From Rhodococcoides kyotonense (lineage in GTDB: Bacteria > Actinomycetota > Actinomycetes > Mycobacteriales > Mycobacteriaceae), in contig NZ_FZOW01000009.1 of NCBI RefSeq assembly GCF_900188125.1, forward strand, positions 186,001-250,000: a DNA stretch of 64,000 nucleotides, given 5' to 3'. The position numbers were made by a program, and so were the translations under genes. A model generated the notes under the pieces. That model did not search any database. It was not told the origin of the DNA and worked only from the letters and a program-made list of their open reading frames with translations. Shown here in pieces: positions 1 through 64,000 of this stretch. Position 1 is the stretch's first letter. Each line of letters starts with the position of its first letter.

Positions 1-639
1 GCGCCGCGGGCGCTGGCCGCTGCGCGCCAGCTCGCCGCGATGCACTCGTTCGGCCCTGAGGAACTCGGTGTCGGCGACGAGCAGTCGTTAGCACTCCCGG
101 ACGAGCTCGACCGCTGGGCGGCACTGTTCGCCACCGTCGACGACAGTGTGTGCTCCGGGCACACCGACGTGCTAGAACTCCTTCGACGCTCGATCCCCGA
201 ACCGGTGGCTGACAAGTTGGTGCACGGCGACTACCGGCTCGCGAACATGCTGTTCGACGGCACCGAACTCACCGCTGTCATCGATTGGGAGATCTGGTCG
301 GTCGGCGACCCGCGTACCGACATCGCGTGGCTCCTCATGCACACCGATCCCGCGCACGTGTTTCACGAGTCTCGCAGTGCCGCAGACGAAGCAGCGGGCG
401 CTGCCATGCCGAGCAGAGTCGAGATCGCCGATGCGTACGCACGGGCCGCAGGCGCCGACAACCTGTTGGAGTCGATCGATTGGTTCCTTGCGTACTGCCT
501 GTACAAGACCGCGTCGACCATCTCGGTTCTGGTCAAACGAAATCGCCGACGCGAGAGTCCCGACCCCACGTTGGAGGTGGCCGCTCGGCACCTACCCGAC
601 GTGATCGAGCGCGCGCGCTCCCTGGCGCCGAAAGGCTAG
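1..639 (+). CDS. Phosphotransferase (APH/ACAD10-11 kinase fold), 5' end outside window
   Basis: The reading frame is open from base 1, so this is the C-terminal part of a longer protein of probably 330-360 residues. The APH-fold catalytic loop is visible as HGDYRLANMLF, followed by the metal-binding DWE about 16 residues later and a GDPRTDIAWLL segment. These are the hallmarks of choline/aminoglycoside-kinase-like proteins found beside acyl-CoA dehydrogenases in actinobacteria. In characterised relatives (ACAD10/ACAD11 N-terminal domains, LvaA) the substrate is a hydroxyacyl-CoA; assigning that role here is inference. It converges on the next gene with a 3-base stop-codon overlap (TAG on each strand). 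Confidence 0.85.
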   Translation, partial: APRALAAARQLAAMHSFGPEELGVGDEQSLALPDELDRWAALFATVDDSVCSGHTDVLELLRRSIPEPVADKLVHGDYRLANMLFDGTELTAVIDWEIWSVGDPRTDIAWLLMHTDPAHVFHESRSAADEAAGAAMPSRVEIADAYARAAGADNLLESIDWFLAYCLYKTASTISVLVKRNRRRESPDPTLEVAARHLPDVIERARSLAPKG

Positions 640-1616
640 ATCTCGACGACGATCTTTCCTGTCGCCGAGCGAGATTCGAGGGCATCCAGCGCGTCAGCAG
701 TATCGCCGAACGCGAAAATACGCCCGACGACAGGTGCTATTGCGCCGTCGTGCGCAAGCTTCTCGACGGCGTCACGCACCATCGTCAGGGTTCCTGGATA
801 CTCGGTTTCCATGTTGTCCATCGTGATCCCGGTGACGGTGAGATTGCGGTGCAACAGTCTGTTGACCTTGACCGTCGGGATGAATCCGCCGGTGAACCCA
901 ACCACGACCAGCCTGCCTCCCTGCCGGAGCGCACGCAGCGAATCGGTGAATCGATCGCCTCCGACGGGATCGATCACCACATGCACACCTCGACCGTCTG
1001 TCAATGCCCGCGTCTCGTCCAACCAGTCACTGTCGGAGCGAACCACCTCGTGCGCTCCAGCAGAGCGCGCCATGTCTGCTTTTTCCTCGCTCGACACCAC
1101 CGCGATCACCCGAGCACCGAACGACGACGCCAGGTCCAGCGCAGCAGTCCCGACGCCACCTGCCGCGCCGTGAACGAGGACTATTTCACCCGGTCTGACC
1201 TGCGCTCGATAGTATGCGTACCAGGATGTCGCGTAGTTCATATACAGGCTGGCGCCCTGCGTGAACGACATCGTGTCCGGTAGCAACACCGTGTATTCCG
1301 GTAGCGCCAAAGCTCTTTCGGCCACTGCGCCGTTCCAGACGATGCCGCCGACCCGATCACCCGGTGCGAAACGCGACTCCGTCGGTGATTCCAGAACGAC
1401 ACCCGCGAATTCGCTGCCACACACGAACGGGACGGGAACACCGTTCTGGTACCCACCACGTGTCTGCAAAGCGTCGATGAAGGAAAGTCCTGCAGCGCGA
1501 ACATCGATGAGTAGACGAGCTCCGTCGGCTCGTGGATGTGCCCCTACCGGTTCGGGAATGTCTTGCACTCGTACCGACTGTGGTCCGTCCAACCGGTCGA
1601 CGACTATCGCGCGCAC
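636..1616 (-). CDS. NADPH:quinone oxidoreductase-type MDR reductase
   Basis: A 326-residue medium-chain dehydrogenase/reductase of the zinc-free quinone oxidoreductase type. It has the GroES-like N-terminal domain with the GSEFAGVV segment, then a Rossmann domain with VHGAAGGVGTAALDLA as the NADPH-binding loop, and a C-terminal GKIVVEI end. The GTG start at 1616 is chosen because AAGGAGA lies just upstream; a longer frame would add 70 low-complexity residues. Family members reduce quinones or alpha,beta-unsaturated carbonyl and enoyl substrates; the actual substrate cannot be read from sequence. It lies 22 bases after a MaoC gene on the same strand and is probably cotranscribed with it. Confidence 0.85.
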   Translation of the reverse strand: MRAIVVDRLDGPQSVRVQDIPEPVGAHPRADGARLLIDVRAAGLSFIDALQTRGGYQNGVPVPFVCGSEFAGVVLESPTESRFAPGDRVGGIVWNGAVAERALALPEYTVLLPDTMSFTQGASLYMNYATSWYAYYRAQVRPGEIVLVHGAAGGVGTAALDLASSFGARVIAVVSSEEKADMARSAGAHEVVRSDSDWLDETRALTDGRGVHVVIDPVGGDRFTDSLRALRQGGRLVVVGFTGGFIPTVKVNRLLHRNLTVTGITMDNMETEYPGTLTMVRDAVEKLAHDGAIAPVVGRIFAFGDTADALDALESRSATGKIVVEI

Positions 1617-1638
1617 GTGCTCTCCTTGTGTGTGGCTG

Positions 1639-2091
1639 TCAGTGGAAGTAGGCGACGATCGAGTCCGCGACGCAGGCAGGCTTGTCCTGCCCGGCGAGCT
1701 CGAAAGTCTCGGTGATGGTGAACCGTTGTCCGCCGTCGATCGGCGCGGCCGAGGTAAGGGTGGCTCGCATTCTGAGCTGTGAATCCACCCGAACGGGTGT
1801 GAGGAACCGAACCCGCTCGAACCCATAGTTGAGGCCGAGCGAGTGGCCGTTCATCGTGAAGATCTCGTATAGGAACTTCGGTCCGAGCGACAGCGTGTAG
1901 AGGCCGTGCGCGATCGTGCCCCCGAATCCGGCCGCGCGGCCGCGCTCGGGGTCGAGATGAATACGCTCGAAGTCGTCTGTCGACGCTCCGAACGCCGTGA
2001 TCCTGTCCTGCGTGACCGCGTACCAGGCGCTCGTTCCCAGGTGCTGTCCCACCCGCGAGGCCAGATCGGCAATCCCGTCGACTTTCAGCAT
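1639..2091 (-). CDS. MaoC-like (R)-specific enoyl-CoA hydratase
   Basis: About 150 residues, the usual size of a single hot-dog MaoC dehydratase. It carries the hydratase motif D-x4-H (DFERIH) followed by FGGTIAHGLYTLSL, the overhang segment that shapes the acyl pocket. It likely hydrates a trans-2-enoyl-CoA to the (R)-3-hydroxyacyl-CoA, or acts as the reverse dehydratase. The ATG at 2091 gives the family length; upstream in-frame codons would add 60 atypical residues, and no strong Shine-Dalgarno decides it. It is divergent from the acyl-CoA dehydrogenase at 2246 and shares the 154-base intergenic promoter region with it. Confidence 0.8.
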   Translation of the reverse strand: MLKVDGIADLASRVGQHLGTSAWYAVTQDRITAFGASTDDFERIHLDPERGRAAGFGGTIAHGLYTLSLGPKFLYEIFTMNGHSLGLNYGFERVRFLTPVRVDSQLRMRATLTSAAPIDGGQRFTITETFELAGQDKPACVADSIVAYFH

Positions 2092-2245
2092 GTCGACAGG
2101 CAACCATGCTCGCGGGTGAGCTGACCACGTGCCCAGACGGCGATACTGGAGAACCCCACACCGGTGTGCCGACAGGTCGAGCGATGGACGGTCCTGCTGG
2201 CCGTACATTTGCCGAAACACCAACGGCCGAAAGGGCACGAAAATC

Positions 2246-3487
2246 GTGGACTGGACAATTCCCAAGGACATTCAGGACTTCCTTGTGTCGCTCGACGCGT
2301 TCATCGCATCCGAGATCACCCCGCTCGAGAACGAACATCCCGAGTATTTCGACCATCGACGCGAATTCGCCCGAACCGACTGGGAGCGTGACGGGTTTCC
2401 CAAACAGGCGTGGCGCGAGCTTCTGCACGAGGCACGCAAGCGTGCCGACGCCGCAGGGTTCTTCCGCTATCCGCTTCCTGCGGCACTCGGAGGGCAGGAC
2501 GCCAGTAACCTGGCCATGGCAGTCGTCCGCGAGCACCTACTGAAGAAGGGATCCGGTCTGCACTTCCCGCACGCCGACGAGGCGTCGGTGGTGGCGAATC
2601 TTCCTCTCGCACTGGTATTTCACGCCTTCGGTACTCCCGAGCAACGCAAGAAGTACCTCGAGCCATTGGTGAGCGGCGACATCGAGATCGCGTTCGGCCT
2701 GACAGAACCGGGCCACGGCAGCGACGCCACCTATCTCGAGACCACGGCCCACCGCGACGGTACGGATTGGATCATCAACGGAGCGAAACGTTTCAATTCG
2801 CTCGTCGACTGCTCGGCGATCGACATCGTGTTCGCCCGCACATCCGGCACCGACGGCAAAGCGGAAGGTATCACCGCGTTCATCGTGCCGACGGACGCGC
2901 CTGGATTCTCGGTTCCGTTCAACCACTGGACATTCAACATGCCGAGCGATCACTCCGAAGTGCATCTCGACAACGTCCGAATCCCGGCGGAGAACGTCCT
3001 CGGTGAGGTGGGCAGGGGTCTGGACTGTGCACAACTGTTCGTGCACGAGAACAGGATACGTCAGGCAGCCTCGTCCCTCGGTGCTGCTCAGTACTGCATC
3101 GACCGCAGTATCGAGTACGCGCAGGAACGCGTCGTGTTCGGGAAGCCGCTGTACGAGCATCAGGGAATCCAGTGGCAGTTGGTCGAACTCCAGACCGATG
3201 CCGAGCTGATTCGCAACACGATTCACAAGACGGCGTCCATGATGGACGAGCTAGGAAAGTCGGAGGTCAGCGACAAGGTCGCGATGGTCAATATGCGCAG
3301 TAACCAACTCGCGTGCCGGGCCGCGGACCGCGCCATCCAGATCCACGGTGGAGTTGGATACACCAGGCACAAGCAGTTCGAGCACATCTACCGTCACCAC
3401 AGGAGATATCGAATCACGGAAGGAACGGACGAACTGCAGCTGCGTCGGATCGCGAGCCGGATGTTCGACTTCGGTTCGCGGCGCTGA
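2246..3487 (+). CDS. Acyl-CoA dehydrogenase
   Basis: A 413-residue FAD-dependent acyl-CoA dehydrogenase. Seen in order are the helical N-terminal domain, the FGLTEPGHGSDA FAD/substrate segment near residue 150, the mid beta domain, QIHGGVGYT, and near the C-terminus ITEGTDELQ, whose Glu is in the position of the usual catalytic base. The GTG at 2246 is preferred because AAGGGCAC precedes it and the protein then starts at normal family length. It would catalyse alpha,beta-dehydrogenation of an acyl-CoA, passing electrons to ETF. Its end lies 2 bases from the convergent TetR gene. Confidence 0.85.
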   Translation: MDWTIPKDIQDFLVSLDAFIASEITPLENEHPEYFDHRREFARTDWERDGFPKQAWRELLHEARKRADAAGFFRYPLPAALGGQDASNLAMAVVREHLLKKGSGLHFPHADEASVVANLPLALVFHAFGTPEQRKKYLEPLVSGDIEIAFGLTEPGHGSDATYLETTAHRDGTDWIINGAKRFNSLVDCSAIDIVFARTSGTDGKAEGITAFIVPTDAPGFSVPFNHWTFNMPSDHSEVHLDNVRIPAENVLGEVGRGLDCAQLFVHENRIRQAASSLGAAQYCIDRSIEYAQERVVFGKPLYEHQGIQWQLVELQTDAELIRNTIHKTASMMDELGKSEVSDKVAMVNMRSNQLACRAADRAIQIHGGVGYTRHKQFEHIYRHHRRYRITEGTDELQLRRIASRMFDFGSRR

Positions 3488-3489
3488 TC

Positions 3490-4041
3490 TCACCGGCCTG
3501 CAGCGTCCACACCACCGAGTGCGATGGCGACAACGGAGTCCGTGAGCGTGCTGGACTTCGTTGCACTCGTCGGCCAGTAGGAGATCGAGAAGATCATGCC
3601 GAGGCACGTCTGCGTCACAACGGACACCTGGGTGCTCGTCGCGTCCGGGAGGTAGCGACCGACAGCCGCTTCCCACCCTTCGACGTATTTCTTACGCCGC
3701 CGATCGACTCGGCGTTTGAACGGCTGCACGAGCGACCGGTCCTCACGCTGGCTCACATTGACCAGATGCCTGTTGCCGATCGCGAACTCGACGTGATGCC
3801 GTATCAGCCTCTCCAGGTCGTCGCCCGCGCCGTCGTGTATCGGTTCGACGGCAGCGAGAAGAATGTCCATCGCCTCATCGAAGAGCGCGGCCAGAATCTC
3901 GTCCTTGCCCGCGAAATGGCGGTACACAGCCGGGCCGCTCACGCCTGCGCGAGTACCCAGTTCGTCGACGCTCGTGCCGTGAAACCCTTTCTCGTAGAAG
4001 AGCTCGGCGGCAGCATCGAGAATTCTCCGATTGCGGTCCAC
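3490..4041 (-). CDS. TetR-family transcriptional regulator
   Basis: A 183-residue one-domain regulator with a clear N-terminal TetR helix-turn-helix: RILDAAAELFYEKGFHGTS, then VDELGTRAGVSGPAVYRHFAGKDEIL (residues about 5-50). The C-terminal half is a variable ligand-binding helical domain. The start is a GTG at 4041 with only a weak ribosome-binding site. A palindromic AACGAGCGTT box lies just upstream (4065-4074), so autoregulation is likely. The same box occurs before the two BadI/MenB-like genes at 16769 and 26482, which makes those its probable targets. Acyl-CoA-responsive TetR proteins such as PaaR are known to bind AACGnnCGTT-type sites; the ligand here is unknown. Confidence 0.85.
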   Translation of the reverse strand: MDRNRRILDAAAELFYEKGFHGTSVDELGTRAGVSGPAVYRHFAGKDEILAALFDEAMDILLAAVEPIHDGAGDDLERLIRHHVEFAIGNRHLVNVSQREDRSLVQPFKRRVDRRRKKYVEGWEAAVGRYLPDATSTQVSVVTQTCLGMIFSISYWPTSATKSSTLTDSVVAIALGGVDAAGR

Positions 4042-4061
4042 GGGTCGAAACTAGCACGGTA

Positions 4062-4078
4062 GTGAACGAGCGTTATAC
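4062..4078. promoter_or_regulatory. Putative TetR operator (AACGnnCGTT type), copy 1
   Basis: GTGAACGAGCGTTATAC contains the palindromic core AACG-AG-CGTT. It lies 20-37 bases upstream of the TetR start at 4041. A near-identical sequence differing at one core base is found upstream of the genes starting at 26482 and 16769. Confidence 0.55.
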
Positions 4079-4117
4079 TTTTGATCTACCCGACGACCAT
4101 CCACGAGGTGATACGCA

Positions 4118-4447
4118 GTGAGCTCGGAACTGGACAAGTCCGCAGACTCCCACGCGCAGCGAATCGCACTGCAGGGTCTCACGGTCCTGTCCGCCGCCGA
4201 ACCGCTCGCGCAGTGCACCGAGGACGTGCACGGCGCCCCGGGGTACGACCTGAGCTCGGACACCGTGAAGTCACACGTCGGCCGAATTCTTCGAAAACTG
4301 CGGGTGGACAACCGAGCCGAAGCAGTGTCGAAGGATCTTCGACCGACACTCGGTCACGATCAAGGACGAAAGGTGCACCGAAACCATGCCAATCGATTCC
4401 ACGGCGACGATCCCCACGTACTCACAGGTTACTGCGCTCGCCCGTGA
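4118..4447 (+). pseudogene. LuxR-type HTH remnant
   Basis: A GTG-started frame of 109 codons with a plausible ribosome-binding site (GAGGTG). Only its middle looks like a protein: SSDTVKSHVGRILRKLRVDN followed by RAEAVS is the second half of a LuxR/GerE DNA-binding domain, with the recognition helix. The first half of the domain (the LSxREREVL...GLSNxEIA part) is absent or scrambled, and the tail after RAEAVS runs out of frame into the start of the following thioesterase. It closely resembles the C-terminal domain of the intact LuxR regulator at the right edge of the window. The best reading is a decayed regulator; a tiny functional HTH peptide is less likely. Confidence 0.5.
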
Positions 4448-4907
4448 GTTCGGTCCGTTCGTCGTCCCACCGGAGTTCGAGGACGAGAACGGCCACATGA
4501 ATGTTCGGCACTACTTCGATCTCGCAGTCGAAGTGGTGGCCCGTGTTTTCGATCGCATCGGGATCGACGACGAGTATCGAGCGTCGAGGGGGCACGGAAT
4601 CTTCACTGCCGAACACCACCTGAAGTACTTCGCCGAGGTTCATGCGGGCGAGACCGTATCCGGCTATTTCACCTTCGTCGAGAGGTCGGACAAGGTGTTC
4701 CACGCCATGGCGTTCCTTGTTGACGACGATACGAAACAGCTGGTCTACAGCCTCGAAGTTGCGGCACCGCACGTCGATATGACCACGCGGCGCGTCGTGC
4801 CGTTCGCCGACGACCTCGCTGCGACGGTCGACGCCGAAATCGCGTCGACCGCGCATCGCACGTTCGATTTGCCGGTGTCGGGCGCCATCGGTGTCCGACG
4901 TAGGTAA
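4386..4907 (+). CDS. Hot-dog acyl-CoA thioesterase (4HBT family)
   Basis: A 173-residue thioesterase. The segment FEDENGHMNVRHYFDLAVEV near residue 35 is typical of 4HBT-type hydrolases, where the Glu/Asp-containing loop and the following HMN begin the long central helix. The remaining strands and a C-terminal extension of about 40 residues fit the family. It probably hydrolyses an acyl-CoA to release CoA, either as overflow relief or to make the free acid. The start codon overlaps the LuxR remnant. It converges on the acyl-CoA dehydrogenase at 4914 with a 6-base gap. Confidence 0.8.
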   Translation: MPIDSTATIPTYSQVTALAREFGPFVVPPEFEDENGHMNVRHYFDLAVEVVARVFDRIGIDDEYRASRGHGIFTAEHHLKYFAEVHAGETVSGYFTFVERSDKVFHAMAFLVDDDTKQLVYSLEVAAPHVDMTTRRVVPFADDLAATVDAEIASTAHRTFDLPVSGAIGVRRR

Positions 4908-4913
4908 GCGAGC

Positions 4914-6086
4914 TCAGGAACGCGATTTCTTGGTGTAGGGCACGAAATCGAGACCGTAGCGCTCGCGCATGATGATGATCTTCTGGATCTGAGCCGTACC
5001 GTCGGCGATCTCGACGGACATCACGTCGCGGAGTCGTTGTTCGAACGGAAGTTCCTGCGAGTAGCCGTAATTGCCGTGCAGCAGGAGGCATTCCTTCACA
5101 GCGGCGCTGGCGACCAAGGGTCCGTACCACTTCGCCATCGCAGCCTCGGCCGTGTGAGGTAGGCCGCGGTTTCGCTTGTCCAGTGCGGAATAGCAGACGA
5201 GCCGAGCTGCCTCGAGTTTCGTGAGATGCTCGGCGAGCGGAAACGACACACCTTCGAATTTCGACAGCTGCGATCCGAATGCAGTGCGCGAGGCGACGTA
5301 TCGTGCCGTCTCGTCGATCGATGCCTGCGCCGCACCGATCCCGGTGAGAGCCAGCAACGGACGAGTGAAGTCAAAGCCGTTCAGCAATCGCGAGAACGCC
5401 TTTCCTTCGACGCCCAAAAGGTTCTCCGCAGGTATCTCGACACCGTCGAGGTGCAGCACTCCACGTCCCATGATGGCCCAGCCGGTGTCGGCGACAGTCG
5501 ACTTCACGGTTCCCGAGGCGTCGAGCGGAACGAGGAAGGTGGAGACCCCTACATCGACCCCGCCGCGAATCGTCCGGGCAGCGAGAAGGATCGACGACGC
5601 ATTGGCCAGAATCGTCACGGAGGTCTTCTCGCCCGTGATGACGTAACCACCGTCGACTGCACGCGCAGTGGTTCGGATGTTGGCCGCGTCCGATCCGGTC
5701 TCGGGTTCGGTCAGGCCGAAAGCAACGTAGGCGTCGCCCGATACCAGCTGCGGAATCCATTCTCGCTTGACCGTGTCGGTCGCGTGCTGCTGCAACAGCG
5801 AGCTCATCAGCAGTACAGGAATCGCCACGTTGGCCATGTTGAAGTCGGCGTACGCGAGCTCTTCGACGGCCTGCACCGCCGCGACGAAGTCTTCCTGATC
5901 GAGGGGGTTGTACTCGTCGCCGGCGAGGAGACCGTAGATCCCGAGTTCGGCGACGGCTCGGTGTAGGTCCCAGGGAAATGTCGACGATTTGGCTCGCTCG
6001 AGATACCCGGGTGCGAGCTTCTTCCGCGCGAAGTCGCGCACGGCGTCAGCGATGAGGCTCTGATCGGTGGTCTCGACAGTGGTCAT
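4914..6086 (-). CDS. Acyl-CoA dehydrogenase, cyclohexanecarboxyl-CoA dehydrogenase-like
   Basis: A 390-residue acyl-CoA dehydrogenase with FGLTEPETGSDAA as FAD/substrate motif, the GVEIPAENLLG mid-domain and LLHGNYGYSQELPFEQRLRD near the C-terminus. At the usual catalytic-base position the motif reads ADGTAQIQ, so Asp362 stands where most family members have Glu. Asp at this position is reported for some dehydrogenases of cyclic acyl-CoAs. With the SDR just upstream (12-base gap) and the divergent ligase at 7127, a role in oxidising a cyclic carboxyl-CoA is a reasonable inference. GGAG precedes the ATG at 6086. Confidence 0.8.
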   Translation of the reverse strand: MTTVETTDQSLIADAVRDFARKKLAPGYLERAKSSTFPWDLHRAVAELGIYGLLAGDEYNPLDQEDFVAAVQAVEELAYADFNMANVAIPVLLMSSLLQQHATDTVKREWIPQLVSGDAYVAFGLTEPETGSDAANIRTTARAVDGGYVITGEKTSVTILANASSILLAARTIRGGVDVGVSTFLVPLDASGTVKSTVADTGWAIMGRGVLHLDGVEIPAENLLGVEGKAFSRLLNGFDFTRPLLALTGIGAAQASIDETARYVASRTAFGSQLSKFEGVSFPLAEHLTKLEAARLVCYSALDKRNRGLPHTAEAAMAKWYGPLVASAAVKECLLLHGNYGYSQELPFEQRLRDVMSVEIADGTAQIQKIIIMRERYGLDFVPYTKKSRS

Positions 6087-6098
6087 GATTTCTCCAGC

Positions 6099-6890
6099 TC
6101 AGAACGCGGAGATTCCGCCGTTGACACTGATCGATTGGCCGGTCAGGCGAGCCGACGCCGGTCCACCGAGATACACGATGAGCGATGCCAAATCCTCGGG
6201 TTCTGCCACGCCCAGGTGCGCTTGAGCTGCAGCTTTATCGAACAACGACTTGCTGAATCCGTCACTGAGTACGTTGGCCGCAGTCGGAGTGCCCGCGATC
6301 AACGACGGCGTCACCACGTTGACGCGTACGCCGTTTCGCTTGCCCTCGATTGCGGCGACCCGTGAGAACATGACAATCGCGGCCATCGCCGCACCGAGTG
6401 CACTCTCACCCGGCGTCGGGACCTTGGCTGCATCCGATGCGATGTTGACGATGCTGCCGCCGCCCTGCTGCTGCATCATCGGAAGCACGGTTCGGGTCAA
6501 GAACATGGGCGGGAGCGCCTGACCGGTGAGGATCCCGGAGATGTCGTCGATAGCAGTTCGATGAAGCAGCTCCGGCCGATACGAGGTCGTCGTCGAGTTG
6601 ACCAGCACATCGATGGATCCCATTGCCCGCTGCGCCTCGTCGACCGCCCGCTCCACTCGACGTGCGTCACAGGCATCGGCGGCGATGAACTCGACCTTCG
6701 CATCGCCGCACCGGTCGAGAACCTTCTGACGAGCAGCGAGGCCCCGGTCTTCGTTTCGCCCGAGTAGCACAAGTCGTCGAACGCCTGCATCGACGAACGC
6801 CAAGGCCGAGGCCAGTCCGACGCCGGACGTACCCCCAGCGATGAGGACCGAGGAGTCCTCGTAGGTGCGGACCAGCGGAGATACGGACAT
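6099..6890 (-). CDS. SDR-fold protein lacking the catalytic Tyr-Lys pair
   Basis: A 263-residue short-chain dehydrogenase/reductase-fold protein. The cofactor loop IAGGTSGVGLASAL (residues 17-30), the D-A-C-D segment and a C-terminal LTGQSISVNGG end are normal, and Ser152 (VNIAS) is present. At the 13-residue spacing where the catalytic Tyr should be there is Leu165, and the Lys position is Met169 (ALGAAMAA), so the YxxxK motif is gone. It may be a non-oxidoreductase, for example a hydratase, isomerase or partner subunit, or it may use another acid. It is the first gene of a two-gene operon with the acyl-CoA dehydrogenase at 4914. AAAGG precedes the ATG. Confidence 0.8.
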   Translation of the reverse strand: MSVSPLVRTYEDSSVLIAGGTSGVGLASALAFVDAGVRRLVLLGRNEDRGLAARQKVLDRCGDAKVEFIAADACDARRVERAVDEAQRAMGSIDVLVNSTTTSYRPELLHRTAIDDISGILTGQALPPMFLTRTVLPMMQQQGGGSIVNIASDAAKVPTPGESALGAAMAAIVMFSRVAAIEGKRNGVRVNVVTPSLIAGTPTAANVLSDGFSKSLFDKAAAQAHLGVAEPEDLASLIVYLGGPASARLTGQSISVNGGISAF

Positions 6891-6949
6891 TTGTTACCTT
6901 TCCGAAGTTATTCGCTCGCCAAACTATTTACATTTGACGGAAGTGGATC

Positions 6950-6967
6950 TTCTGACATGTATCAGAA
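6950..6967. promoter_or_regulatory. Palindromic operator candidate TTCTGA-N6-TCAGAA
   Basis: A perfect 6-base inverted repeat with a 6-base centre (CATGTA). It lies in the 236-base region between the divergent SDR (start 6890) and ligase (start 7127), so it could control both. I did not see another copy in the window and cannot name the regulator. Confidence 0.4.
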
Positions 6968-7126
6968 CATCAGATGCCGAATCGGGCAACCAGCACTACT
7001 GTGCAGATCTACACTGACGTTCGTGTGACAGCTATAGACGAAAACCGATACTCGATGTATTACTTCATGGGTGTGACTCAGGCAACACCCCATGTCAATT
7101 CTCCAAGCCGAAGGCAGGACCGCAGC

Positions 7127-8755
7127 ATGCATCCAGAATTGTCACTTTGGCCGTCGACCCCCAGCACCGGAGTTCGCGACATCACCCTCGGTGGGCTGCT
7201 GCGCGAAGCTGCAAGCACGGTGCCGGACCGGGTAGCCCTCGTCGACGGTGTCCCCGAGGTCGACCAGCGCACCGAATGGACGTACCGAGAACTGTTGATC
7301 GAGGTCGAGTCCGTGGCGCGAGCGCTGCTCACCGTGTGCGAACCGGGCGACCGCATCGGGATCTGGGCCCCCAACAGCGGCGAATGGGTCATACTGCAGC
7401 AGGCGGTGGCAATGGCGGGCATGGTCGTCGTCGCTGCGAATCCCGCTTATCGTGCCCACGAACTCGAATATGTTCTGCGTCAGTCCGGTGCCGTCGCGCT
7501 GTTCTATCGCGACTCGTACCGCGGCACCGACCTCCGTCCGATCATCGACGAGATCCGCCCCAACCTTCCCGCGTTGCGCACGCTCGTCAGCACGGGCCAG
7601 TGGAAGTCCTTCGTCGACGCAGCAGACCACAGCAGGAAACTCCCCGATGTCGCATCGACGGATCCAGTGCAGATCCAATACACCTCGGGCACAACCGGTT
7701 TCCCCAAGGGTGCCCTGCTTCACCACAAAGGAATCATCAACGAAGCGACGTTCGTCTTCGAGCGTGCCGACATGCAGGACGGTGGAGTCTGCATCAATGC
7801 CATGCCGATGTATCACATCGGTGGTGGTGCTGTGACCGAGCTGGGGACGTTCTCCAAGCGCGGAACCTACGTCGTGCTACCAGGATTCGACGCAGGTCTG
7901 ACGCTCGAGATGTTCGAAACCTACAAGGGCACACACTCGTTGATGGTGCCCACCATGCTCATCGCACTGCTCGACCACCCCGATCTGAAGAGTCGGGACA
8001 TGTCCAGCCTGCGCACCGTGATGTCCGGCGCTGCAACGGTGCCCGAGAGTCTGATCCACCGTGTGATCGACCGATTCGACTGCCAGTTCACGATTCTGTT
8101 CGGTCAGACCGAGATGCACGGCGTGATCAGTCAGACGCGCGTCACCGACGACCCGTCGGATCAAGCGACGACTGTCGGCCAGCCATTGCCCGAACTCGAG
8201 GTGAAGATCGCCGACCCGCTGACCGGTGAGGTCGTGCCGATCGATGAGCAGGGCGAAATCTGTTGTCGCGGTTATCAGAACATGCTCGCGTACTACGAGA
8301 TGCCCGACGCCACCGCGGATACCATCGACGCCGACGGCTGGCTGCGCATGGGCGATCTCGGCACCATGGACTCCCGTGGATTCATCAAGGTCACCGGCCG
8401 GCTGAAGGACGTCATCATCCGCGGCGGTGCGAATCTGTACCCGCGGGAGATCGAAGAACTGCTGTTCCGGCATCCCGCGATCGCCGACGTCGTGGTCGTC
8501 GGCGTCCCCGACGAGAAATGGGGCGAGCAGGTCGGTGCGGTGATCCGGATGCACGCAGGTCATGATCGCCTCGAACCCGAAGTGCTCAAAGCGTGGTGCC
8601 GCGAACGTATCTCGGCGCACAAGACACCGTCGCAGTGGTACTTCACCGATGCGTTCCCGATGACTCCGAGCGGCAAGATCCAGAAGTTCAAACTGCGCGA
8701 TCAGATCGTCGCCGGTGAACTGACTTCCGCAGCCGAACGCGCAGACGTCAGTTGA
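7127..8755 (+). CDS. Acyl-CoA ligase (AMP-forming), cyclic/aromatic acid type
   Basis: A 542-residue member of the adenylate-forming superfamily. YTSGTTGFPKGALLHH (about residues 185-200) is the ATP phosphate-binding loop; GWLRMGDLGTMD and GRLKDVIIRGGANLYPREIE carry the hinge region; PSGKIQKFKLRDQ near the end holds the catalytic Lys of the thioester conformation. It would activate a carboxylic acid to its CoA thioester as the entry step. The ATG at 7127 is preceded by AAGGCAGGA. Neighbouring genes (cyclic-acyl dehydrogenase, SDR, flavin enzyme) suggest an alicyclic or aromatic acid; this is inference. Confidence 0.88.
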   Translation: MHPELSLWPSTPSTGVRDITLGGLLREAASTVPDRVALVDGVPEVDQRTEWTYRELLIEVESVARALLTVCEPGDRIGIWAPNSGEWVILQQAVAMAGMVVVAANPAYRAHELEYVLRQSGAVALFYRDSYRGTDLRPIIDEIRPNLPALRTLVSTGQWKSFVDAADHSRKLPDVASTDPVQIQYTSGTTGFPKGALLHHKGIINEATFVFERADMQDGGVCINAMPMYHIGGGAVTELGTFSKRGTYVVLPGFDAGLTLEMFETYKGTHSLMVPTMLIALLDHPDLKSRDMSSLRTVMSGAATVPESLIHRVIDRFDCQFTILFGQTEMHGVISQTRVTDDPSDQATTVGQPLPELEVKIADPLTGEVVPIDEQGEICCRGYQNMLAYYEMPDATADTIDADGWLRMGDLGTMDSRGFIKVTGRLKDVIIRGGANLYPREIEELLFRHPAIADVVVVGVPDEKWGEQVGAVIRMHAGHDRLEPEVLKAWCRERISAHKTPSQWYFTDAFPMTPSGKIQKFKLRDQIVAGELTSAAERADVS

Positions 8756-8811
8756 CACTGCACGACACCTACACGCTTCACACGTCATACATCGACCGCT
8801 ACGGAGTCTCT

Positions 8812-9864
8812 GTGAACCCCATCGTCAATCGCTACACCCGTCTCGTCGGAATCGACCACCCCATCGTGCAGGAGGGTCTCGGCCCCTTCCGTACACCGAA
8901 ACTCGCCGCAGCCGTATCCAACGCGGGAGGCCTAGGTACGGTGTCGATGCCAGGAATGCCCGCCGACATCGAGGCGGGCGCGCGCACCTTTCGTGAGCAC
9001 ATCGAAGAATGCGCTTCCCTGACCGACCGACATTTCGCCGTCAACATCCCGGTCGGTGTGGATGGTAACGGCGTCGTACTCCCGTTCACCGACGTCTACA
9101 TCCGTATGGTCCTCGACGCGCGGAGCGCAGATTCCGCTCTGGCGACACAGCTGACGGTCCTCACGACGTCGGCAGGCTTTCCCGGTGACTACATCGACAT
9201 GATCAGGGACGCCGGGATGATCCACCAGCACAAAGTCGGGTCGACGCGTCAGGCCGTGAAAGCTGCCGACGCCGGCGTCGACGTCGTCATCGCAGCAGGG
9301 TTCGAGATGGGCGGACACGCACCGAGCAAGGCAGTGCACTCGTACGTGCTGATTCCGAGCGTGACCGAAGCGGTCGACGTGCCGGTGCTCCTGACGGGCG
9401 GTGCGCGTGACGGCAGAAGCCTCGCGTCGGCTCTCGCCATGGGTGCCGACGGCGTCGCGATGGGCACGCGATTCATTGCGAGTACCGCGAATTCTGATTG
9501 GCATCCCGGCTACATCCAGGCCATTCTCGACGCCAATGAGGGTGACGACGTCGCATTCGACGGCGTGTACGGCCCGTGCCGCGGGCTTCGGAACACGGCG
9601 TCGATGAAGCTGACCGACCACCGGTCCACAGCGGGCGAGGTTCTCGACGCCGTCGAGCTGACTCGCTGGAAGATCGAATCGATGCAACGCGCTCAGACGC
9701 ACGGTGACGTCGAGGACGGGCTCGTTCTGACCGGGCAAGTGGCCTCGGCGATCCACGACGTGATCGACATCGCGGAATTCGTGCCTTCGATGGCGTCGGA
9801 GGCGGCCGATATCCTCCGTGGTCTCACGGCGTCGCTTCCGGAACCCTCTCCGGTGCTGCTCTGA
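8812..9864 (+). CDS. Nitronate monooxygenase-family flavoprotein
   Basis: A 350-residue TIM-barrel FMN protein of the nitronate monooxygenase/2-nitropropane dioxygenase family. The N-terminal IVQEGLGPFRTPKLAAAVSN, the GFEMGGHAP segment and LLTGGARDGRSLASALAMGA with MGTRF form the FMN site. In actinobacterial CoA pathways relatives act not on nitroalkanes but as CoA-linked flavin reductases or oxygenases (IpdC of steroid ring degradation is one); that role fits this context but is inferred. The GTG at 8812 is chosen because GGAG lies 7 bases upstream. It follows the ligase after 56 bases and is probably cotranscribed. Confidence 0.8.
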   Translation: MNPIVNRYTRLVGIDHPIVQEGLGPFRTPKLAAAVSNAGGLGTVSMPGMPADIEAGARTFREHIEECASLTDRHFAVNIPVGVDGNGVVLPFTDVYIRMVLDARSADSALATQLTVLTTSAGFPGDYIDMIRDAGMIHQHKVGSTRQAVKAADAGVDVVIAAGFEMGGHAPSKAVHSYVLIPSVTEAVDVPVLLTGGARDGRSLASALAMGADGVAMGTRFIASTANSDWHPGYIQAILDANEGDDVAFDGVYGPCRGLRNTASMKLTDHRSTAGEVLDAVELTRWKIESMQRAQTHGDVEDGLVLTGQVASAIHDVIDIAEFVPSMASEAADILRGLTASLPEPSPVLL

Positions 9865-9905
9865 TGCAGTGCTGAGTGCAGTGTCCGTGCTGGCTCGCAG
9901 ATAGC

Positions 9906-10754
9906 ATGTCGCCCGTGACGGATTCCTTATCGAAAGAGGTGTCGAGGCCGACTGCGGGTAGTAGCGCTCGGTCTGCGCTCATCTCCATCCTCGGCGAGTT
10001 CGTCAACCCGTATCGTCGGCCGGTACGTACTTCCGCGCTGCTGTATGCGCTCGCACGCCTCGGTTACGGAGAACCCGCGAGTCGCCAGGCCATTGCACGC
10101 GCGGGCGCATCAGGGCTGATCACGGCAGAGAAGGACGGCCGCGAGACCAAGTGGAGCTTGACCGAGCTGGGTCATCGACTGTTCGTCGAGGGCACGAACC
10201 GGGTGTTTCCCGACGCATCGCGGTCCGGTCGTTGGGACGGCCGATGGCTCGTCGTCATCGCTCCTGTGCCGGAGTCCCATCGGGCTGTGCGTAAGAAGCT
10301 CTACGCCGCGTTCCGTTGGGCAGGCTTCGGCAATCCGAGTCCAGGCGTCTGGGTCACCCCTCATGTCGACAGGCTGCCGGAGGCGACCGACGTCATCGAC
10401 TCGCTCGGGCTGTCGCCGAATACCGTCTCGTTCGTCGGTTCGCCCGCGGCTGCAGGCATATCGGAGAACGAACTGGTCCAGCGCTCGTGGGATCTGGAGA
10501 AGATCGCCGACACGTACGACGAGCTGCTGAACCGCTTCGAGGACAAGCGAGGTCTGTCGGGTGAGGCTGCGCTGGTCGCGCACCTCGAGTTGGTCGACGC
10601 ACTCCGGCAGACGCCGTATATGGACCCGCACCTTCCTGACGCACTGCTTCCGGAGTGGTCGGGCTTGGGCGCGGTGAAGCGTCTGCAGGATCTTCGCACC
10701 GAATGGGCGCCGGCAGCTCACGCGCATTGGCTGTCCGTAGCGCGTCTGGACTAG
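9906..10754 (+). CDS. PaaX-family transcriptional regulator
   Basis: About 282 residues with the PaaX layout: an N-terminal winged-helix region (SALISILGEFV, then LARLGYGEPASRQAIARAGA), a middle domain beginning GRWDGRWLVVIAPVPESHRA, and a C-terminal PaaX domain containing RSWDLEKIADTYDELLNRFE. PaaX proteins repress aromatic-acid genes and release DNA on binding an aryl-CoA. This gene sits directly upstream of the dehydratase/reductase operon, and an inverted repeat lies between them, so local control is likely. Start choice is uncertain: ATG at 9906 or GTG at 9915, neither with a strong ribosome-binding site. Confidence 0.85.
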   Translation: MSPVTDSLSKEVSRPTAGSSARSALISILGEFVNPYRRPVRTSALLYALARLGYGEPASRQAIARAGASGLITAEKDGRETKWSLTELGHRLFVEGTNRVFPDASRSGRWDGRWLVVIAPVPESHRAVRKKLYAAFRWAGFGNPSPGVWVTPHVDRLPEATDVIDSLGLSPNTVSFVGSPAAAGISENELVQRSWDLEKIADTYDELLNRFEDKRGLSGEAALVAHLELVDALRQTPYMDPHLPDALLPEWSGLGAVKRLQDLRTEWAPAAHAHWLSVARLD

Positions 10755-10802
10755 GCAACATCCTCTGCAGAGTCCTGGCATAGCTGTATTCAGATTTCGT
10801 TC

Positions 10803-10835
10803 TACATTTATGGACAGATCAGCTCAGTAAATGTA
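10803..10835. promoter_or_regulatory. Inverted repeat TACATTTA-N17-TAAATGTA, putative PaaX-type operator
   Basis: Two perfect 8-base arms separated by 17 bases, in the only non-coding gap (137 bases) between the PaaX-type gene and the dehydratase/reductase operon. The local sequence is unusually AT-rich for this genome. Position and symmetry fit an operator overlapping the operon promoter. I found no second copy in the window. Confidence 0.5.
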
Positions 10836-10891
10836 TCGTTCTAGACAGCGCCGGTGAGGTGCGTTCCACGCCAGGAAGTCGAAGGACAACA

Positions 10892-12064
10892 GTGAGCGAA
10901 CTCCACGCACCCTCGTTGGCGACGCTACGAGAAGTCGCCGACGATCCCGTCTCGTATGCACAGCAATGGAAGCAGACTCACGAACGCCCGGTGGTCGGCT
11001 CGTTCCCCATGAACTTCCCGTCCGAGATCGTGCATGCCGCTGGGGCATTGCCGGTCATCGTGCAGGAGAGCAAGACGCCGATCACCGAGGGGCGCAGCAT
11101 GCTCGCCGAGTTCTATTGCGGCTACACCCGGAGCGTCGCCGATCAGGCAGCCATCGGCGAACTCGATGTGTTCGACGCCTTCGTCGCGGCCGACCACTGC
11201 GTCCAGCTGCTCGGCGCGGTCGACGCCATCAGATACACGCGCCCCGAAAAGCCGGTTCACTTCGCCCAATTCACGAGCGCGATGGACGATACGTGGTCGA
11301 AACCTCGGGTGGACAACCGAATCGAAGACCTCAGGGGCGACATCGAAGGCGTCACGGGCATCGTCGTCACGCCGGAACGGCTGTCCCACAGCATCCGGGC
11401 CTTCAACGTGAACAGACGACTGTTGCGCACGTTCTACGACCTGCGCCGATCGGGACGTGCGCGAATCACTGCGAGTGAGATGCAGTTGCTCGTCAAATCG
11501 TCGATGGTGATGGACATCGAGGAACACACGGCAGTACTACAGACATTGTCGAACCACTTGCCGATACGCGACCACGCGCCTGACGATCTCGTTCGACTAC
11601 ATCTTTCAGGGCACTTCTGTCACGCTCCCAAGCCTGAGATCCTCGACGTCATAGAGGAATCCGGTGGACTCGTCGTCGACGACGATCTGTACACGGGCTT
11701 TCGTTACATCTCGACCGACGTTCCCGAGATCGGGGATCCATTCGAAGCGTTGTCGACGTGGTACATGCAACGAAACATCAACGCTCCGTGTCCCACTCGT
11801 GTGACCAGCAAGGTCGACTGGGACACCTACCTGCTCGACTCCCTGTCGGTCAGTAGGTCCGTCGGTGTAGTCGTGCTGATGGCGAAGTTCTGCGAACCTC
11901 ACATGCTGTACTACCCGGAGCTGCGAAAAGCGCTCGAACAGAACGGCATTCCGTCGCTGCTCATCGAGACGGAGCACGAAGGCATTCCGGTGGAGACGCT
12001 CCGCACCAAGATGGAGACCTTCGTCGAACGCATCCGCCGTCAGGGCGCACCTGTTCCGGCTTGA
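10892..12064 (+). CDS. 2-Hydroxyacyl-CoA dehydratase / class I benzoyl-CoA reductase-type subunit (HgdB/BcrC-like)
   Basis: A 390-residue member of the HgdB/BcrC family. Recognisable blocks are SFPMNFPSEIVHAAGALPV near residue 40, where the family begins its first Rossmann-like domain, DDLYTGFRY near 265, and the family-defining C-terminal block AKFCEPHMLYYPELRKAL followed by IPSLLIETEHE (332-363). Cys76, Cys103 and Cys334 fall where family members bind a [4Fe-4S] cluster. Such subunits receive a low-potential electron from an ATPase activator to eliminate water from a 2-hydroxyacyl-CoA or reduce an aromatic ring. The GTG start has AAGGA at the right distance. First gene of a four-gene operon. 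The exact reaction cannot be decided from sequence. Confidence 0.88.
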   Translation: MSELHAPSLATLREVADDPVSYAQQWKQTHERPVVGSFPMNFPSEIVHAAGALPVIVQESKTPITEGRSMLAEFYCGYTRSVADQAAIGELDVFDAFVAADHCVQLLGAVDAIRYTRPEKPVHFAQFTSAMDDTWSKPRVDNRIEDLRGDIEGVTGIVVTPERLSHSIRAFNVNRRLLRTFYDLRRSGRARITASEMQLLVKSSMVMDIEEHTAVLQTLSNHLPIRDHAPDDLVRLHLSGHFCHAPKPEILDVIEESGGLVVDDDLYTGFRYISTDVPEIGDPFEALSTWYMQRNINAPCPTRVTSKVDWDTYLLDSLSVSRSVGVVVLMAKFCEPHMLYYPELRKALEQNGIPSLLIETEHEGIPVETLRTKMETFVERIRRQGAPVPA

Positions 12065-12092
12065 CCCGACACCATTGTTCGAAGGAGTTCGA

Positions 12093-13433
12093 ATGTCGAT
12101 CGCTATACCCCAGAAGGACAAGACGAATCGTCTGTCCAGCACCCGACTCGGTGGGAAGATGACCGCCGACTACTGGAACAATATCTTCACCGCGAAAGAA
12201 CGTGGAAAGCACGTCGTCTGGTACAACGGCTCGGCGCTCAATCCGATTTTCCAAGCTGCAGGTCTGGAGTGGTGTCACGGTGAGGCATTCGCCGCCCGGC
12301 TCGCTGCGCAGCACCTCGAAGAGCCAGCTCAGGCTGCAGGTGCCGAGTACGGCTACATCGGCGAACTCTGTTCGTACGCAAGGACTCACCTCGGGTGCGC
12401 GGTGCTGACGCAGAAGAATGTCAACGAACGCGAAAGCGGTGTCGTCGGCATGCTCGATCAGCAGGAATTGGCTGCAAAGCTGCCTGCGCCCGACTTCTTC
12501 GTCAACGGCTACTCCGGATGCAGCACCGGTCAGCAGTGGGACGCGATGACGTACCGCGTGTTCGATCGTAAGCTTCCGATCTTCAACGTCTCGATCCCGA
12601 TGCTGTGGGGCAACAAGCCCGATGCTGGGTACATGCGCGGCGAGGAATGGGCAGAGGTCGGCGACTACGTCGAGGGCCAGCTCCGCGAACTGATCGTGTT
12701 TCTCGAACACCAGACCGGCCGGCCGTTCGACTGGGACAAGTTGAGCGAGAGCATGTCCTACATCAAACGAGCATCAGAGCTCCGGCTCGAAGCGATGGAA
12801 CTGTGCACGCTTGCACCGACTCCCGCGACGTACTGGGACTGGGTTGCCAGCATCGCACCGATCAATTTCCTTCCCGGAAACCAAGCTCTCGTCGACTACT
12901 TCGCCGGCATGAAGGCCGAAATCCAACAACGGATCGTCGACGGTGTCTCCGCGGTCGAGAACGAACGCTACCGAGTGTATTTCGACGGCATCATGAACTG
13001 GAACAAGCTCGGCTTCCTGACGCGTAAGTTCGCCGAGTACGACGTCGCTGTCATCGCGGGCCGCTATACGCACGAATCCTTCTGGCAGGAACCGCAACTT
13101 GTCGACATCGACAACCCCTTGCGCGGGATGGGGCAGCACTATCTATTGTGCCCACTGAACCATGGTCTGAAGAACCTGCAAGAGTTGCTGATTCGTCGAC
13201 TCGATCAGTACTCGATCGACGGTATCGCATTCCACTCCACCCGTACCTGCCGCGCCATGACGAATCCGCAGTCCATGCTCGCGAAGGCCGCCGAGCGGGA
13301 GCGGGGCGTCAAGTCGTTCTTCTTCGAGGGTGATGTCGCAGATGCGTCGTTCTACAACGACGAACTCTTCGATAGTCGTCTCGAAGCCATGTTGGAAGCC
13401 ATCGACGTGCAGAGAATGAAGACGTTGATCTGA
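12093..13433 (+). CDS. 2-Hydroxyacyl-CoA dehydratase / class I benzoyl-CoA reductase-type subunit (HgdA/BcrB-like)
   Basis: A 446-residue partner subunit. Its layout matches the BcrB/BadE and HgdA families: GELCSYARTHLG (Cys93), NGYSGCSTGQQW (Cys143), a central ERYRVYFDGIMNWNKLGF block near 291-308, LLCPLNHG (Cys353), and STRTCRAMTNPQ (Cys386). The end reads FFFEGDVADASF then RLEAMLEAIDVQR, the typical C-terminus of these subunits. The four cysteines sit at the positions where family members hold the active-site cluster. AAGGAG precedes the ATG. It follows the first subunit after 28 bases and touches the activator gene, as expected for a heterodimeric catalytic component. Conservation of the motifs argues for a working enzyme rather than a relic. 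Confidence 0.88.
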   Translation: MSIAIPQKDKTNRLSSTRLGGKMTADYWNNIFTAKERGKHVVWYNGSALNPIFQAAGLEWCHGEAFAARLAAQHLEEPAQAAGAEYGYIGELCSYARTHLGCAVLTQKNVNERESGVVGMLDQQELAAKLPAPDFFVNGYSGCSTGQQWDAMTYRVFDRKLPIFNVSIPMLWGNKPDAGYMRGEEWAEVGDYVEGQLRELIVFLEHQTGRPFDWDKLSESMSYIKRASELRLEAMELCTLAPTPATYWDWVASIAPINFLPGNQALVDYFAGMKAEIQQRIVDGVSAVENERYRVYFDGIMNWNKLGFLTRKFAEYDVAVIAGRYTHESFWQEPQLVDIDNPLRGMGQHYLLCPLNHGLKNLQELLIRRLDQYSIDGIAFHSTRTCRAMTNPQSMLAKAAERERGVKSFFFEGDVADASFYNDELFDSRLEAMLEAIDVQRMKTLI

Positions 13434-14362
13434 TGAACTGGTACGTGATGGGCGTCGATCTCGGATCGACGACGGCCAAGGCAACCGTCGTCGATTATTC
13501 CGGGGCGCTGGTCGGATCTAGCGTCGTTCAGATGGGAGCGGTCAGTCGTGACGCCGTCCGGCGAGCGATGGACGCTGCACTGACTGCGGCCGGCGTCGAG
13601 CAGACGGATATTCGACGCACCATCAGTACCGGCTACGGTCGCAAGCTCGTGCCGGGCGCCGACCGCTCGTTCACCGAGATCACTTGCCACGCACGGGGTG
13701 CGGCGGCGCTGCACCCGGGAGTTCGCCTGGTCATCGACATCGGTGGACAGGACAGCAAGGTCATCGCCGTCGACTCCGACGGTCTCGTCGACCGGTTCGC
13801 GATGAACGACCGATGCGCCAGCGGGACAGGCCGTTTCTTCGACGTCCTAGCCCGCGCTCTGGAAGTCGACGTCAGCGAGGTGGGTGATCTGGCTCTCGCC
13901 GGAGCCGACGGCTTGGAGGTCAGCAGCATGTGCGCCACGTTCGCCGAAACCGAGGTCATCTCGCTGCTCGCCCAAGGACAGGAGAAGGCCGATGTCGCTG
14001 CGTCGGTCCACAAGGCTGTCGCTGTACGCACTCTCGGCCTCGTCGCGCAGGTCGGCAAGGCGACCCCGACAGTCATGACCGGTGGGGTCGCACGGAATCC
14101 CGCCGCCCGTCACTACGTCGAGAAGGCCTTGCGGCATCCCATCGAGCTGCTCGATCAACCGCAGATAGCCGGCGCATACGGAGCCGGGCTGCTCGCCCGT
14201 GACGAGTACGCAGGTTCGATCGCCGCGACGGAGACACGAGACGTAGCCGCCAAGAATCAGCTGGTCGACCGGGCCGCGGGCATCGTCCCCCAGTGCACGG
14301 GATGTGACGGGATGGCAGGTGACCACTCGCACACGACGATCCCGCTGACGGTGCGCTCGTGA
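13433..14362 (+). CDS. ATPase activator of dehydratase/benzoyl-CoA reductase (BadF/BadG/BcrA/BcrD, HgdC family)
   Basis: A 309-residue ASKHA-fold ATPase. GVDLGSTTAKATVVD (7-21) is the phosphate-1 loop, VIDIGGQDSKVI (100-111) the phosphate-2 loop, and MTGGVARNPAARHYVEKAL the adenosine region. Cys128 (NDRCASGTGRF) and Cys167 (SSMCATFAETEV) are the two ligands per monomer of the [4Fe-4S] cluster that bridges the homodimer. It hydrolyses ATP to lower the potential of an electron and passes it to the catalytic subunits. One activator gene implies an HgdC-like homodimer rather than the BcrAD heterodimer. The last 30 residues are extra relative to HgdC and contain CTGC plus DHSH. Its start overlaps the previous stop by one base. 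Confidence 0.92.
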   Translation: MNWYVMGVDLGSTTAKATVVDYSGALVGSSVVQMGAVSRDAVRRAMDAALTAAGVEQTDIRRTISTGYGRKLVPGADRSFTEITCHARGAAALHPGVRLVIDIGGQDSKVIAVDSDGLVDRFAMNDRCASGTGRFFDVLARALEVDVSEVGDLALAGADGLEVSSMCATFAETEVISLLAQGQEKADVAASVHKAVAVRTLGLVAQVGKATPTVMTGGVARNPAARHYVEKALRHPIELLDQPQIAGAYGAGLLARDEYAGSIAATETRDVAAKNQLVDRAAGIVPQCTGCDGMAGDHSHTTIPLTVRS

Positions 14363-14820
14363 GCGGGATCGTGAACTCGACGGTGTTCGTGGTCGATGAT
14401 CATCTGGGCGTAGGACTCGAGATCGCTCACGAGCTCGTTCGCGTCGGAGTGCAGCGGATCGGGTTCGTCAGCCGGGATGCCGGGGCAGGCGACGCTGCCG
14501 CGACCGAGATCTTTCGATCTGCGTCGGGGGTCTGGGCACTGTCGGCATCAGGCGATCCGGATTCTCCGGCCGAAGCCCGCCGGATGGTGGCCGAATTGTC
14601 GGCGTCCCTGGGTGAACCGGACGTACTCGTCGAGGTATCCGACGCACCCACTGCTGTGCGCGCCGAATTACTGCAGGCGATGCGCTCGATCGGGCAGGGC
14701 ATCGTGGTCGACGTGGGTTCGAACGACGAACACGGTTCCTCCTCAGGTGGCGTCGCCATGTATTCGGTCAATGGCGCCGCCGACGCCGCGAAGGTCGTCG
14801 TCGCCCGACTCCGATCCTGA
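14359..14820 (+). CDS. Short SDR-like protein encoded with the dehydratase/reductase operon
   Basis: A 153-residue protein with an N-terminal Rossmann-like stretch: TVFVVDDHLGVGLEIAHELV then IGFVSRD, resembling the first half of an SDR. The glycine-rich loop is degenerate (DDHLGVG in place of TGGxxGxG) and there is no catalytic Tyr-Lys pair. The middle is Ala/Ser-rich and the end AADAAKVVVARL is helical. The GTG start overlaps the activator stop (GTGA), so it is translationally coupled to that operon. Function is unknown; a dedicated accessory or structural subunit of the ATP-dependent system is one possibility, a truncated SDR another. It overlaps the convergent ligase gene by 78 bases. Confidence 0.6.
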   Translation: MSGIVNSTVFVVDDHLGVGLEIAHELVRVGVQRIGFVSRDAGAGDAAATEIFRSASGVWALSASGDPDSPAEARRMVAELSASLGEPDVLVEVSDAPTAVRAELLQAMRSIGQGIVVDVGSNDEHGSSSGGVAMYSVNGAADAAKVVVARLRS

Positions 14821-16500
14821 CTTGCCGGCGTTACCCGCCCCACTCAGTCGTTGACGAAGCTTGTACTTGAGGATCTTCCCGCCGACCGTCTCGGGCATGG
14901 CGTCGACGACCACGATCTGCTTCGGTGCCTCGTAGCTGGCAAGACGCTCACGTGCGTATGCGATCAGTGACGCCGCGTCTGGGATCACTCCCGCCTTCAC
15001 CGTGACGACTCCGGTCACCCGTTCGCCCCACTTGTCGTCCGGAAGTCCGATGACTGCCGCCCGGACGACGTCGGGGTGAGCGGCCAGTACACCCTCGACG
15101 CGCAGGCTCGACACGTTCTCTCCACCGGACTTCACGATGTCCTTGAACCTGTCGACCATGATCTGTAGGCCGTCGTCGTCGTACATGCAGCTGTCCCCGC
15201 TATGAAACCACCCATCGCGGAACGCTTCTCGGGTGGACTCCTCGTCGCGGTAGTACCCTGCGGTGATCACCGGACTTCGATACACGGCCTCGCCGGGAAC
15301 ACTCGCCTTCCCGCGCAGACTCACTCCATCGATGTCGACGATGTCGGCGCCCAACATCGGGTTGGGAACTCCCACGTAGTTGACCCCGTCGAACGTCTGC
15401 GCGAACTTGCTCGGATGCATCTCCGGCCAGAATCTGAAACACGACATCGACTCGGTCTGGCCGAACACCTCGAGCAGCGCCACCTGCGTGCCACAAGCTC
15501 GGCGCAGATCGTTCTCCATGGTCGGATTCATCGCTCCCCACGAGAACATCGCCACCGTCAGCGTGCTCAGGTCGAGATTCGTCGGGTCGTCCAGAGCCGC
15601 GTCTGCCAGCGCTTGTACCCAGGCCGGCGAGCCCGCCCACACGGCAGTGACCCCGTGCTCCGTGATCGCATCGGCGAGCCCCCGCGGGTCGGGGCGCCGT
15701 CCCAGCACCATCGTCCCGCCCGACAGCAACGCTGGAAGCAGCGTCGAATTGTGTCCGCAGTGAAAGACGATCGGGAGAAACGTGCACATGACGAAATTCG
15801 TCTCGAACTTCAGCCCGCGAGTCAACGACATCGCGTACGAGAATCCCGCCATGTACGAATACGTATGAGAGGTCATCGACGCTTTGGGCATCGCGGTGGT
15901 GCCCGAGGTGAACAGCAGACTCCAGATGTCGTCGGCGTGTACCTCGATCTCGGGCGGCTCGACCGAATACCGAGAGATCCACGCGTCGAATGTATCCACT
16001 CCACCGAGTCCCTGACCGCCGACCGGAATCACTACGCCGATTCCTACGCCCGCCTCGTCGAGATCGCCGTTCACTCGTTCGATGTACTCGCCGTCGACCA
16101 CGGCGAACGCCACGTCCACGTGGCCGATGACCCACCGAAGTACATCGGGGGCAAGCAATGGATTGACCGGTACGGCAACCATTCCCGCTTTGGCAACCCC
16201 GAACATCAGAACGATGGCCTCGATGGAATTGTCGCAATACAGCAGCACTCGATCGCCGGGATTCAGTCCGCGATCCAGTAGCGCGTGCGCCACCTGATTG
16301 GCGGCTTCGTCGGCCTCGCGATAGGTCATCCTCCGAAATCGTGCAGAAGCACATGCCCCCTCTCGTGCAACGAGAGCGAGTTTGTCCGGCGCGCTACTGC
16401 GCACCCGTTCGAGAATGTCTCCTACGGCCAGCCGATTCCACCGCCGATCGGCTCGGCGTCCGCGCAGCGTGGTCACGTCGAAACTGTCCTGCTGGGTCAT
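14743..16500 (-). CDS. Acyl-CoA ligase (AMP-forming)
   Basis: A 585-residue adenylate-forming enzyme. LLFTSGTTAMPKASMTSHTY is the ATP-binding loop, GWFHSGDSCMYDDDGLQIM and DRFKDIVKSGGENVSSLRVE form the hinge, and VGGKILKYKLRQRL carries the C-terminal catalytic Lys. It would make the CoA ester of an acid substrate. After the Lys motif there is a Gly/Ser/Asp-rich tail of about 40 residues that overlaps the end of the opposite-strand gene at 14359. The ATG at 16500 is preferred; an upstream in-frame ATG would add 24 atypical residues. It shares the 268-base region 16501-16768 with the divergent operon starting at 16769. Confidence 0.87.
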   Translation of the reverse strand: MTQQDSFDVTTLRGRRADRRWNRLAVGDILERVRSSAPDKLALVAREGACASARFRRMTYREADEAANQVAHALLDRGLNPGDRVLLYCDNSIEAIVLMFGVAKAGMVAVPVNPLLAPDVLRWVIGHVDVAFAVVDGEYIERVNGDLDEAGVGIGVVIPVGGQGLGGVDTFDAWISRYSVEPPEIEVHADDIWSLLFTSGTTAMPKASMTSHTYSYMAGFSYAMSLTRGLKFETNFVMCTFLPIVFHCGHNSTLLPALLSGGTMVLGRRPDPRGLADAITEHGVTAVWAGSPAWVQALADAALDDPTNLDLSTLTVAMFSWGAMNPTMENDLRRACGTQVALLEVFGQTESMSCFRFWPEMHPSKFAQTFDGVNYVGVPNPMLGADIVDIDGVSLRGKASVPGEAVYRSPVITAGYYRDEESTREAFRDGWFHSGDSCMYDDDGLQIMVDRFKDIVKSGGENVSSLRVEGVLAAHPDVVRAAVIGLPDDKWGERVTGVVTVKAGVIPDAASLIAYARERLASYEAPKQIVVVDAMPETVGGKILKYKLRQRLSGAGNAGKSGSESGDDDLRGVGGAIDRIHGDAT

Positions 16501-16649
16501 CGATCCTCCGAATATGCTGTGCCGTATGGAAATACGAGGCGGCGGGATGCCGGTCGGTTCGCTGCGCACCATAGACGGTGAACGTCCGAGATGTCAGGCG
16601 GCATCTGTCGACGCACTGTCGAAAGCTCCATCTCGAATCGGGTCTTGAA

Positions 16650-16662
16650 AACGATCGTTCAC
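16650..16662. promoter_or_regulatory. Putative TetR operator (AACGnnCGTT type), copy 2
   Basis: AACGATCGTTCAC: its core AACGATCGTT is a perfect palindrome. The 13-base string is the exact reverse complement of the sequence at 26505-26517 and matches the TetR-gene site at 4062-4078 with one mismatch in the core. It lies between the divergent ligase (start 16500) and the BadI/MenB-like gene (start 16769). Confidence 0.55.
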
Positions 16663-16680
16663 AGGGCTACATTCAGTATA

Positions 16681-16691
16681 CGGTCGGACCA
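16681..16691. promoter_or_regulatory. Putative FadR-type GntR box
   Basis: CGGTCGGACCA, an almost perfect palindrome of the GGTC-n-GACC type, 78 bases before the start at 16769. It is one of about ten such boxes in the window. Confidence 0.5.
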
Positions 16692-16768
16692 AAGCCGACA
16701 CGGGCGTTGCACCGACACCTTTTTGCGGGGCAGCGAGGCCACGACACAGGAAGGACCAGCACAGTCAA

Positions 16769-17572
16769 ATGACCGACTTCTCCGACTTCACCGATGTGAC
16801 CTACGAGGTGGACAACGGGCTCGCCTGGATCACCATCAACCGTCCCGACCGCTACAACGCCTTCCGTGCCCGCACAGTCGACGAACTCGTCAAGGCGTTC
16901 AAACACGCGTGGGCGAGCAGCGACGTCGGGGCAATCGCTCTGACAGGCGCAGGCGACAAAGCATTCTGCGCCGGCGGAGATCAGAAGCAGCGGATGGAGA
17001 CCGGCGACTATGGCCCGTCGGACAGCGGACTGTTCGAGGTCGAAGCATTGCACCGCGTGCTGCGTGATGTCAGCAAACCTGTCATCGCCGCGGTGAACGG
17101 AGTAGCTGTGGGCGGCGGACATGTGCTGCACCTGCTGTGCGACCTGTCCATCGCCGCCGACACCGCCATTTTCGGCCAGAACGGACCACGGGTCGGCTCG
17201 TTCGACGCCGGCCTCGGCACCGGCTATCTCGCCCGCGCAGTAGGTGAGAAACGTGCGCGTGAGATCTGGTTCCTGTGCCGCCGATACAGCGCCGAACAAG
17301 CCCTCGACTGGGGCTTGGTCAACAAGGTCGTACCGGCAGATCAGCTCAGGGCGGAAGTCCGTGCATGGGCAGACGAGATCTTGCTGCTCTCCCCCTTCAC
17401 CTTGAAAGTGCTCAAGCAGTCCCTCAACGCCGACTCGGAACACTTCATAGCGCAAGGTGCGATGGCGATTTCGACGTTGAAAGTCTTCGGCGAGTCCGAG
17501 GAAGCCAAGGAAGGCATCACCGCATTCAACGAGAAGCGCAAGCCCGACTTCTCGAAGTACCGCGGAAACTAG
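16769..17572 (+). CDS. BadI/MenB-like crotonase (putative ring-opening ketoacyl-CoA hydrolase)
   Basis: A 267-residue crotonase of the MenB/BadI branch. Features are FCAGGDQKQR (67-75), [20 protein letters not shown] (116-135), GPRVGSFDAG with Ser144 and Asp146, and EIWFLCRRYSAEQALDWGLV. The C-terminal PDFSKYRGN places a Tyr near the end, where MenB supplies an active-site Tyr to its neighbour. BadI opens 2-ketocyclohexanecarboxyl-CoA by a retro-Dieckmann hydrolysis, while MenB runs the related ring closure. No men genes surround it and beta-oxidation genes follow, so a BadI-like ring-opening role is preferred. AGGAAGGA precedes the ATG. First gene of the operon 16769-19730. Confidence 0.8.
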   Translation: MTDFSDFTDVTYEVDNGLAWITINRPDRYNAFRARTVDELVKAFKHAWASSDVGAIALTGAGDKAFCAGGDQKQRMETGDYGPSDSGLFEVEALHRVLRDVSKPVIAAVNGVAVGGGHVLHLLCDLSIAADTAIFGQNGPRVGSFDAGLGTGYLARAVGEKRAREIWFLCRRYSAEQALDWGLVNKVVPADQLRAEVRAWADEILLLSPFTLKVLKQSLNADSEHFIAQGAMAISTLKVFGESEEAKEGITAFNEKRKPDFSKYRGN

Positions 17573-17580
17573 TAGCGACG

Positions 17581-17632
17581 TCGGCGTCACTGCCGTCACT
17601 GGGTCGAACCCACGTGACCGCAGTGACGCCGA
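17581..17632 (+). terminator. Long hairpin in the gap between two cotranscribed genes
   Basis: CGGCGTCACTGC (17582-17593) pairs perfectly with GCAGTGACGCCG (17620-17631), and the loop contains a second nested pairing (GTCACTGGGT with ACCCACGTGAC, one bulge). There is no T-run after it. It may weaken read-through between the BadI-like gene and the acyl-CoA dehydrogenase or stabilise the upstream mRNA end. Confidence 0.45.
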
Positions 17633-17665
17633 TATCGTGCTTATACATCGAGGAGCACCGAAACC

Positions 17666-18802
17666 ATGCGTTTCACCGATGAACAACAGCACTTCGCACG
17701 CGCAGTGCGTGACCTCTGCGACGCCGAATGCGGGACTCTTTCGAAACGAGATGTGCTCACCGAGAACGGAACTGTGGCCAACAGTCCCGAGATCCTCGCG
17801 AAGATGGCAAAACTCGGATGGCTGGGGGTTTCCTTGCCCGAGCAATACGGCGGAGGCGGCGCCGGCATGGTCGACGAGTGCATCTTCCTCGAGGAGACAT
17901 CGCGCGGCCTCGCACCGATCATCGGGTACTCGACAGGCCTCACCGCGGTGCAGACCTATCTCCGATACGGCACCGAGGAACAGAAGAAATCGGTCGTCAC
18001 CAACATGGCGTCCGGCAAACTCGAAGCCATCGCACTGAGCGAGCCCGGCGCAGGGTCCGACCTCGGCGGCGTACGCATCAAAGCCGAACGCGTCGGTGAC
18101 CACTACATCGTCAACGGACAGAAGACCTGGATCTCGGCCGCGCATGTCGCCGAGAACATCCTCCTCCTCGTCCGTGAAGATTCGAGCGGTCCGAAGCATC
18201 AGGGACTCACGCTGCTGATGGTGCCGACCGACACTCCAGGCCTCACCATGCACGAGGTGAAGACCATGGAGGCGCGCACGTGCAACGACCTGTATTTCAC
18301 CGACGCACAGATCCCCGTATCCGCGGTCGTGGGTCAACCGGGGCAGGCGTGGAAGCACCTCATGCGTGGGCTCAGTGTCGAACGCCTGATCATCGCGACG
18401 ATGTCGATGGGCGCCGCCCAACGGTCGCTCGACGACGCCATCGCCTTCGTCAAGGACCGCGAGCAGTTCGGACGTAGCATCAGTTCGTTCCAAGCCATCC
18501 GACACCGCATCGCAGATCTGGCCACCGAGATCGACTACTGCCGCACCTTTGTCTACTCCGTCGCCGAACGAATCGATGCAGGCGAGGAGGATTCGCTCAA
18601 CCGCCAGGGTTCCATGGCGAAGCTCAAGTGCACCGAGATCGCCAAGAAAAGTGCGCTGGAAGCGATGCAGATGATGGGCGGTTACGGGTACGCGCGCGAG
18701 TACGGAATGGAAGAGCAGGTTCGACGCTCGCTCGCCCCTCCGATCTATGGCGGTACCAACGAGATTCAGCGCGACATCATCTCGAAGAGTCTGGGCCTGT
18801 AG
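17666..18802 (+). CDS. Acyl-CoA dehydrogenase
   Basis: A 378-residue acyl-CoA dehydrogenase. IALSEPGAGSDLGGVR (122-137) and WISAAH are the FAD/substrate segments, REQFGRSISSFQAIRHRIAD is a typical helix, and MQMMGGYGYAREYGMEEQVR near the end is conserved. At the C-terminal base position the sequence is IYGGTNEIQR, with Gly instead of Glu. Instead Glu239 in LSVERLIIA occupies the helix-G position used as base by isovaleryl- and long-chain-type enzymes. It should therefore be active on branched or longer acyl-CoAs; specificity is inferred. GAGGAG precedes the ATG. Confidence 0.87.
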   Translation: MRFTDEQQHFARAVRDLCDAECGTLSKRDVLTENGTVANSPEILAKMAKLGWLGVSLPEQYGGGGAGMVDECIFLEETSRGLAPIIGYSTGLTAVQTYLRYGTEEQKKSVVTNMASGKLEAIALSEPGAGSDLGGVRIKAERVGDHYIVNGQKTWISAAHVAENILLLVREDSSGPKHQGLTLLMVPTDTPGLTMHEVKTMEARTCNDLYFTDAQIPVSAVVGQPGQAWKHLMRGLSVERLIIATMSMGAAQRSLDDAIAFVKDREQFGRSISSFQAIRHRIADLATEIDYCRTFVYSVAERIDAGEEDSLNRQGSMAKLKCTEIAKKSALEAMQMMGGYGYAREYGMEEQVRRSLAPPIYGGTNEIQRDIISKSLGL

Positions 18803-18830
18803 TGGCCACACCCACCCGAAAGGATCATCG

Positions 18831-19730
18831 ATGACAACGACGCCGTTGTTCGCACCCACCACCCTTGCAGGCAAGCGAATTCTCATCACCGGCGGTGGCA
18901 CCGGTCTGGGACGCGGCGTCGCCCGACATCTCGTCGACAACGGCGCCGAAGTACACCTGTGGGGCAGGCGCCCCGCGGTGCTGGAAGAGGCGGCAGCAGA
19001 GGCGTCGGCCTCCCGGCCGGGCAGCGTGCACTGGCAGACCGTCGACGTCCGCAAAGCGGATCTCGTCGGTGCCGCAATGGACGAGATCTGGGACAGGCAC
19101 GGCCCGTTGACCGGAGTGATCAACAACGCCGCTGCGAACTTCATCGCACCGACCGAATCGTTGAGCGCGCGAGGCTTCGAAGCGGTTACCTCCACCGTCA
19201 TGAACGGATCGTTCAATACAGCGCACGCAGCAGGAAAGCGCTGGATCGCCGGCAAACAAAAGGGTGTCGTTCTGTCCACCCTCACCACCTGGGTGTGGAG
19301 TGGGTCTGCATTCGTCGTGCCGTCTGCGATGGCCAAGGCCGCCGTGCACGCTATGACGATGTCGCTTGCCGTCGAATGGGCGCGTTACGGGATCCGGTTC
19401 AATGCCATTGCTTCAGGCCCGATCCCGACGGATTACGCATGGGAGATGCTCAACCCGACGGACAAGAGTGCTGTCGGAGCAACGCAGGCGGATCAGGTTC
19501 CTGCTGGTCGTATGGGCACGATCGAGGAACTGGCGAACCTGACAACGTTCCTGCTGTCCGACGGCTGCGACTATCTGACGGGTCAAACGATCGCAATGGA
19601 CGGCGGTCAGATGCTGGCAGGACCAGGCACGTTCGCGGGCCTCACATCGATGTCCGACGAGGACTGGGTGGCTGCGCGTGAAAAGAGCAAGGCCGCAAGC
19701 GAAGTGGCCAAGTCTCAGCGCGGCGTCTGA
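18831..19730 (+). CDS. 2,4-Dienoyl-CoA reductase, SDR (DECR) type
   Basis: A 299-residue SDR with the specific signatures of mitochondrial-type 2,4-dienoyl-CoA reductase. GGGTGLGRGVARHL is the NADPH loop, INNAAANFIAPTESLS replaces the usual NNAG, and FVVPSAMAKAAVHAMTMSLA lacks the YxxxK Tyr but keeps the Lys, as in DECR. AEWARYG-type and GPIPTDYAW segments follow, and MDGGQML lies near the end. DECR reduces 2,4-dienoyl-CoA esters with NADPH, which allows unsaturated acyl chains or dienes formed from rings to enter beta-oxidation. AAAGGA precedes the ATG. Last gene of its operon, followed by a strong terminator. Confidence 0.85.
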   Translation: MTTTPLFAPTTLAGKRILITGGGTGLGRGVARHLVDNGAEVHLWGRRPAVLEEAAAEASASRPGSVHWQTVDVRKADLVGAAMDEIWDRHGPLTGVINNAAANFIAPTESLSARGFEAVTSTVMNGSFNTAHAAGKRWIAGKQKGVVLSTLTTWVWSGSAFVVPSAMAKAAVHAMTMSLAVEWARYGIRFNAIASGPIPTDYAWEMLNPTDKSAVGATQADQVPAGRMGTIEELANLTTFLLSDGCDYLTGQTIAMDGGQMLAGPGTFAGLTSMSDEDWVAAREKSKAASEVAKSQRGV

Positions 19731-19746
19731 TTTTCCACAGACGAAA

Positions 19747-19785
19747 AGGATGGCCGGTGGGGGTTCCCACCGGCCATCTTTTTCG
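19747..19785. terminator. Bidirectional intrinsic terminator
   Basis: GATGGCCGGTGGG and CCCACCGGCCATC form a 12-13 bp stem with a short GGTT-type loop. CTTTTT follows on the plus strand and CCTTTT on the minus strand, so it can end both the operon ending at 19730 and the converging operon ending at 19789. Confidence 0.85.
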
Positions 19786-19788
19786 TCG

Positions 19789-20811
19789 CTAGGCAATCCC
19801 CGCTGCGCGGTGGGCTGCGCCGAGGAAGGACTCGACCAACGCCGGATCCTTGTAGTAAAGGTCCCCGACTCCGCGATCGGCTCGACGGCGACCGTACTCG
19901 TACAGCACCGCCAGCTTCCACAGCGCCAGAGCCGTGTACCAGTCGATGTTCCCTAGATCTGCACCGGTGACTGCGGAATACCGCTGAGCGATCTCGTCCC
20001 GGGTCGGATATCCGTCCTCGAGGACTGCGATGCCCAGCTCGGCTGTCGGCGTCAACGGCTCGCCCGCAACCGGATACGACGCCAAGAAGTAGCCGACGTC
20101 GAACAACGGGTCGCCTATGGTTGCCAACTCCCAGTCCAACACCGCAGCGATACGTCCCGGCGAATCCGGTGCCAGGATTACATTCCCGATGCGATAGTCG
20201 TTGTGAATGATTGCTGCTCCCGACTCGGAGGGAACGTTCGCCGCAAGCCAGCCATCGATGGCTGCGAAAGCAGCAGGCGGCCTGCCCGACTCGTCGGCCA
20301 CCAACTTACCCATGCGTTCCAGGTGACGACGATTGAATCCCTCGGGCTTTCCTATGTCGTCCAAACCCGCAGCGCGCCAGTCGACCTTGTGCAGCGCTGC
20401 GAGTGTGTCGACAAGGTCGTACGCGACCGCCAGACGGTCGGCTGGAGATCGGAGCGCATCCGGCGTTTCCGTCGTCACCACCGGTCCCTGGACATGGCTC
20501 ATCACGTAGAAGGGCACGTCGAGGACGTCACCGACCTGGCCGGTCGCGAGAACATCCGCGACCGGAACGTCGGTGCCGCTCAGCGCAGAGATCAAACGCG
20601 CTTCCCGGAGCATGTCGTGTGCACCGCGTGGAACCGGCGGCGGCGGCGGACGCCGAAGCACCATCTGCCTGGTTCCATCACTGACCAGATAGGTCAGGTT
20701 CGAGTGACCGTCGCCGATCGTCGCTGTCGTCACCGGACCCGACGCGAGACCGCGCTCCTCGAGGAACTGCTGCAGCGCCCTCAGCTGCTCATCGGACCAT
20801 TCCCACATCAC
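19789..20811 (-). CDS. Phosphotransferase of the ACAD10/11 N-terminal kinase type
   Basis: A 340-residue APH-fold protein. GDGHSNLTYLV (33-43) is the nucleotide-binding strand region, IIHNDYRIGNVIL (201-213) the catalytic loop with Asp205 and Asn210, and AVLDWELATIGDPLFDVGYF the metal-binding segment with Asp226. This variant (HNDYRIGN, DWELATIGDP) is the one fused to or encoded beside acyl-CoA dehydrogenases. In ACAD10/11 and levulinate degradation, such kinases phosphorylate 4-hydroxyacyl-CoAs so the hydroxyl can be eliminated. It is the last gene of a six-gene operon with three crotonases and a racemase, so it may handle a hydroxyacyl-CoA of the same route. Confidence 0.85.
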   Translation of the reverse strand: MMWEWSDEQLRALQQFLEERGLASGPVTTATIGDGHSNLTYLVSDGTRQMVLRRPPPPPVPRGAHDMLREARLISALSGTDVPVADVLATGQVGDVLDVPFYVMSHVQGPVVTTETPDALRSPADRLAVAYDLVDTLAALHKVDWRAAGLDDIGKPEGFNRRHLERMGKLVADESGRPPAAFAAIDGWLAANVPSESGAAIIHNDYRIGNVILAPDSPGRIAAVLDWELATIGDPLFDVGYFLASYPVAGEPLTPTAELGIAVLEDGYPTRDEIAQRYSAVTGADLGNIDWYTALALWKLAVLYEYGRRRADRGVGDLYYKDPALVESFLGAAHRAAGIA

Positions 20812-20854
20812 ACACCGGCCTGTCGTTCGTTTCGAAAAATGCTCGTATTCCAGA

Positions 20855-21703
20855 TCACTGACCCGTGAAACGGGGCTGACGCTTTTCTTTGAATGCTGCT
20901 AGTGCCTCCGGCATGTCGCTGCCACGTGTGAGCAGGGCCTGACCGCGATTCTCCAATTCCAACGCCGCCGCGTAGGAGGACACTTCCTGGTTTCGCTGCA
21001 GGGCGCGCTTCGACATCCGCACACCACCCGGCGAGTTCTGTGCGATCTGACCAGCAAGTTCGACGGCTGCGCTCATCAAGTCGTCGGCAGGCACAATTCG
21101 GTTGGCAAGTCCTATCCGGACGGCTTCCTCTGCTTCGACCAATCGGGCGGTGAACCCGATCTCGGCGGCGCGCCCATATCCGACGAGCCGGGTCAACTGC
21201 CACGACGTCCCGAGTTCACCGACGGACAATCCGACCTTGACGAACGCGGCGCTGAACTTCGCGGTCGGTGCCAGCAAACGGATGTCCGCTGCGAGCGCAA
21301 GAGCCATTCCGCCGCCGGTCGCGGCACCGTGCACGGCTGCAATGACAGGAAACGGCAGATGCCGAATGGCGGCCAGACCACCGGTCGCGGTTTCCTGGAA
21401 TTTCAAGAAGTCGCGCACACCCATCGTGGTGATCACATCGATTTCGTCCAGGTCGAACCCAGCACAGAACGCCCGCTCCCCTTCCCCTCGAACGATGAGG
21501 GCCCGCGCGTCGGTGTCACGCAACGCGTACGCGACAGTGTTGTACTCCTCGAACATCTTCACTGTCTGGGAGTTCATGCGGGCCGGGCGGTCGTTGTAGA
21601 GCACGACTATCTTGCCCGGCAGAACCTCGAGCCTCAGGGTCTCGAGCTCCGGCGGCGTGTAGTTGCTGAGTGTTGCTGCCTCGTGGCTGATCATGTCCGT
21701 CAT
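20855..21703 (-). CDS. Enoyl-CoA hydratase/isomerase (tandem paralogue A)
   Basis: A 282-residue crotonase. FCAGFDLDEID, AAVHGAATGGGMALALAADI and FVKVGLSVGELGTSWQLTRL define the fold and the oxyanion hole. The first catalytic Glu of classical hydratases (GGGxE) is replaced (GGGMA), while a Glu is present in the later SVGELGTS segment. This pattern is common in isomerase-type or otherwise specialised crotonases. The C-terminal 60 residues are nearly the same as those of the next gene, so the two arose by tandem duplication. The ATG at 21703 lies 5 bases after the stop of that paralogue. Confidence 0.83.
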   Translation of the reverse strand: MTDMISHEAATLSNYTPPELETLRLEVLPGKIVVLYNDRPARMNSQTVKMFEEYNTVAYALRDTDARALIVRGEGERAFCAGFDLDEIDVITTMGVRDFLKFQETATGGLAAIRHLPFPVIAAVHGAATGGGMALALAADIRLLAPTAKFSAAFVKVGLSVGELGTSWQLTRLVGYGRAAEIGFTARLVEAEEAVRIGLANRIVPADDLMSAAVELAGQIAQNSPGGVRMSKRALQRNQEVSSYAAALELENRGQALLTRGSDMPEALAAFKEKRQPRFTGQ

Positions 21704-21708
21704 GACTG

Positions 21709-22521
21709 TCACTTCCCGGTGAACTGTGGGGTGCGCTTTTCCTTGAACGCCGCCAATGCTTCGGGCATGTCCTCGCCACGCGTCAACAGAGCTTGCCCGC
21801 GATTCTCGAGTTCGAGTGCAGCGGCGTACGAGGCGACTTCCATGTTCGCCTGCAGGGCACGCTTCGACAACTGCACTCCGCCCGGCGAATTGAGACAGAT
21901 CTTCTTCGCGAGTTCCACTGCCTCGTTCACCAGATCCTCGGGCGAGAACACCGAGTTGATCAGCCCGATCTCCTCCGCCTCGACCGCTTCGATGAATCGT
22001 CCTGTGTAGGCGAACTCTGCGGCGCGCGCCGGTCCGATCAACCGTGACAACAACCACGATGCTCCGAGATCGCCTGCAGACAGGCCGATTCGGACGAACG
22101 CTGCGTTGAACCGGGCTCTGGTGGATCCGACGCGAATGTCTGCTGCAAGTGTGAGCGACAAACCGCCACCCGCGGCGGCACCGTTGACTGCGGCGATGAC
22201 CGGAATGCGCATTGCGCGAATCGCGGCCAGACCTCGCGCGGCGAGCTCCTGCTGATCGAGCATCCCCATCGGTGACAATGAAGTGAGCAGCTCGGCGTCG
22301 TCGAGATCGTAGCCTCCGCAGAACGCTTTGCCTGCGCCGGTGAGCACCAACACTCGGACATCATCGTCGCGATCGAGAGTGCGTGCGAGAGTTTCCAATT
22401 CGACGAACATCACATTTGTCATCGAGTTCATCCTCGACGGCCGATTCAGTGTCGCCAGTACCACTCCTGGAGAGGGCTCGGTGATCTCTATGGTCTCGAG
22501 ATCGAGATTCGCGTACGTCAT
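21709..22521 (-). CDS. Enoyl-CoA hydratase/isomerase (tandem paralogue B)
   Basis: A 270-residue crotonase with FCGGYDLDDAE, AAVNGAAAGGGLSLTLAADI and FVRIGLSAGDLGASWLLSRL. As in its paralogue the first hydratase Glu is missing (GGGLS); the later acidic residue is Asp (AGDLGAS) instead of Glu. The end reads ALAAFKEKRTPQFTGK, matching paralogue A closely. The two copies may have split hydratase/isomerase duties or act as a hetero-oligomer; which is not visible from sequence. Its start overlaps the stop of the racemase gene by 4 bases, so translation is coupled. Confidence 0.83.
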   Translation of the reverse strand: MTYANLDLETIEITEPSPGVVLATLNRPSRMNSMTNVMFVELETLARTLDRDDDVRVLVLTGAGKAFCGGYDLDDAELLTSLSPMGMLDQQELAARGLAAIRAMRIPVIAAVNGAAAGGGLSLTLAADIRVGSTRARFNAAFVRIGLSAGDLGASWLLSRLIGPARAAEFAYTGRFIEAVEAEEIGLINSVFSPEDLVNEAVELAKKICLNSPGGVQLSKRALQANMEVASYAAALELENRGQALLTRGEDMPEALAAFKEKRTPQFTGK

Positions 22522-23726
22522 CTGTGTTCGACTCCTTCGGTTGTCGCCCTTTCAGGGCCGAGTGTTGTTTGACTGATCACGCCCGAGGCGAGCCAAGCTT
22601 CGATCGTCGTGGCGTCGACGCCCCAACTTGTTGCGACGGCCGTGGAGTGCTCGCCCGGCAGGGGTGGACGTCGATCCACCTCCGCTGGTGTTCGACTGAA
22701 TTTCGGCGCCGGGACGGGTTGAACGATCCCGTCGACCTCGACGAACGACTGACGCGCGGCATTGTGCGGGTGCCTCGGCGCTTCGTCGGCATCGAGCACC
22801 GGAGCGACGCAAGGATTCGAACCCGCCGCGGCGGACACCCATTCGTCCCGCGTTCTGGTACGCACCGCGTCGGCGAACACCTGCTTCATCTCGGGCCACC
22901 TCGACTGGTCGTTCTGGTCGCCCAGTTCGTCCGAGATCCCGAGCAGAGTGACCAGATCGGCGTAGAAGTGCGGCTCCATGCCTGCCACCGAAAGCCACTT
23001 GCCGTCTGCTGTCTCGTATACGTCGTAGAAGGGTGCACCACTGTCGACGATGTTGGTGCCACGCTCTCGGTTCCAAGTGCCGTTCTGAACGAAACCGTAG
23101 AACGCGGTCGCCAGCAGTGCCGCTCCCTCGACCATCGAGGCATCGACGACCTGACCCTTGCCGGAGGTCTGACGTTCGACGAGCGCACCGAGAATTCCGA
23201 GCGCGAGAATCATTCCACCGCCGGCGAAGTCACCGACGAGACTCAGCGGAGGGGTCGGTGGTTGGCCACGGCGACCGATCATCGACAGAGCTCCACTCAG
23301 AGCGACGTAGTTGATGTCGTGGCCGACGGTCTGAGCGAACGGGCCGTCTTGACCGAATCCTGTCATACGCCCATAGATCACCCGGGTGTTTCTCTCGGCG
23401 CACTGCTGAGGTCCTACGCCGAGACGCTCGGTCACCCCGGGCCTGAACCCTTCGATGACGATGTCGGCACTGTCGACGAGCGAGAGCACCACCTCGGCTC
23501 CGTCCGGATGCTTGAGATCCACCGCGATCGATCGTCTGCCGCGATGAAGCAGTTCGGTGCGAAAGTCAGCATTGGGCCCGACGAGGCCGGCTCCGCTCAC
23601 ACGGTCGACGCGAATGACGTCGGCTCCGAGGTCGGCGAGAAGCATCGCGCAGAACGGGCCTGGACCGATAGACCCCAGTTCGACGACTTTGATCCCTTTC
23701 AGGGGACCTGTGAATGTCTCGCTCAT
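22518..23726 (-). CDS. Alpha-methylacyl-CoA racemase-like CaiB/BaiF (family III CoA-transferase) protein
   Basis: A 402-residue family III protein closer to alpha-methylacyl-CoA racemase than to CoA-transferases. LADLGADVIRVDR is the CoA-binding start, GRMTGFGQDGPFAQTVGHDI contains His136, and SLVGDFAGGG contains Asp166. These match the His/Asp acid-base pair of the M. tuberculosis racemase MCR (His126/Asp156) at the same 30-residue spacing. It would interconvert (2R)- and (2S)-methylacyl-CoAs so that an acyl-CoA dehydrogenase can act on a branched chain. The ATG at 23726 avoids a 10-residue extension. Fits a route for branched or terpenoid acids. Confidence 0.83.
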   Translation of the reverse strand: MSETFTGPLKGIKVVELGSIGPGPFCAMLLADLGADVIRVDRVSGAGLVGPNADFRTELLHRGRRSIAVDLKHPDGAEVVLSLVDSADIVIEGFRPGVTERLGVGPQQCAERNTRVIYGRMTGFGQDGPFAQTVGHDINYVALSGALSMIGRRGQPPTPPLSLVGDFAGGGMILALGILGALVERQTSGKGQVVDASMVEGAALLATAFYGFVQNGTWNRERGTNIVDSGAPFYDVYETADGKWLSVAGMEPHFYADLVTLLGISDELGDQNDQSRWPEMKQVFADAVRTRTRDEWVSAAAGSNPCVAPVLDADEAPRHPHNAARQSFVEVDGIVQPVPAPKFSRTPAEVDRRPPLPGEHSTAVATSWGVDATTIEAWLASGVISQTTLGPERATTEGVEHR

Positions 23727-23777
23727 ACGTGGTTTCTCTTCTCGAATGGTCGGCACTGCCTGGTCTACGAACGTCGC

Positions 23778-24770
23778 TCATCCCCCGACGGGGTGCGAGG
23801 CTCTTCCGTTGCGGGTGACGTCGGGGCTCGCCCGCTCTCCGCCCACCACGAGAATCACGGACAGCACGACGACGCCACCGCCGATCAGCACCGGCACGGT
23901 GACCGGCTCCGAGAGGACGAGCCATCCCAGGAAGATCGCCACGACGGGGTTGACGTAGGCGTGCGTTGCAACGAGCGAGACCGGGGCGTTACCGAGAAGC
24001 CATACATACGAGGTGAATCCGATGATCGAGCCGATCAGGACGAGGTATGCAAGAGCACCCCAAGTACGTGTTCCGACCGTTCCGTCGAAAGACTCTCCAA
24101 CGGCAAGTGCACCCAGCGACATGACCGACCCTGCAACCACCAATTGATAGGTCGCCGCCACGAAGGGACTCCGCGGCAGCCAGATTCGCGGCTGAATCCA
24201 CGAACCGAAAGACCAGCTGAGACTCGAGATCAGGATGATGACGACACCGACCAGCGGTAGGCCACCTCCGTCGACACCCGGTCCGGCCGATATCAGGAAG
24301 ATCAGCCCGGCAAGGCCGGCTCCGACCCCGATGAGCGACATGGCCGACGGCCTGTCGCCGCTGATCGTGCGGTACATCGCAATCCAGAGCGGGACGGTGG
24401 CGATGATCAGCGCTGTGATACCTGAAGGCACGCCCTTCAGCTGTCCCAGCGAGGTCAGACCGTTTCCCATGGCGAGAAGGATCGTTCCCATGAAGACAAC
24501 GCCGAGGCATTGCCTCCATGTCAGCGCGAACTGACCGAACCCCGACCGTATCCCCAGAAAGAGTCCCATCAGGAGGCCTGCTGCGATGAAGCGCAAGCCC
24601 ATCGATCCGAGGGGCGGTAGCTCGGTGATGACCAACCGCACGGCCAGATAGATAGATCCCCAAATGACGTAGACGAGACCGAGAGCCAATGCCACAGCGC
24701 CGCGGCCGGCAGGCCTGGATACGGCCAACCCTCCGCCTGAGCGCGCTGCGTCTGCCTGCTCGATCGCCAC
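23778..24770 (-). CDS. EamA/DMT-family transporter
   Basis: About 330 residues with ten hydrophobic stretches and two EamA repeats. The first repeat begins ALALGLVYVIWGSIYLAVRL; the second contains SLSWSFGSWIQPRIW and ends with NPVVAIFLGWLVLSEPVTVP, a segment typical of drug/metabolite transporters. It is an inner-membrane exporter or importer of a small organic molecule; the substrate cannot be predicted. The GTG at 24770 lies 1 base beyond the preceding gene's stop, so it is transcribed with the crotonase and racemase genes. It may export pathway acids or import substrate. Confidence 0.83.
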   Translation of the reverse strand: MAIEQADAARSGGGLAVSRPAGRGAVALALGLVYVIWGSIYLAVRLVITELPPLGSMGLRFIAAGLLMGLFLGIRSGFGQFALTWRQCLGVVFMGTILLAMGNGLTSLGQLKGVPSGITALIIATVPLWIAMYRTISGDRPSAMSLIGVGAGLAGLIFLISAGPGVDGGGLPLVGVVIILISSLSWSFGSWIQPRIWLPRSPFVAATYQLVVAGSVMSLGALAVGESFDGTVGTRTWGALAYLVLIGSIIGFTSYVWLLGNAPVSLVATHAYVNPVVAIFLGWLVLSEPVTVPVLIGGGVVVLSVILVVGGERASPDVTRNGRASHPVGG

Positions 24771-24771
24771 G

Positions 24772-25554
24772 TCAGGAGAACTCGGGTGCGCGCTTCTCGA
24801 GGAACGCGGTGATGCCTTCCTTGGCCTCGCCGTCCTCGAACAAGTCCTGTTCCTGGGCAACCTCGTACGCGAAGCCGTCGTCGATCGGAAGATCGAACGA
24901 CGCGTCGACCGTGCGAATGACCGCTCGCTGCGCCGGAAGAGACTTGGTGACGAGTGTCTTGGCAAGCTCGACCGCTGCCTCGACAGCGGTTCCCGCTGGG
25001 ACGAGTCGATCGATCAAACCGATGGCGTGTGCTTCGGCAGCGGGCACCTGACGCGCAGTCAGCATGATGTCGAGCGCGCGGCCACGGCCTACGAGTCGCG
25101 GAAGCCGTTGTGTTCCACCGGCGCCCGGGATGAGGCCGAGTTTGACCTCGGGCAGACCGAACGACGCTTCGCCGCCTCCGACCCGAAGGTGGCAGGCCAT
25201 GGCCAGCTCCAACCCACCGCCGAGCGCAAGCCCGTCGACCGCGGCGACGGTGATCCGATCGGCCGATGCCAGGCGATCCAGCGCGCCACGCAACTTGTCG
25301 CCGTATTCGGTGAACGATGCGGCGTCGACGGCAGCCATGTGCTTGATGTCGGCGCCCGCGGCGAAGAAGTTCGGAATGCTCGACGAGACGACGATGACTT
25401 TGACCGTGCCATCTGCATCTGCAGCATCGACCGCTGCGTTGATCCCGTCGATGATCGGCAGACCCAGGGCATTGGCGGGAGTGCGTTTCATGGTGACCAC
25501 CATGATTCCGGCGTCGATGGTCCATTCGACTGCGGAGGTTTTGCTGTCGGTCAT
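24772..25554 (-). CDS. Enoyl-CoA hydratase (classical, BadK-like)
   Basis: A 260-residue crotonase with both catalytic glutamates: Glu116 in GLALGGGLELAMACHLRVG and Glu136 in SFGLPEVKLGLIPGAGGTQ. It also has the FFAAGADIKHM oxyanion segment and a KEGITAFLEKRAPEFS end. It should therefore be a true enoyl-CoA hydratase. In the company of BadH- and BadI-like genes, hydration of a cyclohexene-carboxyl-CoA (the BadK step) is a reasonable but unproven role. The ATG at 25554 is preferred over an upstream start that adds 14 basic residues. First gene of the operon running to 19789; an inverted repeat lies 47-70 bases upstream. Confidence 0.87.
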   Translation of the reverse strand: MTDSKTSAVEWTIDAGIMVVTMKRTPANALGLPIIDGINAAVDAADADGTVKVIVVSSSIPNFFAAGADIKHMAAVDAASFTEYGDKLRGALDRLASADRITVAAVDGLALGGGLELAMACHLRVGGGEASFGLPEVKLGLIPGAGGTQRLPRLVGRGRALDIMLTARQVPAAEAHAIGLIDRLVPAGTAVEAAVELAKTLVTKSLPAQRAVIRTVDASFDLPIDDGFAYEVAQEQDLFEDGEAKEGITAFLEKRAPEFS

Positions 25555-25600
25555 ACGGTCCGTCCTCGTGTGTCTGGTGCGGCCGACATTCGGCAATAAT

Positions 25601-25624
25601 GTCCTACATTACTAATTGTAGGAC
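25601..25624. promoter_or_regulatory. Inverted repeat GTCCTACA-N8-TGTAGGAC, operator candidate
   Basis: Perfect 8-base arms around an AT-rich 8-base centre, in the 82-base gap upstream of the crotonase operon start. The right arm runs into TAGGACCAAAA, a half-site resembling the GntR boxes elsewhere in the window. Confidence 0.5.
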
Positions 25625-25636
25625 CAAAATGGAAGC

Positions 25637-26482
25637 TTACGGCCGCCTCGGAAACTTCTCGAATTCCGGACGCCGCTTTTCCTTGTACGCCTCACGGCCC
25701 TCCTTCGCCTCGTCGGTGGAGTAGAACAAGAGATTCGCATCGTGGGCCAGCTGCTGAATCCCGGAAAGCCCATCCTCTGCGGCGTTGAAGCTGGCCTTCA
25801 TCAGGCGAAGCGCGAAGGGCGAGAGTTGCAGCATCTCGCGGCACCACTGCACTGTCTCAGCCTCGAGATCCGCAAGTGGCACGACAGTGTTGACCAGGCC
25901 CATCTCGCGGGCCTCATCAGCGTTGTATTGACGACACAGGAACCAAATCTCCTTCGCCTTCTTGACCCCCACAAGTTCTGCGAGAAGCCCCGCGCCGAAA
26001 CCGCCGTCGAACGAACCGACCTTGGGTCCGACCTGACCGAAGCGTGCATTGTCGGCCGCGATGGACAGATCGCACACCAGGTGCAGAATGTGCCCACCAC
26101 CGATGGCGTATCCCGCCACCATCGCAACGACAGGCTTCGGCAGACGCCTGATCTGAATTTGCAGGTCCGTCACGTGGAAGCGTCCGACGCTCCCCTTCTT
26201 ACCCGGCTCGGTCAGGTACCCGGTGTCACCACGGACGCGTTGGTCACCACCCGAACAGAAGGCATCCGGTCCTTCGCCGGTCAGCACTATGACGCCGATC
26301 GACGGGTCCTCACGCGCTTCGACGAGAGCATCGGATATCTCCATCAACGTCTGCGGGCGAAACGCATTGCGGACCTCGGGTCTACAGATGGTGACCTTGG
26401 CAATTCCGTCACCGCTGTGCTCGTACCGAATGTCCTCGTATTCACCGAGGCTCGTCCACTGAACCGATTGTGTTGCCGTCAT
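25637..26482 (-). CDS. MenB-type crotonase (DHNA-CoA synthase fold; BadI-like hydrolase or MenB paralogue)
   Basis: A 281-residue protein with almost textbook MenB features: [65 protein letters not shown] with Ser157 and Asp159, [15 protein letters not shown], and the C-terminal [14 protein letters not shown]. MenB forms 1,4-dihydroxynaphthoyl-CoA in menaquinone synthesis; BadI is the closest catabolic relative and opens a ring. No menaquinone genes are nearby and it sits between catabolic operons under a TetR-type box, so a ring-cleaving role is plausible, but a housekeeping MenB cannot be excluded. It appears to be a single-gene unit. Confidence 0.8.
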
Positions 26483-26504
26483 GGATCACAGCATACCGGC
26501 ATCC

Positions 26505-26517
26505 GTGAACGATCGTT
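26505..26517. promoter_or_regulatory. Putative TetR operator (AACGnnCGTT type), copy 3
   Basis: GTGAACGATCGTT, with the perfect palindrome AACGATCGTT at 26508-26517, 23-35 bases upstream of the MenB-type gene. It is identical in reverse complement to the site at 16650-16662. Confidence 0.55.
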
Positions 26518-26532
26518 ATCAGGAGCACGAAA

Positions 26533-26566
26533 ATGCCCCTGCCGCAAACGATCACAGCAGGGGCAT
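26533..26566 (-). terminator. Intrinsic terminator of the BadH-containing operon
   Basis: Read on the minus strand, ATGCCCCTGC pairs with GCAGGGGCAT over 10 bp around a 14-base loop, followed by TTTTC. It lies 16 bases beyond the stop of the SDR at 26582. Confidence 0.8.
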
Positions 26567-26581
26567 AGCGCAAGGCAAGAA

Positions 26582-27337
26582 TCAGGCCATCGTGAGTCCG
26601 CCGCTGACCGACAACGTCTGACCCGTGATGTACTCGGCCGCGTCGGAAGCGAAGAACGACACCGCGGCTGCGACATCGCTCGGCTTGGCCAGCCGCTTCA
26701 TCGGTACAGCACGCGTCATTCCGCCGATCACCTTCTCCGAGTCTCCGCCCGACCCCTCGGCGAACTTGCGCAGCGCGGGCGTGTCCGTCGGACCGGGGCA
26801 CACGGTGTTTGCGGTGACACCCTTCGTCGCAACCTCACGCGCAAGCGTTTTGGTGAACGCAATGATTCCCCCCTTTGCACCCGAGTAGACGGCCTCGAGA
26901 GACGACCCGACACGTCCGGCGTCGGAGCCTACGTTGACAACGCGTCCGAAGCCCCGCTCGATCATTCCGGGAACGACGGCCTTGGTCACACGCAACGCAC
27001 CCTTGAAGTTGATTTCCAAGATTCGATCCCAGAATTCTTCGTTCGTGTCGAGGAACTTCATGAAGTCGTCCCAGCCTGCATTGTTGACCGCGATCTCGAT
27101 CGGACCCAACTGTGCTTCGACTTCCTTCACCGCCGATTCGACCGACGCGGTGTCGGTGACGTCGACGCGAACCGCGAACGCCTGGCCTCCCGCAGCGGCG
27201 ATCTCGTCGGCGGTGCTCTTGGCGACGTCCAGGTTGAGGTCCGCGACTGCGACCTTGAACCCGTGGGCTCCGAGCGTTTCGGAAATTCCCTTGCCGATTC
27301 CCTGTGCTCCACCGGTAACGAATGCAACTCTGCTCAT
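26582..27337 (-). CDS. SDR, BadH-like (2-hydroxycyclohexanecarboxyl-CoA dehydrogenase type)
   Basis: A 251-residue canonical SDR: TGGAQGIGKGI cofactor loop, NNAGWDDFMKFL, VGSDAGRVGSSLEAVYSGAK with Ser138, Tyr151 and Lys155, then VCPGPTDTPAL and ITGQTLSVSGG. The NNAGWD...FL and SDAGRVGSS...EAVY segments are those of BadH, which oxidises the ring hydroxyl of 2-hydroxycyclohexanecarboxyl-CoA to the ketone just before BadI opens the ring. That is the best functional guess here, given the BadI/MenB-like gene next door. It is the last gene of the operon, with GGAAGAG upstream of the ATG at 27337 and a terminator downstream. Confidence 0.83.
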   Translation of the reverse strand: MSRVAFVTGGAQGIGKGISETLGAHGFKVAVADLNLDVAKSTADEIAAAGGQAFAVRVDVTDTASVESAVKEVEAQLGPIEIAVNNAGWDDFMKFLDTNEEFWDRILEINFKGALRVTKAVVPGMIERGFGRVVNVGSDAGRVGSSLEAVYSGAKGGIIAFTKTLAREVATKGVTANTVCPGPTDTPALRKFAEGSGGDSEKVIGGMTRAVPMKRLAKPSDVAAAVSFFASDAAEYITGQTLSVSGGLTMA

Positions 27338-27384
27338 GCTGTGCTCTCTCTTCCTGCGTTGTTCGATGATGTGTGCTGTGCCGC

Positions 27385-28314
27385 TCAGGCGTTGGCGGCC
27401 AAAGTGTTCCATGTGATCGGGCCTGCCACGATCGAATGACTGGTCAACTTGCGTCCCAGTACGTCCTGGGCGTCGCGCGCGGATTCGATGAGCTTGCCGA
27501 GGTCGACACCGGTGTCGATGTCCATCTCGTGAAACATGCTGATCAGATCCTCGGACGCGATGTTTCCTGTCGAGCCGGCCGGCACCGGGCACCCACCCAA
27601 CTCGCCGAAGCTCGACTCGAAACTGGCACATCCCGCTTCGAGTGCCGCATATGCATTGGCCAAACCCTGGCCACGCGTGTTGTGGAAGTGTGCCGTGATC
27701 TCGACATCCGGCAGACGCTCGATCGCCGCCGCGAAGAACTTCGCGGAGTACGCAGGATTGCACATTCCCGTCGTGTCACCGAAACCGATCTCGGTGGCGC
27801 CGGCTTCGGCGAACCGCTGTGCGAGATCGAGGACCCTGTCCAACTCGACGTGTCCCTCGTATGGGCATCCGAAAGATGTCGCGATCACCGCAGCACATTT
27901 CAAGCCTGCATCGACGATTCGGCCTGCCATGCCGTCGTTGTCTGCCATCGTCTGGTCGACCGTCCGATTGACGTTCTTGAAATTGTGGGTCTCCGACGCA
28001 CTGACGAAGATCGTGACTTCGTGGAACCGCTCCTTGATCTTCAACGCATTGTCGAGACCGCGCGAGTTCGGAACGAGCACCATCAGTTTCACGTGGTCGG
28101 GGACATCGATGCGTTCCAGCACCTCGACACCGTCGGCAAGTTGCGGAATGACGTCTGGACGTACGAAGCTCGCTACTTCGATACGCCCAAGCCCGGTCTT
28201 GCCCAACGAATCGATCAACCGAACCTTGTCGTCGGTCGAGATCGTCTCGGGTTCGTTCTGGAAGCCGTCACGTGGACCCACTTCCCGGATCTTCACGCTC
28301 TGTGGTCTTGTCAT
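27385..28314 (-). CDS. HMG-CoA lyase-type enzyme
   Basis: A 309-residue TIM-barrel lyase of the HMGL-like family. IREVGPRDGFQNEP at the N-terminus holds the metal-binding Asp and catalytic Arg; ATSFGCPYEGHV, DTTGMCNP and AHFHNTRGQGLAN follow, and SFGELGGCPVPAGSTGNIA contains the lid cysteine of true HMG-CoA lyases. It should split a 3-hydroxy-3-methylglutaryl-CoA-like ester into acetyl-CoA and a 3-oxo acid, a step that ends leucine, isoprenoid and some branched alicyclic routes. With the racemase and CoA-transferase in the area it points to branched-chain intermediates. Confidence 0.87.
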   Translation of the reverse strand: MTRPQSVKIREVGPRDGFQNEPETISTDDKVRLIDSLGKTGLGRIEVASFVRPDVIPQLADGVEVLERIDVPDHVKLMVLVPNSRGLDNALKIKERFHEVTIFVSASETHNFKNVNRTVDQTMADNDGMAGRIVDAGLKCAAVIATSFGCPYEGHVELDRVLDLAQRFAEAGATEIGFGDTTGMCNPAYSAKFFAAAIERLPDVEITAHFHNTRGQGLANAYAALEAGCASFESSFGELGGCPVPAGSTGNIASEDLISMFHEMDIDTGVDLGKLIESARDAQDVLGRKLTSHSIVAGPITWNTLAANA

Positions 28315-28345
28315 GGTCTCGAAAGTTCCTCTCCCCTGCCGCCGG

Positions 28346-29584
28346 TCAGGACGTGCAGTCCGGTTCTGTCAGGCTCCGCTCGAGGAGCTCACGATGCTCG
28401 GGTGCGGCGACAGCGGTGAGCCGACGCGCTCGCTCCGCCAATCCCACGCCGCGCAGACTTGCGACTCCGTGCTCGGTCACGACGAAGTCGACGTCCGACC
28501 GTCCTGTGGTGACCGATCCGAAATCGAGAGCCGCCTTGATGGTCGACTCCCCGCGCGATGTCGAACGCAGCGCGATGATCGACCGTCCGCCGGTCAACGA
28601 CGCCGCCCGGCAGAAGTCCACTTGGCCTCCGACCGCACCGACGTATTCCTCGCCGCGGGTTTCCGATCCGACCTGACCCGACAGGTCCACTTCGATAGCC
28701 GAGTTGATCGCCACCAATGTGGACAGTCGGGACAGCACTTTCGGGGCGTGGGTGTAGCTCGCAGGCCTGAACTCGATCGGCAGATCCGCCAACCGGTCGT
28801 ACAGTGCAGAGGTCCCCAGGGCAGCTCCGGTCACGAGAACACCCGGGTCGATCTCCTTGCGCGCTCCGGTGAGAACACCACTGTCGACCAGCGCAACAAT
28901 GCCGTCGGAAATTATCCCCGAGTGCAACCCGAGGTCACGGTGATCCGAGAGTGCTACCAACACCGCTCCTGGAAGTGAACCGACACCGATCTGAATGGTG
29001 TCGCCGTCGGAGACGAGGCCCGCAACGTTCGCTGCGATGGCTGTTTCGACGTCCGCTGGTGTCCGATCGGGCACTTCGGGCAGCGGACGGTCGGTCTCCA
29101 CGGTGGCAGCGAACTGGCTGATGTGCAGCTTCATCGCACCGTGCGTCACGGGCATGTGCGTATTGATCTCGGCAATCAGGACCGGGGTGTGCGGTATTGC
29201 GTCCTCGACGTAATCGACTCCGACCCCGAGTGAGCAGTAGCCGTCGGCGTCGGGCCGCGACACCTGAATCATCCCGACGTCGCACGGCAACAGCTTCTGC
29301 TCGAACAGACTCGGCAGTGCCGAATAGTGGCACGGCACAACATCGAGAAGCCCTCGTGCACTGAGCTTCCGCAATTCACCGAGCCCGCCGTAGGACACGA
29401 CACTCAGCTGGTCGGGAACCGCGTCGGCGAACGTTCTGTCGAGGGACATTCCGACGAACGCACGCACCGGCCCGATCTCGGGAATCTGGCGCATGAGCGC
29501 ATGCACCAACGGCGACGGTTCCGCCGTGGTCTGGCTCCACCACACACCTGAGCCGGCGCCGATGTGCGGCGTCAGATCGATCAT
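28346..29584 (-). CDS. Acetyl-CoA hydrolase/transferase family (Cat1/4-hydroxybutyrate CoA-transferase-like)
   Basis: A 412-residue family I-type CoA-transferase relative. GVGVDYVEDA, IQIGVGSLPGAVLVAL, HSGIISDGIVALVDSGV and INSAIEVDLSGQVGSE are recognisable, the last placing the Glu that forms the acyl-glutamyl intermediate. The C-terminal FVVTEHGVASLRGVGLAERA is also typical. It would swap CoA between an acid and an acyl-CoA or hydrolyse acetyl-CoA, so it could recycle the acid released by the lyase next to it. The ATG at 29584 is 2 bases after the thiolase stop, indicating tight coupling. Confidence 0.83.
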   Translation of the reverse strand: MIDLTPHIGAGSGVWWSQTTAEPSPLVHALMRQIPEIGPVRAFVGMSLDRTFADAVPDQLSVVSYGGLGELRKLSARGLLDVVPCHYSALPSLFEQKLLPCDVGMIQVSRPDADGYCSLGVGVDYVEDAIPHTPVLIAEINTHMPVTHGAMKLHISQFAATVETDRPLPEVPDRTPADVETAIAANVAGLVSDGDTIQIGVGSLPGAVLVALSDHRDLGLHSGIISDGIVALVDSGVLTGARKEIDPGVLVTGAALGTSALYDRLADLPIEFRPASYTHAPKVLSRLSTLVAINSAIEVDLSGQVGSETRGEEYVGAVGGQVDFCRAASLTGGRSIIALRSTSRGESTIKAALDFGSVTTGRSDVDFVVTEHGVASLRGVGLAERARRLTAVAAPEHRELLERSLTEPDCTS

Positions 29585-29586
29585 CG

Positions 29587-30777
29587 TCACACCCGCTGAA
29601 TCAACGTGGCAGTACCGAGCCCACCACCGCAGCACATCGTGACTAGCCCGATTTCCGCGTCGCGGCGTTCGAGTTCGGCGACGACAGTGGCGATCAGCCG
29701 CGCTCCTGTAGCGCCGACGGGATGGCCCATCGCAATGGCACCACCGTTCACGTTCACCCGATCCATGTCCGGCTTAAGCTCACGCTCCCAGGCCAGTACG
29801 ACCGAAGAGAATGCCTCGTTGATCTCGACCAGGTCGATGTCCGCCATCGTCAGTCCGTTGCGCTCGAGCAACTTTCGAGTCGCCGGAATCGGACCGGTGA
29901 GCATGATGATCGGGTCTACTCCGACGGTGGTCTGGTCGATGATACGAGCACGCGCAGTGAGTCCGTGCGTGTCGATGCCTTCGCGCGAGGCAAGCAGAAT
30001 GCCTGCGCCACCGTCCGAGATCGGCGACGACGTACCAGCCGTGATTCGACCGCTGCTCTCCCGAAAGACCGTACGCAGCTTGGCGAGTGCGTCCAGGTCA
30101 GTACCGGGGCGGACCGTCTGATCTGTCGTCCGCATCTCTCCCGCCAGCTCGAACGGAATCATCTCTGATTGCAACCGTCCGGCGTCCGACGCCTCCGACG
30201 CCAGCCGGTGCGAACGAACGGCGAACTCGTCCATCTCCTCGCGCGAGATGTTCCATCGTTCGGCAATGAGTTCGGCGCTCTCGCCTTGGGTGACGAAGTC
30301 GTACCGATCCCGCAGTTCCGCCGGCCATGGATCGCCGTAGAGCTCGGAGATCTTGGCAGGTGAGTTCATGGGGACGTGGCCCATGTGCTCGACGCCGCCT
30401 GCGATGACAACATCGTGCGTGCCCGATCCAACGAGCGCCGCACCCATCTCCACAGCCGTCTGGGCTGATCCGCAGCGGCGGTCGAGGGTGACCGCGGGAA
30501 CCTCGGCCGGGTATCCGACCTGCAGCCAAGCGTTTCGGCCTATGTTGCGTGACTGCTCACCGAACGGCGCGGTGCAGCCGATGATCAGGTCCTCCACCAC
30601 TGACGGGTCGAGACCGCTTCGGCCGATCAACGATGTGTACACGGCCCCGAGGATCTCGTTGGGGTGCGTGTCGCGGTACCAGCCGCGCTCGGGATGCGAC
30701 TTTCCCATCGGCGTCCGCACGGCGTCGACGACGAGAACCTCGCGCGAGGATCGGACGAATGGATTCGATATCGCCAT
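29587..30777 (-). CDS. Thiolase (acetyl-CoA acyltransferase)
   Basis: A 396-residue thiolase with the full active site: Cys102 in TLDRRCGSAQTAVEMGA (acyl-enzyme nucleophile), NEAF near residue 320, GHPVGATGARLIATV with the active His, and MCCGGGLG near the C-terminus with the second Cys. It would cleave a 3-ketoacyl-CoA with CoA to release acetyl-CoA or propionyl-CoA. Its start overlaps the stop of the upstream SDR gene (TGATG), and together with that SDR and the dehydrogenases it gives a complete beta-oxidation turn in one operon. Confidence 0.9.
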   Translation of the reverse strand: MAISNPFVRSSREVLVVDAVRTPMGKSHPERGWYRDTHPNEILGAVYTSLIGRSGLDPSVVEDLIIGCTAPFGEQSRNIGRNAWLQVGYPAEVPAVTLDRRCGSAQTAVEMGAALVGSGTHDVVIAGGVEHMGHVPMNSPAKISELYGDPWPAELRDRYDFVTQGESAELIAERWNISREEMDEFAVRSHRLASEASDAGRLQSEMIPFELAGEMRTTDQTVRPGTDLDALAKLRTVFRESSGRITAGTSSPISDGGAGILLASREGIDTHGLTARARIIDQTTVGVDPIIMLTGPIPATRKLLERNGLTMADIDLVEINEAFSSVVLAWERELKPDMDRVNVNGGAIAMGHPVGATGARLIATVVAELERRDAEIGLVTMCCGGGLGTATLIQRV

Positions 30778-31526
30778 CAGATGACCGTCCCGCCGTCGAC
30801 CGGAAGAACCTGGCCGGTGATGTACGAGGCGCCGTCGGACGCGAAGAAGACGAAGGTTGCCGCAATTTCTTCTGGATACGCCCACCGTCCCAATGGAATT
30901 CGAGCGAGTGTCTTCGCGGCGAGCTTTTCGTTGGAACGAATGTTTTCCGTCATCGGCGTGGCCGCAAGTGGGGCGATGGCGTTCACGGTGATCTGTTTGC
31001 GAGCGAGCTCTTTCGCCAGCGACTTGGTCAGCCCGATGATGCCCGCCTTGGCTGCGCCGTAGTTCGCCTGACCGATGGTGCCGGTCAATCCCGCAGCCGA
31101 CGTGACGTTGATGATGCGGGCGGTGCCGTCCTCGGGCAGGAACGGTAGGGCGGCTTGACTGACCACGAAGCTGCCGTTCAGGTGAATGTCCACGATGCGT
31201 CTGAAATCATCGACGCTCAAGTTGGGCACCATGTTGGGAGCGATCGCACCCGCGTTGTTCACCACGATGTGCAAGGCTCCATCGGTCAACGATGCAGCCT
31301 GCTCGGCTGCAGCCTTCGCCTGATCGCCGTCTCGAACGTCGAGTACCGCGGATTTCGCGATTCCGCCTGCCTCCACGATCGATGCGGCAACCGCCGTTGC
31401 GCCGTCTCCATTCACATCGGTGACCAGTACTGCCGCGCCTGCTGTGGCGAAAGCGCGCGCGACGGCCGCGCCGATGCCGCTTCCGGCACCGGTGACAAGG
31501 GCTGATCTGCCCGTCAGATCGAACAT
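30777..31526 (-). CDS. SDR (FabG-like 3-hydroxyacyl-CoA dehydrogenase)
   Basis: A 249-residue classical SDR with TGAGSGIGAAVARAF, NNAGAIAPN, the triad Ser143/Tyr156/Lys160 (NYGAAKAGIIGL) and ITGQVLPVDGG at the end. Placed between an acyl-CoA dehydrogenase and a thiolase, it most likely oxidises the 3-hydroxyacyl-CoA intermediate. Both junctions overlap by a single base (TGATG), a sign of translational coupling. Confidence 0.87.
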   Translation of the reverse strand: MFDLTGRSALVTGAGSGIGAAVARAFATAGAAVLVTDVNGDGATAVAASIVEAGGIAKSAVLDVRDGDQAKAAAEQAASLTDGALHIVVNNAGAIAPNMVPNLSVDDFRRIVDIHLNGSFVVSQAALPFLPEDGTARIINVTSAAGLTGTIGQANYGAAKAGIIGLTKSLAKELARKQITVNAIAPLAATPMTENIRSNEKLAAKTLARIPLGRWAYPEEIAATFVFFASDGASYITGQVLPVDGGTVI

Positions 31527-32692
31527 CAGTAACTCCTGGGAAGTTCGAGAACGTGCTCACCCAGGTAGTTCAGGATCATTTCCTGGCTGAGTGGTGCGAT
31601 TCTGGTGAGTCGGGCTTCACGGAAGTAGCGAGCCACGTGGTACTCCTCCGAGTACCCCATGCCGCCATGTGTCTGCAGTGCGCGGTCGGCAGCTTCGAAT
31701 CCCGCATCGGCGCACAGGTATTTGGCCATGTTCGCCTCGCGGGCACACCGTCGCCCGTTGTCGTACAACCACGTGGCTTTGCGAAGCACCAGCTCGGCTG
31801 CGTCGAGGCGTGCGAGAGAGTCGGCGAGAGGAAATTGAATTCCCTGATTCTTGCCGATCGCCCGTCCGAACACCTCGCGCTCGTTTCCATACCGGACCGC
31901 TTTGCGTAGCGCGACACGTCCGATACCCAATGCCTCGGCCGCGACCAACATGCGCTCCGGATTGAGACCGTCGAGGATGTACTTGAAGCCTTCTCCTTCT
32001 TCGCCGACGCGGTCCTCGACCGGAATTTCGAGGCCGTCGATGAACAGTTCGTTGGACGTGACCGCATTGCGGCCCATCTTCCGAATGGGGCGAATCTCGA
32101 CCTTGCTGCGATCGAGGTCGGTGAGGAAGAGTGTGAGTCCGTCCGTCTTCTTCTTCGCGTCCTCGAATTTCGTCGTCCGAGTCAGAAGAAGAATCTTCTC
32201 GGACTCCATCGCTTTGGAAATCCACACCTTGCGTCCGTTGACGATGTACTTGTCGCCCTCACGCTTGGCGAACGTCGTGATGCGCGTCGTGTCGAGACCG
32301 GCTCCCGGTTCGGTGACTCCGAAACAGACATGCATGTCTCCGTTGACGATGCGCGGGAGATTGCGCTGCTTGAGCTCTTCCGAACCGTGGACGATGACCG
32401 GGTGCATGCCGAAAATGGACAAGTGCATCGAGCTCGCACCGTTCATGCCCGCACCGGAGGCCGCAACTTCCTCGAGCAGTATGGAGGCCTCGGTGATGCC
32501 CATACCGTGCCCGCCGTACTCCTCGGGAGTGGTGATACCCAGCCATCCACCGGATGCGAAGGCGTCGTAGAACTCAGTCGGGAATTCGTGCTCCGAGTCC
32601 TTGTCCAACCAGTACTCGTCGTCGAACTTTCCGGCGAGTTCGCGCACGGCGTCTCGGATCGTCGCCTGATCCTCTGTGAGGTCGAAGTCCAC
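31526..32692 (-). CDS. Acyl-CoA dehydrogenase
   Basis: A 388-residue acyl-CoA dehydrogenase. CFGVTEPGAGLDTTRITTFA is the FAD/substrate segment, REVFGRAIGKNQGIQFPLAD a typical helix, and QTHGGMGYSEEYHVARYFRE is conserved. The usual C-terminal base segment is IAPLSQEMILNYL, without EGT. A Glu in LNPERMLVAAEAL lies in the helix-G position that can act as base. The start is a GTG at 32692. It is next to a second dehydrogenase of the smaller type (32763), so a two-subunit enzyme, as known for steroid side-chain dehydrogenases, is possible. Confidence 0.86.
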   Translation of the reverse strand: MDFDLTEDQATIRDAVRELAGKFDDEYWLDKDSEHEFPTEFYDAFASGGWLGITTPEEYGGHGMGITEASILLEEVAASGAGMNGASSMHLSIFGMHPVIVHGSEELKQRNLPRIVNGDMHVCFGVTEPGAGLDTTRITTFAKREGDKYIVNGRKVWISKAMESEKILLLTRTTKFEDAKKKTDGLTLFLTDLDRSKVEIRPIRKMGRNAVTSNELFIDGLEIPVEDRVGEEGEGFKYILDGLNPERMLVAAEALGIGRVALRKAVRYGNEREVFGRAIGKNQGIQFPLADSLARLDAAELVLRKATWLYDNGRRCAREANMAKYLCADAGFEAADRALQTHGGMGYSEEYHVARYFREARLTRIAPLSQEMILNYLGEHVLELPRSY

Positions 32693-32739
32693 AGCAATCG
32701 TCCTGTCTCCATGAAGAATGTTTGGACTTAACGTACTAA

Positions 32740-32750
32740 AGGACAGACCA
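32740..32750. promoter_or_regulatory. Weak GntR-type box between two dehydrogenase genes
   Basis: On the minus strand the sequence is TGGTCTGTCCT, one good half-site (TGGTC) with an imperfect second half. It sits in the 70-base AT-rich gap upstream of the dehydrogenase starting at 32692, so an internal promoter is possible. Confidence 0.35.
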
Positions 32751-32762
32751 AAAAGTCAACGA

Positions 32763-33839
32763 TCAAGCCGGTGCGAACGGAACGAGTGGCAGCGACCGTG
32801 CGATCCTCTCGTTCCACACCGACGGGCTCCCGAAGAGCGCCTTGTTCAACTTCGTCCGCTTGTACAGGAAATGGAGGTCATGCTCCCAGGTGTACCCAAC
32901 GGCTCCGTGCATCGTCAGCGCAGAATCCGCTGCCACAGCGCCGGAAGCAGTCACCTGAGCCTTGGCAGTCGCGGCATGTAAGTCACACTCCGCCATACCC
33001 GCATCGATCGATTCGGCCGCGTAGAACACAATCGACCGCGCGGCTTCCACGGACACGAGAATCGAGGCCGCTGCATGCTTGACCGCCTGGAACGAGCCGA
33101 TCGGAACGCCAAACTGCTCTCGGCTCTTGCTGTATTCGACCGCTAGGTCGAGCATGCGCTCCATTGCGCCGAGCGAATCGGCTGCAATCAGTACGGCAGA
33201 GACCAACGACGCGTTGGCCAGCAACACAGGCGCATCGACGTCGAGTACGTCGGCGGCAACACCGTCGAAACGTATCTTCGCCGCCGACCGAGACCGATCG
33301 AGGAGGGTCGTCGCCTCGATCGTTACCCCATCGGCTTCGGCGGACACGAGAGCGACCTGAACTCCATCCGGACCGAGCACAGGAACAACCAGATGGCGCG
33401 CGCGGTCCCCGCCCAACACGCCCGAAACGTCGCCGGAGATTTTTCCGTCGGCAACGCGCAGCCGAGGCGCGCTGTCCAGCGGCCTGGTGCTGTCCGCCAC
33501 GAGCGCCGCGAACTCGCCTTCCTGTAGGACTTCGACACCCAGTTCTCCGCCGAGGAATGGTGCCGCGAGCACGGACGCGATCCACGCACCCGAGGGAGCC
33601 GATCGACGCGCCAACTCGACTGCGGTCAATGCCAATTCGAGCCCGCCACCACCCTGCCCACCGACGTCCTCGGACAGGCCGACCGAGAACCAACCCTCGG
33701 CCACGAATCGGTTCTCGAAGTCCCTGGCATCCCCGGAGGTGAGCCACGCGCGAACCGACTCGTTCGGGGCGAACTTCTCGACCCACCCTCGGAACGACTC
33801 GCGATACATTTCTTGGTCTTGGGAGAGTTCCCACCGCAT
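32763..33839 (-). CDS. Acyl-CoA dehydrogenase, divergent subunit type
   Basis: About 358 residues. The fold is recognisable from SREQFGVPIGSFQAVKHAAA and MHGAVGYTWEHDLHFLYKRT near the C-terminus, but the usual TEPGxGSD segment is missing and the C-terminal EGT-type base is absent (LNKALFG). The HGxxGYTWEHDLHxxYKR ending is the one seen in the smaller partner subunits of alpha2beta2 acyl-CoA dehydrogenases of actinobacterial steroid catabolism. It may therefore work as a heteromer with the product of the next gene. The ATG at 33839 avoids a basic 14-residue extension. First gene of the operon running to 26582. Confidence 0.8.
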   Translation of the reverse strand: MRWELSQDQEMYRESFRGWVEKFAPNESVRAWLTSGDARDFENRFVAEGWFSVGLSEDVGGQGGGGLELALTAVELARRSAPSGAWIASVLAAPFLGGELGVEVLQEGEFAALVADSTRPLDSAPRLRVADGKISGDVSGVLGGDRARHLVVPVLGPDGVQVALVSAEADGVTIEATTLLDRSRSAAKIRFDGVAADVLDVDAPVLLANASLVSAVLIAADSLGAMERMLDLAVEYSKSREQFGVPIGSFQAVKHAAASILVSVEAARSIVFYAAESIDAGMAECDLHAATAKAQVTASGAVAADSALTMHGAVGYTWEHDLHFLYKRTKLNKALFGSPSVWNERIARSLPLVPFAPA

Positions 33840-33914
33840 GCGCCTGCTCCTAATTTTCGAGACAGCGATTACTCTGCACATGTCACAGTGCAGGCATGAT
33901 GTTAATGTTATATT

Positions 33915-33930
33915 AGGTCTGACCGTTAGA
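33915..33930. promoter_or_regulatory. GntR box at the regulator's own divergent promoter
   Basis: AGGTCTGACCG contains the perfect palindrome GGTC-T-GACC and is followed directly by GTTAGACCAG, a second half-site. It lies between the operon starting at 33839 and the GntR gene at 33950, so the regulator probably controls both. Confidence 0.6.
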
Positions 33931-33949
33931 CCAGCGATGGGGGAATCCT

Positions 33950-34729
33950 ATGACACCAGCCGCTCCTGGAGCTACCAAGAATGGGCGATCCGCCATTCAG
34001 CTGTCCCCGATGGAGGTCCCCAAGGCATCCGACGTCCTGGCGAACGAACTGCGCGAACGCATCTTGAGCGGCGAGTACGAAGAAGGCACTCCCCTTCCGC
34101 CTGAGCGTGAGCTGGTTGTTCAGACGAAGATGAGCCGCACCACAGTCCGTGAGGCACTGCGAATCCTCGAAGTCCAGGGCCTGGTGCGCATCAAAGCCGG
34201 CCGCGCAGGTGGGGCGTTCGTCCAGCGTCCCGGTGGGGAATCGATGGCCAGCTCGGTCGCGCTGCTCATCCGCGGTCAGCAGATTCGCCTCGCAGCACTA
34301 CTCGAGACTCGAGAAGCTCTCGAACCGTTCTGTGCGCGCCTCGCAGCCAAGAACCGGACAACCGAGGACCTGAAGGCACTCGATGCCGCCAACGACGCGA
34401 TAGTCACGGCCGAAGGTGACCTGGACGCATTTCTGAGCGCCAACGTCGACTGGCATGTCGCCGTCGCCCATGCCAGTAAGAACGAATTGCTCATGGGAAT
34501 GATGACGGCACTCTCGCGAGCCATCTACGCGGCCACCGAGAACGAGGGATTCGTCGACGAAACAGTTCGGAACACCACCGTGCGCGCCCACAAATCGATC
34601 ACGCGCGCAATCCGAGACCGTGACCCGGATGCGGCCGTTCGCCGAATGACTCGACACGTGCACTCCTACGCGGAAGAGGTTCTGGCGGTGGACGAACGAG
34701 TCGACATCACAGTGCCCGGCGAGGACTGA
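33950..34729 (+). CDS. GntR-family regulator, FadR subfamily (FCD domain)
   Basis: A 259-residue regulator. The N-terminal winged helix reads LANELRERILSGEYEEGTPL, PPERELVVQTKMSRTTVREA and LRILEVQGLVRIKAGRAGGA (about residues 30-90). The C-terminal all-helical FCD domain has the metal/ligand-binding Asp-His pattern, including VDWHVAVAHASKNELL, RAHKSITRAIRDRDPDAA and RHVHSY. FadR-type proteins bind TGGT-n-ACCA-like palindromes; such boxes lie before this gene and many catabolic genes nearby, so it is the best candidate for a regional acyl-CoA- or acid-responsive repressor. The effector is unknown. Confidence 0.9.
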   Translation: MTPAAPGATKNGRSAIQLSPMEVPKASDVLANELRERILSGEYEEGTPLPPERELVVQTKMSRTTVREALRILEVQGLVRIKAGRAGGAFVQRPGGESMASSVALLIRGQQIRLAALLETREALEPFCARLAAKNRTTEDLKALDAANDAIVTAEGDLDAFLSANVDWHVAVAHASKNELLMGMMTALSRAIYAATENEGFVDETVRNTTVRAHKSITRAIRDRDPDAAVRRMTRHVHSYAEEVLAVDERVDITVPGED

Positions 34730-34764
34730 GCGCAACAGAACGCCGTTAGCAGTACCGAGAGTCG

Positions 34765-34803
34765 CACTTCAGGCAGGCCACCACCGGTGGCCTGCCTGAA
34801 GTG
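34765..34803 (+). terminator. Intrinsic terminator with perfect 18-bp stem
   Basis: An 18-base arm starting CACTTCAGGCAGG pairs perfectly with its complement ending CCTGAAGTG, loop ACC, followed by TTTT. It ends the GntR transcript. Confidence 0.9.
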
Positions 34804-34858
34804 TTTTCCGGGACGCTCGCTTGGGTTCTCGAGGTTCATTTTTGGTCAACATTGTATT

Positions 34859-34869
34859 TGGTCGGTCCA
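34859..34869. promoter_or_regulatory. GntR-type box upstream of the MFS transporter
   Basis: TGGTCGGTCCA, with outer arms TGG/CCA and an imperfect inner part, in an AT-rich stretch about 95 bases before the start at 34962. Another TTGGTC half-site lies just upstream. Confidence 0.4.
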
Positions 34870-34961
34870 TATGTTTGGATATGTGACGGGCACCACTGGG
34901 TGGGCCCTCGACCACAGGTCCTCTGCCTTTCCGGCCAGGATTTCGACAAGACGGGATCTCC

Positions 34962-36257
34962 ATGAGTGTCACTTCGAGCGCACGCACTTCGGACCGCCAC
35001 CTCAATCGATGGTGGTATGTCGTCACCGGATTCCTGACACTGCTGTTCGGAACCACCAGCGTCAATGTGCTCTTCAACGTTCTCGGAAAGCCGATGAGCG
35101 AAGAGTTCGGTTGGGAACGCAGCGTCATCAGTAACGGCCTCTCGATCGAGACACTGATGGTCGGCGTCAGCATCGTCGTCCTCGGCTTCCTGATCGACAG
35201 ATTCGGCCCTCGCACACCGACGGTTCCGATGTCACTGACGTTCGGCATCGGATTGATGCTGATGTCGGTTCTTCCGAACAGCCAGATCGCCTTCTACGCG
35301 TTGTGCATACTGATCGGCGCAGGTGCAGGCGCGGTCAACCCGGTCGCACACTCGACCGTCGTCAGCGCGTGGTTCCAGGACCGCCGCGGAATGGCCCTGG
35401 GAATCCTCATGGCCGGCCTCGGCGCTTGCGGCGTACTCATGCCTTATCTGGCCAACTTCGTTCTCGGAATTACAGATTGGCGTACAGCCTTTCTCGTCGT
35501 CGGCGCCCTGAGCACCGTCATTCCGGCATCTGTGTATGCCTTCGTGACCAAGATGCCCGCCCACCACGAGGAAGTTCGTAGAACTGCGCTCAAAGCGGGC
35601 AAGGTTGCCGGCGAATCCCTATGGACGATCGCACGCAAATACCGTCAGTTCTGGCTGCTTGCGGTGTCGATATTCTTCGTATCCTCGGCCACGTTCGGTT
35701 TGATGTCGCAGGTCGTACCGATGACGACCGACAAGGGCATTGCCCAAGCCACCGCGGTGGGAATCCTCTCCGCATTGAGCTTTGCGTCGATCGTGGCGCG
35801 CTTGCTCGTCGGGTACCTACTCGATCGGTTCTACGCACCCATCATCGGTTCGATCATCTTCGCGCTCTGCGGACTGGGTGCGTTCTTGATGATCTCGTCG
35901 TCCAACGTCTCGGTGCTGATCACAGCAGCTCTTCTAGTCGGTCTCGGATTGGGCGCCGAGGGTGATCTCGCTGCCTACATGTGCAGCCGCTACTTCCCGC
36001 AGCACTCGTACGGCCGTGTACTGGGATCGATCTACTTCTTGTACGCGATGGGTTCCGCGTTCGGAATCTTCCTGCTCGGGCAGATTTTCAGGGCAACCGG
36101 CTCGTACAGCGCGGGAGCCTTACCCATTCTCGGCCTCGTCATCGTCAGCATCGTCTGCCTCCTGCTGCTGGGACCGTACCGTTTCACACTCGACCACAAG
36201 CATGTGGAGGCCACCGAACCGGAGGATGCCACGCAGACTGCGACACCGGTCGATTAG
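34962..36257 (+). CDS. MFS transporter
   Basis: A 431-residue major facilitator with twelve hydrophobic segments. The first helix begins WWYVVTGFLTLLFGTTSVNV, the loop after helix 2 reads GFLIDRFGPRTP (the MFS A-motif region), and GAGAGAVNPVAHSTVVSAWF with DRRGMALGI is typical of the oxalate/formate-antiporter-like monocarboxylate group. It probably imports the acid substrate or an intermediate across the membrane; this is inferred from family and context. It is a single-gene unit between two terminators, preceded by a GntR-type box. Confidence 0.87.
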   Translation: MSVTSSARTSDRHLNRWWYVVTGFLTLLFGTTSVNVLFNVLGKPMSEEFGWERSVISNGLSIETLMVGVSIVVLGFLIDRFGPRTPTVPMSLTFGIGLMLMSVLPNSQIAFYALCILIGAGAGAVNPVAHSTVVSAWFQDRRGMALGILMAGLGACGVLMPYLANFVLGITDWRTAFLVVGALSTVIPASVYAFVTKMPAHHEEVRRTALKAGKVAGESLWTIARKYRQFWLLAVSIFFVSSATFGLMSQVVPMTTDKGIAQATAVGILSALSFASIVARLLVGYLLDRFYAPIIGSIIFALCGLGAFLMISSSNVSVLITAALLVGLGLGAEGDLAAYMCSRYFPQHSYGRVLGSIYFLYAMGSAFGIFLLGQIFRATGSYSAGALPILGLVIVSIVCLLLLGPYRFTLDHKHVEATEPEDATQTATPVD

Positions 36258-36295
36258 GTTCTCCGGGTCTTCCTTTCGGGGCGAACCAAACACAG

Positions 36296-36338
36296 ACGCC
36301 GAAGGCGACACTACGAAATGTAGTGTCGCCCTCGGCGT
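36296..36338. terminator. Bidirectional terminator between convergent genes
   Basis: ACGCCGA-A-GGCGACACTAC pairs with GTAGTGTCGCC-C-TCGGCGT around the loop GAAAT: about 18 bp with one mismatch, followed by TT on the plus strand. It separates the MFS gene and the convergent acyl-CoA dehydrogenase. Confidence 0.85.
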
Positions 36339-36354
36339 TTCAGGGCCCGTCTTG

Positions 36355-37533
36355 CTACTTTCCTCGCGGCATGCCGAGAATCCGCTCGGCGACGATATTG
36401 CGCTGAATGTACGTCGAACCTCCGGCGATGGCAGTACCGCGAGCCTGGTAAGCCAGTCGCAGCCACTTCGCAGTCTTCTGGTCCGGGTCGTCGGAATCTT
36501 GTTGACCTCCGAGGGGTTCGAGGGAGAGCCGGAAATCGGCCAACTCTTCCACCAGCGGACAGAAGTACAACTTGCCGATGGACGTAACAGGCCCGGGCGG
36601 ACCGTCGTTGGCGGCAAGCGTCACCACTCGTTGACCGATCAGATAGTGAATCAGTGCTCGTCCGTACAGATCGGCAACCGTCTGTCTGACAGATGCCTGG
36701 GCGCCGAGAGGATTTCCATCCTCGTCGACCCTGTCGCGCACGTCGTCGACGATCTCGCTGACTGCCTTCTTGGTGTTCACCCGTCCGGTGGCTATCGCAA
36801 CGCGCTCGTAGGCGAGCGTGCCCATCGCCACTTTCCAGCCTCCGTCGATCTCTCCGACGACCAGCTCATCCGGAACGAAGACGTCGTCGAGGAAGACCTC
36901 GTTGAACTCCGCCTCACCCAGCATGTGTTCGAGTGGGCGAATCGTGATTCCAGGACTGTCCATGGGCACGAGAAAGAACGTGATTCCCTTGTGCCTGGGG
37001 CCACCGCCCGTACGCGCCAACAGAATTGCGTGTTGGGCGATGTGCGCCCTCGACGTCCAGATCTTCTGCCCGTCGATCTTCCAACCGCCGTCCGACTTCG
37101 TCGCCTTCGTGCGCAGCGACGCCAGATCGGAGCCCGCGTCGGGCTCGGAGAACAGCTGGCACCAGATCTCGTCACCGGTCAGAATCGACTGAAGGAATCG
37201 CTCCTTCTGCGACGACGTCCCGAAGTCACTGATGGTCGGGCCCGCGAAATCCTCACCGATCGTGTTCAGTCGTTCCGGCGCACCGGCAAGATCGAGTTCC
37301 TCGGCGAATATCGCGCGGCGTATCGGATCGGCGCCCTGTCCCCCGTGCTCCTTGGGCCACGACAATCCCGCATATCCGGCGTCGAACAATGCGCGTTGCC
37401 ATTGCTTCCAGAACGGCACTTTGTCCACCAGAGTCACAGGCTCGGGCCACGGTAGCAAAGGAAGCGTTTCGCCCAACCACACCTTCACCTCGCTGCGGAA
37501 CAACGCTTCGTCTGCGGAGTCTGACAGATCCAT
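36355..37533 (-). CDS. Acyl-CoA dehydrogenase
   Basis: A 392-residue acyl-CoA dehydrogenase of the larger actinobacterial FadE type. LSWPKEHGGQGADP, CQLFSEPDAGSDLASLRTKA and WTSRAHIAQHAIL are the N-terminal and FAD segments. The C-terminus ends with AIAGGSTYIQRNIVAERILG, with Gly-Gly instead of EGT, while TLAYERVAIATG supplies a Glu in the helix-G position. It is divergent from the MaoC pair at 37599, and the shared 65-base promoter region contains a perfect GntR box, so dehydrogenation and hydration genes are probably co-regulated. Confidence 0.87.
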   Translation of the reverse strand: MDLSDSADEALFRSEVKVWLGETLPLLPWPEPVTLVDKVPFWKQWQRALFDAGYAGLSWPKEHGGQGADPIRRAIFAEELDLAGAPERLNTIGEDFAGPTISDFGTSSQKERFLQSILTGDEIWCQLFSEPDAGSDLASLRTKATKSDGGWKIDGQKIWTSRAHIAQHAILLARTGGGPRHKGITFFLVPMDSPGITIRPLEHMLGEAEFNEVFLDDVFVPDELVVGEIDGGWKVAMGTLAYERVAIATGRVNTKKAVSEIVDDVRDRVDEDGNPLGAQASVRQTVADLYGRALIHYLIGQRVVTLAANDGPPGPVTSIGKLYFCPLVEELADFRLSLEPLGGQQDSDDPDQKTAKWLRLAYQARGTAIAGGSTYIQRNIVAERILGMPRGK

Positions 37534-37569
37534 CGGGTCTCCTCATCTTTATTTGGCTTGATGTTACTA

Positions 37570-37580
37570 TGGTCGGACCA
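37570..37580. promoter_or_regulatory. Perfect GntR box TGGTC-G-GACCA
   Basis: A perfect 11-base palindrome midway between the divergent acyl-CoA dehydrogenase (start 37533) and the MaoC pair (start 37599). It is the best match to the box consensus in the window. Confidence 0.65.
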
Positions 37581-37598
37581 AAACAACCAGGAGTGTCC

Positions 37599-38066
37599 GT
37601 GAAAGTACAGGTCGATCACACCTCGGATGTGGGTCGAATCATCGACACAGTGTCCTTCACCGTCGAGCAGGGGAAGGTGCACGAGTTCGCGCGTGCGACC
37701 TTCGCAGAGAGCGACGTGCACGTAGACGAACAGGCTGCCCTTGCGGCCGGTCACGCAGGCATCGCTGCAACCGCAACGCATTCCGTCGTATCCGGCCACT
37801 ACCGGGACCAGCGCGCGTTCGTCGATGCATTGGGACTCGCCCTCGAACGAGTGGTCGTCGGCTCCGTCGACTGGTCCTACATGCGCACGCTCGTCGTCGG
37901 AGACCGACTGACCGGAACACGACGCGTCGTCGCGGACGCCGTGAAGGAAGGCAAGCGAGGCGGCTCCATGCGCATTCTGACTCTCGAAACGGAGTTCGTG
38001 GATGCTGCAGGCTCGACAGTTCTCCGCCAACGTGAGCAGATCATCGAACGAGGAGCAGCGTCATGA
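37599..38066 (+). CDS. MaoC/FAS1-like dehydratase, N-terminal-type subunit
   Basis: A 155-residue hot-dog protein resembling the FAS1-like dehydratase region that pairs with a catalytic MaoC domain. The segment VHEFARATFAESDVHVDEQA aligns with the start of the fold, but the D-x4-H catalytic motif is missing, so it is probably the non-catalytic, substrate-binding half. The GTG at 37599 is chosen because AGGAG lies 5 bases upstream. Its stop overlaps the start of the catalytic MaoC gene (ATGA), as in known two-subunit hydratases such as ChsH1/ChsH2. Confidence 0.78.
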   Translation: MKVQVDHTSDVGRIIDTVSFTVEQGKVHEFARATFAESDVHVDEQAALAAGHAGIAATATHSVVSGHYRDQRAFVDALGLALERVVVGSVDWSYMRTLVVGDRLTGTRRVVADAVKEGKRGGSMRILTLETEFVDAAGSTVLRQREQIIERGAAS

Positions 38067-38458
38067 CCGAACTGGAACCCGGATTCAGCGCACCGACCCG
38101 GAATATCGGGCCGATCACGCAAACCGATATCGTCAGATTCGCCGGTGCGGGAGGAGATTTCAATCCACTGCACCATGATCCGGAATTCGTCCGCGCCAGC
38201 GGCTTCCCCGGTGTCATCGCGATGGGCCAGCTCCATGCCGGCATACTCGGCAGCTACTTGACCGATTGGGTCGGTGTCGAGCGGGTGCGGGAATTCGGCG
38301 TGAGGTTCGTAGCACCGGTGTTCGTCGGCGACAACCTCGCCTTCGACGGGACGGTGAGCAGTAGCGAAAGCGGAATCGCCGAGATCTCGCTGAAAGTTAC
38401 CCGCGGTTCCGACACGATCGTCACCGGACGCGCCGCCGTCAGTACGTCTTCGCCCTAG
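38063..38458 (+). CDS. MaoC hydratase, catalytic subunit
   Basis: A 131-residue hot-dog protein with the full hydratase motif: AGAGGDFNPLHHDPEFVRAS (Asp and His of D-x4-H) followed by FPGVIAMGQLHAGIL. It would hydrate a 2-enoyl-CoA in a heterodimer with the preceding gene's product. Start and stop overlap by 4 bases, so the two are translated as a pair. Confidence 0.85.
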   Translation: MTELEPGFSAPTRNIGPITQTDIVRFAGAGGDFNPLHHDPEFVRASGFPGVIAMGQLHAGILGSYLTDWVGVERVREFGVRFVAPVFVGDNLAFDGTVSSSESGIAEISLKVTRGSDTIVTGRAAVSTSSP

Positions 38459-38475
38459 GAGGCACCTGCACTCCC

Positions 38476-38507
38476 GCAGGTCGGAGCCTGCCCAGGCTCC
38501 GACCTGC
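38476..38507. terminator. Hairpin between convergent genes
   Basis: GCAGGTCGGAGCCTG and CAGGCTCCGACCTGC form a perfect 15-bp stem with a 2-base loop. No T-run follows, which is common for actinobacterial terminators. Confidence 0.7.
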
Positions 38508-38527
38508 GCACTGAGGACATTCGTGGC

Positions 38528-39307
38528 TCAGCGCATCTTCCACACGGGCTTTCGCTTTTCTCGGAATGCCGCGACGCCTTCACCGATATCTTCGGTTGTG
38601 AACGCGAGAGCCAACTGCGATTGAAGGGCCGTGAGCGCGTCGGGCAGAGACATGTCCTTGGTGGCGTTCACTGCATCCTTGCCGAGCTTCATCAGCAGGG
38701 GTGACTTCTCGGCCACACGCTGAGCCCACGCTCGCACCACATCGTCGAATTCGTCGTCAGCGACAACGCGGTTCACGATGCCATGATCTTTGGCTTCGGA
38801 AGCGCTCAACCGATCACCGAGCATCATCAACTCGTTCGCAGTCAACCGCCCCACGTTGCGGTATATGAGCGCGGAGATCATGAAGGGAAATACTCCTACA
38901 TTGATCTCGGGACATCCGAAATGCACCGATTTCTTTGCCAGGATCAGGTCACACGCCAATGCGAGACCGAATGCACCAGCAAGGACGTCCCCGTTCGCAG
39001 CGCAGATGACAGGCTTTCCCAACCCCCCGATCAGTTGGTACAGCCGCGGAAACCTGTGCAAACCAGCATATTTCCGAATCGTGGGCGCATCGTCGGCAAA
39101 CGCTTTCAGGTCACCTCCTGCAGAGAAAATCTTCTCGTGCGACGAGGTGAGAACGACTACCCGCACGTGCGCATCGTCGCGAGCCCGCTCGAATGCGTCG
39201 ATCAATTCATCGAGCATCTCGTCGCTCAACGCATTCCGAGTGCTCGGACTGTCCAATGTGACGAAGGCCAGCGCAGCATCTTCGACGTGGTACCTGACCA
39301 GCGGCAT
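38528..39307 (-). CDS. Enoyl-CoA hydratase/isomerase-family protein
   Basis: A 259-residue crotonase. FSAGGDLKAFAD, CAANGDVLAGAFGLALACDL and VHFGCPEINVGVFPFMISAL define the fold. The first catalytic Glu is absent (GAFGLAL) but the second is present (CPEINVG), suggesting isomerase or other specialised chemistry. It ends with GVAAFREKRKPVWKM. GGAGAACAGGTT precedes the ATG at 39307. It lies 16 bases after the ligase gene and is probably cotranscribed with it. Confidence 0.82.
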   Translation of the reverse strand: MPLVRYHVEDAALAFVTLDSPSTRNALSDEMLDELIDAFERARDDAHVRVVVLTSSHEKIFSAGGDLKAFADDAPTIRKYAGLHRFPRLYQLIGGLGKPVICAANGDVLAGAFGLALACDLILAKKSVHFGCPEINVGVFPFMISALIYRNVGRLTANELMMLGDRLSASEAKDHGIVNRVVADDEFDDVVRAWAQRVAEKSPLLMKLGKDAVNATKDMSLPDALTALQSQLALAFTTEDIGEGVAAFREKRKPVWKMR

Positions 39308-39323
39308 AACCTGTTCTCCCAGC

Positions 39324-41018
39324 TTATCGGGCGCCGGCAGTGGTTGCGGCATTCAATTTGTTTGCAATCAACTTTCGCAACGTGTGCTTTTGAATCTTGC
39401 CCGTCGCCGTCATCGGAAGCTGATCGACAACCTCGACCCGCTCTGGTGTCTTCTGGATCGCGACACCGCGATCGGTCAAATAGTGTCGCAAGTCTTCGGC
39501 AGAGGGAGCATCGTGCCCGTCCTTGGCGACGATATAGCAGCAGACTTTCTCGCCCAGCTTCTCGTCGGGCATGCCGACCACTGCGAGCGCAAGCAGGTCG
39601 GGATGATCGGCAAGCTTGTCCTCGACCTCACGCACGCTGATGTTCATTCCACCCCGAATGACAATGTCTTTCGTACGACCGGTGACGCGGACGAATCCGT
39701 CGTCGTCCATGACTCCGAGATCACCGGATCGCGAGAACCCCTCAGGTGTGAAGAGTTCTGCAGTGTCCTCCGGGCGGTTCAAGTACTCGATCATGTGGGA
39801 AGGTCCGCGGTAGGCAATGTCACCTTCCGTACCCCGGGGAAGCTCCAGCCCGTCGTCGCCGACGACCTTGACTTCCGCACTCGGTAGCGCCGCGCCATCG
39901 GAAGTGATTGCGCGACTGGCGTCGTCATCGACAGTGCATGTAGTCGTGGAGAGGTTTTCACTCCGGCCGTACAACGACAGGATGCTCGCGGCAGGTAGCT
40001 TGGCTTTGGCGTTTTCGACGACCGAAGCCGGAATCGGCGATCCCGCACATGTCCACACCCTCAAACTGGACAAATCCGCGTCCGCGTCCTCGTCCGCAGC
40101 GGACATGAGCGTCTGCAGAAATGTCGTTGCTGTGACCGCGGCCGTGCATCTGTACTGCTTGATATCTGCCAGCCCTTGTGCGGGAGACCACTCGGCTACG
40201 ACGTGCGTCGAGGCTCCCACGAGCAATGGAAGAAGGACGCTGGTCACCAAACCTGTCGTGTGGGTTATCGGCGAAGGACCGAATTGGACGTCGTTCTCGG
40301 TGTGGCCGAAGGCCACGGTCAGGGCACGAGCTCCGGATGCATACGAATTGAATGTATGCAGGCATCCTTTCGGCCGTGAGGTCGTTCCCGACGTGTATAC
40401 GATGACGAATGGGTCGTCCGGATGAACGCGGGTGTCCAACTCGGCGTCGATGTTCGCGGACGAGATGTCCTGAACCACGAGGTCCTCCAGAACGTCGATT
40501 CCTCGTTCTGCCAATTCGGATCGCTTGTCCTCGGGTGCACGAACGGCAACGATTGTCCTCAACGTCGAAGACTCGGTGCGAATGTCGTCGAACATGGAAG
40601 CGTAGTCGAACCCTTTGAATTCGACTGGAGCGATAGCAGTCGTGACCGCTGCGTCTGCGACCACGTGCGACACCTCGTCGCGGCGGTAAATGGGCATGAT
40701 GGGCACGGTGACTGCGCCGAGACGGGACAAGGCAGCGGCCACCACCACGAATGCCGCCCAGTTCGGCAGCTGGACAGCAACACGATCCCCGTAGTTCACT
40801 CCACGACGCTTGAGCCCGAGCGCCAACCGCTGCGAAGTGTCGTAGAGCTCGGCAAAGGTCAGAGCATGCGTTCCATCGGTGATGAACACTTTGTCCGGGT
40901 TCGACGCGGCCCGCGAGCCGAGGAGGTCGGTGAAGTTCTCGCCGGTCCATTGGCCGTTTGCGTAGAAATCTTCGATCTGCTGAGAAGTGAATCGTCCGAG
41001 GCTTCGCTCGCTTGCCAT
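39324..41018 (-). CDS. Acyl-CoA ligase (AMP-forming)
   Basis: A 564-residue adenylate-forming enzyme. VIVYTSGTTSRPKGCLHTFN is the ATP loop, SRSGDLGVMDDDGFVRVTGR and TKDIVIRGGMNISVREVEDK form the hinge, and TATGKIQKHTLRKLI has the C-terminal Lys. It activates a carboxylic acid with CoA; the N-terminal pocket does not reveal the substrate. GAAGGACGGGCACT precedes the ATG at 41018, and a GntR box lies 48 bases further upstream. Confidence 0.88.
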   Translation of the reverse strand: MASERSLGRFTSQQIEDFYANGQWTGENFTDLLGSRAASNPDKVFITDGTHALTFAELYDTSQRLALGLKRRGVNYGDRVAVQLPNWAAFVVVAAALSRLGAVTVPIMPIYRRDEVSHVVADAAVTTAIAPVEFKGFDYASMFDDIRTESSTLRTIVAVRAPEDKRSELAERGIDVLEDLVVQDISSANIDAELDTRVHPDDPFVIVYTSGTTSRPKGCLHTFNSYASGARALTVAFGHTENDVQFGPSPITHTTGLVTSVLLPLLVGASTHVVAEWSPAQGLADIKQYRCTAAVTATTFLQTLMSAADEDADADLSSLRVWTCAGSPIPASVVENAKAKLPAASILSLYGRSENLSTTTCTVDDDASRAITSDGAALPSAEVKVVGDDGLELPRGTEGDIAYRGPSHMIEYLNRPEDTAELFTPEGFSRSGDLGVMDDDGFVRVTGRTKDIVIRGGMNISVREVEDKLADHPDLLALAVVGMPDEKLGEKVCCYIVAKDGHDAPSAEDLRHYLTDRGVAIQKTPERVEVVDQLPMTATGKIQKHTLRKLIANKLNAATTAGAR

Positions 41019-41065
41019 AGTGCCCGTCCTTCGATGAAAGATGCCGACTTGATAAAAGGGTAGAA

Positions 41066-41076
41066 TGGTTGGACCG
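41066..41076. promoter_or_regulatory. GntR box upstream of the ligase operon
   Basis: TGGTTGGACCG, matching the box with one mismatch per arm. It is the exact reverse complement of the site at 42151-42161, which precedes the adjacent oxidoreductase gene. Confidence 0.5.
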
Positions 41077-41156
41077 AAGTTTGCAAGCATTTCGTGCCAT
41101 ATCGGTACCGAACACGGCTCGCGTTCGACCGCACGACGCGTATCGCCCGAACTCGG

Positions 41157-42137
41157 CTACGACATGGAGAGAACAACTTTGCCGAATCCCATTCCGCTTT
41201 CGAGGTATTCATGCGCGTCGACCGCGCCGTCCAGTGGAAAGACTCGACCCACGGGTGGCGGCGGCACCGAATACCGCTCGAGAAAACCGAGAAGTTCGGC
41301 GAAGTCGGCAGGGCTACCCATCGTCGTCCCGAGTAGGTCGTACTGGCCGAAGTAGAACTGTCGAACATCGAGAACTCCGGTGCCACTTCGCGACGCCCCC
41401 AGCACCACGACTCGTCCGCCATGCTTCGCAGAATCGACAGAGGATTCCCACGTTCCCACCGAATCGAGCACCATGTCGAAACCTGCTGCGTCATTTGCCA
41501 GTTGTCGAGCGGCGTCGGGCCAGCCGTCATTCGTGTACAGCACTCCGCCTGCTGCGCCGAGCCCGACCGCCTGATCGATCTTGGCCTGACTCGACGATGT
41601 CACGATGACCCTGGCGCCCACGGCTGCGCCAAGCATCACCGCCATCGTGGCAACACCACCTCCGGCGCCGAGAACGAGAAGCGACTCCCCTTCCCTCAGT
41701 CGACCGCGAGTGAACAGGGCCCGGTACGTCGTCACACCGACGAGTGGAAGCGCCGCAGCGCCATGCCAGTCCCAGCCCGCCGGCTTCGGGACCACCGAAC
41801 CTGAGGGGACCACAACCCTCTCCGCGTACGTGCCGGGTCGACGGTCGCCGAGGATTTCCCACCGGGGACCAGGCGCGGACTCGTCCCCGCCCCACCAGAG
41901 CGAAGGAACGACGAGCACCTTCTCTCCGGTATCACTACGGATTCCAGCGCCGTCGGCTCCTGGAGTGTGCGGGAGCGGCGAACCGTACTGCCCACGACGA
42001 ACCAACACGTCATGCCAATTCAACGCCGCGGCTTCGAGTTTCACGGCAACCCAGCCTTCGGGCACCGGCGGGTTGCGCACCTCGGCAGCAGTCAACACCT
42101 CGGGTCCACCGAATTCGGTCATCACTGTCGCGTACAC
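41157..42137 (-). CDS. Quinone oxidoreductase-type MDR reductase
   Basis: A 326-residue medium-chain reductase. It begins YATVMTEFGGPEVLTAAEVR, followed by LNWHDVLVRRGQYGSPLPHT, a Trp-rich loop, and LVLGAGGGVATMAVMLGAAV as the NADPH site. Zinc-ligand cysteines of alcohol dehydrogenases are absent. It likely reduces an enone, quinone or enoyl thioester. The GTG at 42137 is preferred because GGAGG sits 5 bases upstream and the protein then starts at the normal family position. A GntR box lies just upstream. Confidence 0.84.
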   Translation of the reverse strand: MYATVMTEFGGPEVLTAAEVRNPPVPEGWVAVKLEAAALNWHDVLVRRGQYGSPLPHTPGADGAGIRSDTGEKVLVVPSLWWGGDESAPGPRWEILGDRRPGTYAERVVVPSGSVVPKPAGWDWHGAAALPLVGVTTYRALFTRGRLREGESLLVLGAGGGVATMAVMLGAAVGARVIVTSSSQAKIDQAVGLGAAGGVLYTNDGWPDAARQLANDAAGFDMVLDSVGTWESSVDSAKHGGRVVVLGASRSGTGVLDVRQFYFGQYDLLGTTMGSPADFAELLGFLERYSVPPPPVGRVFPLDGAVDAHEYLESGMGFGKVVLSMS

Positions 42138-42150
42138 CGCACCTCCATTT

Positions 42151-42161
42151 CGGTCCAACCA
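42151..42161. promoter_or_regulatory. GntR box upstream of the oxidoreductase
   Basis: CGGTCCAACCA, reverse complement of the site at 41066-41076, 14 bases before the GTG start at 42137 on the minus strand. Confidence 0.5.
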
Positions 42162-42292
42162 TTGGACTATAACGGAGTGTCGATGCTTTTGACCAGCGTT
42201 CGGTCCGCCGAATACAGACTTGCCGACCGGATGGAACGACGAATCACCCTATAGCCAGTAGTGCCGACCATAGGGGTGAAATGCAGGTCGAA

Positions 42293-43741
42293 TCAGCTGG
42301 CGGACGCGTCCAGATAGATACTCTTCGGGTACTGGTACGACGCCAGCCCTTCAGGACCGAGCTCCCGCCCGAGTCCACTGCTCTTGATGCCACCGAACGG
42401 TGCCGTCGGATCGTTCTGGTATCCGTTCACACCGACGGTGCCGGACTGAATCCGACGCGCCACTGCTGCACCACGATCCGGATCGGACGACCAGACAGTG
42501 CCACCCAGGCCGTACTCGCTGTCGTTCGCGATTGCGATCGCCTGCGACTCGTCGGTGTACGGGATCACCGACAGCACGGGTCCGAAGATTTCCTCCTGTG
42601 CAATGGTCGACCGTGGGTCCACATCGGCAAAAATCGTCGGCTGGACGAACCAACCCGTATCACCGGCACGCTGGCCACCCGCTGTCAGCCGTGCGCCGTC
42701 GGAAAGACCCTTGGCGATGTAGCCTTCCACGCGGTCGCGCTGACGTGCGGAGACCAGTGGTCCGACCTGGGTCGTCTCGTCCAGCGGGTTGCCGATCTTC
42801 ATCGATCCGATGATGTCGGTGACGGTGTCCAGAATCTCGCCGTACCGCGATTGCGGAGCCAGGATACGGGTGTTCAGCCAGCAGATCTGCCCGTTGTTGA
42901 TCATGGTTGCGCCAACGAAGCTTTCGATACTCTTGGCCAGATCGGCGTCGTCGAGAACGACGGCTGCAGACTTGCCGCCCAGCTCGAGCGTCACCGGCCG
43001 AAGAAGACGACCACATGTCTCGGCGATGCTGCGGCCCGCACCGGTCGATCCGGTGAACGACACCTTGTCGACGCCGGGGTGCGACACCAGGTAGGCACCG
43101 ACCTCACGACCTGCGGGGACGATGTTGATGACTCCCGGAGGGAACCCTGCGGCGTCGGCGGATTCAGCCATCAAGAAGGCGTCGAGAACCGTCTCGGGTG
43201 CCGGCTTGAGCACCACCGTGCAGCCTGCGGACAGAAGCGGCGACAACTTCAGAAAAGAGATCGCCTGCGGCACGTTCCACGGGACGATCGCACCCACGAC
43301 GCCGACGGGCAGCTTCGATACGAGCGTCGAGCCACCGAGCAGGCCAGGGCGGATTTCCTCCTGCGGAGTCGAGACTGCCAGATCGGCGAAGTAACGCAGC
43401 ATGACCGCAGGGAACGCACCCTCGAAGGCGCGTGCCAACGTGATAGGCATGCCGTTCTGCGACGAAACTCGTTGCGCCGTCTCTTCACTACGTTTTTCCA
43501 ATTCGAGTGCGAAACGCTCGATGACGTCCTTGCGCTCCGATGCTGTCCACGACGCCCAACCGATCGGATCGTCGAACGCCGATCTCGCGGCCGACACCGC
43601 GGCGTCGACATCGGCCTCGACAGCCTCCGGTACCGAGCCGATTACCTGTTCGGTCGTAGGCGAAACCACCGAAATCTTTGCCGAGGAGGACGGTTCGACC
43701 CACTTGCCGCCGATGTAGAGAGTCGAGTATTCGATTGTCAT
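42293..43741 (-). CDS. Aldehyde dehydrogenase
   Basis: A 482-residue NAD(P)-dependent aldehyde dehydrogenase. PWNVPQAISFLKLSPLLSAG is the cofactor segment, FTGSTGAGRSIA the Rossmann turn, TLELGGKSAAVVL holds general-base Glu253, and INNGQICWLNTR holds the nucleophile Cys287. EEIFGPVLSVIPY and PFGGIKSSGLGRELG complete the family pattern. It would oxidise an aldehyde to an acid before CoA activation, for instance one derived from an alcohol substrate. The ATG at 43741 is the natural start; the upstream frame lacks ALDH features. Confidence 0.9.
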   Translation of the reverse strand: MTIEYSTLYIGGKWVEPSSSAKISVVSPTTEQVIGSVPEAVEADVDAAVSAARSAFDDPIGWASWTASERKDVIERFALELEKRSEETAQRVSSQNGMPITLARAFEGAFPAVMLRYFADLAVSTPQEEIRPGLLGGSTLVSKLPVGVVGAIVPWNVPQAISFLKLSPLLSAGCTVVLKPAPETVLDAFLMAESADAAGFPPGVINIVPAGREVGAYLVSHPGVDKVSFTGSTGAGRSIAETCGRLLRPVTLELGGKSAAVVLDDADLAKSIESFVGATMINNGQICWLNTRILAPQSRYGEILDTVTDIIGSMKIGNPLDETTQVGPLVSARQRDRVEGYIAKGLSDGARLTAGGQRAGDTGWFVQPTIFADVDPRSTIAQEEIFGPVLSVIPYTDESQAIAIANDSEYGLGGTVWSSDPDRGAAVARRIQSGTVGVNGYQNDPTAPFGGIKSSGLGRELGPEGLASYQYPKSIYLDASAS

Positions 43742-44338
43742 GAGGCAGTCACCTTCGAGTTGCGGCCGACGCCCCATGGGGCGGTCGGACCTCCGATGTT
43801 CTTGCGTTTCAAATACGTCCGCAGAACGTGCCCGAACCGATTCCGGCACGCCATGGGCACGCCGTGGGGTGCCATCCCTACCAAGGCTTGGTTCGACGTC
43901 TGCCATGGTCGACCGCTTGTGCGTACATTCACAACGGGAAGAAGCCGACTCGGCAATTGTGCCATCAGCCGAAGTGTCGGTCATCACACTGTTTGACGAA
44001 CTCGGCATACTCCGCGAGTGACTCCGTCCCGCGACAGCATTTCGATAGTTGCTGGACCTCGGCATTCACAGGCACTGGGCCGCCCCTTGTCGATGTGGCA
44101 ACGCTCACAGACGTTCTGTCTGAAAATAGAATGGTTAGACCAGAGTGTCAAGCGCGGTCCCGGCCGACGCCTGAAGCGCGAGCCATTGTGCCGCACGACA
44201 CAGTATGCAATATTGGTCTAGCCAATTCTAGCTGCATGGTCGAACCAGCAGATTTAGGCACGTCCCCACAATTTCCGCGGTCGGCGAACACGACGCGACG
44301 GTCGTAGTCGATACACCGGCGACGCATGAGAGGCAGCA
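43742..44338. promoter_or_regulatory. Long intergenic region with several GntR-type boxes
   Basis: About 600 bases without a convincing gene; short frames here have no recognisable motif. The right half is AT-richer and holds three palindromes upstream of the gene at 44339: TGGTTAGACCA at 44132-44142, ATTGGTCTAGCCAAT at 44212-44226 and TGGTCGAACCA at 44237-44247. It probably contains divergent promoters for the aldehyde dehydrogenase and for the operon 44339-47095. The left half may hold decayed sequence, but nothing identifiable. Confidence 0.6.
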
Positions 44339-45352
44339 ATGATCGTTCCAGCTGATTCGGACTTCCACCCCAGCGATCCCTCGATCACCAACTGGACCGA
44401 AACCATCGGCTTCTGGTTCGCGATTCCCGAGGAGTCCATTTACGGCAACGTCTATGTCTTGGCCAGACCCAATGTCGGAGCCACGATCTCATCGATCAAC
44501 GTGGTGCAGGGAATCAATCGCCACCCGTTCACCGTCGACCTGACGGATCCGCAGATGCACGCTCCGTGCCCGGATTCGATGACCAAGTTCACGCTCACGA
44601 GCGGACTGACCGTCGATGTCGAAAAGCCACCGACCGTGTACCGATTCGGATACGAGAACATCGCAGGGTCCTGCTCGTTCGACATGACCCTCGACGGCTC
44701 CATGCGAGCGTGGGATCCCAACGATCCTGCCGAGAACCCGTTGCTCGCTGCTTCGGAAGCACATTCCGACCTGGGTCTCGGTGACGCTTGGGCAGGCGGG
44801 CACCTTGACTTCGTCGGCCGCGTTCGGGGTCAGCTGACCCTGCGAGGCAAGTCGTATCGCATCGACTCGATGGGCGGAATCGACCGAAGTTGGGGTAGAC
44901 GAACCGAACTCGGACAAGCTGCGATCTCCTACATTCACGTGCCGTTCGACGAGAACTACGGCGTCCACTTGGTGACCGGAATCGAATTGGTGCGAGGCGA
45001 GGTCGTCTACGGTCCACTCCGCTTCGGATACGTTCACGAGAACGGAGAAGTTTTCGGAATCGTGGACGCGAGTCTGCGTGGACAGCAGAATGCACTCGCG
45101 CCGTACACGAACGAGATCACGGTGACCGACCAACGCGGCAAGACACATCGATTCAGGGGAACGGCTGTCGCAAGTGCACCCTGGTACACCTTCAGTCCGT
45201 CGTACGTGACGTTCCAGGCTCTCATGAAATACGAGCACGAGGGACGTTTCGGTTACGGGCTCATGGCCGACACTTACGGCATCGAGTTTCTCGCCGATCG
45301 AACCTCACGCCACGGCGTCGAAACCACCTCATCGTTCGGCCCAGGAATCTGA
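44339..45352 (+). CDS. Two-domain lipocalin-fold protein, CrtC/AttH-like (divergent member)
   Basis: A 337-residue protein of the family that includes hydroxyneurosporene synthase CrtC and AttH-type proteins. The marker is GGIDRSWGRR (Asp182-Gly186), comparable to the D-H-S-W-G motif of the three other members in this window; in CrtC an Asp of a similar motif is needed for hydration. The flanking strands are Trp/Tyr-rich, consistent with a lipocalin-like hydrophobic cavity. No signal peptide is visible, so it is cytoplasmic. It is first in an operon with the kinase (45375) and small protein (46568). A hydratase, dehydratase or carrier role for a hydrophobic substrate is inference. Confidence 0.65.
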   Translation: MIVPADSDFHPSDPSITNWTETIGFWFAIPEESIYGNVYVLARPNVGATISSINVVQGINRHPFTVDLTDPQMHAPCPDSMTKFTLTSGLTVDVEKPPTVYRFGYENIAGSCSFDMTLDGSMRAWDPNDPAENPLLAASEAHSDLGLGDAWAGGHLDFVGRVRGQLTLRGKSYRIDSMGGIDRSWGRRTELGQAAISYIHVPFDENYGVHLVTGIELVRGEVVYGPLRFGYVHENGEVFGIVDASLRGQQNALAPYTNEITVTDQRGKTHRFRGTAVASAPWYTFSPSYVTFQALMKYEHEGRFGYGLMADTYGIEFLADRTSRHGVETTSSFGPGI

Positions 45353-45374
45353 CGACTTCGCGTAAGGAAATCCT

Positions 45375-46565
45375 TTGACACACACTCTGATCGAGGACAT
45401 ATCGTCTCTGATGCTCGACGAAGTTCGGCGACGGTTCCCGACCGATCCAGCAGGACAGAAGGCAATCGACCGCAAATACCACCGCCGTCGGGGACCGATT
45501 TGGGAACCCATCCCCCTCGAGGTGCTGAGCGCCTCGGTCGACAAGTTGCTCCGATCGAAGCTCGACCACGACTTCGAGATTCACGACCCACGGTGGTTGA
45601 CCGGGGGCGCGTCAAAGATTCAGATGTTCTTCGAACTCGTCGTAGATGGCCGCGAGCCTCAGCGTCTTCTGCTCAGGATGGACCCACCAGAGTCGCTCAA
45701 TGCGACGAACAAATCGAGTGAATTCGGGATCCTTCGCAGATTGGCCGGGTCAGTCGCCGCTCCCGAGGCATTGTGGGTCGACGAGGAAGCCGAGCATCTT
45801 CCCGAGCCGGGGCTCGTGTGCAGCTTCGTACACGGGGTGACCAAACCGACCACAGCAAGCACCGGACAAGTGACCGGACTCGGAACCAACTTCGGTCCAG
45901 AACTCCGACCCCTGCTGGGCGAGCAACTGGTGCGTAACCTGGCGACGCTGCACACGATCGATACATCCGACTGGATCTCCGACGAACTGCCCGGCGCAGC
46001 TATCGGTTCCACCGATCTGGCACAGTGGCGGCTCAACTTCGAACGTCAGCTGTGGTCACTCGACCGGCTCGACTCCTCGCCGATCATGGAATTGGCCGCT
46101 CACTGGCTTGCGCGCAATCTGCCCACTCTCGATCGGCTGAGCGTCGTCCACGGCGACTACCGCAGTGGAAACTTCCTCTTCGACGAAGAGACCGCACAGA
46201 TTACGGCGTGGCTCGATTGGGAGTCCGGGCACCTCGGCGACCGTCACATGGATCTCGCGTACTGCTCACAGGATCTGTTCGGCCACTACGACGAGGCTGG
46301 ATCGACTTTTCTGGTGTCAGGTCTAGTACCACGCGAGGAGTTCTTCGATCGCTACGAGCAGGCCTCCGGCTTGTCGGTGGATCCCGATCGACTGCGTTGG
46401 TACTCCATCCTGTGCGGCTTCTCCGCGACGGTCAAGACGCTGGCCACGTCGATGCGCATCGCTCAACTCGGCCGGTCGCATCAAGACGTGCTCCTGGCAC
46501 GGCTGGAAGGCACGGTGCCGATTCTTCTGGGCCAACTGGGTCGCCAACTCGAGAAAGTGATCTGA
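45375..46565 (+). CDS. Phosphotransferase, APH fold (LvaA-like), copy 1
   Basis: A 396-residue kinase-like protein with TTG start preceded by AAGGA. The C-terminal lobe carries VVHGDYRSGNFLFDEETAQI (Asp261, Asn266) and AWLDWESGHLGDRHMDLAYC (Asp281), the catalytic and metal-binding residues of APH-fold kinases. WLTGGASKIQMFFEL near residue 75 is the nucleotide-binding strand. It is followed at 2 bases by a small helical protein, the arrangement of LvaA/LvaB, in which the kinase phosphorylates 4-hydroxyvaleryl-CoA and needs the small partner. A hydroxyacyl-CoA or alcohol substrate is therefore suspected. Confidence 0.82.
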   Translation: MTHTLIEDISSLMLDEVRRRFPTDPAGQKAIDRKYHRRRGPIWEPIPLEVLSASVDKLLRSKLDHDFEIHDPRWLTGGASKIQMFFELVVDGREPQRLLLRMDPPESLNATNKSSEFGILRRLAGSVAAPEALWVDEEAEHLPEPGLVCSFVHGVTKPTTASTGQVTGLGTNFGPELRPLLGEQLVRNLATLHTIDTSDWISDELPGAAIGSTDLAQWRLNFERQLWSLDRLDSSPIMELAAHWLARNLPTLDRLSVVHGDYRSGNFLFDEETAQITAWLDWESGHLGDRHMDLAYCSQDLFGHYDEAGSTFLVSGLVPREEFFDRYEQASGLSVDPDRLRWYSILCGFSATVKTLATSMRIAQLGRSHQDVLLARLEGTVPILLGQLGRQLEKVI

Positions 46566-46567
46566 CG

Positions 46568-47095
46568 ATGGATTTCACTGCTGTCACTCTCGGCGCAGCC
46601 GCCAAAGCATTGCGGGACACTGTCATTCCGGCCGCTGTTGCCAGCGGCCAAGCACAGGCCGCGGAGCAAGCGATGCTCGTCATGGATGCAATCCTCTTCG
46701 CACGGGATCGTGTGGATCTGGTAGCGGCTAGAAGGCGGTACGAGGTCGTGTCCACAACCGAAGCGATCGAAATCCTCTCTGCCGATCCCGATGTAGCGTC
46801 CCTGACGTTCGACGAGAATCTCGACGACATCGTAAGAGCGTCGAAGAAGCTCACTGGTGATGCGTCGGCGACAGCGACGTCGTACTCCGAAATGAGCTAC
46901 CGGCTCGGGCGAACTCTCGACGCCATCTGTGAAGCTGCGGACACATTGGAACCCGATGCGCGACGGCGCATCGAATCTGCAGTACTGCAACATGGAATGC
47001 GCAGAATCGAATTGGATCGTTCGTGGCTGATACCTCTCGGCTTCGATCCACAACCGTCCACTGTCGTTCCCATGGAGTCACTGCTCGAGCGTTGA
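46568..47095 (+). CDS. Small helical partner of the phosphotransferase (LvaB/DUF6285-like), copy 1
   Basis: A 175-residue, mostly alpha-helical protein with no catalytic motif. The N-terminal third, AAKALRDTVIPAAVASGQAQ then AEQAMLVMDAILFARDRVDL, matches in pattern the product of 57098 (IRALTDTVLPQL..., LVAGHLAVIRDQIDIA). Both genes directly follow an APH-fold kinase. In the levulinate pathway a small protein of this kind (LvaB) is required for activity of the kinase LvaA; equating them is inference from gene order and general pattern. Last gene of its operon; its stop lies 1 base from that of the convergent MocR gene. Confidence 0.7.
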   Translation: MDFTAVTLGAAAKALRDTVIPAAVASGQAQAAEQAMLVMDAILFARDRVDLVAARRRYEVVSTTEAIEILSADPDVASLTFDENLDDIVRASKKLTGDASATATSYSEMSYRLGRTLDAICEAADTLEPDARRRIESAVLQHGMRRIELDRSWLIPLGFDPQPSTVVPMESLLER

Positions 47096-47096
47096 G

Positions 47097-48443
47097 CTAT
47101 CGGTCGACGAGGTCCAGCGCTCGACGCAGCAGCTCTGGACCTCTCCAAACGGGCAGGCGCACATGTGTCTCGAAGCCGTGGTCGACCGAGAACGACGGTC
47201 CGTCGGCCACACGAATACCACGAGTCTGCGCCTTCATCGCGAATTCGATTGCGTCGGAACCGATATCGACCCACAAGCCGCTGCCGCCCGACGGCCGCTC
47301 CCATACCCACTCGGGTCGGACCTCCTTCACGACCTCGATGGTGTTGTCGAGTTGTTCGAGCAGCAGCTGACGTCGTTCGGCTGCTGCTTGTTCCGCGTTC
47401 TGGAGAACTTCGACGGCCAGAAACTGGTCGACCACCGAGGTGGTGATGTCGATGGCCTGCTTCACGTCGGTGAGACGGTTGATCATCTGCGGATCGCTGC
47501 GCACCCACCCGACTCTGAGCCCACCCCAGAAGAGTTTGGACGCGGTTCCGATGGTCAGCAGCCTGCTCGGGTCGACGAGGCCGTGCAGGCCGGTGTTCTG
47601 GTGCTTGGGGTCGTAGACGAGTTCGGCAGCACTTCGATCGTCGACGACGACGTGGCCACGCTGCTCGGCGTACGACGCGAGACGGTGCAGAGCGTCGGCG
47701 GTCGGAATCCTGCCGGTCGGGCTGTGTACCGATGACTGGCAGTAGAGCAAGGATGCCATGGGCATCGCGGCGAAGTTCGGGTCCGAAGCCGGGTATCCAA
47801 CCACTCTCAGGTGGTGTCGGATACCGTCGAGAACGGCCAGTGCTCCCCGGTAGGTGGGATCGTCGACCAGAACGCCGTCGCCGGGTTCTGTCAGTGCGAA
47901 CGTCGCTAGCCACAGGGCTTGTTGAGCACCCGCCGTCACCAGGATCTGATCGGGCGTCGTCGGGATTCCCGTGGCGGACAGATGCCGAGCTATCGCGGAG
48001 CGCAACACGGGAATTCCGAACGGGAAATGTCCGTCGGTCTCGAGATACGGACGCAGTGCGCTCTGGGTCAGATGACCCAGAGCGGCTCCGATTTCGGAAC
48101 TGGCGGGGAGGGATTGGGTCGAGAGGTCGACCGCAGCCGCCAACAGGGTCTGCGGTTCGCTGGGCCGCAGGCTCCGACGGTTGCCCGACGCTACCGTCGA
48201 GCCTCGTCCGACCTCCGCGTTGATGTATCCCCGCCCGACGAGGATCTCGTACGCAGTCGTCACTGTGCCGCGGGCGATGTCGAGAGCCTCGGCGAGCGAC
48301 CGCTGTGCAGGCAGCCGCGTTCCGCTCGGCAGTTGCTGCGATTCGACCAGATGCGCCAGCGCCGTCGCCAGACCGATGCTCAGCGTGCCGTCCGCAACCC
48401 GCCACTCACCCAGCAGCTCGGCCAGTTCCTCTGCGGACATGTC
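47097..48443 (-). CDS. MocR/PdxR-type regulator (GntR HTH fused to aminotransferase)
   Basis: A 448-residue regulator with an N-terminal winged helix (LPAQRSLAEALDIARGTVTT then AYEILVGRGYINAEVGRGS) and a fold-type I aminotransferase domain. That domain includes LVTAGAQQALWLATFALTEP, VDDPTYRGAL and TASKLFWGGLRVGWVR, whose Lys binds PLP. MocR proteins use PLP as effector or effector-binding site and usually act on a neighbouring gene. It is downstream in the same orientation as the lipocalin-fold genes at 48527-50337. Start at ATG 48443 is likely, without a strong ribosome-binding site. Confidence 0.87.
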   Translation of the reverse strand, partial: DMSAEELAELLGEWRVADGTLSIGLATALAHLVESQQLPSGTRLPAQRSLAEALDIARGTVTTAYEILVGRGYINAEVGRGSTVASGNRRSLRPSEPQTLLAAAVDLSTQSLPASSEIGAALGHLTQSALRPYLETDGHFPFGIPVLRSAIARHLSATGIPTTPDQILVTAGAQQALWLATFALTEPGDGVLVDDPTYRGALAVLDGIRHHLRVVGYPASDPNFAAMPMASLLYCQSSVHSPTGRIPTADALHRLASYAEQRGHVVVDDRSAAELVYDPKHQNTGLHGLVDPSRLLTIGTASKLFWGGLRVGWVRSDPQMINRLTDVKQAIDITTSVVDQFLAVEVLQNAEQAAAERRQLLLEQLDNTIEVVKEVRPEWVWERPSGGSGLWVDIGSDAIEFAMKAQTRGIRVADGPSFSVDHGFETHVRLPVWRGPELLRRALDLVDR

Positions 48444-48526
48444 ACGACGGTAGAACGTCGCACGGACAACGTTGCCACCGGGGGGTGAGCAATCGACACG
48501 GCCGTCCTCGCGCTCGAATATATCGC

Positions 48527-49441
48527 TTACCGGCCCGATCCGAGATGACGATCGAAATAGTCCGGCTCCCAAGACATGTCGACGTACGCATGCGCCGGTT
48601 TGCCATCGACAACAGCCTTCATGGCCGTGTCCCGAAGCGTGAGGCGTGGGTTGACGTCCCAGACGAAGTGCGGGCCGCCATCGGTGAACTGCACGTCCAC
48701 GCGACGATCGAGCCCGTCGACCCATGTTGCATCGATGTCGCGATGCAACATTTCCTCGTCCAACTCGTACGCGAGGTCGAGTGTGCCCACCGGCGCGAGG
48801 ACGTCGTCTCTCAGGATGTATCCGCGGAGATGTCTGGTGCCGAACGCGAACAGTTCGACTGCGTGCACCGCGTCACCGTCGTCGGTCAATGCATTGATCC
48901 ATTTCATGTGGTGCATCGCACCCCAATCCCGTTCGCCCCAGGAGTGGTCGCGCTGACACACGGTGTCGAAGGTGAGGTCGACGCCGTCGATTCTCAGCAC
49001 ACCCGAGGCTCTGCCGCTCTGTTCGAGTCGGTCGTCGGCGAAGAACGACGGACAGCCCTGGGGATGCGTGCCGTAGCGATACGGCTCGTGGAACCCTCGG
49101 AATTCCAGATCGATGGATACTCGTTCACCGAAAAAGCAAACGCGAGAATCCATTCCGTCGGAATCGATCGACATCCGCATGGGCCCGACACGGTAGTCGT
49201 CGAAACCGGCATCCACCGCGACCTCGATACCGTCGACCTTCTCGAAGATCTGCTCCCCTACACCGTGTCCGAACACCGTAAGGGCAGCGCCTGCGATCCC
49301 GTGCGCGTCCACCCAGGTGTAGGCGAACGCGGTCACGTCCTCGCGAACAGAGGGCACCACCCACACCACGGACTCACGATGCTTCGGACGAGTGACGTCG
49401 AGGACGTTCCGAGATTCCCGAAATCTCTGCGCCTGCTCCAT
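48527..49441 (-). CDS. Two-domain lipocalin-fold protein, CrtC/AttH-like
   Basis: A 304-residue member of the same family as the genes at 49444 and 61675. The shared core is CQRDHSWGERDWGAMHHMKW (162-181), with Asp165, His166, Trp168 and the His177-His178 pair. An upstream FRGFHEPYRYG and a C-terminal AYVDMSWEPDYFDRHLGSG are also shared in pattern. The Asp-His-x-Trp-Gly motif recalls CrtC. There is no signal peptide. Last lipocalin-fold gene of the operon beginning at 51675. Substrate unknown, but two-domain lipocalin enzymes of this type handle hydrophobic molecules. Confidence 0.65.
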   Translation of the reverse strand: MEQAQRFRESRNVLDVTRPKHRESVVWVVPSVREDVTAFAYTWVDAHGIAGAALTVFGHGVGEQIFEKVDGIEVAVDAGFDDYRVGPMRMSIDSDGMDSRVCFFGERVSIDLEFRGFHEPYRYGTHPQGCPSFFADDRLEQSGRASGVLRIDGVDLTFDTVCQRDHSWGERDWGAMHHMKWINALTDDGDAVHAVELFAFGTRHLRGYILRDDVLAPVGTLDLAYELDEEMLHRDIDATWVDGLDRRVDVQFTDGGPHFVWDVNPRLTLRDTAMKAVVDGKPAHAYVDMSWEPDYFDRHLGSGR

Positions 49442-49443
49442 GA

Positions 49444-50337
49444 TCACCGCGCCAGCAGATGGTCGAGATAGGAACGGGGCCAGGTGTATTCGACGTAGGC
49501 CTGTACGTACTCTCCCCCGAGGGTGCCGGTGAACATCGTGTCGGTGAAGTTGAAGGTCGGACTGACGTCCCACCGTGCCAGAGTGTGTCGCCGATCGAGG
49601 TCGAGCGACGTGGTGCGACCTGCCTCGTCCGTCAGTTCGAACTCCACCACGTCCTGGACGAAGTCGTCGCCGTACTTCGTTCGCGCGGAAGCGTCGACGA
49701 TCGGTGACTGCACGCCGCCCGAAAAGACGTATCCGTTGACGTCCAGTTCACCCTCGGCCATCGTCCACATGACGTTCGCCGATACCCCGTTGCCCGACGC
49801 CGCAATCCATTTGTAGTGATGTATCGCGTCCCAGTCTCGAGTGCCCCAGGACTGGTCGCGGTGACCTGGTCCGTCGAAGTCGTACACGGTGCCGTTCCAG
49901 GTGAGCCGACCGGAGATGCGTCCGCTCTGTTCGTAGCGGTTGCGGGCCAGGTAGCTGGGTGTACCGGTCGTATTCGAGTCGTAGTCGAATGCAGGATGGA
50001 ATCCTTCGAACTCGAACTGCACCGACAGATCTGTCGATTCGAAACTCGCTTTCGCCCCCATCAGCGGCTCGCCGACGCGCAGCCCGGCACCATCGAGATC
50101 CCAGTGATCGAAATTCTGCCCGCCTACCGCGATACCGTCCTTGTGATCGAAGAACACAGGGTCAGGACCCGTTCCGTGGAGGACGAAAGCGCGGCCACCC
50201 TCGTCACGTTCGTTCACCCAGGTGTACCAGTGCCCCATGAGCCCGTGCTCGGGCATGATCAGGCAGTACGCGACGCTTTCCCGCGCGAACGGCCCCTCGA
50301 TGGTGTGCCTCAGATGGTCGTGAGCGTGCAGAGCCAT
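49444..50337 (-). CDS. Two-domain lipocalin-fold protein, CrtC/AttH-like
   Basis: A 297-residue protein with GHRDQSWGTRDWDAIHHYKW (158-177), plus FEGFHPAFDYDSN, and ends with QAYVEYTWPRSYLDHLLAR. It is clearly closest to the protein at 61675 (same RDWDAIHHYKW and TWPR-YLDHLL endings), although Gln162 replaces the motif His. The stop lies 2 bases before the next gene's start, so the two are coupled. A change at the motif His between paralogues suggests different reactions or one structural role. Confidence 0.65.
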   Translation of the reverse strand: MALHAHDHLRHTIEGPFARESVAYCLIMPEHGLMGHWYTWVNERDEGGRAFVLHGTGPDPVFFDHKDGIAVGGQNFDHWDLDGAGLRVGEPLMGAKASFESTDLSVQFEFEGFHPAFDYDSNTTGTPSYLARNRYEQSGRISGRLTWNGTVYDFDGPGHRDQSWGTRDWDAIHHYKWIAASGNGVSANVMWTMAEGELDVNGYVFSGGVQSPIVDASARTKYGDDFVQDVVEFELTDEAGRTTSLDLDRRHTLARWDVSPTFNFTDTMFTGTLGGEYVQAYVEYTWPRSYLDHLLAR

Positions 50338-50361
50338 GATGTTTCCTTTCGATTGCGGTTC

Positions 50362-51675
50362 TCACCAGGTCGAACTGTGTCCGACCGGAACGAAGGCCTC
50401 GCCGAGAATGAATGCCGGCGGCAGCAGGTCCTGTGCCTGGCCGTTGGTCAGGGGGTAGTACGCCTGGGACGTCAACGGATGCAGTTCGTCGAACTGCTCG
50501 TCTCGTACGAACGAATCCCACAGTCCAAGCGGACGAGCGAAGGGCGCCATCATCTCTCGCGTATAGACCAGAACACCAGCCATGATGCGGTCCCGCCTGC
50601 TCATGCCGGAAATCCGCTTGTACAGCGTCGACACACCGCGCTGCGATTTCTGCAAGATGTCCTGCTGCTCAGCGGCATCGATGAGAGTGAATTCCTTGCT
50701 GTCCCAACGGTCTCGACGGTAGACCGAAAAATGAGTGAGCGCACCCCAGTAGTCCGCCGAGTCTGCGGTGAAGGTGGTGCCGATATCGTTGATGTTGAAT
50801 TCCGGTGCCGACTTGTCGAAGATCATCGCCTGGGTGATGCAGTACGGCAGGGTGCCTGCGGCGTCGTCGATCCAGGGATACAGAGGCTCGCGCAGGTAGT
50901 GATCGCGTACCAGCATCACGCTGCCGTCGGGCAGTTCGTACGGTCCACTCGTGTTGGTAGCCGAACGCGTGTCGAACATCAGTAGGAACCCGAAAACCTC
51001 TGTGCTGGCGTTCAATTTGCGACAGAATGCCCGGTGTTCTTCGTCCTCGACGGCGATGCGCTCTTCGTAGAAGCGATCGATCCAGGACTGATCCAGAACG
51101 TGCGGCTTGTAATTGCGCCCCGAGATGTATCCGCGCCCGGAACCGTAGACACCGTGTTGAATTCGACGCTGGAATTGAATCGCCGAGTTCAGTTCGTGCA
51201 GACCGTCGTACGCGTTCTGCATCCCGAGCGAGATCAGGATTCCTCGGCCCATGAGCGAGCAGACGTTGACCCATGCCCTGGTGTTGTTGAGTTTGTTCGC
51301 CGGCTCCGACGCGCACGTGCGCGCCAGTTCGACGAGCCCCTGCGCTCCGCCTGCAGCCTCGGTGACGCGGTCGTAGAGGTGTGGAAACTTGAGCCACTGT
51401 TGTACGAACGAGACGGTCTCGTATTCCTGGCGGGGAATGAGACCCGATTCGCCCTCGGTGGAACGACGCGCGAGCAGATCCCAGAGGTTCCACCCCGTGT
51501 ACGTCAGGAAGTCGTCGATCTCTTCCACCGAAAGTCTGTTGCGAGAGACATTCTGGTCGGTGGTATCGACGATCGACGTCTTGAGTGTGTCGACGATGCT
51601 GCGGTCTCCTGCGCTACCGAGTGAGTGTTCACCCCGGTAATGCTCCAGCATCTTGACGAAGTCGATTTCGGTCAT
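50362..51675 (-). CDS. Unrecognised 437-residue protein of the lipocalin-fold operon
   Basis: A 437-residue soluble protein that I cannot place in a family. It looks largely helical, with no signal peptide or long hydrophobic segment. Conspicuous stretches are GLIPRQEYETVSFVQQWLKF, RIQHGVYGSGRGYISGRNYK and LPDGSVMLVRDHYLREPLYP, and many Trp/Tyr/Arg residues. Four cysteines are scattered, with no metal-binding spacing. It is the first gene of an operon with two CrtC/AttH-like genes (24 bases apart) and the MocR gene, so it is probably an enzyme or scaffold of the same reaction. CGGAGCACGCG precedes the ATG at 51675. Confidence 0.7.
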   Translation of the reverse strand: MTEIDFVKMLEHYRGEHSLGSAGDRSIVDTLKTSIVDTTDQNVSRNRLSVEEIDDFLTYTGWNLWDLLARRSTEGESGLIPRQEYETVSFVQQWLKFPHLYDRVTEAAGGAQGLVELARTCASEPANKLNNTRAWVNVCSLMGRGILISLGMQNAYDGLHELNSAIQFQRRIQHGVYGSGRGYISGRNYKPHVLDQSWIDRFYEERIAVEDEEHRAFCRKLNASTEVFGFLLMFDTRSATNTSGPYELPDGSVMLVRDHYLREPLYPWIDDAAGTLPYCITQAMIFDKSAPEFNINDIGTTFTADSADYWGALTHFSVYRRDRWDSKEFTLIDAAEQQDILQKSQRGVSTLYKRISGMSRRDRIMAGVLVYTREMMAPFARPLGLWDSFVRDEQFDELHPLTSQAYYPLTNGQAQDLLPPAFILGEAFVPVGHSSTW

Positions 51676-51794
51676 CGCGTGCTCCGTTCTGGTACTGCGT
51701 CGTATTCCGGCACAGTCGGTTTCGAGTGTCCACGGCCGCTCGCCTTCGATACTTTCAGTCGGGGAACTCCGACGGAACACCGATCACAGCGGGC

Positions 51795-51810
51795 GATGGA
51801 GTTGTCTACA
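51795..51810. promoter_or_regulatory. Palindrome related to GTGGAGTTsTCCAC
   Basis: GATGGAGTTGTCTACA differs by two bases from the sequence at 55721-55734. It lies about 120 bases upstream of the operon start at 51675 and just after the end of the ABC ATPase gene. Confidence 0.4.
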
Positions 51811-51841
51811 TTCGATGGAGGTCGGGCCATACGGTGTGGTC

Positions 51842-53365
51842 TCACGTGACCGCTGCGGTGATCGCGGACACCGAGATCTCGTTCTTCTCCAGGATCGCGG
51901 CGACCTCACCATGAAGCAGGCAGACCACCCGATCGCACAGTGCAACCAACTCGTCGGGATCGGTACTGGCCACGATCACACACTTGTCGACGGCGACGTC
52001 AGTGATGGCCTTCCACAGCGCCTCGCGGGCGTGAATGTCGACTCCCACCGTCGGCTCGTCCAGGACGAGAACGTCGACGTCTGCGGCAATGAGGCGACCG
52101 ACGAGCGCACGCTGTTGATTGCCGCCCGACAGCGAGGACATCACCGCTTCGCTTCCGGCCTCGACCTTCAGTCGATCTGTGACTGAATCACATTCGGCCT
52201 TCTCTCTGCGTTTGGAGATGATCCCCCACCGTGACAGCCTCGCGGTTGCAGCCAGTGCGACGTTCTCACGCACGGTCATCTCGGTCATCGCCGCCGCGGT
52301 TCGGTCACCTGCGAGGTAGCCGACTCCGAGGGCGAGAGCGTCCGCCGGAGTCTTCAATCGAACTTGCCTGCCGTCGATCCGAACGACGCCCGACCGCGGC
52401 GCGGTGCTTCCTGCCAGCACCGAGACCAACTCGACGACGCCGGAGCCCAACAATCCGGTGATGCCGGTGACCGAACCGGATCGCGCCGTGACGGTCACAT
52501 TCCTCAGTCTCGTGCCACAGACATCGTCCAGATGTATCGACTCTCGGTCCCCGCTGCGGTACGCCGTCGGTGCGTGCATGCTCTCGACACTGCCGTCCGT
52601 ATTCGCTTTCGACACTCCCAGCACGAGCCTGACCAACTCGGCTTTCGCGACGTCGGACCCGACCAGGGTTTCGACCGTCCGCCCCTCGCGCACACCCGTG
52701 ACCCGATCACAGAGTTCGGCCACCTCGGTCAGGTGGTGCGAGATGTACACGACGGTGACACCCGCGGCCGCCAGTCGGCGAACCGTCCCGGTCACCATGT
52801 CGGCTTCGTTCGCTTCCAGGCCTGCGGTCGGCTCGTCGAGGATCAGCAGACGTGCGTCGCGCTCGGCGGCGGCACGAGCGAGCATCAGCAACCTCTTGTG
52901 CACGGTGGCGAGGTCACCTGCCCTCGTGTCGAGAGCGAGCTCGAGGCCCACCATCTCGAGCGCCGCCGATGCGCGCGCTCGTGCCTGCTTGCGCATCCTG
53001 AAACCGAGCCGAGTCGGCTCGGAGCCGAGCACGATGTTGTCGACGAGGTTGCTGTCCGGGATCAAGGAGATCTCCTGAGGCATCAACACCAACCGATGTT
53101 GCTGCGCGACAGACGGACTGCGCAGGATCGTCTCGGTACCGTCGATCCTCATCACTCCGGTGTCGGGCCGCTCGATTCCGGCGAGTATCTTCACGAGCGT
53201 CGACTTCCCTGCTCCGTTCGGCCCGACGAGGCCGTGCACTGTGCCCGCTCCAATGGTCAGATTCGCCTCACGCAGTGCGTGCACGCCGCCGTAGTTCTTG
53301 GAGATTCCGGACACCTCCAACCACGGCACGTCCGTACGCTGCGTCTCCGAGACTCGGACGCTCAC
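51842..53365 (-). CDS. Sugar-type ABC importer ATPase (two nucleotide-binding domains)
   Basis: A 507-residue RbsA/MglA-like double ATPase. The first domain has a full Walker A (GPNGAGKST, 48-56) and Walker B (LLILDEPTAGLEANEADM) but a degenerate signature. The second has a degenerate Walker A (GLLGSGVVELVSVLAG) and intact LSGGNQQRALVGRL and VLVLDEPTVGVDI, the usual asymmetry of this group. It energises uptake with the permease and binding protein encoded upstream. The GTG at 53365 overlaps the permease stop (GTGA) and is preceded by GGAGG; a longer frame would add 94 atypical residues. Confidence 0.9.
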   Translation of the reverse strand: MSVRVSETQRTDVPWLEVSGISKNYGGVHALREANLTIGAGTVHGLVGPNGAGKSTLVKILAGIERPDTGVMRIDGTETILRSPSVAQQHRLVLMPQEISLIPDSNLVDNIVLGSEPTRLGFRMRKQARARASAALEMVGLELALDTRAGDLATVHKRLLMLARAAAERDARLLILDEPTAGLEANEADMVTGTVRRLAAAGVTVVYISHHLTEVAELCDRVTGVREGRTVETLVGSDVAKAELVRLVLGVSKANTDGSVESMHAPTAYRSGDRESIHLDDVCGTRLRNVTVTARSGSVTGITGLLGSGVVELVSVLAGSTAPRSGVVRIDGRQVRLKTPADALALGVGYLAGDRTAAAMTEMTVRENVALAATARLSRWGIISKRREKAECDSVTDRLKVEAGSEAVMSSLSGGNQQRALVGRLIAADVDVLVLDEPTVGVDIHAREALWKAITDVAVDKCVIVASTDPDELVALCDRVVCLLHGEVAAILEKNEISVSAITAAVT

Positions 53366-54366
53366 TTCTTGCCTCCGCCCTTGCCTGCGGCGATCAGTAC
53401 CGCCGAGGCCAGTACGAGACCTTGCAGCAGTGTCGAGACCCACGCCGGCTGATTGAGTTGCGTGAGTCCGGTCTGCAGGGACAGCAGCCAGACCACTCCC
53501 AGCGCCGACCCACCGACGGTGAAACGGTTGCTTCGACTCATCGCGGCGCCGAGAAACACTGCGGCATACGTGCTCAGGAGGTAGCCGCCTGCGATGTTCG
53601 GGTAATACGACGAGGCCTTCGACGTCGCGATCACCGCGCCGATACACGCTGTCGCGCCGAGCACCACGAATGCCAACACGCGAACCCTGCGAACTCGGAC
53701 GCCCGCCAGAAAGGCGGCTTTGTCATTGCCTCCGATCGCATACGCGTGCCGCCCGAATCCCGTTGCGTGCATGGTCACGAAGGACACCAGGCACACGATA
53801 ATCGCGATCCACACTGGGAGGTTGAGGCCCAGTATCTTCACAGTCGCGAGGTCGGTGAAGCTTGTGGGGATGTTCTGGTAGATGTTCTTGTTGCCCGAAA
53901 CCATCGTTTCGAGCCCGATGAGCACCGATCCGAGAGCGAGGGTGACGATGAACGAGGACGCCCGTCCGAGCGTCACCAGAAGTCCGATCACCGTTCCTAC
54001 CGCGAGCGCGAGCAACAGCGCGACAACACCGGCCAATACCCCGGGCCAACCGTTTTCGGACATCGCGACGATGACCACCGCTCCGCTGAAACCGAACAGA
54101 CCGGTGAACGACAGATCGAACTGGCCGACGGTCATCGTGAAGGTGACTCCGCACGCAAGAATCACCGGTATCGCAGCCTGATTCAGTACGTCGGTGACGG
54201 TGCTCAGCGTCAGGAAGGTGTCGGGGCGCAGTATTCCGAACGTCACCACCATGACGACGAAGCCGATCGGAACGGCGAGATTCGCCAGGATCGGGAGTAG
54301 CGAGCGTGTACCCGACGACATGCTCGCCTGCGTTGCTGTCTGTGCCGGGGAGAGCGTGCCGGTCAC
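53362..54366 (-). CDS. Sugar-type ABC importer permease
   Basis: A 334-residue RbsC/BPD_transp_2-type permease with eight to ten hydrophobic helices. GQFDLSFTGLFGFSGAVVIV corresponds to the DLSVG region of this family, and GRHAYAIGGNDKAAFLAGVR is its conserved cytoplasmic loop. It forms the membrane channel, with the ATPase at 51842. The GTG at 54366 overlaps the stop of the binding-protein gene (GTGA). The C-terminus is GKGGGKK. Confidence 0.9.
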   Translation of the reverse strand: MTGTLSPAQTATQASMSSGTRSLLPILANLAVPIGFVVMVVTFGILRPDTFLTLSTVTDVLNQAAIPVILACGVTFTMTVGQFDLSFTGLFGFSGAVVIVAMSENGWPGVLAGVVALLLALAVGTVIGLLVTLGRASSFIVTLALGSVLIGLETMVSGNKNIYQNIPTSFTDLATVKILGLNLPVWIAIIVCLVSFVTMHATGFGRHAYAIGGNDKAAFLAGVRVRRVRVLAFVVLGATACIGAVIATSKASSYYPNIAGGYLLSTYAAVFLGAAMSRSNRFTVGGSALGVVWLLSLQTGLTQLNQPAWVSTLLQGLVLASAVLIAAGKGGGKK

Positions 54367-55415
54367 TTGTACTCGGCCTGCCACTTGTCGACGAACGTGG
54401 CGATCTGATCGTCCGGCGAGTAGTAGTAGCCAGATCGAGGGACGTTGGACTGGTCGATCACTGTGAACTCGGCCTTTCCGTCGAACGCAGTCGGATCGAT
54501 CTCCGTTCCCAAGGCCGTATGAGCCAGTAGTTGGTCGACGCCGGTCAGAACGGCACTGTCGCTGTTGGTTCCCACTGTCACGACTGGCTTGCCCTGGCGA
54601 ATCATGTCCAAAGTGCTGAGGTTGTCATATCGCAGCGCATTGATCACCGTGTCGTGCCCGGACTCGGCCAACGCCGGAATCGTCTGTGTCGCAGTGAAAT
54701 CACAGCAGGAGAACAGTAGTGCGGCATCAGGGTTCGCCCGAAGAAGGTCCGTTGCACCCTTCGATGCCTGACCGGGCAGGTCACCCGCAAGATTGAGGTC
54801 GACGGTCCCCACCCGCGGATGCCCACCGGCCTCGAGGATCGGCAGCGCTGTCAGGTTCGGAGCATTGCCGCCCTCGCTTGCGCTGATGGTCAGAGCCACC
54901 CACGGCGCGCCAGGTGGAAGTGTCTCGTTCATGTGCTCCGCCATGATGGTTCCGAACTCGCCGTCGGGCGCAGCGTAATTTGCATCCAGTAGCTGTTCGG
55001 GGTCGGGCGATCCGATCGCGACAGCGATCACGGGAATCTCCGCAGCCTGGGCTGCTTTCAATTGGGTAGCGATCGCTGCTGTCTCGACACCGCCGATAAT
55101 GAGAATTCCGTCGACTTTCTGCTGCACGAACGTCGACAGTGCCTGATTCCAGACGGAGGGATCACCCTTGCCATCGGTCACGTTCGGCGTCCACCCGACC
55201 TTCTCCAGAGCACCGGTAGCCGTGTTCTCCCAATGCATCTGATTCTCCGATGAGCCCAGCACGTTGAGAACTCCTACCGTGCCGGTCCGAAGCTCGGTAG
55301 CGCCCACGAAGCCGTCTTCCTTGATCGCGGCCGCGCCACCGCTGGAGCACCCGGTCACGACGGAGACGGCAGCCCCCAGCACCATCGCCATGCGCCACGC
55401 ATAGTTCACCTTCAT
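54363..55415 (-). CDS. ABC importer substrate-binding lipoprotein (type I periplasmic binding fold)
   Basis: A 350-residue lipoprotein. The signal peptide ends in a lipobox, VVTGC, with Cys23 as lipidation site. The mature part has the sugar-binding (PBP type I) pattern: TGTVGVLNVLGSSENQMHWE, QKVDGILIIGGVETAAIATQ, IPVIAVAIGSPDP and ALRYDNLSTLDMIRQGKPVV, and a CC pair in LLFSCCDFTATQ. It captures the solute for the importer; members bind sugars, nucleosides or other polar molecules, so the importer may bring in a glycosylated or polar compound. GAGGAGAAAACA precedes the ATG. First gene of the ABC operon. Confidence 0.88.
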   Translation of the reverse strand: MKVNYAWRMAMVLGAAVSVVTGCSSGGAAAIKEDGFVGATELRTGTVGVLNVLGSSENQMHWENTATGALEKVGWTPNVTDGKGDPSVWNQALSTFVQQKVDGILIIGGVETAAIATQLKAAQAAEIPVIAVAIGSPDPEQLLDANYAAPDGEFGTIMAEHMNETLPPGAPWVALTISASEGGNAPNLTALPILEAGGHPRVGTVDLNLAGDLPGQASKGATDLLRANPDAALLFSCCDFTATQTIPALAESGHDTVINALRYDNLSTLDMIRQGKPVVTVGTNSDSAVLTGVDQLLAHTALGTEIDPTAFDGKAEFTVIDQSNVPRSGYYYSPDDQIATFVDKWQAEYK

Positions 55416-55720
55416 TGTTTTCTCCTCGCGAAGTGGAATCCGCCCACGATGTAAGCCAGATCACAGCAGTGTGCACCGCATCTGAAAGATCGTCAATGGC
55501 TGCGCCAATATCGAATTCAGTTGGCGATGCGCTTCGAAACATCGACCAAAACCGCATCCGCACACACGAACAGAATTCGCAACACATGCTGAATTATACT
55601 TTCGCGTACGAACTGAACCACTCTCGTGGAAGCAACTTTACGTGCCAAATTCAGTCCATTTCCACACTTTTCAGCGTTAGAGATCAGGACTTTGTACAGA
55701 TGGCTGGACCAATCAGTTCG

Positions 55721-55734
55721 GTGGAGTTGTCCAC
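55721..55734. promoter_or_regulatory. Palindrome GTGGAGTTGTCCAC
   Basis: Arms GTGGA/TCCAC. Upstream of both the ABC operon and the kinase gene at 55929; see its second copy at 55806. Confidence 0.45.
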
Positions 55735-55805
55735 ACCCCAGACCGCGTTCGGCACTGATCCCGCCACGCGGGACCACCGGATCGATGCCGACCACGACAT
55801 CGACC

Positions 55806-55819
55806 GTGGAGTTCTCCAC
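55806..55819. promoter_or_regulatory. Palindrome GTGGAGTTCTCCAC
   Basis: Perfect arms GTGGAG/CTCCAC around TT, 110 bases upstream of the kinase start at 55929. Confidence 0.5.
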
Positions 55820-55928
55820 TCTCGACGTAGAACCCGTCGTTGACTTCGTTCGATTCGGCGAGCAAGTTCGGAAGATCAAACGACGCACGTGAATTCGATG
55901 TGCACAGATCAGACTCGGAGGCCTATCG

Positions 55929-57101
55929 ATGAGTGTCGAACTCGAAGACGCCACCGCCTCGGCGCGGCAGGAACTCGAACCGTCCATCGCACGAATGCTC
56001 GACCGAAAAGCTTCGGCTACAACTGATCTCACACCTTATGTTCCGGTCGGCCCGGGGTCCATCGCCGGACCGTTGACCGAATTCCTTCGGCAGTACGACG
56101 ACAACATCGCCGTCGGGCAGGTCGAGATCATGACCGGAGGCGCATCCAAGGAGCAGTACTCGGTTGAGGTTCTCCGCTCGAACCGACCACCCGAGCGTGT
56201 GGTTCTTCGACTCGACGCGCTGCAGAGCGTCATGGAAACCGATCGCCTGCGGGAATTCGACGCGTTGAGACTGGTCGCCCCGCACGTCGATGTGCCAGAA
56301 GCTCGATGGGTCGACCCGAACGGGTCCACCTTCGGCCGCCCCTTCCTCGTCACGTCCTTCGTCACCGGCGTCGCCAAGCCGACAGGACGGACCAACGACA
56401 GCGTTTCGGGACTGCAGACCGACCTCGACGACGAGCTCCGCATTGCATTGTCGTCGCAGTTCGTCGACCGCCTGGCTCGCATCCATGCCGTTCCTATCAC
56501 CGAGGACACGGCCGGATCCTTGGGAATCCCCGACTCCGACCCACTGGAAGCTGCTCGCTGGCAGGTGAATTGGTGGACCAGGGTCTGGCACGACGACAGC
56601 GTTGCAGCTTTCCCACTCGTCGCCGTGATCGAGGAGTGGCTGTACGAAAACCTGCCCGCGCACGACGGGCTCGCCGTCGTACACGGCGACTACCGCACCG
56701 GGAACTATCTGTTCGACGAGAATACGCGCACCATCACTTCGATCCTCGACTGGGAACTTGCCCACATCGGGGATCACCACGAGGACCTGGGCTGGGCAGT
56801 GCAACGCATGTACAGCACCCCCAGCCCCGACGGTGGCCGTCTGGTGACAGGCCTGATGCCCAAGGACGAATTCCTCCGGCGGTACGAGGAGGCGTCGGGT
56901 CGGCGAGTGTCACCGGAGTCCTTGCACTACTACGAAATACTGTGCGCGTTCAAAAGCCTCGTTGCGACACTGGCATCGTCGGTGCGCGCAGCCAAGGACA
57001 ATCACAGTCACCAGGACGTCCTGCTGTCCTGGTTGGCATCGTGCGGCTACGTCTTCGCCGCCGACATCTGCGATTTGATCGACAGAGGAGTTCGACCATG
57101 A
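55929..57101 (+). CDS. Phosphotransferase, APH fold (LvaA-like), copy 2
   Basis: A 390-residue APH-fold kinase-like protein. MTGGASKEQYSVEVL near residue 70 is the nucleotide-binding strand; AVVHGDYRTGNYLFDENTRT (Asp254, Asn259) and SILDWELAHIGDHHEDLGWA (Asp274) hold the catalytic and metal-binding residues. It resembles copy 1 at 45375 in length and C-terminal order (a Tyr-rich SLHYYEILCAFKSLVATLAS segment matches WYSILCGFSATVKTLATSM). The stop overlaps the start of the small partner gene (ATGA). Substrate is unknown; a hydroxylated acyl-CoA or alcohol is suspected by analogy to LvaA. Confidence 0.83.
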   Translation: MSVELEDATASARQELEPSIARMLDRKASATTDLTPYVPVGPGSIAGPLTEFLRQYDDNIAVGQVEIMTGGASKEQYSVEVLRSNRPPERVVLRLDALQSVMETDRLREFDALRLVAPHVDVPEARWVDPNGSTFGRPFLVTSFVTGVAKPTGRTNDSVSGLQTDLDDELRIALSSQFVDRLARIHAVPITEDTAGSLGIPDSDPLEAARWQVNWWTRVWHDDSVAAFPLVAVIEEWLYENLPAHDGLAVVHGDYRTGNYLFDENTRTITSILDWELAHIGDHHEDLGWAVQRMYSTPSPDGGRLVTGLMPKDEFLRRYEEASGRRVSPESLHYYEILCAFKSLVATLASSVRAAKDNHSHQDVLLSWLASCGYVFAADICDLIDRGVRP

Positions 57102-57634
57102 ATCCATCGCTCGACGTCCGAATCCAGTCCATGATTCGGGCTCTCACCGATACCGTTCTGCCGCAACTCGTTCCGGGAACTGCAGCAGCCGACCAGGCTG
57201 CACTGGTGGCAGGACACCTGGCCGTGATTCGCGATCAGATCGACATTGCAGTCGAATTCGATCGATACGAACTCAGGTCGTATTCCCTTCTCGCCGAATC
57301 GTTGATCGGCAGCGTAACGGGTGGGCCGAAGACCACATCGGCCGTATCGCTGCTGACGTCGCTCACGGCGACCCAGCGAGAGGACGGGCCGGCCGACGTC
57401 TGCGCGCACGTCGACACACTCGGAAGTGCGATCGAATCGCTGGTCCACGCCGTCGCGGTCGACGGTTCGAACGGTGCAGGCGCCAGTGTGACGGCGACCG
57501 TCGTCGACCACGAACGTCGCCGCGTCGCCGCCAACCGCAAGCTCTTTCTCGGGATGGGGTGGGAGTCGGACTCCACTGAGTTACCCGATCTCACGAAGCT
57601 TTCCGAGCTCACACCGGTGACGGCCTCGGAATGA
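57098..57634 (+). CDS. Small helical partner of the phosphotransferase (LvaB/DUF6285-like), copy 2
   Basis: A 178-residue helical protein with GAGGAG before its ATG. SMIRALTDTVLPQLVPGTAA then DQAALVAGHLAVIRDQIDIA parallels the first third of the protein at 46568. The same partner order after a kinase in two separate operons supports a functional pair. The last 26 bases overlap the convergent PucR gene. Confidence 0.7.
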   Translation: MNPSLDVRIQSMIRALTDTVLPQLVPGTAAADQAALVAGHLAVIRDQIDIAVEFDRYELRSYSLLAESLIGSVTGGPKTTSAVSLLTSLTATQREDGPADVCAHVDTLGSAIESLVHAVAVDGSNGAGASVTATVVDHERRRVAANRKLFLGMGWESDSTELPDLTKLSELTPVTASE

Positions 57635-58952
57635 CCGAACGCACGCCGTCGGTGCGGGTATTGCGGTTCTGCCACAGCGGGTGTGGCCGATTGCGAAGCG
57701 TCACTATCGTCAGCGCGGTGTGAACGGCGAGCTGATCCGACGGATCGCTCGCCACGTCGAGACCGGTCAGCTTCTTGACTCGCGAGATTCGCTGCCTGAC
57801 CGTGTTCTCGTGGACCGCCATCGCCGTCGCCGTCTTGCGCACGCTGTGCCCGGAGTGGGAGAACTCGACGAGCGTGTCGAGCAGAACCTGCTCGTCCTCC
57901 CCGCTGTTCCACAGCGCTCCCAGCGTGTGTTGAACGTAGCGTCTGATCGACGCGATGTTGCCGTTGGCCACCAGTACGCGAGCCGGTCCCAGATCGTGTG
58001 CCGTCACGACCCGCGAATGGTCGGCGTCGAAGCGGTCGAGGCATTCGACCACCTCGCAGGCCTCGGCATAGGCATCACTGATGTCGACCGGGGAGCACAC
58101 GGCCGAAATACCTGCTTGCACACCGTCCTTCGGCGACAGCGCCAGTACCGCACGCTTGATGAAGTCGACGACTCCGTGTCGATCGCCCTCGTTCACGTCG
58201 ACGAGCAGAGCGATGCCGTGCGCCGTACGCGTGCCGATGACGTCGGCCCGGGTGCGCGCAGACAACCGTCGAGCGAGCGTCGTGGCGTCACCGAGCTTGC
58301 CGACGACGCGAGAATCGTCGACGAGGACGACCACCTTGAACACAGTGAGGTCGACGCCGAGTCGGTCGGCTTCCTCGCGCAATTCGACGGTCTCGGAGTG
58401 CCCCTTGATCAACCGGTCCGCGAGCTCGACGGTCAGATCCGAGATCGATCGCCGCACCGCACGGTGCAGTCGGTGATGCATCGACAGATACGCAGCGGCG
58501 CGTTCGACGAAGTGCCGGTCGAATCGATCGAACGGATGCCTCACCTCAGCCATGACGAGCCAGCCGACGACGTCCGTCCCGTTGACCACCCGATCGACGA
58601 GGTATCGGCGTGCCGGACCGACAGACACTCGGGCGTCGACCACCGCAGGTGTCGAGGTGCGACTCACAGTTCGGATGACATCCTCGAGGATCGCCGACGC
58701 CTTCGGGGTCGTCAGCCCACCTACTCGCGCAACGGAACTGGCCACCTCGCCGCCTCGGGTATCGAACAACCACAGGGTGTGTCGCGCCCGGTCGACGATC
58801 ACACCGAACAGATCGGCGAAATCGCTGCCGCCGCCCAATGACTCGGCTAGTGCGGTCTCGAGGTCGTGGCGACGTGTCAGGTCGTCGAACCTGTTGTGCA
58901 GTTGTCGATGACATGAGCCTGCGCAGTCGGCGGCGGGGTCGGACGTCAGCAC
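57609..58952 (-). CDS. PucR/CdaR-family regulator
   Basis: About 447 residues with the PucR layout: an N-terminal sensor region (LAESLGGGSDFADLFGVIVD and onwards), a GGDEF-like middle region, and the C-terminal HTH. The HTH reads LLDTLVEFSHSGHSVRKTAT, AMAVHENTVRQRISRVKKLT and GLDV, where the VHENTVRQRI recognition helix is typical. Such proteins activate or repress adjacent catabolic genes in response to a metabolite. It is flanked by the kinase pair and the PEP-utilising gene, its probable targets. The GTG at 58952 with AAAGG upstream is the likely start; an ATG at 59105 would add 51 atypical residues. Confidence 0.85.
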   Translation of the reverse strand: MLTSDPAADCAGSCHRQLHNRFDDLTRRHDLETALAESLGGGSDFADLFGVIVDRARHTLWLFDTRGGEVASSVARVGGLTTPKASAILEDVIRTVSRTSTPAVVDARVSVGPARRYLVDRVVNGTDVVGWLVMAEVRHPFDRFDRHFVERAAAYLSMHHRLHRAVRRSISDLTVELADRLIKGHSETVELREEADRLGVDLTVFKVVVLVDDSRVVGKLGDATTLARRLSARTRADVIGTRTAHGIALLVDVNEGDRHGVVDFIKRAVLALSPKDGVQAGISAVCSPVDISDAYAEACEVVECLDRFDADHSRVVTAHDLGPARVLVANGNIASIRRYVQHTLGALWNSGEDEQVLLDTLVEFSHSGHSVRKTATAMAVHENTVRQRISRVKKLTGLDVASDPSDQLAVHTALTIVTLRNRPHPLWQNRNTRTDGVRSVIPRPSPV

Positions 58953-59163
58953 GGATCTGCTACCTTTCCGCACGATCGAGGCTGTCGATGTGCTCCTCGT
59001 CACATGACGGTAGTCGTGTGCAAATGGTAAGTCCAATGTCCGCTGGGGTCCGACGTCGCGAACCGCTCGAACCGCTACCCCGAAAGGGGTAACTTCCGCC
59101 GACAACGACGGTGGCCGGTCACATTCTCGCTATGTTCCGACCGAACCTCGAGAAGGAGCTGAC

Positions 59164-60888
59164 GTGGACAAGATCTGGCCGTGCGACGACGACGAAAGCA
59201 AGCGATTCCCCATTTTCACGCGGGCGAACACCGGCGAAGTGTTCGTCGACGCCGCCACCCCACTCACCTGGAGCCTTTACGGTCGCGGCGTCTACGAGAA
59301 CGGTTACCGCGACGCCTTGCTGAAACTCGGCGTCTTCACCGCCGAGGACTTTCGGCCGGAGTGGGAGGGCGAGGTCGTCGGCTGTTTCGGCGGCTACGTC
59401 TACATCAACGTCTCGCTCTCGCGTGTCCTCGCCGAACGAACACCTGGGATGACCTGGCAAGCCATCGACCAGTCGTTCTTCGGGGACCAGCCGGATGCCC
59501 CGCCGTACGCGCCGCACCCGGACGACGTCAACGAAGAGTGCACTGCACGCATGACGGACTGGATGGGATCGCTGTTCGCCGCAACGTCGGTCCCCGAAAT
59601 CGACGCGCACCGACACCGTATCGACGAGATCGTCGCCACCCGACCCGATCTCACGACGCTGACCGACGCAGAACTTCTGGAGCGTTTCCGTTCGCTGGTC
59701 CCCGAGATGCGCGACATGTTCGCCACTCATATGACGCAGACATACAGCTCCACGATTGTCACGGGCGTCATTGCGCAGGCGGCCGCCGCAGCAGGGAAGC
59801 CGGAACTCCTGTCGAGCCTGACCGCCGGGGTCGGCGACGTCGATTCCGTGGTGCAGTCCATAGACATCTGGAACCTGTCTCGGCTGGCGAAGTCGACATC
59901 CGTCGCTGCCAAGTTCGACAAGGGCATCGGCGATCTACTCGAACGACTCGAGTCTTCGGACAGTGCGGAGGCCGCCGAGTTCCTCGCTGCGTGGAAGGTC
60001 TTCCAGCAGCAGTGGGGATTCCTCGGGCCGAGCATTTGGGAACTGCGCTCGCCCACCTACGGCGAGAATCCGGAGATCGCGTTACGCATGATCGACCGCG
60101 CTCGCCACGTCGAGGATGCGGCGTCGCCCACGGCACGCTCGCACTCACTCGAACAGGACCGGATCGACGCCGTCAAGGTGGTCGGCGACGCCCTGGCCGG
60201 TGGCGAGTTGCACGACACGTTCATGGCCGCGGCCAACGTCGTCCCGGTGTACATGCCTGCGCGCGAACGGATCAAGGTGCAGTGCACGCGAATGATCGAG
60301 GAAGCACGAAAGACCATGCGCGAGCTCGGCGGGCGACTCACCGCAGCAGGAACCATCGATCGATGGCAGGACGTCCTGCTGTTGATGAACGACGAGATCG
60401 ACTCGTTCGTCGCCGATCCGGAACCGTGGAATGACACCGTCGCCGAGCGCAAGGAACGGTTGTCGCTCCTCGAATCGTTGTCTCCACCGTTCGTATTCGA
60501 CGGACCACCTCCGACGCTCGATCAGTTCACTCCTCGCTCCGATGTACGTGGCCTGACCATCGAGGCGGGAACAGTCCTCACCGGGCTCGGCGCATCGCCG
60601 GGAACGTGCACCGGGCCAGCTCGAGTGATCACCTCGCTCGACGACGAGGGTGAGTTCGACGCCGGGGACATCCTCGTCGCTCGAACGACCGATTCGTCGT
60701 GGGGGCCGCTGTTTCTCACAGCAGGTGCAATCGTGTGCGAGACAGGCGCGACCATCTCGCACGCCGCGATCGTCTCGCGTGAGCTGGGGATCCCGGCGGC
60801 CGTGTCCGTGGAGGGCGCGACGAGCCTGATTCCGGACGGAACGATCGTGACGGTCAACGGTGACGACGGCACAGTCACGGTGCATTGA
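59164..60888 (+). CDS. PEP-synthase-like protein with mobile His domain but no ATP-grasp
   Basis: A 574-residue protein resembling the middle and C-terminal parts of PEP synthase and rifampin phosphotransferase. FTRANTGEVFVDAATPLTWS near the N-terminus is the linker motif of that group. The C-terminal swivelling domain reads LGASPGTCTGPARVITSLDD, AGDILVARTTDSSWGPLFLT and GATISHAAIVSRELGIPAAV, with the phospho-carrier His near residue 533. The ATP-grasp domain that charges this His is absent and not encoded elsewhere in the window. The alpha subunit of phenylphosphate synthase has this same reduced architecture with a separate ATP-binding subunit. The GTG has GAGAAGGAG upstream. Followed by a GntR gene at 1 base. 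Confidence 0.8.
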   Translation: MDKIWPCDDDESKRFPIFTRANTGEVFVDAATPLTWSLYGRGVYENGYRDALLKLGVFTAEDFRPEWEGEVVGCFGGYVYINVSLSRVLAERTPGMTWQAIDQSFFGDQPDAPPYAPHPDDVNEECTARMTDWMGSLFAATSVPEIDAHRHRIDEIVATRPDLTTLTDAELLERFRSLVPEMRDMFATHMTQTYSSTIVTGVIAQAAAAAGKPELLSSLTAGVGDVDSVVQSIDIWNLSRLAKSTSVAAKFDKGIGDLLERLESSDSAEAAEFLAAWKVFQQQWGFLGPSIWELRSPTYGENPEIALRMIDRARHVEDAASPTARSHSLEQDRIDAVKVVGDALAGGELHDTFMAAANVVPVYMPARERIKVQCTRMIEEARKTMRELGGRLTAAGTIDRWQDVLLLMNDEIDSFVADPEPWNDTVAERKERLSLLESLSPPFVFDGPPPTLDQFTPRSDVRGLTIEAGTVLTGLGASPGTCTGPARVITSLDDEGEFDAGDILVARTTDSSWGPLFLTAGAIVCETGATISHAAIVSRELGIPAAVSVEGATSLIPDGTIVTVNGDDGTVTVH

Positions 60889-60889
60889 C

Positions 60890-61639
60890 GTGAGCACCCC
60901 ACGACCGCTTCGCCCCCTCGGCGCGATCGAGGTTCCGCGCGCCGCGGAGCTGTACGCCGACGTGATTCGCAGCAAGATTCTCGCCGGGGACATAGAGGTG
61001 GGCGCTCGTCTACCGCCCGAGCGGACCATGGTCGAGGACAGCGGGCTCACTCGCGCTGCCGTCAGGGAAGCGTTGCAGCTGCTCCAGCATCAGGGACTGA
61101 TCGTGACGAGGCCGGGCCGCGGCGGAGGATCGGTGGCCGCGCGTCCTGACGCGTCTGCCTTCATGAGTTCGGTCGATCTGCAACTGCAGGGGTGGGCGCC
61201 CGGTTCGCAGATGCTGTTCGAGGCCCGCCAAGTGATCGAACCGTGGTGCGCCGCACTGGCTGCGGAACGGGCGACGGACGACGATCTCACGCTGCTCGAC
61301 GAGATCAACGCCGGGGCGGCGCACTGCCAGTCCTCGGCTGAGTTCATCGAGAACAAGGTTCGGTGGCACGCCGCGCTTGCGACGGCGGCGCACAACGAGC
61401 TCCTGTCGACGTTCATGGAGGCCGTGGGGCGCGCGATCATCCGCCAGACCGACGCAGACGACCACAGTGAGCCGGAGTCACGCGCGCAGTCCATTCGCGC
61501 ACACCGCTCGGTAACCGACGCGGTCCGACTTCGAGACCGCGAACGTGCACACCATGCAATGGGCAGACACGTCCATGCCCCGCCTATCGCACATCCGAAA
61601 CCGTCCGTCGATCACTCGCTACTGCTACGTCACGCGTGA
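60890..61639 (+). CDS. GntR-family regulator, FadR subfamily (FCD domain), second
   Basis: A 249-residue regulator: winged helix AELYADVIRSKILAGDIEVG, ARLPPERTMVEDSGLTRAAV and REALQLLQHQGLIVTRPGRG, then an FCD domain including RWHAALATAAHNELLSTFME and RAHRSVTDAVRLRDRERAHH. The His-containing helices could bind a metal and an acid ligand. It sits in the right-hand gene set between the PEP-utilising gene and a lipocalin-fold gene, all in one operon, and is the alternative candidate for the GntR boxes at 44132, 44237 and 62699. GTG start at 60890, coupled to the upstream stop. Confidence 0.88.
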   Translation: MSTPRPLRPLGAIEVPRAAELYADVIRSKILAGDIEVGARLPPERTMVEDSGLTRAAVREALQLLQHQGLIVTRPGRGGGSVAARPDASAFMSSVDLQLQGWAPGSQMLFEARQVIEPWCAALAAERATDDDLTLLDEINAGAAHCQSSAEFIENKVRWHAALATAAHNELLSTFMEAVGRAIIRQTDADDHSEPESRAQSIRAHRSVTDAVRLRDRERAHHAMGRHVHAPPIAHPKPSVDHSLLLRHA

Positions 61640-61674
61640 CCCGAACTCCATAACCGAAGGAAGGACAGCGAAGA

Positions 61675-62580
61675 ATGCTCGAACCGAAGGACCGACTCCG
61701 ACACCGCATTTCGGGAGGATTCGCACGCGAAAGCCTCGCCTACTGCGTAATCGTCCCCGGCACAGGGATCTACCTGCTGTACACGTGGGTCGACGCCGAG
61801 AGCAAAGCCGGCTACGCGTTCGCAATCTACGGCGACGGCCCCGAGCCCGCGTATTTCGCCCGCCAGGAGGGCATCGACGCGACAGGCCAGGACTTCGATC
61901 ACTGGGAGATCGGCAATCTGTCGATCCATGTCGGCGACGATTTCGAGAGTGCGGTCGCGAGCTACTCCGACGACGAACTCTCCATAGAGATCGAGTTCCG
62001 TTCCATTCATGAGGCATTCGACTACGGTCGAAACCAGGCGGGTTGCCCTCCGTACCAGGCCACGAACCGGTACGAGCAGTCCGGAGTCATCCGCGGCGCG
62101 CTCACTCGCGACGGCGTGACGACGGAATTCGACGGCCCCGGGCACCGTGATCATTCGTGGGGACGTCGAGACTGGGACGCGATCCACCACTACAAGTGGT
62201 TGTCGATCGTCGGCGCGGACCGCGCCGCCAACATCATGGTGGCGCTCGTCGAGGGTGAGACGATCTACAACGGCTACGTCTTCGTCGACGACAAGCTCTC
62301 CCCCGTCGTGTCGGCGCACGTGTCCACCGAATATGACGAGCTGCAGTTCCAGAAGTCGATCACCGCAGAGGTGCTCGACGAACTCGGACGGACGACCCAC
62401 ATCGAGTTCCCGTCGTACTACAGCACCGCACGCTGGGACTACTCTCCTACGTTCAACTTCACCGATACGGGTATGGACGGAACGTTGGCCGGCGGACCGG
62501 TGAGCGCGTACATCCAGTACACGTGGCCGCGAATCTATCTTGACCACCTTCTGACTCGAGAACCTCACGCTCCGAACTGA
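61675..62580 (+). CDS. Two-domain lipocalin-fold protein, CrtC/AttH-like
   Basis: A 301-residue protein with GHRDHSWGRRDWDAIHHYKW (156-175; Asp159, His160, Trp162, His171-His172) and the endings ARWDYSPTFNFTDTGMDGTL and YTWPRIYLDHLL. These match closely the pattern of the gene at 49444, so they are paralogues, with the motif His retained here. It is the third gene of the operon PEP-utilising protein - GntR - lipocalin-fold. A hydrophobic substrate bound in the cavity and acted on at the D-H-S-W-G site is the working model; chemistry unproven. Confidence 0.68.
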   Translation: MLEPKDRLRHRISGGFARESLAYCVIVPGTGIYLLYTWVDAESKAGYAFAIYGDGPEPAYFARQEGIDATGQDFDHWEIGNLSIHVGDDFESAVASYSDDELSIEIEFRSIHEAFDYGRNQAGCPPYQATNRYEQSGVIRGALTRDGVTTEFDGPGHRDHSWGRRDWDAIHHYKWLSIVGADRAANIMVALVEGETIYNGYVFVDDKLSPVVSAHVSTEYDELQFQKSITAEVLDELGRTTHIEFPSYYSTARWDYSPTFNFTDTGMDGTLAGGPVSAYIQYTWPRIYLDHLLTREPHAPN

Positions 62581-62698
62581 ACTCGCGACGGGGAGCACGG
62601 ATGCCCTCCGGTCGCGGGAGGCCACCCGACGCCGTCGAAAATTGGACCAGCCATTCGACGGTCTCGATCACGGAAAGCGTCGAGCACCCTTGCGGTAA

Positions 62699-62709
62699 TG
62701 GTCAAACCA
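62699..62709. promoter_or_regulatory. GntR-type box upstream of the LuxR regulator
   Basis: TGGTCAAACCA, arms TGGT/ACCA, about 100 bases before the LuxR gene. A TTGGACCAGCCA stretch at 62642-62653 resembles another half-site. The 225-base region 62581-62805 otherwise shows no gene. Confidence 0.5.
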
Positions 62710-62805
62710 TTCTATGGTTGATATTAAGTGTGATCCAGCACACGTGCCGCGATTCGGCGGATGATCGATGGGACGAGAACAGTGCCGCGATTGGCTATCA
62801 ACACC

Positions 62806-64000
62806 GTGACCGATATCGAACAGCGGAGGATGCCCGTGTACCGACGGGTCCTCCACGCGCCGACCCGAGCGAAGTACGGTTCGGACTACCTCGACGACGA
62901 GATCGTCGTCCAAGTACTCGATCTTCACCGCGTGGTACGTGAGCGATTGAATCTGGGCGTGGCCTCCGATCCGACCAAGCTTCTCCGGGACCCGGTCGTG
63001 GTCAAGAATTTCATCGCACGTACGTGGGATGCGACGACGTACCGGTTGTCCACCGAGTCGCACACGGGTACCGGTTCGATGGAACTGGTCGGACTGCTCA
63101 CTCAGCTACGTAGGCTCGAGAAGGTCGTCGACGGCTTCACCGCAAGCCTCGCTTCACGAGCGCGCCGCCGGACGGCTCAAGCGATCGTCGGACTCGCCCG
63201 ATGCAACAGCACCGACGAACTCGTCCACTCGGTCCCGTCCGCCATCGGATTGCTCGGCTTCGATCGGGCGGTGTTCTCGCTCGTCACCGGAGATAGCTGG
63301 ACACCGCTGTCGTTCCACAGCCGGATCGACCAGTCGGCAGCAGAAGGTCTTCTCGACCGAATCCGCGACGACGCCTACCGCCTTCCGAAATCTGCTCGCG
63401 AGGTCCGCTCTGCCCAGGTGTCGGCGGACACCATGCGCAGGCACACCGATTCGCACGAGGGCTACGAACTGTGGCAGCAATCGCGCTCCAAATCGTTCTG
63501 GGTCGTTCCGATACTCGAACGCGCCAAGGTCGTCGCCCTAGTACACGCGGACTGTTACTTTCAGGATCGACTCCCCAGCAAGATCGAGGTGGGTGCGCTG
63601 CACGCACTGTGCGAGCAGTTGGGCCACGCGCTGTCCTCGCGACGTGCGTTGGACCGGTGGGCGGAGGCGTTCTCGTCCGGACCGTCGGAGTTCGTCTCAC
63701 GTCGTTCGATCCCCCACGCGATCGAACGACGCAGCAGCCGAACGGATTCCACGATACTCACCCCGCATACAGGAGTGGACGAGGCCGACGGCGTGATCTC
63801 TCGAACCGCTGCGGACATGCAGTTGTCGCACCGCGAGCTCGACGTGGTCCGACTGATGGCAGAGGGTCTGACCAACGGCCAGATCGGACGACGTCTGATG
63901 ATTACCGAGGGGACCGTCAAATCTCATGCGAAGCGCATTCTCCGCAAGACCGGATCAGCCAATCGTGCCGAAGCCGTGGCGATCTGGATGAACACCGGGC
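62806..64000 (+). CDS. LuxR-family regulator, 3' end outside window
   Basis: An open frame runs to the window edge (at least 398 codons from GTG 62806). The middle, TAQAIVGLARCNSTDELVHS and onwards, resembles a GAF-type sensor. The C-terminal LuxR/GerE domain is nearly complete: LSHRELDVVRLMAEGLTNGQ, IGRRLMITEGTVKSHAKRIL and RKTGSANRAEAVAIWM. The start is uncertain, since ATG 62761, GTG 62782, GTG 62806 and ATG 62830 are all in frame and none has an ideal ribosome-binding site. It is probably an activator of this gene set; the remnant at 4118 carries a very similar DNA-binding half. Confidence 0.85.
   Translation, partial: MTDIEQRRMPVYRRVLHAPTRAKYGSDYLDDEIVVQVLDLHRVVRERLNLGVASDPTKLLRDPVVVKNFIARTWDATTYRLSTESHTGTGSMELVGLLTQLRRLEKVVDGFTASLASRARRRTAQAIVGLARCNSTDELVHSVPSAIGLLGFDRAVFSLVTGDSWTPLSFHSRIDQSAAEGLLDRIRDDAYRLPKSAREVRSAQVSADTMRRHTDSHEGYELWQQSRSKSFWVVPILERAKVVALVHADCYFQDRLPSKIEVGALHALCEQLGHALSSRRALDRWAEAFSSGPSEFVSRRSIPHAIERRSSRTDSTILTPHTGVDEADGVISRTAADMQLSHRELDVVRLMAEGLTNGQIGRRLMITEGTVKSHAKRILRKTGSANRAEAVAIWMNTG

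What the first reader, a model, noticed from the sequence alone, without database searches (positions are those of the whole stretch)
10892..14820. ATP-dependent dehydratase / class I benzoyl-CoA reductase-like operon in an aerobic-type actinobacterium
Two HgdA/BcrB- and HgdB/BcrC-type subunits with conserved cluster cysteines (Cys93, 143, 353, 386 and Cys76, 103, 334) are encoded with an activator that keeps both Fe-S ligands and both phosphate loops. Known systems of this kind are extremely oxygen-sensitive and occur in anaerobes, yet everything around it is aerobic-style CoA beta-oxidation under a PaaX-type regulator. With one activator gene it resembles 2-hydroxyglutaryl-CoA dehydratase in stoichiometry, while the 446-residue subunit resembles BcrB. 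It could reduce or dehydrate a cyclic or aryl acyl-CoA under micro-oxic conditions, or be an oxygen-tolerant variant. No dedicated ferredoxin is seen in the operon.
Basis: partly seen in the sequence, partly recalled or inferred. Interest (0 to 1): 0.88.

Follow-up and report, generated by a model that had tools for sequence, protein, structure and literature searches.

The report
Aerobic branch of anaerobic radical enzymes
A Rhodococcus-like bacterium carries two copies of a radical enzyme system of a kind known from anaerobes, and its relatives in other air-breathing bacteria form a deep branch of their own with its own conserved extra parts, which raises the question of how such oxygen-sensitive chemistry works in air.

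Summary
Window 10892-14362 encodes both catalytic subunits and the ATPase activator of the benzoyl-CoA reductase / 2-hydroxyacyl-CoA dehydratase (BCR/HAD) family, with all known Fe-S ligands; a second full set lies 29 kb upstream. The proteins group neither with HAD nor with class I BCR. With relatives from Rhodococcus, Gordonia, Nocardia, Paracoccus, Novosphingobium and others they form a deep third clade (SH-aLRT 100; joining it to either known group rejected at p about 0.02). The clade has its own invariant active-site motifs, an activator tail with a cysteine pair (54 of 57) and a constant partner, an SDR-fold protein whose catalytic Tyr and Lys are replaced. Among 397 genomes of the order, the 7 where this partner was found are exactly the 7 with the enzyme. 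Some genomes have one activator gene for three catalytic pairs, the double-cubane site is absent and the alpha subunit models closest to HadB, which favours HAD-like electron recycling; but two loci carry a dedicated 2-oxoacid:ferredoxin oxidoreductase and ferredoxin, which would fit Birch-type reduction. Neighbours (CYP108N-type P450, BadI/MenB-like hydrolases, HMG-CoA lyase) point to catabolism of cyclic, probably p-menthane-type, acids. Substrate, reaction and oxygen tolerance are unproven.

The parts
10892..12064 (+). beta (HgdB/HadC/BzdN-like) subunit, GTG start; predicted cluster ligands Cys76, Cys103, Cys334; extra invariant Cys300
   Evidence: PF06050 207.6 bits; ligand columns 69 of 69 in the thinned clade set; PDB profile hits HadC, BzdN, MbdN
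12093..13433 (+). alpha (HgdA/HadB/BzdO-like) active-site subunit; ligands Cys93, Cys143, Cys386; conserved Glu64, Tyr95, Tyr325; clade motifs HGEA, CS[TS]GQQW, DG.MNWN
13433..14362 (+). activase (archerase ATPase), ligands Cys128 and Cys167, plus C-terminal tail with CxxC
   Evidence: TIGR00241 228.4 bits; tail counts
14359..14820 (+). 153-aa N-terminal remnant of the partner SDR family (full length at this position in R. opacus)
6099..6890 (-). full-length rewired SDR partner: canonical catalytic Tyr and Lys replaced; invariant ASDA, TPGE and Met169
4914..6086 (-). acyl-CoA dehydrogenase next to the partner SDR
   Evidence: PF00441, PF02771
6974..8755 (+). acyl-CoA ligase (FadD type; exact start not determined), recurrent neighbour
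   Evidence: PF00501; same cluster in 49 of 74 loci
8752..9864 (+). FMN protein of the nitronate monooxygenase / FabK type
   Evidence: PF03060 143.5 bits; TIGR03151 176.9, below its cut-off
9906..10754 (+). PaaX-family regulator
   Evidence: three PaaX domains above cut-off
10803..10835 (.). perfect inverted repeat TACATTTA-17-TAAATGTA upstream of the operon, candidate operator
14743..16572 (-). second acyl-CoA ligase
   Evidence: PF00501 221.7 bits
16769..17572 (+). MenB/BadI-like crotonase, candidate ring-opening 2-oxocycloalkyl-CoA hydrolase
   Evidence: 335.6 bits to PRK07396 (cut-off 380), 326.2 to BadI (cut-off 467.6)
17666..18802 (+). acyl-CoA dehydrogenase
   Evidence: PF00441
18747..19730 (+). 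SDR closest to 2,4-dienoyl-CoA reductase (below its cut-off; ORF start probably too far upstream)
   Evidence: NF005811 227 of 318 bits
20855..23756 (-). two enoyl-CoA hydratase-like genes and a family III (CaiB/BaiF) CoA-transferase
25637..26482 (-). MenB-type gene above the MenB cut-off
   Evidence: PRK07396 464.7 bits (cut-off 380)
27385..28314 (-). HMG-CoA lyase
   Evidence: NF004283 318.9 bits (cut-off 246)
28346..34729 (.). CoA-transferase, thiolase, SDR, two acyl-CoA dehydrogenases (- strand) and GntR/FCD regulator (+ strand): lower beta-oxidation block, same families in the same order on R. ruber plasmid pmega_1

Best explanation
The operon encodes an ATP-primed ketyl-radical enzyme of a third clade of the BCR/HAD superfamily found in Actinomycetota and Pseudomonadota known mostly as aerobes. 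Proposed working: the acid is made into a CoA thioester by the neighbouring FadD; the activase, reduced by a ferredoxin or flavodoxin, hydrolyses ATP and injects one electron into the beta-subunit cluster; it passes to the three-Cys [4Fe-4S]-water cluster of the alpha subunit, which reduces the thioester carbonyl; a substituent is expelled and the electron is recycled (HAD-like, redox-neutral). The unsaturated cyclic acyl-CoA is then handled by the rewired SDR partner and channelled into MenB/BadI-like ring opening and beta-oxidation ending at HMG-CoA lyase. The likely substrates are carboxylated p-menthane-type or similar alicyclic acids. Shown here: the gene set, ligand conservation, third-clade phylogeny, partner concordance, one activase gene beside several pairs in some genomes. 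Inferred: reaction, substrate, direction, electron donor, any oxygen protection by the activase tail.
For: Third clade: concatenated tree SH-aLRT 100, next to HAD plus MBD/BCR; AU p 0.017 and 0.021 against joining HAD or BCR+MBD. Cluster ligands conserved 46 of 46 alpha and 69 of 69 beta rows; double-cubane ligands BzdN Cys36 and Cys263 absent in 69 of 69. HAD-like features: alpha model nearest HadB by VIA-align; beta keeps Cys at BzdN293 as HadC does; one activase gene above cut-off beside six HGD-D genes in five genomes (G436, G437, G438, G444, G447); 4Fe ferredoxin genes in only 3 of 76 named-genome loci; no 2-oxoacid:ferredoxin oxidoreductase above cut-off in 4 of 8 genomes including the host; family III CoA-transferase in 25 of 74 loci, as in HAD operons (recalled). 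Pathway: partner SDR found in exactly the 7 of 397 genomes with the enzyme; CYP108N-type P450 in 5 of those 7 and in 8 of 397 in all; BadI/MenB-like genes and HMG-CoA lyase; substrates of CYP108N12/N14 from PMC11279926 (passages).
Against: No 2-hydroxyacyl substrate is evident in the proposed pathway. Two Saccharopolyspora loci (L080, L082) carry a 2-oxoacid:ferredoxin oxidoreductase (alpha 652.3 and 645.6 bits, cut-off 482.75) and an FdxA ferredoxin just upstream of the pair, a dedicated electron supply that suits stoichiometric reduction; a third locus (L106) has the ferredoxin alone. In the five genomes with two Cys-bearing pairs each among G000, G430, G434, G435 and G440 there are two activases, one per pair, so sharing is not general, and the completeness of the five sharing genomes is not told. 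MBD- and BCR-type reductases also lack the double cubane and His131. TIGR02263 (BcrC) scores the beta subunit slightly above HadC (156.9 against 151.3 bits, both far under cut-off); BCR shares Asn-Trp at BzdO 276-277 with this clade; Foldseek E-values tie BzdO and HadB. The P450 lies beside the paralogous set in the host, not the window set. AU p values are modest, long rows are in the tree, and the groups were named after seeing it.
Confidence: 0.47

Rival explanations
1. Birch-type aryl-CoA reductase: the pair dearomatises an aryl-CoA (for example cuminoyl-CoA from p-cymene after CYP108N, alcohol and aldehyde dehydrogenases and FadD) with stoichiometric ATP, and the rewired SDR reduces the diene with NAD(P)H so that it cannot re-aromatise in air; BadK/H/I-like steps then open the ring.
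For: CYP108N-type P450 association (CYP108N12 acts on p-cymene, limonene and p-xylene, PMC11279926 passages); P450, ferredoxin reductase, Zn-ADH, PaaX, CoA-transferase, HgdBA, activase, SDR and FadD in one stretch in R. opacus and R. jostii; BadI-like genes; 2-oxoacid:ferredoxin oxidoreductase and ferredoxin upstream of the pair in two Saccharopolyspora loci, as I recall for anaerobic bcr clusters; parallel with R. palustris BadDEFG feeding BadKHI (PMC9795900 passages); an SDR without Tyr/Lys suits C=C rather than C=O reduction (inference).
Against: One activase type, and one gene beside three pairs in five genomes, while class I BCRs have two ATPase subunits; 4Fe ferredoxin genes in 3 of 76 loci and no 2-oxoacid:ferredoxin oxidoreductase above cut-off in the host; alpha closest to HadB by VIA-align; aerobes normally attack such acids with dioxygenases (recalled).
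Confidence: 0.3
2. Other radical chemistry on a CoA thioester in the same clade, such as vinylogous C-O elimination, ether cleavage or reductive dehydroxylation of a terpenoid acyl-CoA, with several paralogues for several substrates.
For: Active-site signature unlike both HAD and BCR; up to three paralogous pairs per genome, in the host with separate ligases and PaaX regulators; tertiary-alcohol terpenoids are CYP108N14 substrates.
Against: No direct evidence; rests on the lack of a fit to the known reactions.
Confidence: 0.13
3. Ordinary HAD or BCR taken up from an anaerobe and used only under anoxia.
For: Some hosts outside Actinomycetota belong to genera with denitrifiers (Azoarcus, Paracoccus, Rhodoferax; recalled), and one of eight actinobacterial genomes (G110) has narG above cut-off; patchy occurrence, 7 of 397 genomes of the order.
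Against: Deep clade with members in two phyla; AU rejection of both placements; no narG above cut-off in 7 of 8 genomes including the host; oxygenase genes in several neighbourhoods.
Confidence: 0.08
4. Non-functional or non-redox relic.
For: The partner SDR copy in the operon is truncated in the window.
Against: All ligands invariant; alpha 90% and beta 82% identical to the congener G016; a full-length partner SDR stands at 6099-6890; cluster-less homologues are a separate clade.
Confidence: 0.02

Closest known systems
(R)-2-hydroxyisocaproyl-CoA dehydratase HadBC with activator HadI (PDB 3o3m, 4eht), HAD family
   Different: Separate clade with a stem of 2.2 changes per column; active-site segments HGEA and CS[TS]GQQW in place of PEN and CNQVIKW; activase tail; rewired SDR partner; hosts known mostly as aerobes
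Class I benzoyl-CoA reductase, BZD type (BzdNO, 8s02), MBD type (MbdNO, 9g87) and BCR type (TIGR02260 genes)
   Different: No double-cubane ligands (against BZD), one activase instead of two ATPase subunits, outside the BCR+MBD clade
Double-cubane cluster protein DCCP (6eno)
   Different: Two different subunits; four of the six double-cubane cysteine positions only
bad-ali / chcpca clusters for cyclohexane carboxylate in aerobic Rhodococcus (PMC9795900, PMC5906575)
   Same: BadI annotated as naphthoate synthase, CoA ligase, acyl-CoA dehydrogenase, SDR
   Different: The words dehydratase, reductase and benzoyl-CoA do not occur in the main text of PMC5906575; the passages of PMC9795900 that I saw place BadDEFG in R. 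palustris only

Membership tests
BCR/HAD superfamily | Two HGD-D subunits with three Cys cluster ligands each, and a BadF-type ATPase | tested here: met
HAD (2-hydroxyacyl-CoA dehydratase) | Groups with HadBC/HgdAB in the family tree | tested here: not met
   Third clade; AU p 0.017 against AEROBIC+HAD (modest, groups named after the tree)
HAD (2-hydroxyacyl-CoA dehydratase) | One activase type, needed catalytically | tested here: inconclusive
   One activase gene per set; one gene beside three pairs in five genomes, but one per pair in others; catalytic use not testable here
HAD (2-hydroxyacyl-CoA dehydratase) | Dehydrates a 2-hydroxyacyl-CoA | not testable with these tools
   needs biochemistry
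HAD models NF052455/NF052456 | Score above the curated cut-off | tested here: not met
   139.2 of 750 and 151.3 of 700 bits
Class I benzoyl-CoA reductase | Score above TIGR02260/02263/03190/03191 cut-offs | tested here: not met
   85.1 of 486.55, 156.9 of 421.15, 109 of 453.8, 63 of 448.6 bits
Class I benzoyl-CoA reductase | Groups with BCR/MBD in the family tree | tested here: not met
   AU p 0.021 against AEROBIC+BCR+MBD (modest)
Class I benzoyl-CoA reductase | Two different ATPase subunits | tested here: not met
   single activase gene in each of the two sets of the host
Class I BCR, BZD type | [8Fe-9S] ligands Cys36/73/100/263/293/327 | tested here: not met
   Cys36 and Cys263 replaced in 69 of 69 rows
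Class I benzoyl-CoA reductase | Reduces aryl-CoA with stoichiometric ATP | not testable with these tools
   needs biochemistry
Classical SDR dehydrogenase (for the partner protein) | Ser-Tyr-Lys catalytic triad | tested here: not met
   Lys position is Met169 in 54 of 54 aligned rows; Tyr position is Ile, Leu or Ala in the rows printed

The most novel reading that the evidence does not exclude
A Birch-type or new ketyl-radical CoA enzyme that runs in aerobic terpene catabolism: an oxygen-adapted archerase with a dithiol tail primes a third-clade BCR/HAD enzyme, and an obligate, catalytically rewired SDR traps the labile product, so that aerobes dearomatise or dehydroxylate cyclic acyl-CoAs without an oxygenase at that step.
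Probability: 0.3. Interest if true: 0.92.

Novelty: new variant of a known kind. Interest (0 to 1): 0.74.

Why it matters
BCR and HAD enzymes are textbook oxygen-sensitive radical enzymes of anaerobes. A deep, two-phylum clade of them in bacteria known mostly as aerobes, with its own conserved activator tail and a constant rewired SDR partner, would offer a system in which oxygen protection of archerase chemistry can be tested. It may also add a radical step to aerobic terpenoid and naphthenic-acid breakdown and an enzyme that can be handled more easily for enzymatic Birch-type or dehydration chemistry. Eight searches of the open-access paper library aimed at it listed no paper whose title or shown abstract start describes it; I judged by those listings.

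Tried and rejected
Double-cubane cluster in the window beta subunit: rejected, two of six ligand positions replaced in 69 of 69 rows. Special likeness to BcrB: not borne out by VIA-align or the tree; Foldseek E-values alone do not separate HadB and BzdO. Membership of the cluster-less actinobacterial HGD-D pairs: rejected. A 4Fe ferredoxin gene by the window set: none found. First AlphaFold job with 5 sequences was poor (pLDDT 61.6); the second with 56 sequences was used. Heterodimer modelling, docking and cofactor placement could not be run. NCBIfam at E 1e-20 gave no name for the AlkB-like and a membrane protein of the gammaproteobacterial loci; PDB search gave alkane monooxygenase for the first. 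Papers: PMC11971306 outline with abstract, passages and sections 8, 9 and 12; PMC11574389 passages and section 6; PMC11279926, PMC11889516, PMC9795900 and PMC5906575 passages only; other papers of the searches as listings only; the CYP108N12 and CYP108N14 original papers were not seen.

Rows dropped before counts and limits: trees used sets thinned at 85% (beta) and 88% (alpha) identity, 94 beta and 73 alpha rows before the PDB chains; residue counts left out the cluster-less rows. The structure alignment used 55 of 61 length-filtered relatives (76 proteins in the cluster) plus the window; alignment A4 used 45 of 66 length-filtered beta relatives (81 in the cluster) plus the window. Two of the 57 activases had no tail residues in view; no shuffled control was made for the tail cysteines. 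Genome searches scored only the best first-look candidates (6 per genome for the SDR, 4 for the P450), with thresholds E 1e-50 and E 1e-100; the P450 limit of 60% identity was set after seeing a gap between 61% and 43%. Of five CxxCxxCxxxCP matches in the 76 loci I took two Cys-rich ones (L085, L115) for chance. Gene counts per locus rest on my own crude gene caller; by it HgdA directly follows HgdB in 60 of 81 cases and the activase follows in 32.
Full report
What is there. The window is a stretch (C17:186001-250000) of a 6.3-Mb genome given as 100% complete. By rpoB the host is nearest to its congener G016 (92.4% nucleotide identity) and, among the named genomes compared, to Rhodococcus (R. 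jostii 89.4%, R. opacus 89.3%, R. ruber 86.5%; Gordonia polyisoprenivorans 83.9%, Nocardia nova 84.0%). On the + strand, 6974-14820 reads FadD, NMO/FabK-like FMN protein, PaaX, HgdB-like, HgdA-like, activase and an SDR remnant. A second complete set, with its own PaaX, FadD, SDR and MFS transporter, lies 29 kb upstream on the same contig, and a P450, a ferredoxin reductase and a 2Fe-2S ferredoxin stand beside it. The whole genome holds four HGD-D genes and two activases.

Cofactors. In BzdNO the active-site cluster is held by Cys95/128/380 and the double cubane by Cys36/73/100/263/293/327 (PMC11971306, passages and section 8). HAD subunits hold their clusters by three Cys each (PMC11574389, section 6). 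Aligned to these, the window clade keeps all three alpha ligands in 46 of 46 thinned rows and the three beta ligands in 69 of 69; Cys36 and Cys263 of BzdN are replaced in 69 of 69, while Cys293 is kept in 69 of 69. Glu65, Tyr97 and Tyr298 of BzdO are kept in 46 of 46, and His131 is Gly in 46 of 46. The MBD and BCR rows also lack His131 and the double cubane, so these residues alone do not separate dehydratase from reductase. The activase ligands are kept in 57 of 57.

Who has it. A scan of one genome per species found 97 stretches encoding a relative, of which 76 loci were kept, under 64 different record titles cut to 60 letters: 42 Actinomycetota and 33 Pseudomonadota by title, plus one Rhodococcus MAG whose name the taxonomy parser misread. 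The scan patterns came from this clade, so they favour it. Rhodococcus, Gordonia and Nocardia are obligate aerobes (recalled); Paracoccus, Azoarcus and Rhodoferax include denitrifiers (recalled). In the genus of the host only 1 of 36 other genomes has the pair. In the order 25 of 397 genomes match HGD-D, but only 7 with the Cys-bearing type; the other 18 hold far, cluster-less homologues. Of 8 genomes tested for narG, one (G110, not the host) is above cut-off.

Three constants of the clade. (a) Activase tail: 54 of 57 activases have a C-terminal extension with two Cys spaced by two to four residues; of the three exceptions two have no tail residues in view. The five solved activases that match are 243-276 residues long, and in the three alignments shown the fold ends within 17 residues of the chain end. 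(b) Partner SDR: 51 of 74 loci carry an SDR-fold protein near the enzyme. In 54 aligned rows the segment that should hold the catalytic Tyr and Lys reads ASDA..K..TPGE....G..M (one row lacks that Lys); the catalytic Lys position is Met in 54 of 54 and the Tyr position is Ile, Leu or Ala (register from the PDB alignments). Searching 397 genomes of the order with this protein at E 1e-50 returns exactly the 7 genomes with the Cys-bearing enzyme (chance 3e-15 ignoring kinship; six candidates scored per genome). In the window the copy behind the activase is cut to 153 aa, and a full-length member stands at 6099-6890. (c) Activase sharing: five pseudomonadotal genomes with six HGD-D genes have one activase above cut-off, and two with four have one (G441, G445); but G000, G430, G434, G435 and G440, with two Cys-bearing pairs each, have two.

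Electron supply. 4Fe ferredoxin genes stand in 3 of 76 loci. Two of these, both Saccharopolyspora (L080, L082), also carry a 2-oxoacid:ferredoxin oxidoreductase upstream of the pair on the same strand (alpha 645.6 and 652.3 bits, cut-off 482.75; beta 248 bits, under its 261.9 cut-off). No relative of these genes was found in the other 74 loci or the host stretches searched, apart from the L106 ferredoxin. Of 8 genomes, 4 have the alpha subunit above cut-off and 4, the host among them, do not. The dedicated supply in Saccharopolyspora is the strongest hint in my data that some members may need electrons in stoichiometric amounts.

Pathway. P450s at 60% identity or more to the CYP108N-like P450 (best PDB relatives P450tol and P450terp) occur in 8 of 397 genomes, 5 of them among the 7 with the enzyme (p 1.4e-8, genus level 4e-6). 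CYP108N12 and N14 oxidise the ring methyl of p-cymene and limonene, N14 also of terpineols (PMC11279926, passages); that the host P450 belongs to this subfamily is my recall. In R. opacus and R. jostii the P450, ferredoxin reductase, Zn-ADH, PaaX, CoA-transferase, HgdBA, activase, SDR and FadD stand together; six of 74 loci, among them Nevskia and Solimonas, have an AlkB-like oxygenase instead. The window continues with MenB/BadI-like genes, enoyl-CoA hydratases, a 2,4-dienoyl-CoA-reductase-like SDR, acyl-CoA dehydrogenases, thiolase, CoA-transferase and HMG-CoA lyase; the lower block has the same order on an R. ruber megaplasmid that also carries the enzyme. BadI-type ring opening for cyclohexane carboxylate in aerobic Rhodococcus has been proposed (PMC9795900, PMC5906575, passages). 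I infer catabolism of cyclic, probably p-menthane-type, acids.

Reaction. For redox-neutral, HAD-like use: one activase gene beside several pairs in some genomes, no double cubane, HadB-like fold, few ferredoxin genes nearby, no 2-oxoacid:ferredoxin oxidoreductase above cut-off in the host, and a CaiB/BaiF CoA-transferase near the enzyme in 25 of 74 loci. For reduction: the ring-opening context, the aromatic substrate p-cymene of the P450 family, the Saccharopolyspora electron-supply genes, and a partner SDR whose lost Tyr/Lys suits C=C chemistry. I put HAD-like at 0.47 and Birch-type at 0.30. Neither can be settled from sequence.

Verdict. Public annotation already names the genes '2-hydroxyacyl-CoA dehydratase family protein', but none of eight aimed paper searches listed an account of the clade (open-access library only, judged by titles and shown abstract starts).

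Noticed in passing
L009, L010, L024-L039 (loci of the genome search): A far clade of HGD-D pairs in 18 of 397 genomes of the order has lost the cluster ligands: none of 18 alpha subunits has Cys at any of the three positions. Function unknown; looks like a non-redox offshoot of the family.
   Followed up: partly
L080 3501-8441, L082 3878-8567: In two Saccharopolyspora genomes a 2-oxoacid:ferredoxin oxidoreductase and an FdxA ferredoxin stand directly upstream of the enzyme set: a possible dedicated electron supply in an aerobe.
   Followed up: partly
L106 14855-16176: FdxA-type ferredoxin followed by a thioredoxin-reductase-like flavoprotein near the enzyme in Amycolatopsis acididurans: another possible electron donor pair.
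   Followed up: no
L145 (Rhizobium leguminosarum plasmid NZ_CP030763.1): HGD-D pair with two activase genes, a bile acid:sodium symporter and rhodaneses, far from HAD and BCR in the tree; looks like another unstudied system.
   Followed up: no
window 10803-10835: Perfect inverted repeat TACATTTA-17-TAAATGTA in the PaaX-hgdB gap; the pattern occurs once in the window and otherwise only in two fetched loci that cover the same place. Candidate operator.
   Followed up: partly
window 14359-14820: The partner SDR gene behind the activase is truncated in the host; the matching frames in G016 and some Gordonia are also short, while R. opacus has it full length.
   Followed up: partly
window 25637-26482: A MenB-type gene above the MenB cut-off in a catabolic island; automatic annotation as menaquinone synthesis may be wrong there.
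   Followed up: no
L122 (Azoarcus sp. KH32C plasmid pAZKH): A deep-branching member of the clade lies near DUF1302, DUF1329 and MMPL genes, an arrangement I recall from sterol or terpenoid islands.
   Followed up: no
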